Assembly: GCA_006384855.1 (NCBI GenBank)
Contig: VCJN01001772.1
Span: 37,207-101,206, forward strand
Direction: 5' to 3'
DNA from: Tetraselmis striata
Lineage: Eukaryota; Chlorophyta; Chlorodendrophyceae; Chlorodendrales; Chlorodendraceae
DNA length: 64,000 nt
Below are positions 1-64,000 of the stretch, in pieces. The translations under genes and the position numbers were made by a program. Position 1 is the stretch's first letter. Each line of letters opens with the position of its first letter. Below the pieces are notes generated by a model, which did no database searches, had not been told where the DNA came from, and saw nothing but the letters and a program-made list of their open reading frames with translations.

Positions 1-1840
1 AAGTCCGACCCGCGTACTAGTGTTCATCCACCCGGTAGTGAGTCGTCATTCCGCGCACATGCGCATCAGGCAACGACAGACAACCCCTGGGGAATGTGGT
101 CTTCCCTACTCGTGCGTCCGAGGTCGTTTGCCGTTTTTGCCATGGCTTTGGAGCTGGGACGTTTTCGGGTAGCGATGCGCACGGCAAGGCATTGGAGTTG
201 GGGGTCCCCGTCGGGGAGGTTTAAACCTCAACACCCGAAGTCGAGTCGCAGTATAGGCCTTCGAGGCTCCCGGAATGGAGCACCCCTTCGCAGTAGTCAA
301 CTCTGGAGGCTAACTGAGGCGCTATGGCCACTGCTTGTCACGGTTGTCAACGACGACAACTAAGCCTACCGCAACAAATCCGCGCGGACGGCGGAGGACG
401 TCCGTGTTGTCGGGGCGGCTATTTGTTGTCCCGCGAGATACTTCCAACCCGGTCCGCGTGTCCTCGCAACATGGCGTCATGGCATCAACGTTCGTTACAC
501 GCTGCAGTTTTCCATAACTACTCGCATATAAAATTGGTGCGGGTTACGGGGGTGGCGCCGCTCATGCGCCGGTGTTTTGAGAGGGCTCGTTGCCCTCGCC
601 TGAATCATGCTTCAACAACGTTTGTTGTGGTCGCAGTGGGAGGCGTTTGTGCGGCTCGTCCCGACGCGTCTCCGACGCCTCCTAATGCAACGTCATCGTC
701 GTCACAAGGACCACGACAACCTGCAGCTGCCCGCCTGGGGGCAGCTCCACCACTTGGCGTGCTTGACGTCTCGTGATTTCCGTAACTACCCATGGCCGAC
801 TCTGGGTTTGGAACCTCGGCGACCGTCGTTGGTGCAGCAGCAGCGGCCGCCTCGTCGTCACCCTCCCCCCGACATCATTGGCATCGTTACTGGCCCGCAT
901 AGGCTACAAGGGCCTCTACGCCGGCCAACCCGCTCCCGGCGTCACAACATCTCATCTGTGACAACACGAGCTGCCCGAGTGGGGACAGCACCGCCACCTA
1001 CCGCGACTTGTGCATTTCGTGGCGTCATCCTAAGCCTGCGCCTTGTGCGGTGGTCAATATATAGCCGTCGGTGGCGCAGCAGCGGCGGCCACCTCAAGAC
1101 ACCGCTCTCCGCGAAGAAATACCCACGGCGACAGCTTACCAAGTCGGCGGGGCTTCTGCGACGTCGCCGACAACCGACCCCGACACACCTAAGAGCCGGT
1201 ACGACACGACCGCACACAGTCCCACGTTCCTGCGCCCCTAAGCGTCGTGCGTTTCACCCGCTGCCCTTCGCGCGAGGCGGCGAAACAACCACCGCGGGTG
1301 ATGACATCGGCCTTACACCGCTGTCATCGCGCGTTGTTGTTTGTCCACCCCTCGTAACGTTCATCGCAAGTACATGTATGTAGGTGCGGAGTTACCATCG
1401 CGTCGCGTACATCGTACCAGTACTTTACCGGTGTGTACGCGGCTTGCTCGGGCGCTCGTGCGCGCAAATGTACTCGTCCTACTGGTGCATGTGCCGCGGA
1501 TTTGCTGGGCGCTCGTCGCCAACTTGGCCGCTCCTACCCCTGCTGCTACTGGCATGCAACTCCGGCTCGTGCCGCACGCCACCAAGGCGCGCGGCAAATG
1601 TTGTAGGGCGCCGTCGGGGTGAGACGGCGCTTTAATTCCGCGACACGTACGGCCTATGTCGCGCCGGCGTCAACATGATCTTTCGTCATCGTATATTCTG
1701 CGCGTGCGTCTCGATTGAGGTTCCTAACATATCGCGGCGCGAGACCCCGTCTACAATAACTCAAGACATCTTCCACCTTCGTCTGGCCGGCACGCATGCC
1801 GATGGCTCACGCTCGCAATCGTAAACGGACCGCGTGTAAA
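1..1840. other. GC-rich region with no recognised gene
   Basis: Overlapping Arg/Pro/Thr-rich frames are open here on both strands, the longest being + 607-1383, but none shows a motif I recognise. The pattern fits GC-rich non-coding or decayed DNA. Similar GCAGCAG and GTCGTC-rich blocks occur near 818-870 and 1063-1100, which suggests a degenerate internal duplication. No function can be assigned. Confidence 0.4.
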
Positions 1841-1845
1841 CTAGC

Positions 1846-2250
1846 AAAACCAGAATCATCGAGTGCATGTTGAAATGTTCGAAACGTGTTTATGGGGTTT
1901 CCAAACAAATTTAACTGTCATTGTGCGACCCGTCCGGTTTGTTAGTGGTTTCAACCGGTTAAATAACCGGTACAATCGGGTTTCGGTACGGGCTGCCCCT
2001 GCCTATCGCCCGCGAGCCATGCGCTCCCGGCCGGGGAGCTACTGAGGACAGCCGCCAGCAGTTTGTCTGCCATCTTCCAGCTCGCTGCGTTAGGCAGCGC
2101 CCTCCCGTTTCCGCCTCCGCCCTGCGGGCTCCTCCTCCGACATCCCCCCCCCCCCCTTTCGCTGAACCTTCCTAGCCATTGAATGACGTTTTCCGTGTAA
2201 AAACAGCCTCCGGATTTTTGGCAAAACCAGACTCGAGTGCATGCTGAAAT
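1846..2250 (+). repeat. Short direct repeat upstream of CACTA copy A
   Basis: The stretch AAAACCAGA...GAGTGCATG(T/C)TGAAAT occurs at 1846-1876 and again at 2222-2250, about 375 bp apart. The copies differ by a small indel and one transition. The DNA around them carries no recognised ORF. It could be a remnant of a duplicated element end. Confidence 0.45.
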
Positions 2251-2518
2251 CGCGCAGAACATGGTCTCAAACCCGGCTGTTGCAAAAAGGGTGCAAAACA
2301 GGGAGTCCCGACTTTTCTTGCCATTGCTCTTGGACAATATTGCGAAACATCAAGAAGGCGGTGCGAGGGTGCGACCGGCCCATGGGATCGACCGATCGAG
2401 AGATATGCGCGCCAACGAGGGTTCATTCGAGAATAAACATGGTTTTTTGAAGGGGCTGGGCCACACTCCAATTGAGGTGCAAACACATTACATTACAATG
2501 TTTTTTCGAATTTCACAC

Positions 2519-2546
2519 CACTAGCCTCTCAGACTGTCCCGGAATT
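2519..2546 (+). repeat. Left terminal inverted repeat of CACTA copy A
   Basis: Begins CACTA and matches 22 of 28 positions of the reverse complement of 7423-7450. The start of copy B at 18642 has the same CACTAGCCTC motif. Copy D at 38961 begins with a degenerate CTCCAGGCTCCCAGC version. Confidence 0.75.
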
Positions 2547-2988
2547 ACAGTGTAATGGCATGTAATCGCGATTTTCCCACGGAATGGGCTTGTACTCGCT
2601 GTAAATACCGTGTAATCGCCACTTTTCTGCTAGGCTCGGTAGTCGCAATGAAGTCCCCGGCGGTCCCCCCTTCCGTAATTTATACCAGTACCATGTCGTG
2701 CCGTCCCCGTAGTACATTGGGCCTGCATCGCGCCTCGCGTGGTTAGCCGTAATCTTTGGGACTCCCGCCACGCTGTACTTGAACGCCTCACAATACAAGC
2801 TCCGTGACGACGCGCAACGGACACTTTACTACCATGCATCTCACCAGCGTCGGAGCGCCAGTGACTAGCCCCTACCAACCCCCGCCGCTGCGAGCCGCCG
2901 GCGCCGAGTGGTGGTGTGCCATCGGGCATCGCAAATCCAAGCGCCGTATTCATGAGGGCAAGGAAGGCTAGACGCCTTCCGAGGGGAC

Positions 2989-4034
2989 TTGGGTAGAGGT
3001 GACCAAGAAAATGCGCTGCTGCGCGTGTGGCGCCTGCTTCACGAAGACTCGGTTCTACGACACACAGATGGGCATGCGCCCAGTCGCCCCCGTCCACCGC
3101 CGCGCCTGTCGCAGCCGGTGATGATGGCGCCCTGCGGTAGCTGCTGCACTGTACGGCCGTCACCCCTCTGCTCCGTCCGGACCCGGTCAGACCGAAATGC
3201 GGGGCGAGCCGCCGGGTGCATCGATACCGTCGCCGCCGCCATCGCCCCCGCCGCCTCTCCGCCGCTCTCGTCTCCCCGAAACGAATCAGCGAGCCCCGCA
3301 CCCGGCGGAGGGGAGGGGCGTTCGGTGTCATCCGATGGTGGCCTAGCAGCAAGCATGGCAGCGAAGGAGATGGATTAATGCCGAACTTCACGTGGGCGCT
3401 ATTATAACCAAGACGTTCGGGACGCGGGGGACCTTTCTCGGCCAGGTAGTCTCCTCCCCCCCCCTGTTCCACCTGCCATATATATAGCCCCACCGCAGAC
3501 ATGTGACAGCCACGTGACCCGTGTGTATCATCCAACACCGAGGTCGTCGGCTAGAGATGGGATAACGAGGACGCAGACCCGGCTGATAGGGAGCTGGTGA
3601 TGAAGGTGATTTACGACGATGGCGACTCGGAAGAGCTAACTGAGTCGAAGATACAACCGCTATACCCGACGACAGAGCAGCTGAGCGATTTCAGTCGCAG
3701 GTTGCTTGCCTCAAGGCGCCATTGGCGCCCTTAGCTTCCAGCGTGCGCACCTTGCGCACCCACCGACGGTGCCTTCGGGGGGGTCCTTAGATATTCGCTA
3801 AGGGGTGAGGGTATCGCATTGGCCACGTGTAAACGATGATTTGCTGTGCTTCATCCTTACTACACGCGCATTCGTTTAGATGTTTGCGCGCATATGTGCA
3901 CATTACATGAGCTACGCCAGCTTCTCGACGCCGATAGCGACGCCGAAGGCATTGTCGCGGGGGTTGTGGAAGGCAACCCCTCTGACGACAGCCGCAGCGA
4001 CAGCGACGGCGAGATACGTTGTTGCGAGGTATGA
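2989..4034 (+). pseudogene. CACTA copy A, 5' transposase exons (remnant)
   Basis: This matches exons 1 to 3 of the copy D transposase. Readable pieces are the C2HC finger region (RCCACGACFTKTRFYDT near 3010-3065), the CGA-containing Ser/Pro-rich stretch, the VIYDDGDSEELTES Tudor-like segment near 3605-3650, and the acidic ADSDAEGIVAGVVEGNPSDD segment near 3925-3990. The start codon that copy D uses reads ATC here, and several frames are broken. The donor of intron 1 (GGCCAG|GTAGTC) is kept. This is a non-functional remnant. Confidence 0.65.
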
Positions 4035-4359
4035 ATTCAGTACCGGGGCGTCAGCCGCCGTGAAGCAAGGCGCATCAGCCGCCCCCGCCAACTGAGCGGC
4101 CTGCGCAGAGGCGCTGGATAAGTACTGTCAAGGAACTGGCACCCTGGAGCTTGAGCCGGCATGGAAGCGCGCATATGAAATGGAGCTCGACCCCCATAAC
4201 ATCAAGTGACCCCCCCCCCCGGACCCATGCCCCCTCTCTACCCCCATTTAATCATAACCTGAACTCAGGTCATAGGTCAGAATCTTAACGCAGCATGTTC
4301 CAGGTATATACGCAACTTTCTGCTACCATATGTGAACCGCCTACTGCGTTCCCTGTTGC

Positions 4360-4440
4360 GCGTTGCTACCCGGCCGCGGCGCGTTGGCGCCCCGCTGCCC
4401 CGGCCGCGGCGCGTTGGCGCCCCGCTGCCCCGGCCGCGCT
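4360..4440 (+). repeat. 30-bp GC-rich minisatellite, about two to three units, inside CACTA copy A
   Basis: Tandem unit of the form GCGCGTTGGCGCCCCGCTGC plus CCCGGCCGCG. The same repeat occupies the same place in copies B (about 23010-23100) and D (about 43775-43890). A close relative is amplified at 49498-50027. Confidence 0.75.
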
Positions 4441-4760
4441 AGCAATGGAAATGCGGTTTGTGAAATCGACGGACATGAGTCGATTCAACTCTTATCTGCG
4501 GTCGAAATTGATATGTTATGATCGTTGATTATGATTAATTGCTGGCTGCACTACCCCGCATGTACAACCTGTATCACCAGTGCAAGATAGGAGCGCATCT
4601 TCTGGATAAAGGCACCCCCCCCCCCCACGCCTGACTCCAAACTGCCCACATAGTGTCGCCTTGCTGAGTTCTGGTATACTCATACATGCAGGTTGACTGT
4701 GCATAAGAAGCCCGAGACATGCATGTGGTGTGCAGACACAATACATGAGACGAGCAGTGG

Positions 4761-5178
4761 GTGCCAACTTATGAATACGGCAAGCATGCCGTACTGCGAG
4801 ACATGCGTGCCAAGGTGGAGCAGCATGACAACCATATGTATGTTGGGGGATTGCAGTACTTCCTGGAGGTGACCCCCACCAGCCCTTCGCTGCCGGACCC
4901 GATCCTCGCTGTGTGCCGACGGCATGCAGTTGAGCGCATGGCAATAGGGTCCCCCCTTGGCACTGGTGATTGGCAGAGCAACGCGCCCTTTGGCCAAACA
5001 TTTGCAGAGGCATCACGCCTTCCCTGTCTCGCTGAAGCACATCGGGGAGAAACTGCGATGCTTCTATGCTGATCCGGACATAGTGACAGGCCCGCACTTA
5101 TTCAAGTTTGGCATGTCCTCACAGGATGTGGGGCAGTATGTGTGGTGCACATATAACACAATGACCCTGAACTGCTAG
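4761..5178 (+). pseudogene. CACTA copy A, C-terminal transposase module (remnant)
   Basis: Collinear with the 3' exon of copies B and C. Shared peptide blocks are YEYGKHAVLRD, VEQHDN, YFLEVT, LPDPILAVC and SPLGTGDWQSNAP, followed after a frameshift by KFGMSSQDVGQYVWCTYNTM ending at TAG near 5178. In Tnp2-like transposases of this type the block lies after the catalytic core. Here it is frameshifted near 5000 and has no core upstream. Confidence 0.6.
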
Positions 5179-5496
5179 CTGAATTTCCGTATAGCTTGTA
5201 AACGTAATCGATCAAACTTATGCTGCCCAGCAATGCCGCGCAGCGCCCCGGCTCCGCTGATGCCCTGCGCACCCACCGCCCAAATAAACCTAGCCCCCTT
5301 TGCAATCTGAATCCACGGCGGTTTTTAAACAGCCCCTGCTGGCAGTCTGCTGGGTACGAGGGATTGCAAAGAGAGGTGATACAGTTGGGACAGTCACATG
5401 GGTAAGGCTTGCCGGACTGTTACACAATCCTAAAACTACAGCACTTCTGCGTGATGCTACTCGCTACCTACCTTGTACTTTCCCCGTTATGGACAA

Positions 5497-5916
5497 CTAG
5501 TAGCTCTCTACTAGTACTTTCCCCTTGGCAAGGGGGGGGAGGGGGGAGGGCAAGGCAGCAGGAGGCGTCACAAGATCGCCTCGTTTGAACTTAGGCACGT
5601 ATGGTCGCCTACTCCATGTGTCCTCTTGAACCCGCCGAAGTTTTTCGAAGCTTGTGTGCTCTTGGAGGGGCAGCCAAGCCTTGGACCACGCGCGGTTCAC
5701 AGTCCTTCGAGGGAGCCATTCCTTTAGGGCGCCAAACACTACGGGGCAGCTGTTAGCGGCATTTTCCTGAATGTTCGCCCATACGTCCTCAGGTAGATCG
5801 TCCCACGGGCAGTGCAGCACCTCGCTGGGTACGGGCGCGGGGGCTGACGTTTCCTCCACCGACTCGTCGGGTTCGGGTCCGGGGGCTGCCCCTTTCGCCA
5901 CGGGCTGGGGCTGCAT
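5497..5916 (-). CDS. F-box-like ORF, antisense inside CACTA copy A (139 aa)
   Basis: The ORF contains LHCPWDDLPEDVWANI followed about 20 residues later by RRTVNRAWSKAW. This resembles the LPxDxxxxI...RxVxRxW pattern of F-box domains, which act as Skp1-binding adaptors of ubiquitin ligases. It is preceded by a Pro/Glu-rich stretch (GPEPDESVEETSAPAPVP). A second copy in CACTA copy C (53178-53531) is about 90 percent identical but stops earlier at a TAG where this copy reads AAG. The F-box call is inferred from spacing alone. Conservation in two elements suggests that the ORF belongs to the element. It could also be a captured gene fragment. Confidence 0.45.
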   Translation of the reverse strand: MQPQPVAKGAAPGPEPDESVEETSAPAPVPSEVLHCPWDDLPEDVWANIQENAANSCPVVFGALKEWLPRRTVNRAWSKAWLPLQEHTSFEKLRRVQEDTWSRRPYVPKFKRGDLVTPPAALPSPLPPLAKGKVLVESY

Positions 5917-6524
5917 CCACCGCGCGCAGTTGGGCAGTACGACACATGTTGTTATGACCTACTACCCCACCGTCGGCAGCCCTGACGTATAATCAGCCGT
6001 TTGTCTGACTGTTTGGGCTTGTGCAGTAGACACGTGCAGTCGATTTAGAAGCGGAGTACGCCAGATTACGCGACCATTCCCCGTTAAGGGTTAGCTACGG
6101 CCGATTTGCGGTTCTGTCGCAATTGTGTGCCAAATGTGTCCTCATGTAAACGCAAAATACGGGATGTATACGGGACATTAGGCGATGATTACACAGCAAG
6201 CCGGAGTGCGCCAACATCGGAGCGCGATGAGGTCTTCTAGGCGCGCGGCGCCGGACTGCTTGGTGTTTTGTTAATAAAGCAGCAGCGCTGCGCCCGCCTG
6301 ACGCACACTCGCACCCGCAGACCGCACTCGCATACCGCACTCGCAGAGCGCGGTTAAGAACGCCTCCGCCGACGGTCCATCCCATACTCTCACTACGAGC
6401 CGGAGGCTCCAGTCCACCCTGAAAGGTACACTGAGTCGGCGAGTGGCTGACATGACTGCGTGGAGGATTTGAATTTCACAGGCGTTGACCGCCCCGTGCC
6501 GCGTTTTGTTGTTTGCTCCTGCAG

Positions 6525-6762
6525 CCAAGGACAAGGCGGTGCTGTCGGCTGTCTTTGACGAATGCTGGCCGCGCGACAATCAGACAGGGATCCCTTACCC
6601 TATGAAGAAGACGCACAGGTTTCCCATCGCCAAGTGAGTCGCGTTTGTTTCCGCACTTGTTCAATTACACAGCCACCGCCGCCACGACAAGCAATCAACA
6701 CGCATACTGACTTTCGCAGTTGCTGTGTCAGACCCCCGTCCAGTCCCTACGTTCGGCGGTAA
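6525..6762 (+). pseudogene. Remnant of the third CACTA ORF (copy A)
   Basis: The exon at 6525-6633 encodes AKDKAVLSAVFDECWPRDNQ, then TGIPYPMKKTHRFPIA, which matches exon 2 of the spliced ORF at 53962-54813. A GTGAGT donor follows at 6634 and a TTCGCAG acceptor ends at 6719. After that the reading frame stops at 6762, unlike copy C, which reads on to a conserved C-terminus. The N-terminal exon of the gene is missing here; a short run of CGCACTCGCA repeats near 6320-6350 marks that deletion. Confidence 0.6.
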
Positions 6763-7164
6763 TAAGCCAATCGTATCGAGTGTTCAGCGCAACATATCGT
6801 GTCGCTGCCGCTGGCGGGCACCGCTGCGTCGCCAAAGCTCCACGGCTTGGTGGGCGTGCTGGCGCAGCAGAAGAAGAGGGCGGGCGGCTTCATCAAGCAC
6901 AACACCAACGCGGTCAAGAACCTGGCCGCCATCGCCAAGCCGTCCCCGGCGACAACGTCGACGAGGGCAGTAGCCCGGAGCCCCCGGCCAAGAAGGCCAC
7001 GCAGCCCGCCAAGCCGGCGGCTGGAGCAAGGGCTGGCCCAGGGCCGGGGTGGTGCCGGGGCCAGGGCGGGCGGTGGGGCGCTCGGGTCGCGGGCCGGCCG
7101 CCGGGCCGCCGTAGCCGCTGCCGCCACCCGCGAGCAGCATGCCGGCCGCCGAGGATGTAAATAA
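6720..7164 (+). other. GC-rich ORF segment near the right end of CACTA copy A, possible captured host exon
   Basis: One frame reads PKLHGLVGVLAQQKKRAGGF and IKHNTNAVKNLAAIAKP. A shift of one base near 6955 gives GDNVDEGSSPEPPAKKATQP. This Lys/Ala/Pro-rich composition looks coding and is unlike the other CACTA copies, which have other sequence after this gene. I do not recognise the family. The position, between the third-ORF remnant and the right terminus, suggests transduplication of a host gene. Confidence 0.35.
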
Positions 7165-7422
7165 TTTATTCCGCCAGCCCACTGCCGCGCGCCCGCCCAC
7201 CGGCACTGCCGCGCGCGCGCTATCGCGGATTAGGCCAGAGCGCATCGAGATTGTCGGGCTTCAAGGGGCAGATGTAAAAATAGTCTGCGTTGGATGCAGC
7301 GTCGCGAGGACGTGTGATATGCGCCTGATGCAGTTTATTACGAGTACGTCACGGAATGACTACAGACATGTGTCATACTACTGGTAAGATTACAAGATAA
7401 ATACAGGGCATTACATTTAAAT

Positions 7423-7450
7423 AATTACGAGACAGGCTGGGAGCCTAGCG
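7423..7450 (-). repeat. Right terminal inverted repeat of CACTA copy A
   Basis: Read on the minus strand this begins CGCTAGGCTCCCAGCCTGTC, close to the copy D left end and paired with 2519-2546. It is the only right terminus of the family that I could locate in the window. Confidence 0.75.
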
Positions 7451-7460
7451 ACTAAATAAT

Positions 7461-7760
7461 ACACAAATAATATCTCGGCTTTGCAGCCACACTCCCACTC
7501 ACTTGCTGGCATATATCATGATGAGAGTACAGCGCTTTACACTAGTGAAACTGGAGCCGTCCTCGATGTGAAGTGGTCATTCATATCATGCGCCTTCGCC
7601 CGTATGAACCCGCTATCTTGACATGCCCGCGCTACAACAATGCCCACACTTATGCGCACACAATTAATATCACGGCTTTTCAACCGCACCCCCACTCACT
7701 TACTGCTGGCAAATATTGTGGAGAGGATGTAGTGCTTTACACTTATGTAACTGGAGCCGT
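7461..7760 (+). repeat. Pair of about 100-bp direct repeats abutting CACTA copy A
   Basis: 7461-7560 and 7659-7760 align over their whole length. Both contain CCCACTCACTT, GCTGGCA, TAGTGCTTTACACT-like text and end in CTGGAGCCGT. The first begins about 10 bp after the right CACTA terminus. No ORF shared by both repeats is conserved. Confidence 0.7.
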
Positions 7761-7769
7761 TTTTGGAAC

Positions 7770-9800
7770 CCCACCACTAGTCTTCCTCCAATGGGCTCCA
7801 GCAATACTGCCGGCCCGCCCCATCCCGCTGCGGTTGCCCGCGCCTCCCGCGACGCAGTTTCGCGGACCAACTACCTTATTCTGCGCACGCCTGGAACGCT
7901 TTTCTTCCAGCGGAGTGTGCGCCGGCGTGCCATCGCTTCTTCATGGCCGCCCGTCGACAAGGGATTTGTCGCATTCGTTATGGTCATTGTCAATGGTATA
8001 TGGCGGGAGGCTTGCGCGCCGCGCGGCGGCGGCGGGCAGCATCTTTTCTGATTTGATTTGAAAATGCCACGCTACATCGTCCCCCTCTCCATAGGGTGCC
8101 CTCTCCAGAACGCCCCTTCTGGGGGGCTCCTCTCCACAGTGGCGTCCCGACATGTACTAGACCCATGGCTATGCCCGCCCGCAATCCCCATTCGCGTCAG
8201 GTATCCGCCCACTCCGCCGGCGGTCACCCTCAATGCAAGGGGGCCCGCCCGCGCTCGCCCTCACTCCATCCGCGTCGACAGTGTGTGTGCGTTTATCGTG
8301 GCGTTCGTTCCCGTTCCTCGCTATACGTTGCTGGTCCGATCGGGGGTCATCCTTTTGATTGGGGAGGGCGTCTCTCACTTGCGCACATTTGGCCTCAACT
8401 CGGCATCGGTGCTCCCCGGTGATGGGCGTTCCCTTCACTCGTACGGCGCATAAGTGCATAACCATGCCGGACTGGGTTAGCTAGGTCACATCTCTGGATC
8501 CTAGCAGAAGGCGAGCGGGATAACCGAGGCGTACCAAGGTAAAGCAATTCCACGCCTTAGCCCGCGATTGCCCCTCGTCACATGTCATGTCACATAACAT
8601 ATACGCACTGGTCATGGTACACTACGCTTCCAAGTAAATGCCAAACCCTACTTTGGGTAGGGTATGTGCTCACGCGCAATGAATCGAAGCGCGTGGCGCC
8701 AATCCTAATAGGGGTATGCTGGGTAGGAGTGCTGGCTACAGCCCCCATGTTTTAGATTGAATTGATTTGGCCGTGTACATTGAGGTGTATGTAGATGTAA
8801 AAACGAGGCACGAGTATTGCACATCTCGAGTTTCTATTCGCACAAACATTCAGAAAAATATTCCTACGCGCAGCGCATGAGGAGTCTGTGGCATGTCTCT
8901 ATGTCAAAGACTGCCCATAGATGTGCTCGCATGGTACCTCGAGGGACTCCGCATCGCGCCTTCCAACCGCTCATAATGCCCGCGTACATCAGCGTTACAC
9001 AAGTGCTACACCTGTCACGAGGCACGTATTCGCGTAGGTGGCGAATGTTTGTGTAATGAGCATGCGCACCTTTCGGCAGCCGCTTCAAATGGTAGCACGC
9101 TACTGCTAGCTCTGCACGGTGGGGCAAGCACGTATCCAACTCTTACGGCGTGCGCCGTAAGAGCATAAAACCCGTAAGTCCAAATTCGGCATTGATCGGT
9201 TATATTTTGTCAGAGTTATACGATTTTAGAAATACTTTTCGCACCCCGAAGTAATTTCAAACACCGGCAGGTCACCCCGCGTCCCCAGCTCCGAGGGTTT
9301 TCGTATAAATGCGTTATTTACACTGCTCGGAAAAATGCTCTCAACTAGCCTTGGAGTACTACGGAGGCTTCGCTTACCATTATTTTTTGCAGCGTAGGGT
9401 ACCATCCTTTCCGTGAATGCAAAAATAATGTTCTTAAATAAACATCCGGATGATGGGGGCCAATCCTCGGGGCGGGGCAGTAGTAATGATTTCGTGCGCG
9501 TGCGACTGCGCGTGCGCGATGATTGAACATCTATCGAGCGCGCGCACGCGTCGTCATGCATATGCTGGTGGCCGTTGCCAATGCGCGACCAACGCGCGCC
9601 CAGCTTTCCACTGGCGCGGAATGACAAGAGGTGGGCGGGGGGCCGGGAAGAGAGGATTGCTTGCGCTGTTGATGTGCTGTTTCTGGCTGCCGCTCGGGCT
9701 CGACATCGGAGGGCCGGCGCCGTCCACCACATCACAGCCTATTAGCATCGCCCCGTCCCGTAGCAGATCGTTGGAAACAGGCTCCCAGTATCTGCCCTGA
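7770..9800. other. Intergenic region, no recognised gene
   Basis: Several overlapping frames are open on both strands (for example + 7716-8051 and - 9226-9735), but none contains a motif I recognise. The stretch 8460-9450 is less GC-rich than its surroundings. It probably holds the upstream region of the Clp gene. Confidence 0.4.
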
Positions 9801-9807
9801 AAGAGCC

Positions 9808-11916
9808 ATGGCTGTGTCTCAGATAGTACGGGCGGCGGTAACGGGGCCGGGCGCGGCCACCGGCCCCTTGAGCCGCCGCCGCCACTTGCGCAGCGGCGCC
9901 TCTCTCGGCAAGACCGCCGCGCTGGCTCCAAGGAGGCGCGCCCCTCCAGCCGCGCACGCCAGCACATCGCCTCTCCTTCAGATCCAACCGAACCTCTACT
10001 CCACAGCAGAGGACTCCCACAACCTCACTTGGCACAGCCGTCACCGCATTGCCTGTCCACCATTTCTCTGAGGGTGTTGACACGAAGGCAACCCCCCCCC
10101 CCCTCCCCCCCCCCCCCTCCCCCCCCCCCCCTCCCCCCCCGCCCACCCACCCTCGCCGCCCTTGTGCCCACAGGCCGACGGCTTCCCGTCCCAAGGCGGC
10201 CACCATCGAGGCGCGCCGCGCGTCTGACCCCATCTTTCCCCCAATGATCACGGGCAGGCGGCCAGAGGTGCTGCAGCGTAGTCTCCTCACTGGAGTGCAC
10301 TGCGCGCTTACTTGTGAACCTATGTCTTGATCACACACGCAGCCAACGCACCCACCCACCACTCCCTTCCCTCCACAGGAGAGTACCGACCTGATGACGC
10401 ACCTGCTGCGCAACCGCATAATTTTCATCGGAACCAGAATCACGGACCAGGTGAGTCACTACTGGGCGAGCATACAGGCGCCATTGGCCGTGCTGCTCCC
10501 CGTGTCAGCAATTCCCATACCGTCATTGCCCCCTCACAGACATGCACCGAGATTGTGGCCAAGCTGATGGCGCTCGAGGCCGCGGACCCTAAGAAGGATA
10601 TCAAGCTGTACATCAACTCGCAAGGTGCGCATGCCTGGGGATCCAGGGCGAAAATGGAAGCGCAACGGAAGTGAAGGGTGTGGGTCATGGGGCGGGGGGG
10701 GGGGGGGGTTAACGGCGCGAAAGGTCCTCGCTGACGGCCCTGACCATCGGCTTGTGGTGTGTACTTCCTTTTGTGCGGGCAGGTGGCCAGGGATATGCCA
10801 TCGTGGGCATTCTGGACGCCATGCGGAACTGCAAGTGCGACATCAGGTACGCCCGCTGCCCGTGCTGGGCCCGTAGTATCGGAAGCGCTTCGGACATGAG
10901 TGCGCCGCATTGCCAGCCTATTAATGCAGCGCTCGCTGGCTGGCCTGCAGCACGGTGGCTTTCGGCATGGTGGCGGCAAATGCGGCCGTCATCCTGGTGA
11001 GCCTAACAGGCCCCTCCCTCCTCCCTCCCGAACTCTGCTCTGCCGCATTGGGTGCTACCCAGCCCTGCCCTGAGCCGGATGCCCCCATCCCTTGCCCCTT
11101 GTGGCAACAGAGCAGTGGCACCAAGGGGAAGCGCTACAGCATGGAGCACACCCGCATCATGCTGGCCCAGCCGTTTGGTGCGCCCGCCGCAGGGTTATTA
11201 TGCGTGTATGGGGGGCAGGGAGGGGGTTTGGGGGTATACTCCTTGTGGCCAGGCTCATGTGTGTTAAGGGCTTACCTACTTTGAACGTGTTAAGGGCTTA
11301 CCTACTGCCGGATCGCAGGCGGTATGCAGGGTTCAGCTGAGGAGGTCAACATCCAGGCGTCGGAGCTGAACCGCACCATGAAGGTGGGCATGCTATCCCC
11401 ACCCCCAGCTCTGCACCCCCTCGGGTGCAGTGGAGCTGCGCGGGGAGCGGTGCAACTTGCTGTTGAGTGTGCGGGGCGGTTTACCGCATGGTTGCTATTC
11501 CCTGACCTTGGCACACCTCTTTCCTCCTCAGGTGATGGTCCAGTTTTTGATGGAGACCACCGGAATGAGTAAGGAGGCCATCGAGATGGAGATCGACCGC
11601 GAAACTTTCCTCGGTAAGCAGCGAAATCTCACTTCCCCAATGCCTCTCCCGTATTGCCCGTAAATCTGTATTCTACGGGATGGATCATGCAGAGTGACAT
11701 TACGTCTATGCCGGACACCTGGCCCCCTGCGCCCCGTTCACAATAGGGGTGCGTTCATTATTCCGGTACTGTATGGGCACCAGATAGTGTCACTGTATGC
11801 TACTTGACGTCTTACATGCTGACAAGTCTGACACCATGTTTGCCCACTTATTGTATCCTTGGCTGGCAGGTGCGCAAAAGGCCATCGACATGGGCATCAT
11901 TGATGCCGTGATTTAA
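9808..11916 (+). CDS. clpR: ClpR-type (non-catalytic) subunit of the plastid Clp protease, multi-exon
   Basis: In plastids ClpR subunits form the heptameric Clp rings together with ClpP but lack the Ser-His-Asp triad. Nine exons fit in frame: 10174-10267, 10379-10450, 10540-10624, 10783-10846, 10951-10996, 11111-11177, 11319-11383, 11532-11613 and 11870-11916, with GT/AG borders. Diagnostic text includes LLRNRIIFIGTRITDQ, DPKKDIKLYINSQGG, SSGTKGKRYSMEHTRIM and AQKAIDMGIIDAVI. The site of the nucleophile reads GMVAANAAVIL (Asn for Ser). The His site reads RIMLAQP instead of the usual IMIHQP. The Asp of the ERDRF motif falls on Glu in DRETF. I therefore call ClpR rather than ClpP. An Ala/Arg/Ser-rich stretch starting at the ATG at 9808 looks like a transit peptide. 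I could not fix the first donor site, so the N-terminus is provisional. Confidence 0.87.
10091..10140 (+). repeat. C-rich tract just upstream of a clpR acceptor site
   Basis: Almost pure C with isolated T, ending about 33 bp before the CCCACAG acceptor at 10173. It may act as a polypyrimidine tract. It belongs to the same homopolymer habit seen across the window. Confidence 0.6.
11261..11306 (+). repeat. 26-bp tandem duplication in a clpR intron
   Basis: GTGTTAAGGGCTTACCTACT occurs at 11261-11280 and 11287-11306, separated by TTGAAC. It lies just before the CGCAG acceptor of the exon starting at 11319. Confidence 0.85.
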
Positions 11917-11940
11917 GGGCCTGCAGCTGAGGATGCAGCA

Positions 11941-11965
11941 TGTAATCAGGTTACTTAAATTGTAA
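11941..11965 (+). terminator. Candidate polyadenylation signals (TGTAA) of clpR
   Basis: TGTAA occurs at 11941-11945 and 11961-11965, shortly after the TAA stop. TGTAA is the usual poly(A) signal in chlorophyte algae. The motif is short, so this rests on position and taxon. Confidence 0.35.
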
Positions 11966-12326
11966 GACAGTCTTGACGAGGTAAAGTTCCAAGTGGCCCA
12001 ATTATGCATCCAGCAACGCACTGGCCACACGAGTTTTGCTTTCAAGTGAAGCAGGATTGCAGTGTTAATATTTACAGGAGGGCGCCATCGGGGAAAATAG
12101 GCAGAGTCTCATGGCTATGAAACGGCAGCTTTGCATAGTACAGTCAGGGGGAGCAGAGAGGGTATGGATACACAGATACAGCACCCACAGCAGCCAGCGA
12201 TAAACATCATCCCAGGATACTTGAACAACAGCAATGATTTTCTGAAGAGAAGGCATATTCCTTCCCATCATGCTGAGGAAGGAGGGCTGCAGCGGATGTG
12301 GCAAAGAAAGATAGCGCGTCAGCTGC

Positions 12327-14172
12327 CTATCTTCCTTGCCGGGCATCAGCTTGTCTCTGCTGCTGGGCCAGCACCATCCTGAGTCGCCACTGAGCCGCCT
12401 CGATGTAGGCCTTATTGCCTGAAGAGGGCTGTTTCCGGCCTTGCAGCGCCGCTGCTGGCGGCATGCCTGCCTGCTGGCGCAGGAAAGCCTGGAGGTGCGT
12501 CGGCGCCCCGGGCGGCACCACTTGACTCAGCAGCGGCATCAATCCCGCGGCAGCGCAAGCAGAAGCCACAGAGAAACTGGGCTGGATGTCCTGCTCCGAC
12601 TGGCGTTCAGAGGCGCTGTTGAGGAGCGTGCGCGCCGCCTCGCCTAGCCATGCCTTGTCCGGTGCCGTGCGGCTGCTTGAGGCTCCCTGGCAAGCTGCCT
12701 GCCGGTGCGTCCAATCTCCGGCATGATCCGCCGCTGTAGTGGTGTCTGCGAGGCTGTGACGAAGCGAGTTTTCCAGTGAAAAGTGCGATGCCTCCGGCTC
12801 ATCATGCGTTGCCAGAGAAGAGAGCTTGAAGGTCACTGACTTGGTGGGCGTGCCAGAGCCGGTGCGGGCAGGCGAGCCAAATGCGCGCTGAACGCGCCGT
12901 TGAGCAGGTGAATCCTGGTCCGCACGCAGGTGGCCGCTACCCAGACTGTCACGGCAGTCTGTCCGAGTGTCCACGCGCTCGAGAGAGCAGTCACTTGCGG
13001 AGGGCTCTCCTGTGGCGCCATCAATGCTGCCGACGGATTTTGATTCTGACTGCTGGCTGGCCGCCAGAGCAGCAGCAGCTTTAATTTGGGACTGCTTTCC
13101 CAGGTTCCGAGTCCTCAGGAAACGCGTGCCGCAGGCATTGCACAGAATCGGCTTGCACTTGGGCCCCTTCCGCCACTGCGGCGACTCCTGCACACCACAG
13201 TGATCACAAGGACCGTGCAGCTCGGAGCGCCCGCGGCGGCGCCCCGCCGGCTGGCCAAAGCCGGTGCGCTCCAGAGCAGACTTGAAGTTGGAGCTGCCCG
13301 TGCGGGCTAGGCCGGCACCCAGAGACGGGTTTGAAGCGGCAGCACCCTCGGCCGGGCTGCTTGCGGTGCGGGCCAGCTTACGCGGCGTCGCAACCTGCTT
13401 TGCACACCAGGCATCAATCGCATCGCTGAGCACGACGGAGGCGGCCTCGTGCAGAATCAGTAGGCCGTCTGACGAGCTGATCGGCTGTACACCGTCGGAT
13501 ATCTGGGAAGCCACTTCTCTGCTCCGCTTGGCTGACGAGTTTGCATTGCCTGCGCCAGCTACCCGGCTGGCTGTCGGCGTCTTCTTGCGTGGACGGCCCG
13601 GACCTAGGCGTGGGTTCTGCACCTCCCTAGAGCACAACACACGGCGGGTGCGGTTAGCAGGCAATTGAAACCATACCAACTCGGTATGCCCAGCCGGAAA
13701 TACTAGCACAGTATTGGCAAGGGGCGGAGGGAGGGGGGGGGGGGCACGCGGCACTCACTTCAGGTCAGGCACAGTCACGTCGTGCGAGGTGTTGTCGGAG
13801 CTGGTGTCGCTCTGATCATGGGAGACCTGACGGTGGAGCAAGGCCGTGATTAGCATACACGGTGAGGCTTGACATCAGCCGGCGCCTGCGGAGATGTCAG
13901 CTATGAACTTGAAAGGGCAGGGATCTCACCCCGCCTTTTTCCGGCTTGATGCAGTCTGTCTTGTTGGGCTTGGACTTGAAGGGGTGTACCTTGCCTGAAG
14001 GGCCAAGGGAGGCAGAGTCATGCGTTTGCAGGCAGTGTTTCCCCTCTGCGCCACCAAGACTGTGCGCTAACATCATCCAGTATCGGGTGGCGGTGGTGAG
14101 CTAGGGGTGGAACAGTAGATTTTTGGTGCTGGGCGTACCTAAACCGTCAGGGGCGTGTTCATGCAGCGCCAT
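12327..14172 (-). CDS. GATA-type zinc-finger transcription factor, four exons, 488 aa
   Basis: GATA factors bind WGATAR sites in the nucleus. The exons, read on the minus strand, are 14172-14139 ([11 protein letters not shown]), 13994-13930, 13826-13759 and 13626-12327. All borders are GT/AG and the phases agree. The finger, at about residues 196-221, reads [18 protein letters not shown] then [12 protein letters not shown]. That is C-X2-C-X18-C-X2-C, the plant-type spacing; animal and fungal fingers usually have 17. An AT-hook-like PGRPRKK lies near residues 64-70. The C-terminal half is Ser/Ala-rich and disordered-looking and ends in a Gln-rich segment. The gene converges with clpR and their stops are 410 bp apart. 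Using the contiguous ORF start at 13754 instead would translate intron sequence. The last stop is TAG. Confidence 0.85.
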
Positions 14173-14344
14173 TGGAGCGTTTTCCGGCCAGCTCTTACTC
14201 CGTCCCAGCTGAGAATCTGTGAACACGAACAGACGGCTCAAACATTTTGCAGGCAGCGCGTCGTGCCCTTCCCGCAGGAGCTTGAGGGTACAAATGTAGG
14301 TCGGATTGTGTACACTTAGGCCAAGACACGGACCCCGGGGAAGT

Positions 14345-14379
<35 letters not shown>
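14345..14379 (+). repeat. 35-nt G homopolymer upstream of the GATA gene
   Basis: An uninterrupted G run, about 170 bp 5' of the GATA start codon on the opposite strand, where it reads as C. A C-rich tract follows at about 14613-14640. Confidence 0.9.
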
Positions 14380-14380
<1 letters not shown>

Positions 14381-14399
14381 CAATATCTCCCACGGCAAA

Positions 14400-15879
14400 G
14401 GCCCACACGGATAATTTACCCCTAGTGAGTTCGGTCCCAGGCCAGAAAAGCAGCTTGCAAGGCTTCAAGAAGGTGAGCGGTTTGTAACAGCCACTGGTGA
14501 TCACGGCTGGACCTAGGATCACATGAAACAAACAGCGGGCCCCCTTTCTCCAGCGCAGCGCGAGGTCAAGGCCGGGGCGTCATACTCGCTTGGAGATGAC
14601 CGACCGAGCGTGCCCCCCCCCCCCCCGCCACCCCCCCGCCCCTCTCCGCTGCAACTCGCCCGTCGACAAGACCGGACAAGATACGGCCGGCGGAGACGGG
14701 TTGGCGCACAAAGCTTCGTTGCGTGGGTAGTGTGTACCGCTAGCGACGCGGGGATGGCGGGAAGCTCGGGCGTGGCGGTCCCCGGGGGTCTTGTTGTATG
14801 TCGGTTAACCTCGATTTCGAATTATCTACGATGCACGGTGTCGAACATCAACGGCCACGCGATAATGTAAAACGATCGGCGAAAGATCCCGCGACGACAA
14901 GCTGGCATATTGAGGCCGGCGCGCACGCCCACACTCAGAAAGCGAATGGCAAACCTACTCGCGCAGACTAAGAAAGGTGTGGTTCTTTAGGTTGCACTGC
15001 CCTCGGGAACTCCCGCTAGCGTTGCCAGTCGCCAGAGTGCGCGACTTCGGCGGTCGGCCGTCAAACAGGCGATGTAACACCCGCGCAGCTACAACTACTG
15101 GAAGTAGTACTGTGCCGGTACCGGTATCTTCTACGAGAGGATCGGGTTGCGCGACTTGGGGAGCGCTCATCTCCGAGCCCGCGACGAGTTGGACGCAGCC
15201 AGTTTGCAACGAGGACTAGTTGCATATCAACTGCCGGGGCAGGAGTGGCGCTACTCCGCCGGGGCGGGCACTGCAGAGACAGAATCGAGATTACGGTAGG
15301 GGGTTTCGTAACAGCGGCACGTCAGGCGAGCGAGGGTGCGTCCCAACTGCCGTTACATGTGCTGACTCACCGTCTCCCAGTCGTGATCTGACGTGGGGCT
15401 CGCTGACGTATATCTCGTGCACGGGTCGCACTGCCTAGAAGGTATCAAGTGATTCCAGGACCAGCTCTTACAGCTAGTCAGCGAAGGAAGGACTGCTCCG
15501 GTGAGATGATCGTGCGTACAGTGTCGATTGTGTGCTCGACTAAATCCGTGCGCGGTCAAGCGGTCGTCAGCAGCGCAGTGGTGATGATATGACCGAGTCT
15601 CGGACCCCATCGCCAAGGCAAGGCGTCGTGTGATGATGGGTTTGGTTATGACACGCGGGCGGGTTCCGTATGGTCTGGCGAAGGCAAAGTACTACTACGG
15701 GCGGCAGGCTTGTGGGCGCGGGGGTAAGGGACAACAGACGCTAAGTACTAGAGCGGGCGGAGCGCGCGCGTGGCGTCCGCCGGCGTCGTGTCGTCATCGT
15801 GATGCATCATGCGCCGGCGGGGTCGCGGCTGCGCAAGGTCGTCGGTAATGCGCGCGCGAGCGCGGTACAAGTACAGCTG
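14400..15879. other. Intergenic region, no recognised gene
   Basis: No conserved motif was seen on either strand. The region is rich in short GTAC/GGTACC palindromes near 15100-15130 and in CG dinucleotides. It ends at the start of the 1-kb repeat element at 15880. Confidence 0.4.
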
Positions 15880-16871
15880 CCCACAAAAGTCTTGCCCCCC
15901 TACTTGTCAAGCATCAATTGTACATTGGCCCATATATGAGCCCTCACCTTCGTTTCCGGCCGCGCCCTCCCATGTGTCATACGTGAACACGACATCATGC
16001 GTGGGGGGAGCCCTAAGTGGCGTTTGTTGGGCTCTCGTTGTAAATGCCATATATACGTGTGCGTGTCATACATTGTGTAGGGTTAGTAATGTATTTGATA
16101 ACCAAATGGCACGAATTTTTATATCGCACGTATATGCGTTCTATCTGTACGGATGCACGCCAAGAGTTAGCTCTACCATCGTAGAGCACATTCACAAAGG
16201 CGCGCTCTCCCCACCGTCGGCATGCAAGCAAGTGAGCGGTTCCCGCAAAACGGCCAATACTGCGATAAAGGCTTGCTCAAAAGACAACCCACCTAAAGCT
16301 GCTGTCCGCATTCAATGCGCCCTTGGTAGAGCCGGGCTTCAGACCATACTGCGCAGAGGTGCAGCCCCCGAGTCAGCGGGTGGGTCCATATGGTCACCTG
16401 CTAGGGAATCGTCCAAGGTACGTATGTGGTAGGGCCAGCCATCAATACGCTCCCATATTCTGCTGTTGGGCTTCGCCTAGCGGGCCCCTAAGCGGGGAAA
16501 ATCCGCCCGCGCGGGGCGAGTACATCGCCTTTTTGTCGGGATGCGGGTCGCGCGGTAAGCCATTGTACTAGGGTTTGTAGGAGAACCTAAAAATATTTGC
16601 ATCGGGCCCCCCATACCCCCCTCAGTGACATTTCCACTGAGGGGCCCGGCAGCAGAATTGGAACCCGCGCATAGCGGAATCGCGAGCGTAACAGGCAGCC
16701 CCCCCCCCCCCCCCCCCCCCCCCCCGCCACCTATCGCATCTCAAGCCGTTGATGAATATTCTAGTTAATTATATCGTAAAAATGCGCCACTGTACCACTC
16801 GGCGGTCGGCGCCGCCGGTGCTTACGTGGCGATATGGACAGATACGTACATGTCAAGACTTTCGAAGGGGG
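15880..16871 (+). mobile_element. 1-kb repeat element, copy 1
   Basis: The whole segment matches the reverse complement of 26343-27388. Its ends are imperfect inverted repeats of each other: the left end has CCCACAAAAGTCTTGCC, and the right end, read in reverse, CCCCCTTCGAAAGTCTTGAC. This suggests a non-autonomous DNA element. A 27-nt C run (16699-16725), a perfect hairpin at 16617-16644 and a B-box-like sequence on the minus strand near 16651-16673 are shared with copy 2. An ORF with FISHVYAFYLYGCTPRVSST is open in both copies, but I do not recognise it and it may be fortuitous. Confidence 0.65.
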
Positions 16872-16902
16872 TTGTATGAGATGACGATTTGTTTTTTGCC
16901 AG

Positions 16903-17708
16903 AGGGGTTGGGCCATACATACTACTCAATTGAGATGTAAACACAGTACGGGTACGTACATTACAGTGTTAGCTCGAAGTGGCCCCTGCCGCAAAGTAGT
17001 TTTAGCCGGTCTGAGGTGCCGGCTATAGCTTCATCGATATATATTCGTTCGGTACTGTGAAAGAGCAACGACGAATCCCTTAGACCTGATTCCTACTCCT
17101 ACTCCTCTGGCTTAATTTGCGCCGGGCGAAGTGGGCGGGGGCGATCAAAAATCCGGAACTGAGCCGGATCTTGTAAACCTAACTATTTGTAATGGGGTAG
17201 CCGAGGCTTCTACGACCCCGGCGACCCACTACACCCTGACCTAGCGTCGCTTGATCTTCCTCTTCCGTCAACCACTGCGGTTGTGTGCCCGTTGGAGGGC
17301 AACGCTTCTTCAGCCGGTTCAGCTGACGCAGCAGCTGTCGGCATACCATAACGAGATAAATTATTCGTGTTACCATAACAACGAGATAAATCATTCGTAA
17401 CGCCGCCGCACGTAAAGCGGAGAGGGCGCGACGCGCGTGGCTGTGCTGCTCCTTCCAAGAAAATTGTTTCGCCGCCACTGTCACCACATACAGCTCCGAA
17501 GTCGACGAAATATATACAGGCGGGGCTCGGCCACACTGAATTGAGATGTAAACACATTACATTAAGTAAAGTGTTTGCTCGAAGTGGCCCCGATACCGCA
17601 CAATAGTTTTAGCCAACCGTCTGAGGTGCCGGCTCTAGCTTCATCGATGTTCGGCATTATCGAAGAGCAGCCAATACCTTAGACCTGACTCCCAACATAC
17701 TCCACTCG
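16903..17708 (+). repeat. Two direct repeats of about 200 bp
   Basis: 16903-17129 and 17525-17708 share AATTGAGATGTAAACACA, GCTCGAAGTGGCCCC, GTCTGAGGTGCCGGCT and CTTAGACCTGA in the same order. A shorter relative (AATTGAGGTGCAAACACATT) lies at 2469-2490, immediately left of CACTA copy A. The repeats may be ends of an unrecognised element. The 400 bp between them contain two GAGATAAAT(T/C)ATTCGT repeats and no recognised gene. Confidence 0.6.
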
Positions 17709-17709
17709 C

Positions 17710-18255
17710 TGACTTTAAGGTAACGCAATAGATAACGGCGCCCGTTTTATGTGTGGCATGTTATTGCGCACGTCTCAAGACGTGCCATCATTAAATCGGG
17801 GGGGGAGAAGCGCAACATGAAGGTGTTACTCATAATCCCACGGCCCTTTGCACCATAGCATAATGACATTTATGTGGGGGAGACACTCACGGCAATTGCC
17901 AGAACGTATCGCGTGGAGGGCGCACTGATTGTTCCGGATGTATATGAGGTGACTGGCAGCGATGGCAAGAAGTCAAGAGCGCGCCGTGACTTGCATCATA
18001 AGGTGTAGTGCACCCTCTGCCAAGCTGAAGTGGGCATGTTGGCATGCGATTGGCTGCTGCGGGCATATAACACTCGCACAATGTAGGATGATGGACTACA
18101 TATATATACACACACACACACACATAACGCATGCACAGTCATACCTTTTTCTTTTCCCATGCCCTTTGTACTCTGTAGCAGACAGTAGGAGCAGCCGTGC
18201 CACGATGTAACTCCACCACCCGTCTAGGCACATGTCCGCAAATAAGAAGGCGCAA

Positions 18256-18290
<35 letters not shown>

Positions 18291-18613
18291 TGCATGCGTT
18301 ATGTGTGTGCATGCAGATATCGTATTACTACTCTGGAGTATGTTGATCATACATGGGTGGCTTCGGGTGCATGCAAGTACTCATTCGGAGTCTACCGTCC
18401 AAGCAACCATTACTGCGACGGCCATACAGACGGTGTACACATGGTGGTGATGGACGCAGCGTAGGGAAAGACTGCCGACGATGACTATTGACCCAGCATT
18501 GCCTACTGCGGGGATGCCCACCTACAGCTCTAGTCCAACGGAGATATCCGGTTCCTCGCAGTCGATCAGGCCGGCGCATGGCACAGCCTGCAGACGATAG
18601 CCGGCACTACTAC
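17710..18613 (+). mobile_element. CACTA fragment E, internal piece with an inverted middle segment
   Basis: 17790-18090 matches the core-exon region of copies B and D (TYRVEGALIVPDVYEVTGSD and following), and 18300-18605 matches the next exon (AYCGDAHLQL region). Between them, 18150-18240 matches the family only in reverse complement (TGTAACTCCACCACC). This inverted piece is bordered by a CA microsatellite (about 18109-18124) and a TA microsatellite (18256-18290). Stops interrupt every frame. The fragment ends 29 bp before the CACTA terminus of copy B. Confidence 0.7.
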
Positions 18614-18767
18614 ATGTGTTTGTCTCTATTTTTGCGCTGGCCACTAGCCTCCCAAGCTGTCTCGTAATTATTATATTGTAATAGCCCGTAATCGCTATTT
18701 TGCCACGGAATGGGGGTGAAATCGCCGCATCTACCGTGTAATCCCTGCCAAGGGGACTTGGGAAGAG

Positions 18768-21700
18768 GTGACCAAGAGACTGCGCTGCCACGCGTGTGGG
18801 GCCCTTGTCTCAAAGACTCAGTTCTACGACACTCACAGATGGACGGAGGCGTGCGGCGAGCCTCCGGACACCGCCGCGCCTGTCGCAGCCGGTGGTGATG
18901 GCGCCCATGCTGCACCGTACGTCCGTCACGCCTTTTTTGCTCCGTCCGGACCCGGTCAGACCGAAACGCGGGGCGAGCCGGGTGATGCATCGATACCGTC
19001 TCCGCCGCCATCGCCCCCGCCTCCCTCTCCGCCGCTCCAGTCTCCCCGAAACGAATCAGCGAGCTCCGCACTTCCCTGCGGCGGGGAGGGGCGTTCGGTG
19101 TCGTCTGATGGTGGCATGGCAACAAGCAAGGAGACGAATGCCGAGCTTCACTACGTGGGCGCGATCATAACCAAGACGTTCAGGACGCGGGAGAGCTTTC
19201 TCGGCCAGGTAGTCCCCCCCCCCCCCCCCCCCCTTGTTGCCCTCCCTGACGTCCCGTTACTCTTCCTGCCATAGGCCAACCGCCGCCTTGTGATAGCCAC
19301 CCGTGTGTATCATCACCCAACATCCACGTCGTCAGTTGGAGATGAGATGACGAGGACGCAGACCCGGGGGATAGGGAGTTGTTGATGAAGGTGGTTTTAC
19401 AACGACGGCGACTCGGAAGAGCTAACGGAGTCGGAGATACAACCGCTATCCGTGACGACAGAGCAGCTGAGCGATTTCACTCGCATGTTGCCTCAAGGCG
19501 CCATTGACGACCTACCGGCGGTGCGCCCCTTGCGCAGCACCCACCGACGGTGCCTTCTTGGGGGTGCTTGCCCGCGTTGTTGCCCCATAATTTAGGTATT
19601 GGTAAGAATATCGCATTGGCAAGGTGCAAACGATGATTTGCGGAAGATGACGGCTACGCGCGCGTTGGTTTACATGCTTGCGCGCATATGCATCTGACAG
19701 GAGCTACGCGAACTTCTGGACGCCGACGGCGACGCCGATAGCGACGCCGAAGGCATTGTCGCGGGGGTTGTGGATAGCAACCCATCTGACGACAGCCGCG
19801 GTGACAACGACGGTGAAGGAGACGTTGGCGCGAGGTATAACTTCAGTACCGGGACTAGCAGCGCTCGGGGGAAGTACGACGACGGGAAGAGGTGAGCATG
19901 TATCGTGTCGACCCCCCCCCCCCCCCCCCTCATGTGTGACGCCTACTAGTCCGTTGCTAATGCCAATTCCTCTACCCCGCTTTGCAACAGACGCCGTCAG
20001 CTGCTCACCGGTGCCGACGCCACCCTGATGGAGGCGGCGCTCAATCTCTGCGAGTGGAAGCTGAAGCACAACATAAAGACGGCGGCGTTCGAGAGGCTGT
20101 CGAAGCTGCTGAAGAAGCACATGCTACCGAAGGACGGGTCGGAGCTCACATAGACGTGGTACCAAGTGGAGCAGTGCATGGACGTCCCGGACATAAAGAA
20201 GTATATCGTTCACTGCTGCCCGTGCGACGAGCATCGGTACGGCCGCTCCCTGGATGGTGGCTGGAGCTACAACGACCGTTGCCCTCGCTGCAATCTGACG
20301 CGCAGGACACTCGAGTCACTGCGCCACCCCCGCCCCGCCACGCCTCAACCGCGCAAGATCTACTACGACTTCAACGTCTGTGAGGTGATGCGCCCCCGCC
20401 CCCTTCCGTTTGCCCCCACTCATTGGCAGCATTGTCAGCGCAAAGCGTGATTGAGTTATTGTTGTTGTTGCACGAAACACGATGCAATTGGTGGGGCAAT
20501 TCTTTAGGGATGAGGAATGGGCTCTGCGCCGAAGCGAAGCACATGCAGAGACCAATCTATCAATGGGTTTTGGAACTCTGAAGCGTGCAAGGCCATGGAT
20601 GCTGCCACCAACGGGCAGTTTTCTCACAAAGACAACGGGGTGTATGATTTATGTGGAGATGGGGTGGAGCTGCACTACTATAGCAAAGCATATTCTTGCT
20701 GGATATCTGGCATTAGGCTCGTACCGCATGGCTTTTGCATGCTGCGAGGTATATGAGTAGAATTATAGTTGGGTGGTTGTGATCTGCTGTGATACGGTGT
20801 GGTATGTTACTGCATGTGTCAAGATATGCCATCGATCATCAAATCGGGGGGAGAAGCGCAACATTAAGGTGTTGATCATCATCCCACGGCCCTTTGCACC
20901 ATAGCACATTGACATATATGTGGAGGAGACACTCAAGGCAATTGCCAGCACGCATAGCGCGGAGGGCGTACTGATTGGTCAGGATGTGTATGAGGTGACT
21001 GACAGCGATGGCAACAAGTCTAGAGCGCGCCGTGACTTGCAGCACCAGGTGTGCACCCATTGTCAACCTGAAGTGGGTGTGCTGGCCTGCGGTTGGCTGC
21101 TGTCGGCATATAACACTGACCTGCACAATGTGGGATGATGGACCACATATATACATAAGTGCCTTCTTTGCTGACATGCATGGACGCTTCAAGGCTATGA
21201 AGCGTGGAGGAGTTACGTCGTGGCACGGCTGCTCCTACTATCTGCTACATAATTCAGAGGGCAGGGACAAGAAGAAGGTATGCCCGTGCATGCGTTGTTA
21301 AGTGTTTGCATGCATATATCCCATTACTGCTATGGATGATGCTGATCATACATTGGCGGGGGCGGCTTCGGGTACATGCAAGTACTACTTCGGAGCCTGC
21401 CGTCCAGACGCCCCTTACTGCGATGGCTATATAGACGGCGTGCGCATGGTGGTGATGGATGCAGCGCAGGGAAAGATTGCCGACGAGGACTACGAGCCCA
21501 TCATTGCCTACTGCGGAGATGCCCACATACAGCTCTCAAGCGCAGATATGCGGTATCTAACACTAGAGGCCGGCGCAGTGCGCATCGTGCAGACGATAGC
21601 CGGCACTTCGGGCCTGTCTCCATTTGTGCGTTGGCTAATGTATATAAGCTATGTCGACTTCTGCCCTTTGCCGATAGCACATGCGCTACTGTTGTTGGGG

Positions 21701-22754
21701 GTAGTCAAGGACTTTTGGGAGTATGTCGGCACCCTGAAGGTTAGTGAGCTTTTACATCGCTGTTGCTGCCCGCCCGTGGTTCCTGCCGCAAGGGGCGTTG
21801 CCGATATGTGTGTGCCCTCACATGATATGCGGCCCAAGATGAAGAAGATGGACAGGCGGATGACGATGGTCACCTTGACCAGTAACTTTGGCATGCAAGT
21901 CCGGCCGATGCTGCCGTCAGCCGGCACACGCGGCGTGGTGTGTGTTAACTGGACATGCGAGGAATTCCTGCACTTCGCGGAGACTGTGGCAGTGTTGGTC
22001 CTTGGGTGACGGCCCGTGACTGCTATTGCTGGGAGAAACACAGCCCAACTCCGTTGTAGTGGGGTGCTGTCTGCTGAGTACGCGACCTGCGCGGCAACTG
22101 CCGAAGGGATATGTTTGACAGCCTGCGCAGAGCATCAACACCTGGCAGTCATGTGGCATATGCTGCATGAAGCGGCCATCCACTACCTGAGGGACTGCGA
22201 GCAGGAGTGTGATGCTCCTGCTGACAGTGAGGACGGAGTGCCGGCGTGTCAACGAGTACATCGAGAAGCATCGGGAGGAGGGCTTCAACTGCTTGCTTAC
22301 CTATGCGCGGATGTGCAACATGTGTTTGCTTGATGAGATGATGAAACTGAGCCTACACAATCTGGTCTGCCGAGTCAGAGCCCAGCATGAGGCGGCCAGG
22401 GGCAGCACCGCCCGCAACTCAGGACGAATACATGCCCTATGTCATATGCAGATGCGGGACGTGAAGTGCGTGGTTAGAGGCAATGGCACCACTGACACGG
22501 AGCGGGCCTACGGGCGGCAGTTCGTTCGTACTGGAGGCACGCATCAAGTTCCTGCGTGCAGGTATGGACCCGGACTTCCCTAGCCTGCCTCTGTGGCGCC
22601 CAGGCTTTGTGGAACAGTGGGAGGCCGCTAGCGCGGACGATGCGGTGGATATATTTGAGGGCACGGGACCGGGCTGCAGGGGCGCCGCCGTGCAAGCAGG
22701 CACCTCAGGCGCCCCCGCCACCTGGACGGACTGCGAGGTGGCGTTGGCTAAGTA
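18768..22754 (+). pseudogene. Tnp2-like CACTA transposase gene, copy B (decayed, multi-exon)
   Basis: Tnp2-like transposases cut and paste CACTA elements. The order of readable blocks is as follows. There is a C2HC finger (RLRCHACG...QFYDTHRWTEAC), a Ser/Pro-rich linker keeping CGA at the codon that is TGA in copy D, and a Tudor-like segment. The acidic segment ends in ARYNFSTGTSSARGKYDDGK and splices at GTGAGC. Next come a zinc-binding block (CP...CPRCNLTR) and RKIYYDFNVCE. The core follows, with GVYDLCGDGVELHY, HQVCTHCQPEVGVLACGW, YYFGACRPDAPYCDGYIDG and YVDFCPLPIAHALLLLGVVK. CEEFLHFAETVAVLVLG and a LHNLVCRVRAQ block close the core. The frame is interrupted by TAG near 20153 and by several shifts. 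The 5' start codon region is deleted. This is not a functional gene. Confidence 0.7.
19207..19233 (+). repeat. C tract next to the intron-1 donor, CACTA copy B
   Basis: Twenty consecutive C directly after GGCCAG|GTAGT. The same site has 9 C in copy A (about 3456) and 23 in copy D (39925-39947). Confidence 0.8.
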
Positions 22755-23009
22755 ATGTCAAGAAATTGGCACACCGGAGCCTGAGCCGGCCTGGAAAGAC
22801 GAATATGATGCAAGGGGGCTCGACCCCCATGAAATCAAGTGAACCCCACCCCCCCCCCCCCCCCCCCGGCCCCATGCCGCCCTTTACCTCTCAATCATTT
22901 AGCTGGAATCGTAACGCAGATAACAGATCATAATCGCAACGCAACATGTTCCGGGTATATACTTAACTTCCTACTACCATGTGAACCGCCTATTTACTAC
23001 ATACTTTGC

Positions 23010-23100
23010 TGCGCGATGGTGCCCCGCTGCCCCGGCCGCGGCGCGATGGCGTCCCGCTGCCCCGGCCACGGCCCGCTGGCGCCCCGCTGCCCCGGTCTCG
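23010..23100 (+). repeat. 30-bp minisatellite inside CACTA copy B, about three units
   Basis: Units of GCGATGG(C/T)GCCCCGCTGCCC plus CGGCCGCGGC, at the same position as in copies A and D and followed by the same GGAAATGCGGTTTGTGAAAT text. Confidence 0.7.
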
Positions 23101-23408
23101 CTAGCAAAGGAAATGCGGTTTGTGAAATCGACGGCCAAGAGTCGATTTCACTCTTATCTGCGGTCAAGAATGATTTGATATGATTGTTGATTCTGATTAA
23201 TGAGGACGTTGCACTATCCCGCAACTACTACCAGTATCACCAGTGCGAGATAGGGGAGGGGACATCATTTCTTGCTACCTTTGTATCGTACACCATGACA
23301 CAAGGACGGAAGCGCAACTACTGGATAAAGGCACACCCCCCCCCCCCCCCCCCCCCCGGCCCCCACGCCTGACTCCAAACTGCCTACATAGGGTCGCCCT
23401 GCTGAGTT

Positions 23409-23923
23409 ATGGTATACACACACATGCAAGTCGTGCATGAGAAGCCCGAGACACGGAGGCTTGTGGTGTTCAAGCACAAGACATGGGACGAGCAGTGGGT
23501 GCCCGCTGATGAGTACGGCAAGCATGCCATACTGCGAGATAGGCGTGCCGAGATGGAGCAGCATGACAACGACGTGTATATGTTGGGGAAGTGCTTTACA
23601 TCCTGGAGGTGACCCACACCATCCCTTCGGTGCCGGACCTCACCCTCGCCGTGTGCCCACTGCACGCAGCTGAGCGCATGGTGATAGGATCCCCCCTCGG
23701 CACCGGTGTATGGCAGAGCAAGGCGCCCCTTCGGCCAACTTTTATTCGCAAGGGGCATGACGCCTTCTTTGTCTCGCTGAAGCATATCGAGGAGAAATCG
23801 TGCTGCTTCTATGATGATCCGGACATAGTGACAGACCAGCACTTATACAAGTTTGGCATGTCCTCACATGATGTGGGGCAGTATGTGTGGTGCACATATA
23901 ACACAGTGACCTTGCACTACTAG
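23409..23923 (+). pseudogene. C-terminal CACTA transposase module, copy B
   Basis: Encodes VVHEKPETRRLVVFKHKTWD and EYGKHAILRDRRAEMEQHDN. After a 2-bp insertion near 23581 it continues as LEVTHTIPSVPDLTLAVC, SPLGTGVWQSKAPLRPTF and KFGMSSHDVGQYVWCTYNTV, ending at TAG 23921-23923. Copies A and C carry the same exon. The block resembles the post-catalytic domain found at the C-terminus of Tnp2-like transposases. The frameshift makes it non-functional here. Confidence 0.6.
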
Positions 23924-24000
23924 CTGAATTCCCGTATAGCTTGTAAATATAATCGATCAAACTTCTGCTGCCCAACAAATCCACGCAGCGCCCCGGCTGT

Positions 24001-24479
24001 TAGGGTTACGCCTAGAACCCTCGCCGCACCACTACAACCCCTATACCACATACTATACCGCGTATGCACACACGTTACGCCATACATGACCACTAATTCA
24101 TGGTGACATCCGCGTACGGCAGTCCCCAACTTTCACCCAACCGTCTCCAATTATCGTACGGCCGTTTCCATCTATTGTCCCGTCTTATGTTTGCCGCGTA
24201 GGCATATATGCTACCATATGATGGCGCCTATACTGTATGTACTGTACCTCTGCAGGTACTAATCCAGCGAAGCGTCGATTTTTCGGCGGTGAGCTTTATT
24301 GCCGTACGGGTACCCGAATAGTGCAGCGGATCGGGCATGTAGGTGCATGACTAAAGCGCTTATCTACTGGAATGTACTACTTAGTAGTATAAACCACCCA
24401 CCCGCCCGCCCGCCCGCCCACGGTCCTTAATTACACAGCCGTCCGATTACGATCTCACGGTTGGGAGGCTATCAGTACT
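24001..24479. other. Non-coding region between CACTA copy B and a minisatellite
   Basis: No ORF with a recognisable motif. It contains a short (CCCG)n-like tract at about 24402-24420 and many GTAC-rich short palindromes. Confidence 0.4.
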
Positions 24480-24712
24480 GGTACTCGCTACTTGCTGCTG
24501 GTAATGGATACAAAAACTCTGGTACTTGAAAGCGCTTGCAATGCGAACGCTCGCTGCTGGTATTGGTACTCGCTACTGGTACTGCTGGTTATGCTGGTAT
24601 TGGTACTCGTACTCGTAACTCGCTGTTGGTAATGGAAAAAAAAACTCTGGTACTTCAAAGCGCTGGTAATGCAAACGCTCGCTGCTGGTACTTCAAAGCG
24701 CTGGCAATACAA
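24480..24712 (+). repeat. Imperfect tandem repeat built on CTGGTACTxGCT
   Basis: Blocks GTACTCGCTACT, GCTGGTAATGGA, AAAAACTCTGGTACTT and AAAGCGCT..AATGC recur two to three times, with a long period of about 120 bp and a short internal period. This is AT-richer than the flanks and does not look coding. Confidence 0.6.
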
Positions 24713-25209
24713 TTGATGGAACTGTAGGCCAGTGATATAGAACCCGTTCTTTTAAAATTTTCTGAAATATCGACGCATCGCTGATTCAACTGTCAAGTTA
24801 CTTTATAATAATGATGGTAACTAACCGACTTACTGCACTGACCATGATGCAGTATATCGCGAAGATCCTCAAGACCTCTTAACACTCTGCGACGGTTATT
24901 GCTCTGCTATGCTTTGCTACTGCTATGCTCTGCTATGACCGATAGCCAGCTCGCTATACATGCTAATGCCGATTCCAAGATCTGTAACATTCGGTTATTT
25001 TTGCATATTTTGCCTCTCCATTGCATTTGCATTACAATACCTTACATTGGTTTCGCGTGCTCTGGCCGATAACCCCTCCACGCCTCCTGTGCTGCTGCAT
25101 GACCGCCACCACCCGTCGCTCTCACGCTCTCGCCCGTGCCGCCACCACTTCGACCATGGCTTCACCAATGGACATCGACGCCGACACCCGTCGCGCTCAT
25201 GCCGTTTAG

Positions 25210-26161
25210 ATGGAGATGACCAAGTTCGCATCTCGACCCCCTACGGCTAACATCGCCGCGAGCGACCTCATGACCGATCGACGCAATCAGGCGCAACTCA
25301 ACCGCTTCCTCCAGCGCGCCAAAGAGGCCGTTCACGGTCTCATCTGGTCTGCTCAAGTCGAAAACTGGGTCGTACAACAGCTCATCACGGACGGCGAGGT
25401 CGGCGCTGTCTACCGTGGCCTCATTGACTGCCTGGAGCTGCAGGAACGGGCCCCTATACCTCAGGTTTCTGTGTCAACCTATTTCGCGGATTTCATCGAC
25501 TTTCAAGATCGCTTCATCGGAGAGCTCCACGGGTGCTCTACCATGTTCGTATTGATTAACCGCTTCACGAAGAGGCTAGGCTGGCTATCTCTACAACCAT
25601 TCCTCTAGGTCCCTTCCCAGCCCAAGAACTGCGTCGACCTCTCCCAATAAGTCCGGCGTGCCTACAAACTCCTCTAACCTGCAAATCGTCCTTCCGAGGC
25701 GGCCATCATCGGCACCATCATTGCGCGCCTGCCGATACCAACTCAGGCACACATTGAGTCTAGTGTCATCAAGCTGCGCGAGGAGCTCACCACCTTTGCT
25801 GTCCAGGATCGCCACCTCAAGGCGGTGGATGCCGAGTACTCCGCAAAACGTAAAGCCGACGCCTCTGTTGGGAACAACAATTCGCCAATAATTAAGTATG
25901 TACGCCCCCAGTCTGGCCCTTTTCCACCGGCTCGCTCGGGTACCCCCTCCTCCGCTAACACCCTCCTCTTTTGCCTCCACCTCTAAGGTTCCTAATGGCT
26001 ATCACCGTTATAAAGGCATTTGTGATGGTTGTGGTGAATTGAGCCATTCCATTATGACATGCTCGAAGACATCTCAAGCCGACAAAACTGCCTGGCTCAA
26101 CAAAGTTGCTGCCTCAAAAGCCGCTAAAGGCGTGCAAAAGCTTGATCTTGACCGCCAATGA
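25210..26161 (+). pseudogene. gag-like region with CCHC zinc knuckle
   Basis: An ORF from 25210 encodes RRNQAQLNRFLQRAKEAVHG and related helical text typical of capsid-like gag segments, ending at a stop at 25608. A second open segment ends with ICDGCGELSHSIMTCSK before TGA at 26159. That is a C-X2-C-X4-H-X4-C knuckle, which in retroelements binds the template RNA. The two parts are out of frame, so gag is broken. The 25080-25210 leader (His/Arg-rich in translation) may be the true N-terminus. Confidence 0.65.
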
Positions 26162-26503
26162 CTGCTGGTTGGGGCGGAGCTTGCTTGTGCCAAATAGAAT
26201 AGCTAAAACCCCCACCACTCTCGCTTTAAAACCGAAAAAAAGTTTTTAACCTCTATGTCCGATAAACAATTACTGTCGGTAAAACCCAAATTGACAGATT
26301 ATCAAAACTTACTCTCGCCCACTATACTACGGTACAATTCAGTCCCCCTCGTAAGTCTTGACCTATACGTATCTGTCCATATCGCCACGTCAGCACCGGC
26401 GGCGCCGACCGCCGAGTGGTACAGTGGCGCATTTTTATGATATAGTCGCTAATTAACTTAGAATATTCATCAACGGCTTGAGATGTGATAGGTGCGTGGC
26501 GGA

Positions 26504-26538
<35 letters not shown>

Positions 26539-26559
26539 GCCTGTCACGCTCGTGATTCC

Positions 26560-26590
26560 GCGATGCGCAGGTTCGAATCTTGCCGGGGCC
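26560..26590 (+). other. tRNA-like T-arm with B-box (no complete tRNA)
   Basis: GCAGG-TTCGAAT-CTTGC (26567-26583) folds as a 5-bp stem with a 7-nt loop and contains GGTTCGAATCT, close to the polymerase III B-box GGTTCGAANCC. The sequence upstream is a G homopolymer, with no A-box, D-arm or acceptor partner, so this is not an intact tRNA gene. It could be a tRNA-derived SINE-like remnant. The matching site in copy 1 is more degenerate (GGGTTCCAATTCT on the minus strand). Confidence 0.45.
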
Positions 26591-26638
26591 CTCGGTGGAA
26601 ATATAACCGAGGGGGGTATGGGGGGCCCAATGCAAATA

Positions 26639-26668
26639 TTTTTAGGTTTAGGGTTTAGGGTTTTTAGG
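26639..26668 (+). repeat. Telomere-like interstitial sequence (TTTAGGG type)
   Basis: TTTTTAGG is followed by a 22-bp block (26647-26668) made of two TTTAGGG repeats and another TTTTTAGG. Copy 1 of the element, at 16585, lacks exactly this block and reads straight through. TTTAGGG is the telomere repeat of land plants and many green algae. Confidence 0.75.
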
Positions 26669-27388
26669 TTCTCCTACAAGCCCTAGTACAGTGGCTTACC
26701 GCGCGACCCGCATCCCGATAAAAAGGCGATGTACTCGCCCCGCGCGGGCGGATTTTCCCCGCTTAGGGGCCCGCTAGGCGCAGCCCAATAGCAAAATATG
26801 GGAGCGTATCGTATTGATGGCCAGCCCTACCACATACCATGGACGATTCCCTGGCAGGTGACCATATGGACCCACCCGCTGACTCGGGGGCTGCACCCCT
26901 GCGCAGTATGGGCTGAAGCCCGGCTCTACCAAGGGCGCATTGAATGCGGACAACAATTGTAGGTGGGCTGGCTTTGGAGCAAGCCTTTATCGCAGTATTG
27001 GCCGTTTTGCGGGAACTGCTCACTTGCTTGCATGCCGAAAGTGGGGAGAGCGCGCCTTTGTGAATGTGCTCTACGATGGTAGAGCTAACTCTTGGCGTGC
27101 ATCCGTACAGATAGAACGCATAGACGTGCGATATGAAAAATTCGTGCCCTCGCTCGTGACATTGGGTTATCAAATTCATTGCTAACCCTGAACAATGACA
27201 CACACACACGTATATATGGCATTTACAACGAGAGCCCAAGAAACGCCACTTAGGGCTCCTCCCACGCATGATGTCGTGTTCACGTACGTATGACACATGG
27301 AAGGGCGCGGCCGGAAACGAAGGTGAGGGCTCATAATTGGCCAATGTACAATTGATGCTTGACAAGGGGGGCAAGAATTTTGTGGGGA

Positions 27389-27559
27389 GGTGTAATGCTG
27401 TATTTGTAAGTAACACTTTCGTCCGCCTGCCCAAATTTAAAACCGCGCCACTCAAAAGATTACGAGTAGCGACTTACCATAGCATACTGCCGAATGCCAC
27501 TAGCGTTGCAGTCCCGTAGTTAAAACTAGATTATAATTATAAATGAATATCAAATAATA
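27389..27559. other. Junction DNA between the 1-kb element and the pol remnant
   Basis: AT-rich, no recognised motif. It probably belongs to the retroelement between gag and pol. Confidence 0.4.
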
Positions 27560-30200
27560 GCAAATGTTGAATTAATCACAACCAACTTTAAAAATAAATC
27601 CGACGCCGTTCTCGGCTTATCTTTCCTATGCGAATCCGCATATTAACTGGACCGCCGGCTCCCTCGCGTCCTCCGACGGCCACGCCGTAACATGCCCTAT
27701 CGAGCCCCGCTCCGGGAATGTCGACGCCATTCCAGCTAGCACTAGGCTCGAAATCGACTTTCAAGATCCCTACACCGCTTTCTTTTCCGCCGTAGTCCGC
27801 GAATACGAAGCAACAAAAAACGCTTATTATGCCCAATCCATTGATAATGATATTACCGCTATCACTATCGACCAATGTGCTTAAAACATACCTCACAATT
27901 TCGATCCCTTTTACTTAAACACAAATGAGTATGCCAACTATTGAATTCCCTTCCACATCCAAGCCCCGGCGTTCACTTCGAAGTACCACTACTCTAAGAC
28001 GTCCATGTACCACCCGGCAAAATATTTCGCCTTCCACCAATCCACCTGCCGAGTTAGAAGAATATAGAAGCATCTAATCACCGTCTTAGACTTGGATTTA
28101 TTGGGTAATCATTTCCGCCTTTTGGTGCACATGTCATATTTGCCCAACATGACAATATAGGCATGCGCATGTGCATTGACTATCGTCAGTTGCATAGATA
28201 TACCCGCCGAATATGTTTCGATCCCGATACCACGCGCCGCCATGTAGTTCTTAAATATGCTCGCCGGCGCTACCGCGTATTCCTAACCGCGAACCTAATT
28301 TTCATCTAACACCACCTTGGAACAAAATACGGGCGCCGACAAAGCATTGTTTAAAACTCAGTTTGGTTAGTACGCATTCCTAGCCAAGCCATTTGGCATG
28401 TTTAATGCCCCGTCGGCGTTTCGACAATGGATGATTTACGTTTTGCAGTCGTATAAAACATGTTTATTCTTCTCTACTTTGATGACGTTTCGGTATCTAA
28501 CATCTTCCTCGATGAACACATAATACACCGTATACCACGCTTGTTTTACTCGCCAACACCACATGGTGTTACGACTGCGTAATCTCCTATGCCAAGAACG
28601 AACTCGAATATTTGGGCCGCTAGGTAGCCAACGCGGCACGCGTCCTTTCGATAGAAAACATTGCTACACTTCGCGATTTCAGCCCCGCATGATATTGCAC
28701 AGCAAATACATTGATTCCTCAAAGTCAAAATTGTATCTTTCAAATGTGTTCTAAATACTCTCGCATGACCGCATCCTTTTTATAATATTTGTCCCAATAT
28801 ACATATTTTAAATGAAACAGCGCCAACATATATATGTACGTTGCCCTTAATTCTACGTTGTTACACCATACATGCTCTGACTACGCCTTAGGCGCCGTGA
28901 TACTTCAGCAAAATGCAAAAAGATACATAATCCGACAGTGCGCTTATTAGACCAAAGCTTCACAATCTACCCATACCAGATACCCCACCTACGCCCAAGA
29001 ACTTTGCCGCGTGGTTACGCTTTGACCTACTGATGGTGCTACATAGCACATAGTTCTAAGATCACGGCCATACCACACTATGCCACTCTACGCAACCTGC
29101 CCGTCCAACCAACGTTAAGCCGCCGTTATTCACTATGGCTCCGTGTTTTAATATACCTAGCAAACCAACCCCGCACCGGAAGGTTAGCACGTGCTTGACA
29201 TATTATAGTTACCACAATATGAGATCTTTGATGAATGGGGCCTATGCCCGGTCTCGTCGCCCGGATTTACGCCACGACTTAACAAAACATAACGCTCTGC
29301 TGCCATATTCTCCCATACCATGCATTACCACCATCTTCAAGTTAATATAGAATTAATTGCAGGGATACGCCACAGTTATACTACCAAAGCAAACTACTAC
29401 GGTAACCATATCCCCAATTGCGTTATATAATTACATCGACGGTTCATTATGCTAAATGTCTGATAACGTATGTCTGCCCATCCTAAATTAAGAGCCCATC
29501 TTTAATTGATCATCCCGGAATTACTCGACGCACGCTGCCGGCCATCGTGATGACGCACGCACTCTCGCTACCATTCGGAAAACTTATGGTGACCCATTAT
29601 GAACAACATACTTGCCCACCTTGACCACCGACATATAATTCCATACAGCATCACATACGTGCCGTGTCTCCCGTACGTACAAGCACCCGCTCCCAGGCAA
29701 TTATTATCCATAAACTTTGTGTATCACTAGCATGCCGCCCTCTGCGCAAGTGACTTTGCCACTATAGCCACACTTGTACGCGCATTCACGAAACAAGCCC
29801 GCCTCATCCCATGTAGTATCCACGTAGACGCTCCGCAGCTTGCCCGCTTATTTATTGACAATCTTTTCCGCCGCCACGCCATGTTTGCGGCATAACGGTA
29901 GAAGACCGCGGTCCCCGCTTCACCTCTGTTTTGGCAAAATATGTTTTCGCTCGTAATGCTCGTTACGTAATGACAACTTGCCCCGCTTATCCCTCGCCGA
30001 TTTTACTAATGACAATGCCAACCACTCCGCCATTAAATGCACTACATTTGATCCCCGCCGCTCCGGCATAAACCCGCTCACGTCCGCTACCTTGTTATGC
30101 CAACCTGTCGATCCCGCGGATTGCATTATTCATATCGCACAAAAAGTATAAGATGCCCACGCCTTTGTCTCGGAATAATGCTTCGAAATCCGCCGGTTCG
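27560..30200 (+). pseudogene. gypsy-like pol remnant (protease linker, RT, RNase H, integrase)
   Basis: Readable landmarks come in order. LGLSFL plus NWTAGSLASSDG near 27.61-27.67 kb resembles the protease-RT linker. LAKPFGMFNAPSAFRQWMI near 28.38-28.44 kb and YFDDV at about 28475-28489 are the RT fingers/palm and the YxDD catalytic site. SDYALGAVILQ near 28.88 kb is RNase H. AGHRDDARTLATIRKTYGD near 29.54-29.59 kb is the integrase zinc-binding region, and EDRGPRFTSVLAKY near 29.90-29.94 kb is integrase core text. All frames contain multiple stops. Base composition is markedly AT-richer than the rest of the window. Confidence 0.72.
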
Positions 30201-30420
30201 ATGATTTCGTTAGTTACATCAGCCCATACCCCATCGTACACTGAATTCCCTCACATGCATGCCAAACTCTGCCTACTACCTGCTTTGGCCTCCCATCCCA
30301 AATTTCACGAAACCTAAGCTCGAGCCATAGCCTAAAATCGGCACAATTATGTCCGTAAACCGCTTCCTTCGACAAATGTTTACTGCAACCCATTATCGTG
30401 CCTTGTCCGCAAAATACCCC

Positions 30421-33400
30421 GCCCGTTTTCCTTCGCGTATCCCGTAGGTATACTTTTTGGAGCCGGGATGGAATGTTAGGGTTACCACTATAGCCCTACC
30501 TGCATGCTCATACCCATCATACTCGTAAACACATGCTAGCTCGTATATCTACATATACTCATACATGTACTACTCATCTGCTCATTGCCCGCACGCCACC
30601 ATTACATGTTACACGTCTTTCCGACGTACGGCCACATTACGCTCGCATACTTCTACCAATGCCTGAGGCTACCTGCAACAATCCTCGATGACTTCAATAC
30701 TAGATCGCATCTCCAAGCCTAGCACCTGCTTGCAACCGGCTGCCATGCCAATAGGTGTATAAAGCCGTGTACGCCCCGCCACAATGTTACAATTCCTTTG
30801 CTGCAAACTGTTTTCATGCCTAGGCTAAAGCCTCCCGCATAAAGCTTACAACGCCGGCTGTGGCGGTCCGCCGGCCTCGGCCGCGGTCCACCGATGCTAC
30901 CTCCATCTCGCCCGTCTGAGCTCTTGCGGTAGAATCCCCAAGGGGGCTTGGAGGGGGAAAGGCGGGCACCCCCCCCTCCCCCCCCCGTCCGCGTGACGTC
31001 GCTCCGTGGTCGCCAGGCCGGCTCGCCTCTGCAGCGCGCCTCGTCGCTGTAGCCGCCCGTCCAGGGTCAGACCGAGTTGACCGCCAGCTGACTCCTCCCG
31101 CTGCATGGCTGCGACTCCCTCCGGGCACTCCGGCTCCTGTCTCTTGGCCCCTGTGTCGCTGCCATACCCGGCCTCTCCGCCCCCGAACGCCCGCCCCGCC
31201 TTTAAATGCCGGGCTACTGTCTCCTCGCGTTCGTTGCCCTCGCCCGTTCTCACGGGACGGCCGAGGGTTCCCCGGGTGTTCCGAACGGGTCGGCCGCAGG
31301 GCGCCGCCGAACACTCCGCTGTACTAGGCCGGGATTCGAGTGATTCATAGGTGGAACACATACGGGTGGGGGATACGCCAGATCTTCTTCAGGTCGGTCG
31401 CGGGACGTACCGAGGTACGAGAACACAATGTTATTTCGAACAGTCCTCGCGAGTAGGCTGCCCCCGTCCGAGTCGTACAAACCCCCCTCCCCACACGTTG
31501 GCGGATCTCGGAGAGGCTGACGCAAGGCCGAGGTCGTACATGAATTATTTTTAGCAGCCCCCCGTACATGGTTGCTGCCCGGCGGCGCCAGCATGCGCCA
31601 CCAATACTACGAGTATTATTTAAAAAAGCCCACCGTAGGGCTCCCCAGTCGTCGCACGATCCAAGGACCCGCCACAACCGGCCACCCCGCTGAGCCCCCT
31701 GCCGCACTTAGCCCGGTACGGGTCTTAGGGTTTACCGGCGCCCATCACGTGGAGGTGGGGTGGTACCGCCGGGCCTACCACACCCAGGATCCTCCGCTCA
31801 TGGTGGGCCGCTGGATGGCGGCGGGCGCCTCCCGCCACCACCAACTAGCCAGCTACAAGCGGCCCACCCCCCGGCCGTGGCAGCCCCTCAAGACACGGAG
31901 ATTGACGACGACGGCCCGCCACGGGAAGTCGATCAGCCGGTGACACGCGTCGATCCAGCCCCGCACCCCGAGCCGGCTCCATCGGCCGCAGCGCAAGCCC
32001 CCACCGCGACAGGAGAGGCCTCGGAGGCCACCGCCCCCCTCGATCGAGCATACCTCCACACTCAACACACCAGCCCATGCGTCCCGCCAGGCCTAGCTCG
32101 CGGCCGAGGCCCACCGCCTCCGTCGGCCCCCGCGCCGGACGATCCCCGTGCAGCAGCCGCAGGTGGCCCGTCTTCTGATATTCTCCGCCATCAAGGCGCC
32201 CAACCCCAAGCCGGACGCACGCCCGCGACTATCAGCGCCGCAACCCAAGAACTACGGACGTTTTTAGCATATACGCCCGGAATTGCATGTTTTCGAATTT
32301 ACTCGCCCTTTTCCCCCGCTAGTATCATAGACATTATTCGCCCGACCCGCGGGCTTGGTACATGCACCAGACAAAGTCATCATGCAATTAAACGCAGTAA
32401 ACTGTGACAAAAATAGTAGAGATGGAAGGCATCGTAGCCCCCACACCACCAAGCTAGCCGGCTCAGCGGTATACAAATACTGAGCACCATGCAGCTATTC
32501 CGGTAAGCTCCCCTCCCCCATCACACCTCAATAGCAGCAGGCGGAACGGCTCTGGCTGCCTTAGCGTGCCTGCTGAGCTATGGATGGGATGGGTTCTACT
32601 TAGGCAGGGACAGCATGTGGGCGCTGCTCTCTTTGCTATAGCCCGCGGGACGGAGGAGGGGCTACGAAACATAGGAAGAATGCCGACAGCTTGAGCAATG
32701 ATAACACTTCGTGTTCCCCACTGTGGTTAGAGAGAGCAGGTCCTAAGAGCAACTCAGTCTGAGCCAACGGATGCAGCAGACTAGCATTTGTAATCAATTT
32801 CAATTTCAATTGCAAGTAGGCAGGCGGCGGCCCGTCCCTGAACGGGATACGTACGCCGTTCCAAATCATGTCGACGACCTTGCGTCCGGCGCCGATGTCC
32901 GCCTTGGCCTGCCAGTTGCGTCACACTCGGTGACAAATGTAGTCAGATTCGGGAGTGCAAGAGTTGGGGCGTGGTCCGGATGGCGCATGGCTACGTGGCT
33001 TGCGCGTAGATGTACGCATGCGCCCATGAAAAAACGTCGGCCGCCCTAGCTAGGACGCATACCCGTACGTGGCGCCCCGTAGCTGGAGTAGTCGACCATA
33101 CGGGGCTGCTCGTTCGACCACGACAGTCGAGTCGGCCACCTGCCGGGTACGTAATCGCGACCAATGAAGGGGTGGGAAATTAAATCGGCCAGCAATGCCG
33201 AGGCGCCAAGCAGTAAGTCCCTAGATGGAGCGTGCCATATCGGCCAAGGCACGCAAAAGGGAACCACCAGTACCACCAACCCGCGAAATAGGCGCGGTCG
33301 GAATGGGGGCTCGAGGGGAGAAGAGTGAGGCGCGATGTCGTAGCGCTCGCCTTTCGAACAATGCGTTTTGAAGTCGGCAAGTGTCAGCTCGACCTTCGGA

Positions 33401-34100
33401 GACCGGCTACTCGCATCTAAGAAGACGTCACCGGCGGTCGGAGGACGGCGGGTCTTCATCACATGTGGGTCTACCGTGCGTGAAAGCTAAAGCGTCTTGC
33501 ACGGGACAAACCCGCGAGCATCGACACGGCCCGCCACATGGTAGGCATGGCGCGAAGATGGATGATCGGGACAGGATAGAGCCCGCTAGTTTTTCAAAGA
33601 ATACAAACTCGAGCGGAGTCTACTCACAACGATGTGCTGGTCGGAGTTTTCCGTGCTCGTTGTCACGGCGGGTTTCCATATCTAATTTGGGTGCCGTAGC
33701 ACGCCCGCGGTACAGCGGTCCATGCTCGTGCTCAGGAAGATGTGTAGCTGCACGCGTCGCATGCGCGTGCCACGTGGATTGGTGCATGTGTCGCAGGCGA
33801 ACGCGCGCAGTGCGCGCCAGGCGGAAGGAAACCCAAACTACAGGTAGTAAACACAACCTACATGAAGTTATCTGTCAAATTAATAATACAATGTAAATAA
33901 AATCTTAATAATAACAATAGTATAACTGTTAAATTAATAGCATTTCATTTCTCTTAGGGTGTTTAGGGTTTTCAATTAGGACCCCCGAAAACACTACCCT
34001 GTACCCGCCGTATATTTTTACCGCCCCCGGGACAAGATTGGCTAAAATCCTTACTTGCAGCGTCTCTACGACCGCCGTTTAGGCAATCCAGTCACGGAAA
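30421..34100. other. Region without recognised genes between two transposons
   Basis: AT-rich up to about 30.8 kb, then GC-rich to 32.3 kb. Overlapping frames are open on both strands of the GC-rich part (+ 31760-32407, a 215-aa Pro/Ala-rich frame; - 30820-31314), but composition alone can explain them. A minus-strand ORF at 33046-33462 (138 aa) and a plus-strand ORF at 33381-33896 (171 aa) show no motif I recognise. The stretch 33.9-34.0 kb has TTAGGGTGTTTAGGGTTTT, a weak telomere-like pair of repeats. Confidence 0.4.
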
Positions 34101-34127
34101 GCCCTGGGTACGTAGGCGACGCTCCGT

Positions 34128-34178
34128 TACCGCCTTCGCTAAGACCGATGAAGGAAAACAGGCACCTATTTTCCTCGT
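34128..34178 (+). repeat. Harbinger left terminal inverted repeat
   Basis: GCTAAGACCGATGAAG is shared exactly with the reverse complement of 37880-37895. Similarity continues through GCACCTATTTTCCTCGTA, with one small insertion on the right side. Confidence 0.8.
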
Positions 34179-34539
34179 AGTTTGCGCGAAGCCCCGCAAA
34201 GCCCCTGCCACGTTGGCACCTCCCGCCCCCCCTGCAACGGCATGCCACTGGCCGCGGCATGCCGCCCTACTCCACTCCGCCGCCACCCGCAGCCGCCACC
34301 ACCTGCCGCCAAGCGCCCGTCCCGCCCAAGATGGACTCCGCCAACAACCCCCCCCCGTCTCTCGAAGGCGCATCGCAGCGCTAGTGGTTTTGTTGCATAC
34401 CCAGAGCCTCCTACTCGGCCTGGCATCCGCTACCCAGCTTGGCAACACTGGCGTCTTCGCCGTCGGAATGGCGGCGGCATCGCTGGCGTCCGCCAGCGGA
34501 GCCGCCGCTAGCGCGTTTGCAATGTTGGTGGTTGGTTGA

Positions 34540-35802
34540 TACGCCAGCGGAGGTGACGTCACGAGGCTCGTGGCGCAAGGCGCTATCGCTGCAAAAGGTT
34601 CACCTCAGCACCCGCCGGCCTAACATTGAAAGAACTGATTGGTTCGGGTCGGCGCTGTACCCGATCGTTAAGAATTTGGACAGCTTCTGTTCCGCGTTGC
34701 GCCTACCGTGCGAGGCGTTCGATATGGTAGTCAATAAGATGCAGATCTCGGGCGCCGTGACCGACAACGAGTGCCGTAATAACCCAAGGTACAGGGTGCC
34801 GGTGTGGTTCAAGGTCGCCACCGCTGTGTACCATATGGCGTACGGTGGGAGCCTTTTTTAGACAGCGTGCGCTGCCGGCATCGCCCCGTACACCGTCCAC
34901 TGCCACATGCACGACGTATGTATGGGCATCTTCCTCGAGCTGCGCCCCATCCTCATGCACCCTCCCACCCTTGAAGAAGCTGAACAGTCTCAGCTACGAT
35001 TCGCCACGCGTCAGGGAATCGAGAGTGTAGGCCAAGCGGTCGACGGCACGCACGTAGTTCCTTGGAAACCCGACGACGCGGACTGGGCGGAGGAGTACCA
35101 CAACTACAAAGGGTGGTACAGCCTCTTGTGTGTCGCAGTCGTGAACTCGTTCTACATGATTGTCGACGCGGAGGTGGGGCATCTAGGCAGAGCGGGCGAC
35201 TCCGGCGTCACTCAAGTTTCGGCTTTCAGGGAGGATATACAAGCTAATCAAGAGCGTTGGTTGGGCCCAAGGGGGATTATGATTAGCGACGGGGCTTTCG
35301 GACTCAACGACCTGGTGATGAGCCCCTATCCCAAGGGCAGTGGACTCACCGCGAATCGCAGGTACTTCAACTTATGCTTCTCCTCCACCCGGATTTATGT
35401 GGAGCAAGTGTTCGGCATGTGGACGATAGGTGGCGTGTTGCGCTGAAGGAGGGAGAGTTCAAGAGGCAGGGTATGAATTTGATAAGATATGCCACGATGG
35501 TGCTACACAATATTTGCCTCGTGTATGGCAGAGGGGATTACATTCCACACCCAGGGGAGGACATAGATGCGGAAACCATAATAGAGGGTATGAAAAGATT
35601 CACGCCAGATGTATGCAAGAAGTATAGAGCAGCAAACAACCTCCATTGTAGACACAAGAATCGTTCAAAGGTAGGGGCGGGCAGCCAGCACACTGCCACG
35701 TTGAAGCGCAGAGATGAAATAGCTACTATGTTATGGGAGGCCTATTACTTGCAGCATGGCCGCTACCCAAGCGATGACGATGATGATGATGATGATGCGT
35801 GA
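34540..35802 (+). pseudogene. Harbinger DDE transposase, one stop and one frameshift
   Basis: This would cut and paste the element. The N-terminal segment (RVPVWFKVATAVYHMAYGGS) stops at TAG 34859-34861. The very same frame reads on with APYTVHCHMHDVCMGIFLEL. The DDE nuclease follows: GQAVDGTHVVPW (first Asp), YHNYKGWYSLLCVAVVNS, GRAGDSGVTQVS, GIMISDGAFGLND (second Asp) and FSSTRIYVEQVFG (Glu). After a one-base shift near 35430 the frame continues as DDRWRVALKEGEFKRQG and MVLHNICLVYGRGDYIP, ending in an Asp run at 35802. All three catalytic acids are kept, so inactivation looks recent. The true start is uncertain. Confidence 0.8.
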
Positions 35803-35866
35803 TAGCATATTGGAATATTTCACGGTAATTAATTCATCATGATTACACAATCACTTTGCCGATCTC

Positions 35867-37025
35867 CTACTGCTGCTCTGGGTTGAGCAGCATGCGCAGC
35901 ATGGAAAGCATATTGTTCCTGCCTCTCTCCCCTTCCTCCCTTAAGAAATCAAGGGTGGCCTGTTGGGTACCGGCCAAAGTAGCGGCTAGATCCTTGAAGC
36001 CTTCGCCTTGCTTCCTCTGCCCTTCCTCCATGCAAGCAACGAGATTGTCACTCACCTCACTGATCGCGGCCATGTTACGTTCTGCCGCAGCCTGTAGCAC
36101 GGCTATGTTGCTTTTCTGCCTCTACCACCTGATCCACCACCCGCCTCGGCATTTTGCTCCGTAAACCCGCTACCCGAAGGATGCTGGGGAGGAGAAGCAC
36201 TAGATCCAGACCCCCGCCTATTCTTACGTAAGGTGCCGCCTAGCGGCGCCATCCTTGGAATGAGCTTTTTCCCCATATGCATGTGTTCGGCCAAGCTATC
36301 ATCTTGCCCAGTGGCGTCCTCCCCCTCCTCCATGCCGTCCTCCGCACTCAAGTCATCACACAGCAGCTCATCCGCCTTGAGGAGAGCGGTACGGAATACC
36401 CTGTTGTTAAGGGTGCCCCCCCATATGAGCCCGCGGCAGAGGGGGGGGGGGAAGGGCTCAACCAATCAATTTCACAATCTGTGGGGAACAAACAACGGGG
36501 TAGAGGGGCACACCTGAGGAGGGTTGGCCCGCTTCGACTGCTCGAAGGTGTCGGCGTAGGTGGGCCTCGGGACGGCGGCTATATCATCCCGGATGGCACC
36601 CGACTGCGGCGCGCGATGGCAAGTGTGTACTCCCTCCACTCCCCCATGTGCTTGGCGTACTCCCTCTTCAGCGCCTCCACGTTGCGAGTGCGGCTGGGGT
36701 AGAGCGCGTTGTACTCCGCCATCAGCTCCGTCCATGCGTGGTTGATAACATGTCCGCTGCCGGAAGCGAACTGTTTCTCGTACTTCGCTGACAGGCGCAG
36801 CGCGAGCAGGCTGGCGATCTCGTCGGCGCTGTACTGGCAATGCTTGGCAAGATTGCCAGGATCGCACACGTTCGCCGCCGCTCTCTTGTTGTTTCCACCC
36901 CCCTCCGCATCGGGGTCTTCCCCCTCGCCCGCCCGTGATGGTGCTTGCTTGTTCTTGCTGCCCCTAGGCCGGCCACGCGGGCGCTTGGTGGCTTGCGGCG
37001 GCGAATTGATGTCCTCTGCCACCAT
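35867..37025 (-). pseudogene. Myb/SANT-like Harbinger partner protein, probably multi-exon or frameshifted
   Basis: In Harbinger elements a Myb/SANT-type protein binds the transposon ends and brings in the transposase. The first ORF (37025-36579) has an AT-hook-like KRPRGRPRGSKNK. A trihelix-like segment then reads YSADEIASLLALRLSAKYEK, HAWTELMAEYNALYPSRTRN and LKREYAKHMGEWREY. Continuing frames at 36465-36103 (acidic, then Gly/Ser-rich) and 36100-35867 (ERNMAAISEVSDNLVACMEE, a helical tail) look like C-terminal parts of the same protein. I see a possible intron with GTGTGC...CCCACAG near 36480-36510, but could not join all parts without a shift. Confidence 0.65.
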
Positions 37026-37089
37026 GCCGTTGTCCGCCGGTGCTGCCGCCCCTACCGGTCTCTAGCCGCCCCTCCTCTAGTGTGGCGAC

Positions 37090-37590
37090 TCAGCCTCCTC
37101 GCCGGGCTCGACGGGGGAAGCCTGCTGCTCCCCAATCGCCAACGTCTGCGATTCGACCGCGGTTGGAGCGTTGGTCGCGGGGGGAAGCAAGCTCGACGCG
37201 CGGCGCCATTATAGCTCGCGCTGTAGCTGGCGGCATCACAGGGCCGCTCTCCTTGATGCCGAGCTCCAGCTCTAGGCACTCAGAGCACAGCTTCCGCATA
37301 GCCATGTCCTCGGTAGGCTCTTGGGCCTCGCCGAGGTCCGCCACGAGCTGCGCATACTCGGCATGGCAGACGTGGTGGAGAAACGTTGACGCGAAGCGGC
37401 CACACGACTCCAAGTCGGGCGCGAACCCTATGCGTGGGGCGAGGCAATACTCGGCATAGCAACAACGAGGCGATATTCTCTCTAAGGATGAGTGTTGGCT
37501 GTGTCCGGCGTGAGTCGGAGACTGCGAGAGGGGGATAGGGTTCACGGGCGGTGCAGTTTGTACATGCGGATCCGTTGTGCTCAAGTTCAA
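37090..37590 (-). CDS. Hypothetical ORF inside the Harbinger element (166 aa)
   Basis: Contains RFASTFLHHVCHAEYAQLVA and RKLCSECLELELGIKESG, with a Pro-rich N-terminus and an Arg-rich C-terminus. It lies just upstream of the Myb/SANT-like gene on the same strand, so it could be a 5' exon of that gene or a separate element protein. I do not recognise a domain. Confidence 0.35.
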   Translation of the reverse strand: MNLSTTDPHVQTAPPVNPIPLSQSPTHAGHSQHSSLERISPRCCYAEYCLAPRIGFAPDLESCGRFASTFLHHVCHAEYAQLVADLGEAQEPTEDMAMRKLCSECLELELGIKESGPVMPPATARAIMAPRVELASPRDQRSNRGRIADVGDWGAAGFPRRARRGG

Positions 37591-37594
37591 AAAT

Positions 37595-37657
37595 GGGGGG
37601 GGGGGGGGGGGGGGAGAGAGAGAGAGAGATCGGGGGGGGGGGGGGGGGGGGGGGGGG
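37595..37657 (+). repeat. G homopolymers (20 and 26 nt) around an AG microsatellite
   Basis: G20 at 37595-37614, then an AG-rich spacer, then G26 at 37632-37657, inside the right part of the Harbinger element. A C run (about 37766-37780) follows 100 bp further on. Confidence 0.9.
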
Positions 37658-37846
37658 CTCTCCGGGGTATTTCGTGCATGCTGAACAACAGACGGGACAC
37701 ATAACGGAATCTACGCGGGCACCGATTTGCTGGTGGAATAAATAATAAAAAGATCTGCGACTCCCCCCCCCCCCCCCCCCAACGAATATTTCTTATTCGT
37801 TACGAGGACCGGCTCGCGACTACGACGAATGTATGGAAAATCGGAT

Positions 37847-37903
37847 ACGAGGAAATAGGTGCGGCGGCACCTATTTTTCTTCATCGGTCTTAGCGAGGCG
37901 GTT
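37847..37903 (-). repeat. Harbinger right terminal inverted repeat
   Basis: Reverse complement of the left repeat apart from a 10-12 bp palindromic insertion around 37859-37870 and scattered changes. Confidence 0.8.
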
Positions 37904-38360
37904 GTAGTGGGCTTCACTCACAGTGGGCTTTAACATATGCGCACTACAAACATAACTAATAACAACAACTATGACAGGTTGCCAGCAAAAGAGAGACATA
38001 AGCCTGAAACCAAAGTCGAGCAAGAGGCCAGGGAGCCAAGAACCAAGGGAGAGCCAAGGGAAGCACGAAGTCGCCAAGCTGCCATGAACCAAAGGGACCA
38101 CCGCCCCGCCCGGGGTAGGCCATCAGCCGCGGCGAGCGAGGACGCTTGCAACCAATGACCCGGGTCATAGTAACACGCACGACGAGCAACGCGACGCATG
38201 CGTAGGAGCACCATCACGTGCCGCGCGCGCGGCCGCGACCCCGCCAAGCAAGAACATTGTCTGCATGTGCCATGTTGATGAGCTGGGAGAGACTGCGGCG
38301 CCACGCAGACAAGAGCTGGCCGATTTTTTGGCATGTGTGTGTGTGTGTGTGTGTCTGTGT

Positions 38361-38397
<37 letters not shown>

Positions 38398-38439
38398 CTA
38401 GCTTTCGCGAGCTCCACCAAGAAAGCCTCAGCGTGCGGG
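37904..38439. other. Spacer with a GT microsatellite, no recognised gene
   Basis: A (GT)n microsatellite of about 65 bp with two interruptions lies at 38333-38397. The rest shows no conserved ORF. Confidence 0.6.
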
Positions 38440-38960
38440 CTAGCGAGCCGAACTCGGAAACGGCGAAAGGAACAAAGCGAAGCATGCCGGCGCCGTTTCA
38501 GACACCCTCGTCATACTTCTGGATTTTTTGGCGCTCTGCAGCCCGCGCAATGCAGTCGTTATATCCGAGCTTGACACGCCGAGGATAGGGACAATGGTGA
38601 TATCGACAGCAACCGTGTTCCCGCGGGTACCACCATACCCAAAAAGCCCAACATCGGCCGGACGGCCGTCGCTGCCCTTCGGAAGAAAAACAAGCACCGA
38701 CTGGTCCGTGAGGATCTAGGCACCCACGTCCATGGCGGACTTCACGTCGTGGCAAACGTCGGAAAGGCCATGTGCCGCCCACTCGTGTGCGGCGTGATTG
38801 GAGTCGCCCCCATAGCAGCGTGCCACGCGATCAACGTACGCGACCGCCCAAGCTGAAGGAGTGAATTCCACGCCAACTTCCACAAAACGGGCCAGCATAT
38901 CTTGTACAAAGAAGGAGCAAAAAGCACAAGGGCAGGGCTCGCCAAGGGAGAGGACTTGGG
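38440..38960 (-). pseudogene. Fragment of a retroelement-like protein, cut by CACTA copy D
   Basis: One minus-strand frame reads FTPSAWAVAYVDRVARCYGG, HEWAAHGLSDVCHDVKSAMD, a TAG stop, and then LVFLPKGSDGRPADVGLFGY and VAVDITIVPILGVSSSDITT. The pattern R-P-A-D-V then D-I-T-I resembles the endonuclease-like C-terminal region of some non-LTR retrotransposon proteins. That is a guess from pattern only. The frame has one internal stop, and its upstream part is lost where copy D begins. Confidence 0.35.
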
Positions 38961-39407
38961 CTCCAGGCTCCCAGCATGTCTCGTAATTCCACTGTAATGG
39001 CCCGTAATCGCGATTTTCCCAGGGAATGGGCTTGTAATCGCTGTATATATCGCGAAATCGCCACTTTTCTGCTAGGCTCGGTAGTCGCAATGAAGTCCCC
39101 GGCTGCCCGCGGTCCGGAATTCAAGGCTACCAGTAGCATGCCCCATCCCCACAGTACATTGTACCAACATCGCGGCTCGCGCGGCAGCCCGTAACGTGTG
39201 GCACTTTCGCCACACTGTACTTTAACGCTGTATGTGTCAGACGCTCCGTGACGACACCGCAACGGCGGCCAACAGCCTCAAACCGCCGGCTGAACATTGC
39301 TGCAAGTCCCGGGACTTTACCATGCATCGCAGCAGCCGGAGCGCCAGTGACTATCTCCTACCACAAACCCGCCCCTGCGAGCCGCCGGCGCCGAGTAGTG
39401 GTGTGCC

Positions 39408-42400
39408 ATGGGGCGTCACAACTCCAAGCGCCGTATGCCCGAGGGCAGGGAGGGCTGGACGCCTGCCAAGGGGACTTGGGAAACGGCGATAAAGAGAGTG
39501 CGGTGCGGCGTGTGTGGCTCGAAGACTCAATTCTACGACAATCATAGATGGACGGAGGCGTGCGCCGAGCCTCCGGACACCGCCGCGCCTGTCGCAGCCG
39601 GTGGTGATGGCGCCCCTGCTACACCGTACGCCCGTCACGCCTCTGCTCCGTCCGGACCCGGTCAGACCGAAATGCGGGGCGAGCCGGGTGATACGTCGAT
39701 GCTGTCGCCGCCGCAACCCCCCCTGCCTCTCTCTCCGCCGCTCCCGTCTCCCTGAAACGAATCAGCGAGCCCCGCACTACCCATCCGCGGGGAGGGGCGT
39801 TCAGTGTCGTCTGGTGGTGGCCTGGCAGCAAGCATGGCAACGCAAGAGATGAATGCCGAGCTTCACGTGGGCACGGTCATAACCAAGGCGTTCGGGACGC
39901 GGGGGAGCTTTCTCGGCCAGGTAGCCCCCCCCCCCCCCCCCCCCCCCATGTTGCCCTCCCTGACGTCCCGTTTCTACACCTGCCATAGGCCCACCGCCGC
40001 CATATGTGACAGCCACCCGTGTGTATCACCCAACGTACAGGTCGTCAGCTGGAGATGGGATAACGAGGACGCACACCCGGCGGATCGGGAGCTGTTGATG
40101 AAGGTGATTTACACCGACGGCGATGAGGAAGAGCTAACCGAGTCGGAGATACAACCGCTATACCTGACACTGGAGCAGCTGAGCGATTTCACTCGCAGGT
40201 TGCCTCAAGGCGCCATTGACGACCTACCGGCGGTGCGCCCCTTGCGCACCCACCGACGGTGCCTTCGGGGGGTGCTTGCCCGCGTTGTTGCCCCATAGTT
40301 TATGTATTGGAAAGAATATCGCACTGGCAAGGTGCAAACGATGATTTGCGGAAGATGGCGGTTAACCGCGCGTTGGTTTACATGCTTGCGCGCATGTGCA
40401 CCTGTCAGGAGATACCCGAACTTCTGGACGCCGACAGCGACGCCGATAGCGACGCCGAAGGCATTGTCGCGGGGGTTGTAGATGGCAACCCATCCGACGA
40501 CAGCCGTGGCGACAGCGACGGTGAAGGAGACGCTGGCGCGAGGTATGACTAACTTCAGTACCGGGACCAACAGCGCTCGAGGGAAATACGACGACGGGAA
40601 GAGGTGATCATGTGTCGTGTCGGACCCCCCCCCCCCCCCCCCCGCCCCCGCCCCCTCCCCATGTGTGGCGCCCACTAGTCCGTTGCTAACACGAGTTCCT
40701 CCACCCCGCTTCGCAACAGACGCCGCCAGCTGTACACCGGTGCCGACGCCACCCTGATGGAGGCGGCGCTCAATCTCTGCGAGTTGAAGCTGAAGCACAA
40801 CATAAAGACGGCGGCGTTCGAGAGGTTGTCAAAGCTGTTGAAGAAGCACGTGCTACCGAAGGACGGGTCAGAGCTTACCGAGACATGGTACCAGATGGAG
40901 CAGTGCTTGAACGTCCCTGACATAAAGAAGTATTTCGTTCCCTGCTGCCCGCGCGACGAGCATCGGTACGGCCACTCCATGGATGGTGACTGGAGCTACG
41001 ACGACCGCTGCCCTCGATGCAATCTGACGCGCTGGACACCCGAGTCACTGCGCCACCCCCGCCCCGCCACGCCTCAACCGCGCAAGTTTTACTATGACTT
41101 CAACGTCTGTGAGGTGATGCGCCCCCGCCCCCTTCCGTTTGCCCCCACTCATTGGCCGCATTCTCAGCGCAAAGCTTCATTGACTTATTGTTGCTGTTTC
41201 ACGAAACACGATGATGCAGGTGGTGGAGCAATTCTTTAGGGATGAGGAATGGGCTCTGCGCCGAGGCATATGCAGAGACCAATCTATCAATGGGTTTTGG
41301 AACTCTGAAGCGTGCAAGGCCATGGACGCTGCCACCAACGGGCAGTTTTCTCACAAAGACAACGGGGTGTATGATTTATGTGGAGATGGGGTGGAGCTGC
41401 ACTATAGCAAAGCATATTCTTGCTGGAGATCTGGCATTAGGTTCGTACCGCATGGCTTTTGCATGCTGCGAGATATATGAGTATAATTCTAGTTGGTGGT
41501 CTTGACCTCCTGCAGTGTAATGTGGCCTGTTACTGCAGGTGTCAAGATATGCTGTCATCAAATCGGGGGGAGAAGCGCAACGGGAAGGTGCATCAGATAG
41601 ATCATCATCCCAAGGCCCTTTGTCTTGAAGCACATTGACATATATGTGGAGGAGACACTCAAGGCAGTTGCCAAGACGCATAGCGCGGAGGGCGCAGTGA
41701 GCGTTCAAGATGTGTATGAGGTGACTGACAGCGATGGCAACAAGTCCAGAGCGCGCCGTGACTTGCAGCATCAGGTGTGCACCCACTGTCAACCTGAAGT
41801 GGGTATGCTGGCCTGCGGTTGGCTGCTGCCGGCATATAACACTGACCTGCACAATGTGGGATGGTGGACCACAGATATACATAGACGCCTTCTTTGCTGA
41901 CATGCATGAACGCTTCAAGGCTATGAAGCGTGGTGGAGTTACATCGTGGCACGGCTGCTCCTACCGTCTACTACACAGTACAAGGGGCAAGGACAAGAAA
42001 AACGGTATGAAGAAAAAAGGCATGCATGGGTGAAGTGTATGCATGCAGATATCGTGTAGTTACTGCCATGGATGATGCTGATCATGCATGGGCGGAGGCG
42101 GCTTCGGGTGCAGGCAAGTACTACTTTGGAGCCTGCCGTCCAGACGCCCCTTACTGCAATGGCTTTACAGACGGCGTGCACATGGTGGTGATGGATGCAG
42201 CGCAGGGAAAGACTGCCGATGATGACTACGAACCCATCATTGCCTACTGCGGGGATGCCCACCTGCAGATGTCTAGCGCAGATATGCGGTATCTGGCAAA
42301 GGAGGCCGGCGCAGGGCGCATCGTACCCACGATAGCCGGCACTTCGGGCCTGTCCCCATTTGTGCGCTGGCTGCTGTATATAAGCTATGTTGACTTCTGG

Positions 42401-43620
42401 CCCATGCCGATAGCACATGCACTACTGCTGGGGTAGTCAAGGACTTTTGGGAGTATGTCGGCACCCTGAAGGTTAGTGAGCTTTCACATCGATGTTGCTG
42501 CTCGCCCGTGGTTCCTGCCGCAAGGGGCGTTGCCGATATGTGTGTGCCCTCACAGGATATGCGGCCCAAGATGAAGAAGATGGACAGGCGGATGGCGCTG
42601 GTCACTTGACTTTGTCAGGCCAGTCCGGCCGATGCTGCCGTCAGCCGGCACAAGCGGTCTGGTGTGTGCCAACTGGACATGCGAGGAATTCCTGCACTTC
42701 GCGGAGACTGTGGCAGTGCTGGTCCTTGGGTGAGGCCCCCTCGTTGCTATTGCTAGGAGTAACATAGCCCAGCTCCGCTATAGTGGGGTGCTGTGAACTG
42801 AGTACGTGATCTGCGCGGCAATTGCTGCAGGGATATGTTTGACAGCGCAGAGCATCAACACCTGGCAGTCATGTGGCATATGCGGCAAGGAGCGGTCATC
42901 CACTACTCGAGGGACTGCGAGGAGTGTGATGCTCCTGCTGACAGTGAGGAGTGCCGGCGTGTCAACGAGTATAAGAAGAAGCAGCGGGACGAGGGCTTCA
43001 ACTGCTTGCTTACATATGCGCAGATGTGCATCATGCATTTGCTTGATGACATGATGAAACTGAACCTGCACAACATGGTCTGCCGAGTCAGAGCCCAGGA
43101 GGCGGCCGGGGGCAGCACTGCCCGCGACTCAGAGCTCTGGATGGAGCGCACCGTGCGCCCCCCACCCCTTTCCCTCATACGCAATGTGTCTAGGGTGCTT
43201 TCATACGAATACATGCCCTATGTCATATGCAAATGCGGGACGTGAAGTGCGTGGCCAGAGGCAGTGGCACCACTGACACGGAGCGGGCCTACGGGCGGCA
43301 TTTCGTACTGGAGGCACGCATCAAGTTCCTGCGTGAAGGACTGGACCCAGACTTCCCTAGCCTGCCTCTGTGTGGCACCCATGCTTTGTGGGACAGTGGG
43401 AGGCCGCTGGCGCGGACGATGGGGTGGATTTGAGAGCACGGGACCGGGCTGCAGGGGCACGGCCGCGCAGGCAGGCACCTCAGGCGCCCCCGCCACCTGG
43501 ACGGACTGCGAGGTGGCGCTGGCTAAGTATTGCGAAGGAACTGGCACACTGGAGCCTGAGCCGGCCTGGAAGGAAGAATATGATGCAAGGGGGCTCGACC
43601 CCCATAAAATCAAGCGAACC
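39408..43620 (+). pseudogene. Tnp2-like CACTA transposase gene, copy D (most complete, but inactivated)
   Basis: Exon 1 (39408-39920) starts MGRHNSKRRMPEGREGWTP and holds a C-X2-C-X9-H-X5-C finger (CGVCGSKTQFYDNHRWTEAC). Exon 2 from 40041 encodes VVSWRWDNEDAHPADRELLM then KVIYTDGDEEELTESEIQ; with AFGTRGSFLGQ from exon 1 this looks like a Tudor-type fold. Next come an acidic exon, a zinc block (CCPRDEHRYGH...CPRCNLTRW), PRKFYYDFNVCE, then VVEQFFRDEEWALRRG. Core blocks follow: GVYDLCGDGVELHYSKAYSC, QHQVCTHCQPEVGMLACGW, YFGACRPDAPYCNGFTDG, FVRWLLYISYVDFWPMPIAH, CEEFLHFAETVAVLVLG, LHNMVCRVRAQEAAGG and SELWMERTVRPP. Lesions include CGA to TGA at 39753-39755, a 4-bp insertion giving TAA at about 40550, and a shift after ALLLG at 42436. 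Confidence 0.75.
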
Positions 43621-43774
43621 CCCTCCCGGCCCCATGCCGCCCTCTATATACCTTCCAACATTGTTGGAATAGTAACGCAGGTCACAGGTCATAATCTAAA
43701 CGCAGCTTGTTCCGGGTATATACTCAATTTCGTACCACCATGTGAACTGTCTATTTAGCACATACCCTGCTGCG

Positions 43775-43890
43775 CGCTGGCGCCCCGTCGCCCCGTCCGC
43801 GGCGCGCTGGCGCCCCGCCGCCCCGGCCGCGGCGCGCTGGCGCCCCGCCGCCCCGGCCGCGGCGCGCTGGCGCCCCGCCGCCCCGACCTC
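43775..43890 (+). repeat. 30-bp minisatellite inside CACTA copy D, about four units
   Basis: Units GCGCGCTGGCGCCCCG(C/T)CGC plus CCCGGCCGCG repeat about four times. The same position in copies A and B has two to three units. Confidence 0.8.
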
Positions 43891-44768
43891 GTTAGCAAAG
43901 GAAATGCGGTTTGTGAAATCGACGGACAGGAGTCGATTTCACTCTTAACTGCGGTCAAGAATGATTTAATCTGATTGTTGATTCTGATTAATGAGGTTGT
44001 TGCCACTACCCCGCAGGTACAACATGTATCACCAGTGCAAGATACACTGTGAGATTCAGATGTGACATACAGGTGACGAAGCACTACTACTAGCGACTAT
44101 TATTTATCCGTGAAGGCTGCTGCTGGTGGCGGCACGTCCATCCAGTTACGTGCGAGTACATCCGGCGTTATTGCCGGCGGGCGATAAATCCTTTTTGTCA
44201 TCATTCTGGTAGTCGTACGAGCCCGGTAAAATGTTACATGGCACTGACGTACAAGGTACAAGGTTGTCCGTGCAGTACCGGGTAGTACGCGATATATTTA
44301 TTGAGCCGGTACCGGGTATCTAGTAGCCGGTACCCGGTACCCGGGCACGATGGACAGTGGTCCTGTGGATAACTACGACTATTAGTACATGGGAGCGTAA
44401 ATCTCAGCCGTACTTTTTGGCCAAAGTGGGGAATTTTGTGTACATTATAGCTAGTACTGCTGAACGGGCCTGCCAGCCGTCCGATCAAAGGTCATCAGAT
44501 GGGCGGTTTGGCTGCCATGTTTTGCCAAAGAGTGCTCACGTTACATAAATATTCGCGAGGGGGAGGGCGGGGGCAGGCAGCGGTTTGCCGAAGAATGTTT
44601 GAATTACAATATTCGCGACAGCTGCCATCGGGGAATGTGGCCCGGCGGGGGGGGGGGGGGGGGGGGTAAGGGGGCGGGGGGACCACGCCCGCCCCGCCCC
44701 CCCCCGCCCCCCCTCGCCGCCAGCCGCTCCCGCCTGGGGGGGGGGGGGGGGGGGTAAGGGGGCGGGGG

Positions 44769-45038
44769 CTACTGCTTGTTCTTGTTCTTGCGTGCCCGCG
44801 GGACCCTCCGCTTCGACGATCTCGCTGCCTCCGCCTCCGCCTCCGCCTGCGCCTCCGACTCCGCCTCCGACTCCGCGACCGTCAGTTTCTTACCTCGGCG
44901 TTTCTTCACTGGCCTCTTCCGCTTCTTGTCATCCGTCAGTGTCTTCACCACCCCGGGAGGCTGTGCCGTCGACGACGCCGCCATGAGCTTCCTTACCTTC
45001 GCGTCGGGACGCCCCCTGTGCCCAGACACCCACAACAA
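44769..45038 (-). CDS. Lys-rich basic protein segment in segment X (89 aa)
   Basis: Reads GRPDAKVRKLMAASSTAQPP, DDKKRKRPVKKRRGKKLTVA, an Ala/Glu repeat (EAQAEAEAEA), then SSKRRVPRARKNKNKQ. The run KKRKRPVKKRRGKK resembles a bipartite nuclear localisation signal. Copy 2 (55499-55756) differs mainly by a shorter Ala/Glu repeat, which varies in steps of whole codons. That fits a real reading frame. It may be the last exon of a gene that includes the upstream piece. Function unknown. Confidence 0.5.
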   Translation of the reverse strand: MLWVSGHRGRPDAKVRKLMAASSTAQPPGVVKTLTDDKKRKRPVKKRRGKKLTVAESEAESEAQAEAEAEAARSSKRRVPRARKNKNKQ

Positions 45039-45060
45039 GCCACAATCGTTTCGCCTTTAA

Positions 45061-45358
45061 GCGGCTGAGGATGCGGCCTCCTCGGCCACCACGAGTTGCG
45101 CCGCTGGCACTGTGGAAGCCTTGGCGTTGAGGTGGGCCTTAACGGCGCTCCCGGACGAACCTGCGCGCGGCACAAGTTAGCCACGAGTGGGTGCGTGCTA
45201 ATGTGGAGGATGGAGTGTTTTGTTGCGCGCCCACCTTGTCACGCGTTTCCTCATGTCTTTCTCGTCCTCCTCGATGCCGGCGGCGCGGACACGCGAGACA
45301 ACAAGGCTCGCCGCCCACTTTTGCCCGGGGGGGCGAGGTCGGCCATGGCGCTGTGAGC
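45061..45358 (-). CDS. Upstream exons of a basic hypothetical protein in segment X
   Basis: One frame reads QKWAASLVVSRVRAAGIEED then EKDMRKRVTR, followed by a GTGGGC donor and a GCGCGCAG acceptor that joins FVRERRKAHLNAKASTVPAA then QLVVAEEAASSAA and a TAA stop. The joined protein would be helical and basic. Copy 2 (55787-56060) has the same exons but a deletion of about 8 bp changes the C-terminus, so that copy is probably dead. No family recognised. Confidence 0.45.
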
Positions 45359-45789
45359 GGTGAAGGGGGGGGGGGGGGGGGCGCGGGGGGGGGGGGGGGG
45401 GGGGGGGGGCGGCCGAGGTGGAGAAACTAACACCCAGTCGACGACCGCCTTCCGCAGCAGTCAACGACACATCGGAGGCGAGGAGCAGCGCGCCACTACT
45501 ATTTATATGCACGTATTGTCAAGAGCTAGTCGGTGCGGCATTGTGTCGGTGTAATTTCGCAATGTTTATTGTTGAGGTAGCACGGCGTAATGGATACGGC
45601 GAGTGAATCCGGGATAATGTGTGCGACGAATGTGCGCGCGCAGCGGTGTGCGGCGGTGTGCGGCGGTGTGCGGCGGTGTGCACCGATGTTAATTTAGTGT
45701 GAATATTATATCGGCCGTAGACGATCAGGTCTGGCAGCACCGCCCGTGCTTGTAAATAAGCGACAATGGATCTAGTCTCCCGCTAGTCT

Positions 45790-46950
45790 GTGCACCGCCA
45801 GTGCACTCCGCAAGCCTCGCCTCCATCCGCGCGCGTCGGAACCGGTAGTAAGTGTTGTGTGCGCACATCGTGACAACATTACACGGTGGCAATTGCAATT
45901 ATTAGCGGTGGATAATGTGAAGGCGTTTTCGAAATCGACAAAGAATGAGGCGGTGCTGGCGGAGTGCATTGGCGGTGCATAGAATAGCGTGTCCCTGGGG
46001 TTTTGGCTGCATCGGACGCCGTATTTCCACCCATCCGGCACGGAATGTCCGGTTTTTACACATTTGTGTGTTAATAAAGTGTGAATATTACGCGTCTTTT
46101 ACGCCGGGTGGATGGGCATCCGGCGTCCGATGCACCCCAATTATTTGCAGCACGCTACTCTACGCACCCCCAACGCACTCCGCAAGCCTCGCCTCCATCC
46201 GCGTCGGAACCGGTAGTAAGTGTTGTTGTGTGCGCACATCGTGACAACATATTACACGGTGGCAATTGCAATTAGCGGTGGATAATGTGAAGGCGTTTTC
46301 GAAATCGACAGAGAATGAGGCGGTGCTGGCGGAGTGCATTGGCGGTGCATAGAATAGCGTGGTGCTGGGGTTTTGGCTGCATCGGACACCGTATTCCCAC
46401 CCATCCGGCACGGAATGTCCGGTTTTCACACATTTGTGTGTTAATAAAGTGTGAATATTACGCGTCTTTTACGCCGGGTGGATGGGCATCCGGCGTCCGA
46501 TGCACCCCAATTATTTGCAGCACGCTACTCTACGCACCCCCAACGCACTCCGCAAGCCTCGCCTCCATCCGCGTCGGAACCGGTAGTAAGTGTTGTTGTG
46601 TGCGCACATCGTGACAACATTACACGGTGGCAATTGCAATTAGCGGTGGATAATGTGAAGGCGTTTTCGAAATCGACAGAGAATGAGGCGGTGCTGGCGG
46701 AGTGCATTGGCGGTGCATGGAATAGCGTGGTGCTGGGGTTTTGGCTGCATCGGACGCCGTATTCCCACCCATCCGGCACGGTATGTCCGGTTTTCACACA
46801 TTTTCGTGTGAATATATATAGTGTGAATATTACGTACGCGTCTTTTACGCTGGGTGGATGGGCATCCGGCGTCCGATGCACCCCGAATCTCACCAACACG
46901 CTACTCTACGCACCCCCAACGCACTCCGCCAGCCCCGCCTCTTTCCGCGC
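45790..46950. repeat. 368-bp fold-back satellite, short array of about three units
   Basis: Three diverged units of the satellite that fills 56756-64000. They share the linker (GGAACCGGTAGTAAGTGTTG, GTGGATAATGTGAAGGCGTT) and both arms. The last unit here ends in a variant (CCGCGCAGGTCCTACG) and carries an extra TATATA-containing centre, so this array is older or a margin of the family. Confidence 0.9.
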
Positions 46951-47754
46951 AGGTCCTACGTTCCATTGTATGTATATACATACGTACATGTACTGCTCCG
47001 AAACCAGCCCAAACTTAATGAGTGCACAAGTGTAAATGGGGGGGGGGGGGGGGGTGTGTGGCGGCGGGGCATCCACTCACACATACCCCGGCGATGCATG
47101 ACAGATATTACATGCCGTGGCGGGTCGGCGGGCCGACCCGGCGGGCCGACCCGGCGGGGGGGGGGGGGGGGGGGGGGGGGGGGGCGTCTATTCAACTACA
47201 CGTGCGACAGTGTCGTTTCGTGGAGCAGTATATGTGCCCGGCCTCATTTATACCGCCCCCTACCTGCGCTGCATGGTCCACCCCTACGAATTACTTAGCA
47301 CAAACCGCCATTACTTAATAGGAACCTAGCACAGCCAGGCTTATATGCCCGCTTTGCCGATCAACTTCTACGCACTTTCCGTCCCTTAACCGCCGGACAT
47401 GGGGGTTAAGCCGCCAGCCTCGGCAGTTGCTTAGCCAGACTTGGCATCCCGTACCGTGTCCATGGCTTCGCAGCTCTGCCGCCGGCACACGCCGAGTCCG
47501 GCGCTTGCTGCCGCGGGGTTGCGCACGCATGCACGCACGGTAATACGCCGCCGACGCCGCCACGCTTATTTCCACCACCTTCGCCAGCCGCAGCTTCGCA
47601 CGCCTTTCCGCCGACATACGAAACGCACGAATCCCCCCCCCCCCCCCCCCCCCCCCCCGTCCCCGCGTCATGTATATTATATTCGAGGCGACTATGCGGG
47701 GCGCAGCACACGCCGCGGCTTGGGTCGGCGGAGCGGCAGGCGGCGGGAGCCCTA
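46951..47754. other. Region with G and C homopolymers, no secure gene
   Basis: G16 at about 47039-47054, G29 at 47156-47184 and C26 at 47633-47658. The direct repeat GGCGGGCCGACCCGGC lies next to the G29 run. A minus-strand frame (47950-47315) and plus-strand frames are open, but none has a recognised motif. The C26 run interrupts any protein as a Pro or Gly stretch. Confidence 0.5.
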
Positions 47755-48561
47755 ATGGCCGGGCAGTATTCACACCCACACAGGCACCGCCGCTCACCTC
47801 CGACGCGGATGAACCGCCTCCCAAAGGAAACATGCCGGTTGGTGGTAATCCCAGCAGGCGTGGGGTGCCGGCGCCGGTACTGGTGCGACGGAGCTGTCGC
47901 GTCAGGAACCGCACCGCATGTGGAGCAACACATGGCGGTGCCGGCCCCACCTATGTCTAGGGCCACCTCCTCACAACACCCCGCCACGACGGCGTCGGCC
48001 ACCGCCGACGGCGCCGTTGCGGGGGGGGACGCCCTGCCAGGCGACGATGATGCGCCTGGTGCGCCGCGTCAAGAGGCGGAGGAGGCCGTGGTCGAGGCGA
48101 CTGATCGGGCTGAGGGGGTTGTCGAGGCGAGCGAGGCTGCGCTCGCGCCACCCGCCCCGCAGCCACCTGCGGGACATGCCGACTTGCTCGTCGCCATGTT
48201 GACCGGAGCACTACGAGCAGTGGCGGGAGGCGGCCACATGCACTATCATGTGCGTGTCCTGGCCGGACGCCCGTCATGCGTGGACTGCGGCCAACGGACG
48301 GACTGGGAGTGTTGCTGCGACGGCACCCCGGCTTTGTGCGGCCCCAAGTACCCATGCATGGCGACCCATCAGCGGGCAGTCCTCTGCCCGACCACGGCCA
48401 CGGTGAGGGCGGAGTTCCGTCATGTCAGGGACGCGTTCCACGACGCGACTCGCGCCGCCGTGTGTGAGGCTTCCGAGAAGGCACGCGCGGCTGGTAGGGT
48501 GCGCAGGGTGAGGCGGCGGACGGCCCAGGAGCTGAAGGAGAGCGAGACATGCCGTCAGTGA
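47755..48561 (+). CDS. Cys-rich hypothetical protein (268 aa)
   Basis: The last third contains HYHVRVLAGRPSCVDCGQRT then DWECCCDGTPALCGPKYPCM and ATHQRAVL. The CxxC...CxC...LC...C...H pattern could bind zinc and resembles the Cys-rich C-terminal finger of piggyBac-type transposases. No DDE domain is visible upstream, so that link is weak. The middle is Ala/Glu-rich (EAEEAVVEATDRAEGVVEAS) and the end is helical and Arg-rich (RAAGRVRRVRRRTAQELKES). The start is uncertain; the first 100 residues may be intron or leader. Long and free of stops, but unsupported by a second copy. Confidence 0.5.
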   Translation: MAGQYSHPHRHRRSPPTRMNRLPKETCRLVVIPAGVGCRRRYWCDGAVASGTAPHVEQHMAVPAPPMSRATSSQHPATTASATADGAVAGGDALPGDDDAPGAPRQEAEEAVVEATDRAEGVVEASEAALAPPAPQPPAGHADLLVAMLTGALRAVAGGGHMHYHVRVLAGRPSCVDCGQRTDWECCCDGTPALCGPKYPCMATHQRAVLCPTTATVRAEFRHVRDAFHDATRAAVCEASEKARAAGRVRRVRRRTAQELKESETCRQ

Positions 48562-48606
48562 GGTCGGGCGCAATGTCATTGGGTGGGGCACACGGACGTG
48601 TAACAC

Positions 48607-48916
48607 TTGCACTTTGCGCGTACTGCTGGGTTACATCCAAGCGGTGTCACACTATGCAACCGGAAAGGCTGCGTTGCTACTGCAAACGATGCTACGCCTC
48701 ACTCGGTAGCAACCGCTGCCCCGCCTATCCCACAGCCGCTGCCCCCCCCCCCCCCCCCCGCGCGCGGGATCCCCGCCATCAGCAGCTTGCACTTGCACTT
48801 TGCGCGTACTGCTGGGTTACATCCAGGCGGCGTCACACCGGAAAGGCTGCGTTGCTACTGCAAACGATGCTACGCCTCACTCGGTAGCAACCGCTGCCCC
48901 GCCCATCCCACTCGGG
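48607..48916 (+). repeat. Tandem direct repeat, two units of about 125 bp
   Basis: GCACTTTGCGCGTACTGCTG through GCAACCGCTGCCCCGCC(T/C)AT occurs at 48607-48732 and again at 48794-48912. The second lacks about 10 bp. A C run (about 48744-48759) lies between. The end of the unit, CCCGCCCATCCCACTCG, also interrupts the 30-bp minisatellite at 49603-49620. Confidence 0.85.
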
Positions 48917-49497
48917 ATGCTGAGAGCAGCTAAAGGGCACCGGGGGCGGGGCAAGAGGGAGCAGGGCCAATGATTGTGGAAGAGCGGGGACCCGCTTGCA
49001 TGCCATCGTATTATATCTTGCACAATATCTGTTGCTGCACTCATATCTCACATCACTAGCTTAGCTATAGTGATTCCCCCCCCCCCCCCCCCCCCGCACC
49101 GCGGACGCACAAGCCTGGGTATACGCATCAACTGCCCGCCGGGATGAGAAACTGGTATTGGTAGTGTGTCTGTGGGGTGGAGGGGGGGCAAAAGAGCTGC
49201 CAATTGCTGCCAAGCTGGTGCGTTACATTGGGGCAGGCGCTGGGCAGACAATTGGGGCTCGCTTCAGAGCATTGTCTAGTGCCTATGCGGCTGCGCCGCC
49301 TCCGCCGCATGCAGACTCTCCGAGCTCACCAGCACCGCCACCTCAGTCATGCGGCCCTGCATCCCGCAGCCCGCCGCCGCCAGCCAGATCAGAGGTATCC
49401 AGAAGCCAGTGCTGGGGTTGTTGCGGCATGACCGCATAGTTTTCAGCGCCTGCCGTCCACAACTTGTAATGCATCCCTTTCCGCCGATTCCGCTGTC
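48917..49497. other. Spacer, no recognised gene
   Basis: Contains C19 at about 49077-49095. The minus-strand frame of the following gene may extend into 49343-49497. Nothing else is recognisable. Confidence 0.4.
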
Positions 49498-50027
49498 TTG
49501 GCGCCGCGCTGCCCCGGCCGCCGCGCGTTGGCGCCGCGCTGCCCCGGCCGCCGCGCCTTGGCGCCGCGCTGCCCCGGCCGCCGCGCCTTGGCGCCGCGCT
49601 GCCCCGCCCATCCCACTCGCCTTGGCGCCGCGCTGCCCCGGCCGCCGCGCCTTGGCGCCGCGCTGCCCCGGCCGCCGCGCCTTGGCGCCGCGCTGCCCCG
49701 GCCGCCGCGCCTTGGCGCCGCGCTGCCCCGGCCGCCGCGCCTTGGCGCCGCGCTGCCCCGGCCGCCGCGCCTTGGCGCCGCGCTGCCCCGGCCGCCGCGC
49801 CTTGGCGCCGCGCTGCCCCGGCCGCCGCGCCTTGGCGCCGCGCTGCCCCGGCCGCCGCGCCTTGGCGCCGCGCTGCCCCGGCCGCCGCGCCTTGGCGCCG
49901 CGCTGCCCCGGCCGCCGCGCCTTGGCGCCGCGCTGCCCCGGCCGCCGCGCCTTGGCGCCGCGCTGCCCCGGCCGCCGCGCCTTGGCGCCGCGCTGCCCCG
50001 GCCGCCGCGCCTTGGCGCCGCGCTGGG
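49498..50027. repeat. 30-bp minisatellite, about 17 units
   Basis: The unit CTTGGCGCCGCGCTGCCCCG plus GCCGCCGCGC repeats almost perfectly, interrupted once at 49603-49620. Because 30 is a multiple of three, all six frames stay open, giving false ORFs such as ARRQGAAAGA and GRRALAPRCP. The unit is closely related to the minisatellite inside CACTA copies A, B and D. Confidence 0.95.
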
Positions 50028-51670
50028 TATCGAGTCCTCCCGTCCCTAGTGAGCGCGTCCACCTGCGCCTTGCGCTCGGGGCCGTCCTCCTCCGTCACCA
50101 CATTCTGCAACCCCCACCGCGTGACGAACCACGCAGCTCCTTGCAGGCGCTTGTACATGTGCCCAAGCACCGCCAGTCGTGACACCGAACGCACCACCGC
50201 TGGGGACGCGAGCTCCTTCTCGGGCATGATCGCCTTCACCCGGGCCTCCTCGAGGAGCGGACCGGCGTTAAGAATTGAAAACGTTTCCATGTGGTGCAAG
50301 CAGTCCTCCATGACCCAGCCGGGCTGCACCGTCACCTTGCCTGACCCTGCAGTCATGGAGGGGAATGCCGTCACGCCCACGCCCACGCCCACGCCCGGGG
50401 GGGGGGGGGGGGAGGGGTTTACCTTTCGATTCTTGGACACTGCAAACGAAGGGCGCAACCCGCGTTCAAAGTTGCTGGGTATCGGGACTAAAGCCTGGCG
50501 CCGGTCTTCCTGCTTCATAGCTCGGAATCCAATGTGGCCCTGCACGGTGACAAATTTCCTCCAGAAGTCCCTTCCCAAGCCAAAAAAAAAACAGGTGGAA
50601 CGGCGCGAGGGGGAAGAGGTTGACCATGCTGACATAGCCCCGGACCACATGCACATGGCACACGCCATGGCAGCCAGTGTTCTGCTTGGCCTCCGCCAGC
50701 CGGGTTGTGTTGACCGCACGCCGGGCAAGGTGCGTGATTCACTGGACAAGTCATCGCCTTCATGGACGGTTACCAAGCGAGCCTCCCCGTCCGCATCCAC
50801 AGGGGGGTGCTCCTGGGCAGCCGTCATAGCCTCCACAACCTGCCACGCCGACCGGGCGGGTGCGTGTGATTCCATACAACCGCAGTTGAGTGGTGCCACC
50901 AGCACGCAGGCCGGGCCCACTCACCTCTGAACGCAGAAGGCCCACAATGCCCCCGTCCTCGAAAACAGCGCGCCACTGGGTCGCCCCGCCGTAGTCCTCC
51001 AACACCCACTCGGTAACGACGCCGGTTATCACGCCGTAGTGCCATACTCCCCGGAACTTCTTGGCGATGACCTTCATGTAGAAGTCGCCGGAATCGCCTT
51101 TCCATATCACGCCCTCATCGCGGGTTCCACGCCCGCCGGCGGCCACGCAAGCGCGTCGATGTCCATACCGTCTTCGCCAACGGGGTCCTCCCCCACGCCC
51201 ATCACATCGTCCACCTTCGAGCCGCCGTCGTCCGAGACCGGCGCCGGCGGGCCGTTTCCGACGGCTGCAGCTACTCCTGCTGCCGCCCCTGTTGTTGTTG
51301 CTGCTGCTGCTGCCGCCCCTGCTGCTGCTGCTTGTGATAAGGCGGCCTTGCGGCGCAACTTAGCCGCACGCTTCAACGAGTGGCTACACTTCGGGAATTT
51401 TAGGAAGTGCCGCTCTCGCGCCATCTTCTCACAAGTGCCCGTCACGTTGCCCCGGCAGTGCTTGCATGAGTACACGCCATCCTTCGACACACTCGCTATC
51501 CATCCCTTTGCCGGCATGCCTGCTGCCGCGCGCGAGGGGCGGGGGGGGGGGGGGGGGGGTTGAGAGTTGGGGTGGATGTAACCCACCACCGGCAGGCAAC
51601 ACAGATGCGAGTGCGCGGCTGTCCGCGCTTGATTCAACGGTGAGCGGCGGTGACCGTGAGGCGACCCCAT
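50028..51670 (-). pseudogene. Broken multi-exon gene with BED-like finger and Tudor-like module
   Basis: Read on the minus strand, the first ORF (51670-51107) has a BED-like finger: GVYSCKHCRGNVTGTCEKMA then RERHFLKFPKCSHSLKRAAK. An Ala-rich and an acidic stretch follow. After a one-base shift near 51145 comes a Tudor-like segment (GDFYMKVIAKKFRGVWHYGV, then QWRAVFEDGGIVGLLRSE) that ends at a good GTGAGT donor at about 50928. A next exon, VVEAMTAAQEHPPVDADGEA, follows a GGCAG acceptor. Further down, GWVMEDCLHHMETFSILNAG and EEARVKAIMPEKELASPAVV are open down to the minisatellite. BED fingers and chromatin-like modules are common in transposases, so this may be a transposon gene, but I saw no catalytic domain. 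Confidence 0.5.
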
Positions 51671-52103
51671 ACTTCATGCGCGTGCTGGGGCGTTACACAA
51701 TCATCAGCAGTTAGGGCGGCTGCATTAAAACGCGCACCTACGAACACCACCTACCGCCTACCACCTACCGTACCACCTACATCCGCCCACACCTCCGCCC
51801 GTCGTGCCGCACATCGCGGCACACCGCGGGGTCAACGGTCAGCGATGTGCGGTCAGCGATGTGCGGCGATGTGCAATGAGTGCGTACATCCGCCTGTACT
51901 TAGCCCGGGTGCTCCGCGTCGGCGGGCGACACGCGAGCCCGCGTGCGCATATCAATTTGATGAAATTATGGAAACGAGAAATTCATATAGTACTTTACAG
52001 GTCGCGCGCGATAGTCGTCGCTACTGGGTATGAAATCCACGTCCCTCGTCCGTCCCGTATCGTCCCCGTATGTCGTCGTTCGTCACCAGTAGGGCACATT
52101 TAC
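51671..52103. other. Spacer with short tandem repeats
   Basis: CACCTACC-type repeats lie at about 51735-51785 and GCGATGTGCGG-type repeats at 51840-51875. The last 30 bp (52070-52103) look like a degenerate inverted copy of the start of segment X. No gene recognised. Confidence 0.45.
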
Positions 52104-52125
52104 GTCACATCTGAATCTCACAGTG
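52104..52125 (-). repeat. 22-bp inverted copy of the end of the CACTA third ORF
   Basis: Exact reverse complement of 54793-54814 and of 44045-44066. It abuts the left end of CACTA copy C. Confidence 0.9.
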
Positions 52126-52267
52126 ATAGGGGAGGGGACATCAATCCTGGCTACCTCTGTATCGTACACCAGGACACAAGGGCGGAAGCGCAACTACTGG
52201 ATAAAGGCAACCCTCTCCCCCCCACGCCTGACTCCAAACTGCCTACATAGTGTTGCCCTGCTGAGTT

Positions 52268-52780
52268 ATGGTATACACACACATGCAGGTCGTGCATGAG
52301 AAGCCCGAGACACGCAGGCCTTTGGTATTCAAGCAGAAGACATGGGACGAGCAGTGGATGCCCACTGATGAGTACGGCAATAAGCAAGCCATACTGCGAG
52401 ACAAGCGTGCCGAGGTGGAGCAGCATGACAACGACGTGTATGTTGGGGAAGTGCTGTACTTCCTCGAGGTGACCCACACCAGCCCTTCGGTGCCGGACCT
52501 CACCCTCGCCGTGTGCCGACTGAACGCAACTGAGCGCATGGTGATAAGGTCCCCCCTTGGCACTGGTGTGTGGCAGAGCAAGGCGCCCCTTCGGCCAAAC
52601 CTTCGCAAGGGGCATGACGCCTTACCTGTCGCGCTGAAGCACATCGAGGATAAACTGTGATGCTTCTATGCTTATCCGGACATAGTGACAGACCAGCACT
52701 TGTCCAAGTTTGGCATGTCCTCACAGGATTTGGGGCAGTATGTGTGGTGCACATATAACACAATGACCTTGCACTACTAG
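52268..52780 (+). pseudogene. C-terminal CACTA transposase module, copy C
   Basis: Reads VVHEKPETRRPLVFKQKTWD, EYGNKQAILRDKRAEVEQHD, VLYFLEVTHTSPSVPDLTLA and SPLGTGVWQSKAPLRPNLRK. An in-frame TGA at 52658-52660 stands where copy B has a Cys codon. The same frame continues to KFGMSSQDLGQYVWCTYNTM and TAG at 52778-52780. This is the cleanest example of the module, with a single visible stop. Confidence 0.65.
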
Positions 52781-53177
52781 CTGAATTACCGTATAGCTTG
52801 TAAATGAAATCGCTTAAACTTCAGCTGCCCAGCAATTCCGCGCAACGCCCCGGCGCCGCTGATGCCCTGCGCACCCACCGCTCAAAAAAACCTAGCCCCC
52901 TTTGCAATCTGAATCCAGGCGGTTTTTAAACAACCCATGCTGGGAATCTGCTGGGTACGAGGGGTTGCAAAGAGAGGTGACACAGTTGGGACAGTCACAT
53001 GGGTAAGGCTTGCCAGACTATTACACAATCCTAAAATCACAACACTTCTGCGTGCTGCTACTCGCTACTTACTGTGTACTTTCCCCGCTATGGATAACTA
53101 GTAGCTCCCACCTTGGCAAGGGGGGGGAGGGGGTCGGGCAAGGCAGCAGGAGGCGTCACAAGATCGCCTCGTTTGAA

Positions 53178-53531
53178 CTAAGGCACGTATGGTCGCCTAC
53201 TCCATATGTCCTCTTGAACCCGCCAAAGTTTTTTGAAGCTTGTGTGCTCTTGGAGGGGCAGCCAAGCCTTGGACCACGCGCGGCTCACAGTCCTTCGAGG
53301 GAGCCATTCCTTTAGGGCGCCAAACACTACGGGGCAGCTGTTAGCGGCCTTTTCCCGAATGTTCGCCCACACGTCCTCAGGTAGATCGTCCCACGGGCAG
53401 TGCAGCACCTCGCCGGGTACGGGCGCGGGGGCTGACGTTTCCTCCACCGACTCGTCGGGTTCGGGTCCGGGGGTTGCCCGTTTCGCCACGGGCTGTGGCT
53501 TCACTTCCGGGGCTGCATCCATCGCGCGCAA
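53178..53531 (-). CDS. F-box-like ORF, antisense inside CACTA copy C (117 aa)
   Basis: Near-identical to the ORF at 5497-5916: WDDLPEDVWANIREKAANSC and RRTVSRAWSKAWLPLQEHTS. It ends at TAG right after RRPYVP, where copy A continues with KFKRGDLV. Its N-terminus has a few extra residues (MRAMDAAPEVK) compared with copy A. Retention in two copies that differ elsewhere argues that the ORF is part of the element rather than noise. Confidence 0.45.
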   Translation of the reverse strand: MRAMDAAPEVKPQPVAKRATPGPEPDESVEETSAPAPVPGEVLHCPWDDLPEDVWANIREKAANSCPVVFGALKEWLPRRTVSRAWSKAWLPLQEHTSFKKLWRVQEDIWSRRPYVP

Positions 53532-53961
53532 TTGGGCAGTACGCCACGTGTTGTTATGACCTACTACCCCACCGTCGGCAGCCCTGGCGTATAATCAGCC
53601 GCTTGTCTGACTGTTTGGGCTTGTGCAGTAGACACGTGCAGTCGATTTAGAAGCGGAGTACGCCAGATTACGATATCATTCCCCGTTAAGGGTTAGCTAC
53701 GGCCGAATTGCGGTTCTGTCGCAAGTGTGTGTCAAATGTGTCCTCATGCAAACACTAAATACGGGATATATATGGGACATTACTCGATGATTACACAGCA
53801 AGCCGGAGTGCGCTAACAGCGGAGCGCGATGATAAGTCGTCTAGGCGCGCGGCGCCGGACTTGGTGTTTTTTGACTAAAGCAGCAGCTGCGCCGCCTGAC
53901 GCACACTCGCACCCGCTAGACAGTACCGTAGCTGTTCATCCCCCAGCACGCACCCTCCATC

Positions 53962-54813
53962 ATGTCCACCCACGCCAAGCTAATTCCATGCACACCCTAC
54001 GGCAAAGCTGCGAGGCCTGAGGGCATGACCATACCACTCGGTGCTCTGTGCAGCACGGGCTGCATCGTTGAGGACGTGCGGCAGGCATTGTTCCGCGGCC
54101 AGGCGACCAACAACCATATCCGCGTTCACCCAGAGCAACCCCAGGGCGAGGACGCGTTCGGCTATGCTTTCGCAGACATAGTGAACAACTGCGCTGAGCC
54201 AAAGCAATACGACGTAGCCGGCAAGAAGCACATGCTTGAGGCAGGTTTTCAAGTGTCCGATTCGGGTGTCGTCACGCTGTATTTTACCTCGTGCGTACCC
54301 GACGCGACGCGTGCCCAGATCTTGAACCCAGCCCCCGAGGCGGCGCCACCCCCCCCCCCCTCCCCGCCGCAGGATCTAACTTGGGCACTGGCGTTAAGAA
54401 CGCCTCCGCCGACGGTCCATCCCATACTCTCACTACGAGCCAGGCACGGGCTCCAGTCCACCCTGAAAGGTACACTGAGTCGGCGAGTGGCTGACATGAC
54501 TGCGTGGAGGATTTGAATTTCACGGGCGTTGATCGCCCCGTGCCGCGTTTTGCTGTTTGCTCCTTCAGCCAAGGACAAGGCGGTGCTGTTGGTTGTCTTT
54601 GACGAATGCTGGCCGCGCGACACTCGGACGGGGGTCCCTTACCCTCTGAAGAAGACGCACATGTTTCCCATCGCCGCGCCCCCGTACAACGAGCGGATCT
54701 GCTACATTACCTGCAACTACCGTGCTGGCTACACAGCCGACAACGTCATCTACGCCAAGGAGGCCGTCATTGCCGCGTTCCGAGAGTACACCCACTGTGA
54801 GATTCAGATGTGA
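53962..54813 (+). CDS. Third CACTA ORF, two exons, 250 aa, unknown function
   Basis: Exon 1 (53962-54469) starts MSTHAKLIPCTPYGKAARPE and exon 2 (54569-54813) starts AKDKAVLLVVFDECWPRDTR. The donor AAAG|GTACAC and acceptor CTTCAG agree in phase, and copy A keeps the same intron. Exon 2 ends AAFREYTHCEIQM. Exon 1 contains IRVHPEQPQGEDAFGYAFAD and a Pro run from a C tract (54350-54360). No stop interrupts the joined frame, so this is the least damaged gene of the family in the window. I recognise no domain. It may be the accessory protein that CACTA elements often encode beside the transposase. Confidence 0.6.
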
Positions 54814-55498
54814 CATACGGGTGACGAAGCACTACTACTAGCGACTATTATTTATCCGTGAAGGTTGCTGCTGGTGGCGGCACGTCCATCCAGTTACGTG
54901 CGAGTACATCCGGCGTTATTGCCGGCGGGCGATAAATCCTTTTTGTCATCATTCTGGTAGTCGTACTAGGGCGGTGAAGTGTTACATGGCACTGACGTAT
55001 GAGGTACAAGGTTGTCCGTGTAGTACCGGGTAGAACGCGATATATTTATTAAGCCGGTACCGGGTATCTAGTACGAACCCGGGCGCGATGACGAGTCGTC
55101 CTGTGGATAACTACGACTATTAGTACATGGGAGCGCAAATCGCAGCCGTACGTATTTGGTAACAGTGGGGAGTTTTGTGTACATTATAGCTAGTACTGCT
55201 GAACGGGCATGCCAGCCGTCCGATCAAAGGTCATCAGATGGGCGGTTTGGCTGCCATGTTTTGCCAAAGAGTGCTCACGTTACATAAATATTCGCGAGGG
55301 GGAGGGCGGGGGCAGGCAGCGGTTTGCCGAAGAATGTTTGAATTACAATATTCGCGACAGCTGCCGTCGGGGCATGTGGCCGGGGGCGGGCGGGGGCGGC
55401 GGGGGGACCACGCCCGCCCGCCTCCCCCCCCCCCCCTCCCCCCCCCCCACTGCCGCCCGCCGTGCGGGAGTGAGGGGAGGGGGGTAAGGGGGCGGGGG

Positions 55499-55756
55499 CT
55501 ACTGCTTGTTCTTGTTCTTGCGTGCCCGGGGGACCCTCCGCTTCGACGATCTCGCTGCCTCCGCCTCCGCCTGCGCCTCCGACTCCGACTCCGCGACCGT
55601 CAGTTTCTTACCTCGGCGCTTCTTCACTGGCCTCTTCCGCTTCTTGTCATCCGTCAGTGTCTTCACCACCCCGGGAGGCTGTGCCGTCGACGACGCCGCC
55701 ATGAGCTTCCTTACCTTGGCGTCGGGACGCCCCCTGTGCCCAGACGCCCACAACAA
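55499..55756 (-). CDS. Lys-rich basic protein segment, segment X copy 2 (85 aa)
   Basis: Same as 44769-45038 except for a shorter Ala/Glu repeat (EAQAEAEA) and one Val/Ala change near the start. The NLS-like KKRKRPVKKRRGKK and the C-terminal RARKNKNKQ are identical. Confidence 0.5.
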   Translation of the reverse strand: MLWASGHRGRPDAKVRKLMAASSTAQPPGVVKTLTDDKKRKRPVKKRRGKKLTVAESESEAQAEAEAARSSKRRVPRARKNKNKQ

Positions 55757-55786
55757 GCCACAATCGTTTCGCCTTTAAGCGGCTGA

Positions 55787-56060
55787 GGATGCGGCTTCCT
55801 CGGCGGAGTTGCGCCGCTAGCACTGTGGAAGCCTTGGCGTTGAGGTGGGCCTTACGGCGCTCCCGGACGAACCTGCGCGCGGCACAAGTTAGCCACGAGT
55901 GGGTGCGTGCTAATGTGGAGGGTGGAGTGTTTTGTTGCGCGCCCACCTTGTCACGCGTTTCCTCATGTCTTTCTCGTCCTCCTCGATGCCGGCGGCGCGG
56001 ACACGCGAGACAACAAGGCTCGCCGCCCACATTTGCCCGGGGGGCGAGGTCTGCCATGGC
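55787..56060 (-). pseudogene. Upstream exons of the basic hypothetical protein, segment X copy 2
   Basis: QMWAASLVVSRVRAAGIEED, EKDMRKRVTR and FVRERRKAHLNAKASTVLAA are kept. A deletion after AAQL changes the frame, so the stop used in copy 1 is lost. Confidence 0.4.
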
Positions 56061-56475
56061 GCTGTGAGCGGTGAAGGGGGGGGGGGGGGGGGGCGGCCGA
56101 GGTGGAGAAACTAACACCCAGTCGACGACCGCCTTCCGCAGCAGTCAACGACACATCGGAGGCGAGGAGCAGCGCGCCACTACTATTTATATGCACGTAT
56201 TGTCAAGAGCTAGTCGGTGCGGCATTGTGTCGGTGTAATTTCGCAATGTTTATTGTTGAAGCAGCACGGCGTAATGAATACGCGGTTTCACCGAGTGAAT
56301 CCGGGATAATATGTGCGGTAGGGCGCGTATATGTGCGCGACGAATGTGCGCGGATGTGCGCAGCGTTGTGCGGCGGAGTGCGGCGGTGTGCACCGATGTG
56401 AAGAAAGTGTGAATATTATATCGGCCGTAGACGATCGGGTCTGGCAGCACCGCCCGTGCTTGTAAAGAAGCGACA

Positions 56476-56755
56476 ATGGATCACGTCATGCTCCGGTTGT
56501 ACTCCTGCACTTCCTCCACTTTGGCGGGTTGGGGGGGGCGGGGGGGGTCCTGTCCTTATTACTTGCATCGGTAGACGTGCTGGATATGGAGGTCACCAGG
56601 CACATCGCGTGGTTTCGGAGTAGTTCATTCGCGCCTCCTCGTCTTGTTTGCAATCGTCGCCCTAATCCAATGCAGGGTGAGTAGCGGGACACTGTGCCCC
56701 CCCCCCCCCGGTTTATGTAAACAAATATCTAGCCGTGCATGCGCCGCAATCGGTA
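56476..56755. other. Unique spacer between segment X and the satellite array
   Basis: Contains G-rich (56530-56546) and C-rich (56698-56709) tracts and no recognised gene. The equivalent spacer after segment X copy 1 is only about 15 bp. Confidence 0.5.
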
Positions 56756-59700
56756 CCATCCGCGTCGGAACCGGTAGTAAGTGTTGTTGTGTGCGCACAT
56801 CGTGACAACATTACACGGTGGCAATTGCAATTAGCGGTGGATAATGTGAAGGCGTTTTCAAAATCGACAGAGAATGAGGCGGTGCTGGCGGAGTGCATTG
56901 GCGGTGCATAGAATAGCGTGTTGCTGGGGTTTTGGCTGCATCGGACGCCGTATTCCCACCCATCCGGCACGGAATGTCCGGTTTTCACACATTTGTGTGT
57001 TAATATAGTGTGAATATTACGCGTCTTTTACGCCGGGTGGATGGGCATCCGGCGTCCGATGCACCCCAATTATTTGCAGCACGCTACTCTACGCACCGCC
57101 AATGCACTCCGCAAGCCCCGCCTCCATCCGCGTCGGAACCGGTAGTAAGTGTTGTTGTGTGCCCACATCGTGACAACATTACACGGTGGCAATTGCAATT
57201 AGCGGTGGATAATGTGAAGGCGTTTTCGAAATCGACAGAGAATGAGGCGGTGCTGGCGGAGTGCATTGGCGGTGCATAGAATAGCGTGTTGCTGGGGTTT
57301 TGGCTGCATCGGACGCCGTATTCCCATCCATCCGGCACGGAATGTCCGGTTTTCACACATTTGTGTGTTAATATAGTGTGAATATTACGCGTCTTTTACG
57401 CCGGGTGGATGGGCATCCGGCGTCCGATGCACCCCAATTATTTGCAGCACGCTACTCTACGCACCGCCAATGCACTCCGCAAGCCCCGCCTCCATCCGCG
57501 TCGGAACCGGTAGTAAGTGTTGTTGTATGCCCACATCGTGACAACATTACACGGTGGCAATTGCAATTAGCGGTGGATAATGTGAAGGCGTTTTCAAAAT
57601 CGACAGAGAATGAGGCGGTGCTGGCGGAGTGCATTGGCGGTGCATAGAATAGCGTGTTGCTGGGGTTTTGGCTGCATCGGACGCCGTATTCCCACCCATC
57701 CGGCACGGAATGTCCGGTTTTCACACATTTGTGTGTTAATATAGTGTGAATATTACGCGTCTTTTACGCCGGGTGGATGGGCATCCGGCGTCCGATGCAC
57801 CCCAATTATTTGCAGCACGCTACTCTACGCACCCCCAACGCACTCCGCAAGCCCCGCCTCCATCCGCGTCGGAACCGGTAGTAAGTGTTGTTGTGTGCGC
57901 ACATCGTGACAACATTACACGGTGGCAATTGCAATTAGCGGTGGATAATGTGAAGGCGTTTTCGAAATCGACAGAGAATGAGGCGGTGCTGGCGGAGTGC
58001 ATTGGCGGTGCATAGAATAGCGTGTTGCTGGGGTTTTGGCTGCATCGGACGCCGTATTCCCACCCATCCGGCACGGAATGTCCGGTTTTCACACATTTGT
58101 GTGTTAATATAGTGTGAATATTACGCGTCTTTTACGCCGGGTGGATGGGCATCCGGCGTCCGATGCACCCCAATTATTTGCAGCACGCTACTCTACGCAC
58201 CCCCAACGCACTCCGCAAGCCCCGCCTCCATCCGCGTCGGAACCGGTAGTAAGTGTTGTTGTGTGCGCACATCGTGACAACATTACACGGTGGCAATTGC
58301 AATTAGCGGTGGATAATGTGAAGGCGTTTTCGAAATCGACAGAGAATGAGGCGGTGCTGGCGGAGTGCATTGGCGGTGCATAGAATAGCGTGTTGCTGGG
58401 GTTTTGGCTGCATCGGACGCCGTATTCCCACCCATCCGGCACGGAATGTCCGGTTTTCACACATTTGTGTGTTAATATAGTGTGAATATTACGCGTCTTT
58501 TACGCCGGGTGGATGGGCATCCGGCGTCCGATGCACCCCAATTATTTGCAGCACGCTACTCTACGCACCGCCAATGCACTCCGCAAGCCCCGCCTCCATC
58601 CGCGTCGGAACCGGTAGTAAGTGTTGTTGTGTGCGCACATCGTGACAACATTACACGGTGGCAATTGCAATTAGCGGTGGATAATGTGAAGGCGTTTTCG
58701 AAATCGACAGAGAATGAGGCGGTGCTGGCGGAGTGCATTGGCGGTGCATAGAATAGCGTGTTGCTGGGGTTTTGGCTGCATCGGACGCCGTATTCCCACC
58801 CATCCGGCACGGAATGTCCGGTTTTCACACATTTGTGTGTTAATATAGTGTGAATATTACGCGTCTTTTACGCCGGGTGGATGGGCATCCGGCGTCCGAT
58901 GCACCCCAATTATTTGCAGCACGCTACTCTACGCACCGCCAATGCACTCCGCAAGCCCCGCCTCCATCCGCGTCGGAACCGGTAGTAAGTGTTGTTGTGT
59001 GCGCACATCGTGACAACATTACACGGTGGCAATTGCAATTAGCGGTGGATAATGTGAAGGCGTTTTCAAAATCGACAGAGAATGAGGCGGTGCTGGCGGA
59101 GTGCATTGGCGGTGCATAGAATAGCGTGTTGCTGGGGTTTTGGCTGCATCGGACGCCGTATTCCCACCCATCCGGCACGGAATGTCCGGTTTTCACACAT
59201 TTGTGTGTTAATATAGTGTGAATATTACGCGTCTTTTACGCCGGGTGGATGGGCATCCGGCGTCCGATGCACCCCAATTATTTGCAGCACGCTACTCTAC
59301 GCACCGCCAATGCACTCCGCAAGCCCCGCCTCCATCCGCGTCGGAACCGGTAGTAAGTGTTGTTGTGTGCGCACATCGTGACAACATTACACGGTGGCAA
59401 TTGCAATTAGCGGTGGATAATGTGAAGGCGTTTTCGAAATCGACAGAGAATGAGGCGGTGCTGGCGGAGTGCATTGGCGGTGCATAGAATAGCGTGTTGC
59501 TGGGGTTTTGGCTGCATCGGACGCCGTATTCCCACCCATCCGGCACGGAATGTCCGGTTTTCACACATTTGTGTGTTAATATAGTGTGAATATTACGCGT
59601 CTTTTACGCCGGGTGGATGGGCATCCGGCGTCCGATGCACCCCAATTATTTGCAGCACGCTACTCTACGCACCGCCAATGCACTCCGCAAGCCCCGCCTC

Positions 59701-62700
59701 CATCCGCGTCGGAACCGGTAGTAAGTGTTGTTGTGTGCGCACATCGTGACAACATTACACGGTGGCAATTGCAATTAGCGGTGGATAATGTGAAGGCGTT
59801 TTCAAAATCGACAGAGAATGAGGCGGTGCTGGCGGAGTGCATTGGCGGTGCATAGAATAGCGTGTTGCTGGGGTTTTGGCTGCATCGGACGCCGTATTCC
59901 CACCCATCCGGCACGGAATGTCCGGTTTTCACACATTTGTGTGTTAATATAGTGTGAATATTACGCGTCTTTTACGCCGGGTGGATGGGCATCCGGCGTC
60001 CGATGCACCCCAATTATTTGCAGCACGCTACTCTACGCACCGCCAATGCACTCCGCAAGCCCCGCCTCCATCCGCGTCGGAACCGGTAGTAAGTGTTGTT
60101 GTGTGCCCACATCGTGACAACATTACACGGTGGCAATTGCAATTAGCGGTGGATAATGTGAAGGCGTTTTCGAAATCGACAGAGAATGAGGCGGTGCTGG
60201 CGGAGTGCATTGGCGGTGCATAGAATAGCGTGTTGCTGGGGTTTTGGCTGCATCGGACGCCGTATTCCCATCCATCCGGCACGGAATGTCCGGTTTTCAC
60301 ACATTTGTGTGTTAATATAGTGTGAATATTACGCGTCTTTTACGCCGGGTGGATGGGCATCCGGCGTCCGATGCACCCCAATTATTTGCAGCACGCTACT
60401 CTACGCACCGCCAATGCACTCCGCAAGCCCCGCCTCCATCCGCGTCGGAACCGGTAGTAAGTGTTGTTGTGTGCCCACATCGTGACAACATTACACGGTG
60501 GCAATTGCAATTAGCGGTGGATAATGTGAAGGCGTTTTCAAAATCGACAGAGAATGAGGCGGTGCTGGCGGAGTGCATTGGCGGTGCATAGAATAGCGTG
60601 TTGCTGGGGTTTTGGCTGCATCGGACGCCGTATTCCCACCCATCCGGCACGGAATGTCCGGTTTTCACACATTTGTGTGTTAATATAGTGTGAATATTAC
60701 GCGTCTTTTACGCCGGGTGGATGGGCATCCGGCGTCCGATGCACCCCAATTATTTGCAGCACGCTACTCTACGCACCGCCAATGCACTCCGCAAGCCCCG
60801 CCTCCATCCGCGTCGGAACCGGTAGTAAGTGTTGTTGTGTGCGCACATCGTGACAACATTACACGGTGGCAATTGCAATTAGCGGTGGATAATGTGAAGG
60901 CGTTTTCGAAATCGACAGAGAATGAGGCGGTGCTGGCGGAGTGCATTGGCGGTGCATAGAATAGCGTGTTGCTGGGGTTTTGGCTGCATCGGACGCCGTA
61001 TTCCCACCCATCCGGCACGGAATGTCCGGTTTTCACACATTTGTGTGTTAATATAGTGTGAATATTACGCGTCTTTTACGCCGGGTGGATGGGCATCCGG
61101 CGTCCGATGCACCCCAATTATTTGCAGCACGCTACTCTACGCACCGCCAATGCACTCCGCAAGCCCCGCCTCCATCCGCGTCGGAACCGGTAGTAAGTGT
61201 TGTTGTGTGCGCACATCGTGACAACATTACACGGTGGCAATTGCAATTAGCGGTGGATAATGTGAAGGCGTTTTCGAAATCGACAGAGAATGAGGCGGTG
61301 CTGGCGGAGTGCATTGGCGGTGCATAGAATAGCGTGTTGCTGGGGTTTTGGCTGCATCGGACGCCGTATTCCCACCCATCCGGCACGGAATGTCCGGTTT
61401 TCACACATTTGTGTGTTAATATAGTGTGAATATTACGCGTCTTTTACGCCGGGTGGATGGGCATCCGGCGTCCGATGCACCCCAATTATTTGCAGCACGC
61501 TACTCTACGCACCGCCAATGCACTCCGCAAGCCCCGCCTCCATCCGCGTCGGAACCGGTAGTAAGTGTTGTTGTGTGCGCACATCGTGACAACATTACAC
61601 GGTGGCAATTGCAATTAGCGGTGGATAATGTGAAGGCGTTTTCGAAATCGACAGAGAATGAGGCGGTGCTGGCGGAGTGCATTGGCGGTGCATAGAATAG
61701 CGTGTTGCTGGGGTTTTGGCTGCATCGGACGCCGTATTCCCACCCATCCGGCACGGAATGTCCGGTTTTCACACATTTGTGTGTTAATATAGTGTGAATA
61801 TTACGCGTCTTTTACGCCGGGTGGATGGGCATCCGGCGTCCGATGCACCCCAATTATTTGCAGCACGCTACTCTACGCACCGCCAATGCACTCCGCAAGC
61901 CCCGCCTCCATCCGCGTCGGAACCGGTAGTAAGTGTTGTTGTGTGCCCACATCGTGACAACATTACACGGTGGCAATTGCAATTAGCGGTGGATAATGTG
62001 AAGGCGTTTTCGAAATCGACAGAGAATGAGGCGGTGCTGGCGGAGTGCATTGGCGGTGCATAGAATAGCGTGTTGCTGGGGTTTTGGCTGCATCGGACGC
62101 CGTATTCCCACCCATCCGGCACGGAATGTCCGGTTTTCACACATTTGTGTGTTAATATAGTGTGAATATTACGCGTCTTTTACGCCGGGTGGATGGGCAT
62201 CCGGCGTCCGATGCACCCCAATTATTTGCAGCACGCTACTCTACGCACCGCCAATGCACTCCGCAAGCCCCGCCTCCATCCGCGTCGGAACCGGTAGTAA
62301 GTGTTGTTGTGTGCCCACATCGTGACAACATTACACGGTGGCAATTGCAATTAGCGGTGGATAATGTGAAGGCGTTTTCGAAATCGACAGAGAATGAGGC
62401 GGTGCTGGCGGAGTGCATTGGCGGTGCATAGAATAGCGTGTTGCTGGGGTTTTGGCTGCATCGGACGCCGTATTCCCACCCATCCGGCACGGAATGTCCG
62501 GTTTTCACACATTTGTGTGTTAATATAGTGTGAATATTACGCGTCTTTTACGCCGGGTGGATGGGCATCCGGCGTCCGATGCACCCCAATTATTTGCAGC
62601 ACGCTACTCTACGCACCGCCAATGCACTCCGCAAGCCCCGCCTCCATCCGCGTCGGAACCGGTAGTAAGTGTTGTTGTGTGCCCACATCGTGACAACATT

Positions 62701-64000
62701 ACACGGTGGCAATTGCAATTAGCGGTGGATAATGTGAAGGCGTTTTCGAAATCGACAGAGAATGAGGCGGTGCTGCGGAGTGCATTGGCGGTGCATAGAA
62801 TAGCGTGTTGCTGGGGTTTTGGCTGCATCGGACGCCGTATTCCCACCCATCCGGCACGGAATGTCCGGTTTTCACACATTTGTGTGTTAATATAGTGTGA
62901 ATATTACGCGTCTTTTACGCCGGGTGGATGGGCATCCGGCGTCCGATGCACCCCAATTATTTGCAGCACGCTACTCTACGCACCGCCAATGCACTCCGCA
63001 AGCCCCGCCTCCATCCGCGTCGGAACCGGTAGTAAGTGTTGTTGTGTGCCCACATCGTGACAACATTACACGGTGGCAATTGCAATTAGCGGTGGATAAT
63101 GTGAAGGCGTTTTCGAAATCGACAGAGAATGAGGCGGTGCTGCCGGAGTGCATTGGCGGTGCATAGAATAGCGTGTTGCTGGGGTTTTGGCTGCATCGGA
63201 CGCCGTATTCCCACCCATCCGGCACGGAATGTCCGGTTTTCACACATTTGTGTGTTAATATAGTGTGAATATTACGCGTCTTTTACGCCGGGTGGATGGG
63301 CATCCGGCGTCCGATGCACCCCAATTATTTGCAGCACGCTACTCTACGCACCGCCAATGCACTCCGCAAGCCCCGCCTCCATCCGCGTCGGAACCGGTAG
63401 TAAGTGTTGTTGTGTGCGCACATCGTGACAACATTACACGGTGGCAATTGCAATTAGCGGTGGATAATGTGAAGGCGTTTTCGAAATCGACAGAGAATGA
63501 GGCGGTGCTGGCGGAGTGCATTGGCGGTGCATAGAATAGCGTGTTGCTGGGGTTTTGGCTGCATCGGACGCCGTATTCCCACCCATCCGGCACGGAATGT
63601 CCGGTTTTCACACATTTGTGTGTTAATATAGTGTGAATATTACGCGTCTTTTACGCCGGGTGGATGGGCATCCGGCGTCCGATGCACCCCAATTATTTGC
63701 AGCACGCTACTCTACGCACCGCCAATGCACTCCGCAAGCCCCGCCTCCATCCGCGTCGGAACCGGTAGTAAGTGTTGTTGTGTGCGCACATCGTGACAAC
63801 ATTACACGGTGGCAATTGCAATTAGCGGTGGATAATGTGAAGGCGTTTTCGAAATCGACAGAGAATGAGGCGGTTGCTGGCGGAGTTGCATTGGCGGTGC
63901 ATAGAATAGCGTGTTGCTGGGGTTTTTGGCTGCATCGGGACGCCGTATTCCCACCCATCCGGCACGGAATGTCCGGTTTTCACACATATGTGTGTTAATA
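56756..64000. repeat. 368-bp fold-back satellite, about 20 tandem units, continuing beyond the window
   Basis: Units recur at exactly 368 bp, for example from 57010 to 57378 to 57746 and so on. One unit is 367 bp (deletion near 62776). In the first unit the arms are 56876-56968 and 57032-57124, inverted to each other with 76 of 93 positions matching and no gap. Between them is a 63-bp centre with CACACATTTGTGTG, and the remaining 119 bp form a linker. Each unit therefore contains ORFs in opposite directions (89 and 90 codons), which I treat as by-products of the structure. Confidence 0.97.

Follow-up and report, generated by a model that had tools for sequence, protein, structure and literature searches.

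The DNA analyzed here, a window of 64,000 nucleotides from Tetraselmis striata (GCA_006384855.1, contig VCJN01001772.1, forward strand, positions 37,207 to 101,206), ends in a tandem array in which each unit can fold back on itself. Such an array raises the question of whether it is a chromosomal satellite or belongs to something else; satellites are often suspected of originating within transposons. The array occupies 56756–64000 on the forward strand and has a period of 368 bp, with 19.7 copies and 99% matches by Tandem Repeats Finder, in agreement with the roughly 20 tandem units of a preliminary description. It stops at position 101,206, the last base of the contig (C1432), and the final partial unit contains four single-base insertions, such as low-quality sequence near a contig end might give. 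What the window shows is a long form of the array, truncated where the contig stops, and the 19.7 copies are only the part that is seen.

In the first unit, the 5′ arm (56876–56968, forward strand) and the 3′ arm (57032–57124, reverse strand) form an ungapped inverted match at 76 of the 93 positions and enclose a center of 63 bp (56969–57031) that contains CACACATTTGTGTG. These particulars had been given in the preliminary description and are correct. The center also holds, by alignment, the motif TTAATATAGTGTGAATATTA, which recurs in the left flank of the element described below. The best gapless inverted match in the unit scores 49.5, far above the values from 500 dinucleotide shuffles (maximum 13.5, mean 8.6), so the identity of the arms exceeds that of random sequence. 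The dyad aligns with its own reverse complement over ∼250 bp with a score of 103 (shuffles, maximum 28), and all 19 complete units in the long array show the inverted self-match, at 71%–73% over 255 aligned positions. That a unit could form a long hairpin, as had also been proposed, is supported by RNA folding of one unit: −191.9 kcal/mol compared with −128.4 kcal/mol for 100 shuffles (SD 5.6).

The window contains a second, shorter array of the 368-bp fold-back unit at 45781–46945, and the ∼1.7 kb upstream of the two arrays are 90% alike. Twenty further stretches were fetched from the listed matches closest to the window unit; because they were chosen for this likeness, the set is biased toward long arrays. 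At the 5′ side, 17 array edges were compared, and a common left flank precedes all but two of them (15 of 17), namely those of L011 and of the shorter L027 array. All 17 compared 3′ edges run into a common right flank, including those of the shorter L027 array and of the L011 array, whose other end is L010; the comparison does not extend to the C30 and C570 arrays. On the left, homology around the arrays stops after 1.7–2.1 kb (after 3.7 kb in L020); on the right, in those stretches that are long enough, it stops after 3.9–5.2 kb. Since the edges lie inside a larger element, the arrays compared are not free-standing satellites. The earlier interpretation is thereby divided, with the fold-back and its hairpin capacity standing and the stand-alone satellite failing. 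Two other features of the fetched stretches were recorded. Near position 1510 of L011 (C2384), the array adjoins telomere-like TAACCCTAACC in place of the left flank of the element, and L029 (C870:181294–181447) contains the single 5.8S rRNA match above cut-off, amid apparent protein-coding exons.

At the limits of homology are 22-bp inverted ends, CACTGTGAGATTCAGATGTGAC and its reverse complement. The left terminal repeat is common to all 15 copies with the shared left flank; it begins with CAGTG in four of them, CACCG in one and CACGG in one, and the ends otherwise begin with CACTG, which we take to be a CACTA-type end. Inverted ends beginning with CACTA or CACTG, by which CACTA/EnSpm elements are recognized, are thus found on both sides, as is the 3-bp target duplication of that group, exact in 8 of the 11 copies with both ends read (∼1/64 per copy would match by chance). 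Among the array-bearing copies, a matching duplication flanks five of eight (copy A of the window, ATA; L017, ATC; L018/L019, TTG; L023/L031, CGT; L021/L033, TTG), and three have unlike triplets (L022, AAG/AAA; L028, CAT/CGC; L025/L035, CAA/TTA). In the other fetched copies, including L020, L024, C324, C591, and C652, one end falls beyond the stretch or was not found, and no element end was found in L032 and L034, the extra stretches for L020 and L024. GTGACGAA, a candidate subterminal repeat, is present near both ends. The Tetris-like arrangement of Foldback elements, with tandem repeats inside long terminal inverted repeats, does not apply, as the ends are only 22 bp long and the array is internal.

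Both window arrays belong to copies of this element. Copy A (44045–52125, forward strand) is complete at ∼8.1 kb and is inserted in another repeat; it is delimited by both inverted ends and by the duplication ATA, read at its edges at 44042–44044 and 52126–52128. Sequence comparison places its 22-bp right terminal inverted repeat at 52104–52125 on the reverse strand. Repeat finding and edge comparison assign about three fold-back units to its short array (45781–46945, forward strand), which begins with part of a 3′ arm. A related empty site was located by alignment at 23250–23252, where an uninterrupted paralogue of the repeat entered by copy A has ATA once, compared with twice around copy A. 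Copy B (54793–64000, forward strand), defined by its left end and the homology limit, is cut by the contig end within its array, which was delimited by repeat finding and unit comparison. Its left terminal inverted repeat, identified by sequence comparison at 54793–54814 on the forward strand, is CACTGTGAGATTCAGATGTGAC, and homology with 14 other copies ends exactly at 54793 in 11 and at most 7 bases away in 3.

Other repeats accompany these copies. Copy A has a second internal array at 49497–50025, a 30-bp GC-rich minisatellite detected by repeat finding, which varies among copies of the same transposon, from 17.5 units in copy A to few in L028. Related repeats occur in a neighboring, different repeat at 4369–4438, 23011–23095, and 43772–43885. 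The window also holds another large repeat with copies at 2518–6631, 18641–23998, and 38957–44044 + 52126–54675, mutually ∼75%–94% alike in pieces; the last of these is the target of copy A.

To the genome as a whole, patterns were applied with up to three mismatches, under which reversed-pattern controls all gave zero and more diverged copies are missed. The counts, which are totals not paired copy by copy, were 1173 left ends, 1178 right ends, and 1186 array 3′ borders, and the element is present in about 1,180 copies. Copy size is 6.0–11.8 kb (median ∼7.4 kb) in 18 copies among the matches listed whose exact ends were paired by eye; ∼1,180 copies of ∼7.4 kb give an estimate of ∼8.7 Mb, or close to 4% of an assembly of 224 Mb. 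The first 100 exact left ends among the matches listed, counted by eye, lie on 89 different contigs. The arrays sit inside dispersed transposon copies, and nothing was seen to mark either a centromere or a subtelomere, as had been suggested. Neither a linker stretch nor the terminal repeat matched exactly in viral contigs.

The same counts, with 2688 linkers and 3886 dyad centers, give on average 2.3 linkers and 3.3 dyads per 3′ border. Because the fetched complete arrays hold at least two linkers, an average of 2.3 per border makes many large free arrays in the assembly improbable, a point on which the sum of dyads and linkers alone is not decisive. Linkers and borders together number 3874, close to the number of dyad centers, which leaves no room for solo dyads in any quantity. 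Among the fetched copies, the 5′ border of the array that is seen most often occurs at only 371 places genome-wide; subfamilies therefore differ in their 5′ border and have the 3′ border in common. From the equal counts of left ends and array borders, most copies seem to retain the array, which could be useful to the element though not essential.

That the array is not essential is apparent from a derivative that lacks it. In the 6-kb C73 copy, the left flank joins the right flank directly and the whole array is absent, and the identical junction occurs at 29 places on 28 contigs. Target duplications flank all three array-less copies with both ends read (C73, ATG; C164, CCA; C280, CTA). The left flank was read in seven array-less copies, of which C324 and C557 have the same flank and so represent one insertion, leaving six distinct insertions. 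A single junction at 29 places, together with distinct insertions with duplications, indicates that the array-less derivative has itself multiplied, and the array is therefore unnecessary for the spread of the element.

Little was found in the element that might encode its own mobilization. Thirteen element open reading frames (ORFs) were compared with Pfam, three in a first set, then five from copy A (the last overrunning its end) and five from L028, and none reached the cut-off of a family. Third-position changes were examined in 30 frames of at least 100 amino acids, in 11–13 copies, a test that covers ORFs of this length and not short exons. No frame stands out; the strongest excess is 23 of 49 changes, uncorrected for the 30 frames. 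A search for PF02992, aimed at a transposase of the Transposase_21 kind that CACTA/EnSpm elements encode, gave no match in the genome, and none in the control genomes either. An autonomous partner was sought through exact 22-bp ends with C or T as the next base; these occur at seven places, and all four of those fetched belong to the same family. On these sequence comparisons, the family is provisionally taken to be non-autonomous. Elsewhere in the window, an ORF at 34862–35446 (forward strand) encodes a DDE_Tnp_4 transposase domain (E 3.4e-17), presumably of Harbinger type, and a 475-amino-acid open frame at 12327–13754 (reverse strand) has a GATA zinc finger (E 5.7e-10) and is perhaps a host gene.

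To see how the arrays change, a set of 136 unit pieces was assembled; it contains 90 full internal units from 23 arrays, 58 of them distinct, with first and last units left out. Units differ pairwise by 0.7% on average within arrays and by 2.1% between arrays, and by 0.5% in the window array. Two unit types alternate in L021, runs of five and seven units in L012 equal the consensus, and blocks of linked variants reappear in different units. The divergent parts of an array are the outer half-dyads at its two ends. Such patterns, with homogenized centers and distinct edges, fit what unequal exchange or replication slippage would be predicted to leave. Beside the homogeneous array of L012 (C570), a few interrupted units at ∼7672–9913, three of which differ mutually by up to 6%, belong to an older or rearranged array.

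Were pairing of the arms under selection, it might be visible in these units. At Watson-Crick paired positions, 39 distinct changes were found, of which 25 give a mismatch and 14 a G-T pair, and none of the 39 is part of a compensatory double change among the 90 full internal units. The frequency of variable sites is similar in paired arm positions (34/150) and in the linker (31/121), and is 17/63 in the center. Unpaired arm positions are variable at 15 of 34 sites, and 12 of the 17 distinct changes there restore a Watson-Crick pair, which could reflect conversion between the arms, the persistence of ancestral states, or weak maintenance. There is no clear sign of selection maintaining the pairing of the dyad.

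The dyad has one link with the rest of the element. A motif of 20–23 bp is present once in each dyad center and again in the left flank; it covers ∼22 bases, all 22 of which agree in the C73 and C68 copies. In the left flank of L028, it was located by alignment with a score of 20.5, compared with a maximum of 14.5 in 30 shuffled flanks. The corresponding copy in copy A, GTTAATTTAGTGTGAATATTA, was placed by eye at 45688–45708 on the forward strand. The array-less C73 copy retains its left-flank motif. Beyond this motif, no part of the element was found to resemble the dyad clearly. The terminal repeats give no local match to the unit above a score of 7, and the motif does not resemble them.

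With the array placed inside a transposon, a role for it in the chromosome becomes very improbable. In that explanation the array would be a centromeric or subtelomeric satellite or a replication barrier, with units selected to form cruciforms or hairpins. The ∼20 homogeneous units with their strong dyad are what such a satellite would look like, exact matches to the linker span 17 kb of contig C30 (whose flanks are outside the edge comparison), and the L011 array begins beside telomere-like sequence. However, the 3′ edge of that same array, like all 17 compared, lies in the element, the first 100 listed left ends are scattered over 89 contigs, only ∼2.3 linkers accompany each border, and the arms show no compensatory changes. 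The free satellite, centromere, and subtelomere were rejected as explanations on the common element flanks and the genome counts.

The origin and use of the unit invite other explanations. The dyad could have begun as a separate miniature inverted-repeat element, which entered the transposon and was later copied in tandem. As a near-palindrome of ∼250 bp with no clear likeness to the transposon beyond the 20–23-bp motif, it would suit this part, but dispersed solo dyads with target duplications, by which a miniature element would be recognized, are not seen in any sizeable number (3886 compared with 3874 at up to three mismatches). This counts against a living family rather than an ancient single insertion, and we consider such an origin unlikely, if conceivable. 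It is also quite unlikely, in our estimate, that the array benefits the transposon by supplying extra putative protein-binding sites through the motif in each dyad. The match of the motif to the left flank and the agreement between counts of left ends, right ends, and array borders speak for such an advantage, and a comparable proposal exists for Tetris and Galileo in the accessible text of PMC4079207. Against it, the motif is unlike the terminal repeats and array-less copies occupy 29 places, yet C73, the one read through, still has the motif in its left flank. A bolder variant, which we regard as speculative and doubtful, makes the dyad a built-in satellite seed: the palindrome would stall replication and so drive its own tandem growth, the transposon would scatter self-expanding nuclei, and the shared motif would serve as a bound site.

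We are confident in the explanation that the array forms an internal repeat block within a cut-and-paste DNA transposon, non-autonomous and CACTA/EnSpm-like, and is a passenger that would grow by exchange or slippage. The position of the array inside the element, the 22-bp inverted ends, the 3-bp duplications, the empty site, the matching counts, and the dispensability of the array are direct observations. A transposase acting in trans, array growth by exchange, and passenger status are inferred from them. The transposase that mobilizes the element would be supplied by a different element. A short array, consisting of a dyad and then a few linker-dyad units, was probably present in the family from its founder onward. 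In some inserted copies, the array would gain or lose units through unequal exchange or through slippage during replication, events that the tandem repeats, and perhaps the hairpins, would favor, and a few arrays would attain the size of a satellite. The array would be a passenger throughout, being dispensable for spread and bearing no clear sign of pairing under selection. Several observations sit less easily with this explanation: no transposase was found with PF02992 (a search that was also empty in the control genomes), three of the eight array-bearing copies have no matching duplication, and the 5′ border is not uniform, its commonest form being found at only 371 places. In addition, most changes at unpaired arm positions, which vary more than other sites, restore pairs, and the agreeing counts of ends and borders suggest that the array is perhaps useful.

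No report of this element was found in a full-text literature search, and the closest known systems, as far as the accessible text of the relevant papers goes, are Tetris and the satellites carried by CACTA elements. Tetris/TIR-220 of Drosophila virilis is described there as a non-autonomous DNA transposon whose internal tandem repeats, each a few hundred bp long, vary in number and in some copies have grown to satellite-like arrays, with unequal exchange favored as the cause; the repeats lie within long terminal inverted repeats and the target duplications are 8–10 bp (PMC4079207). The element described here is similar in having internal tandem repeats of variable number that are satellite-like in some copies. 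By the same account, it differs in its 22-bp ends, 3-bp duplication, and single internal array in which each unit is a dyad. In the available text on Chenopodium quinoa, CACTA elements contain an internal array of a 171-bp satellite, with 32.5 monomers in one element; the array is named in four scaffolds, near the 3′ end, the element has a transposase domain, and FISH shows the satellite dispersed along chromosomes (PMC8978399). The T. striata element is likewise a CACTA-type transposon with an internal satellite array. In contrast to what that text reports, no transposase was found in it, the ∼1,180 array borders equal the ends in number, and an array-less derivative has spread as well. The place of the array, the dyad in the unit, and the breadth of array carriage set it apart from both systems as so described. 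A third satellite, CficCl-61-40, is described in the accessible text as having monomers that originated in part of the transposase gene of the CACTA-like element Jozin (PMC7320549). There too, satellite monomers are tied to a CACTA-like transposon, but the unit here is a dyad plus a linker in which no coding signal was found.

The caution that follows is that long fold-backs repeated in tandem, however striking, do not have to mean a chromosomal structure. One genome here holds array-less, short-array, and satellite-sized copies of a single element. To our knowledge, such stages in the origin of satellites within transposons are rarely seen together. The copy number is high enough for the start, growth, and loss of arrays to be measured, and the array-less copies provide a natural comparison for the dispensability of the array.
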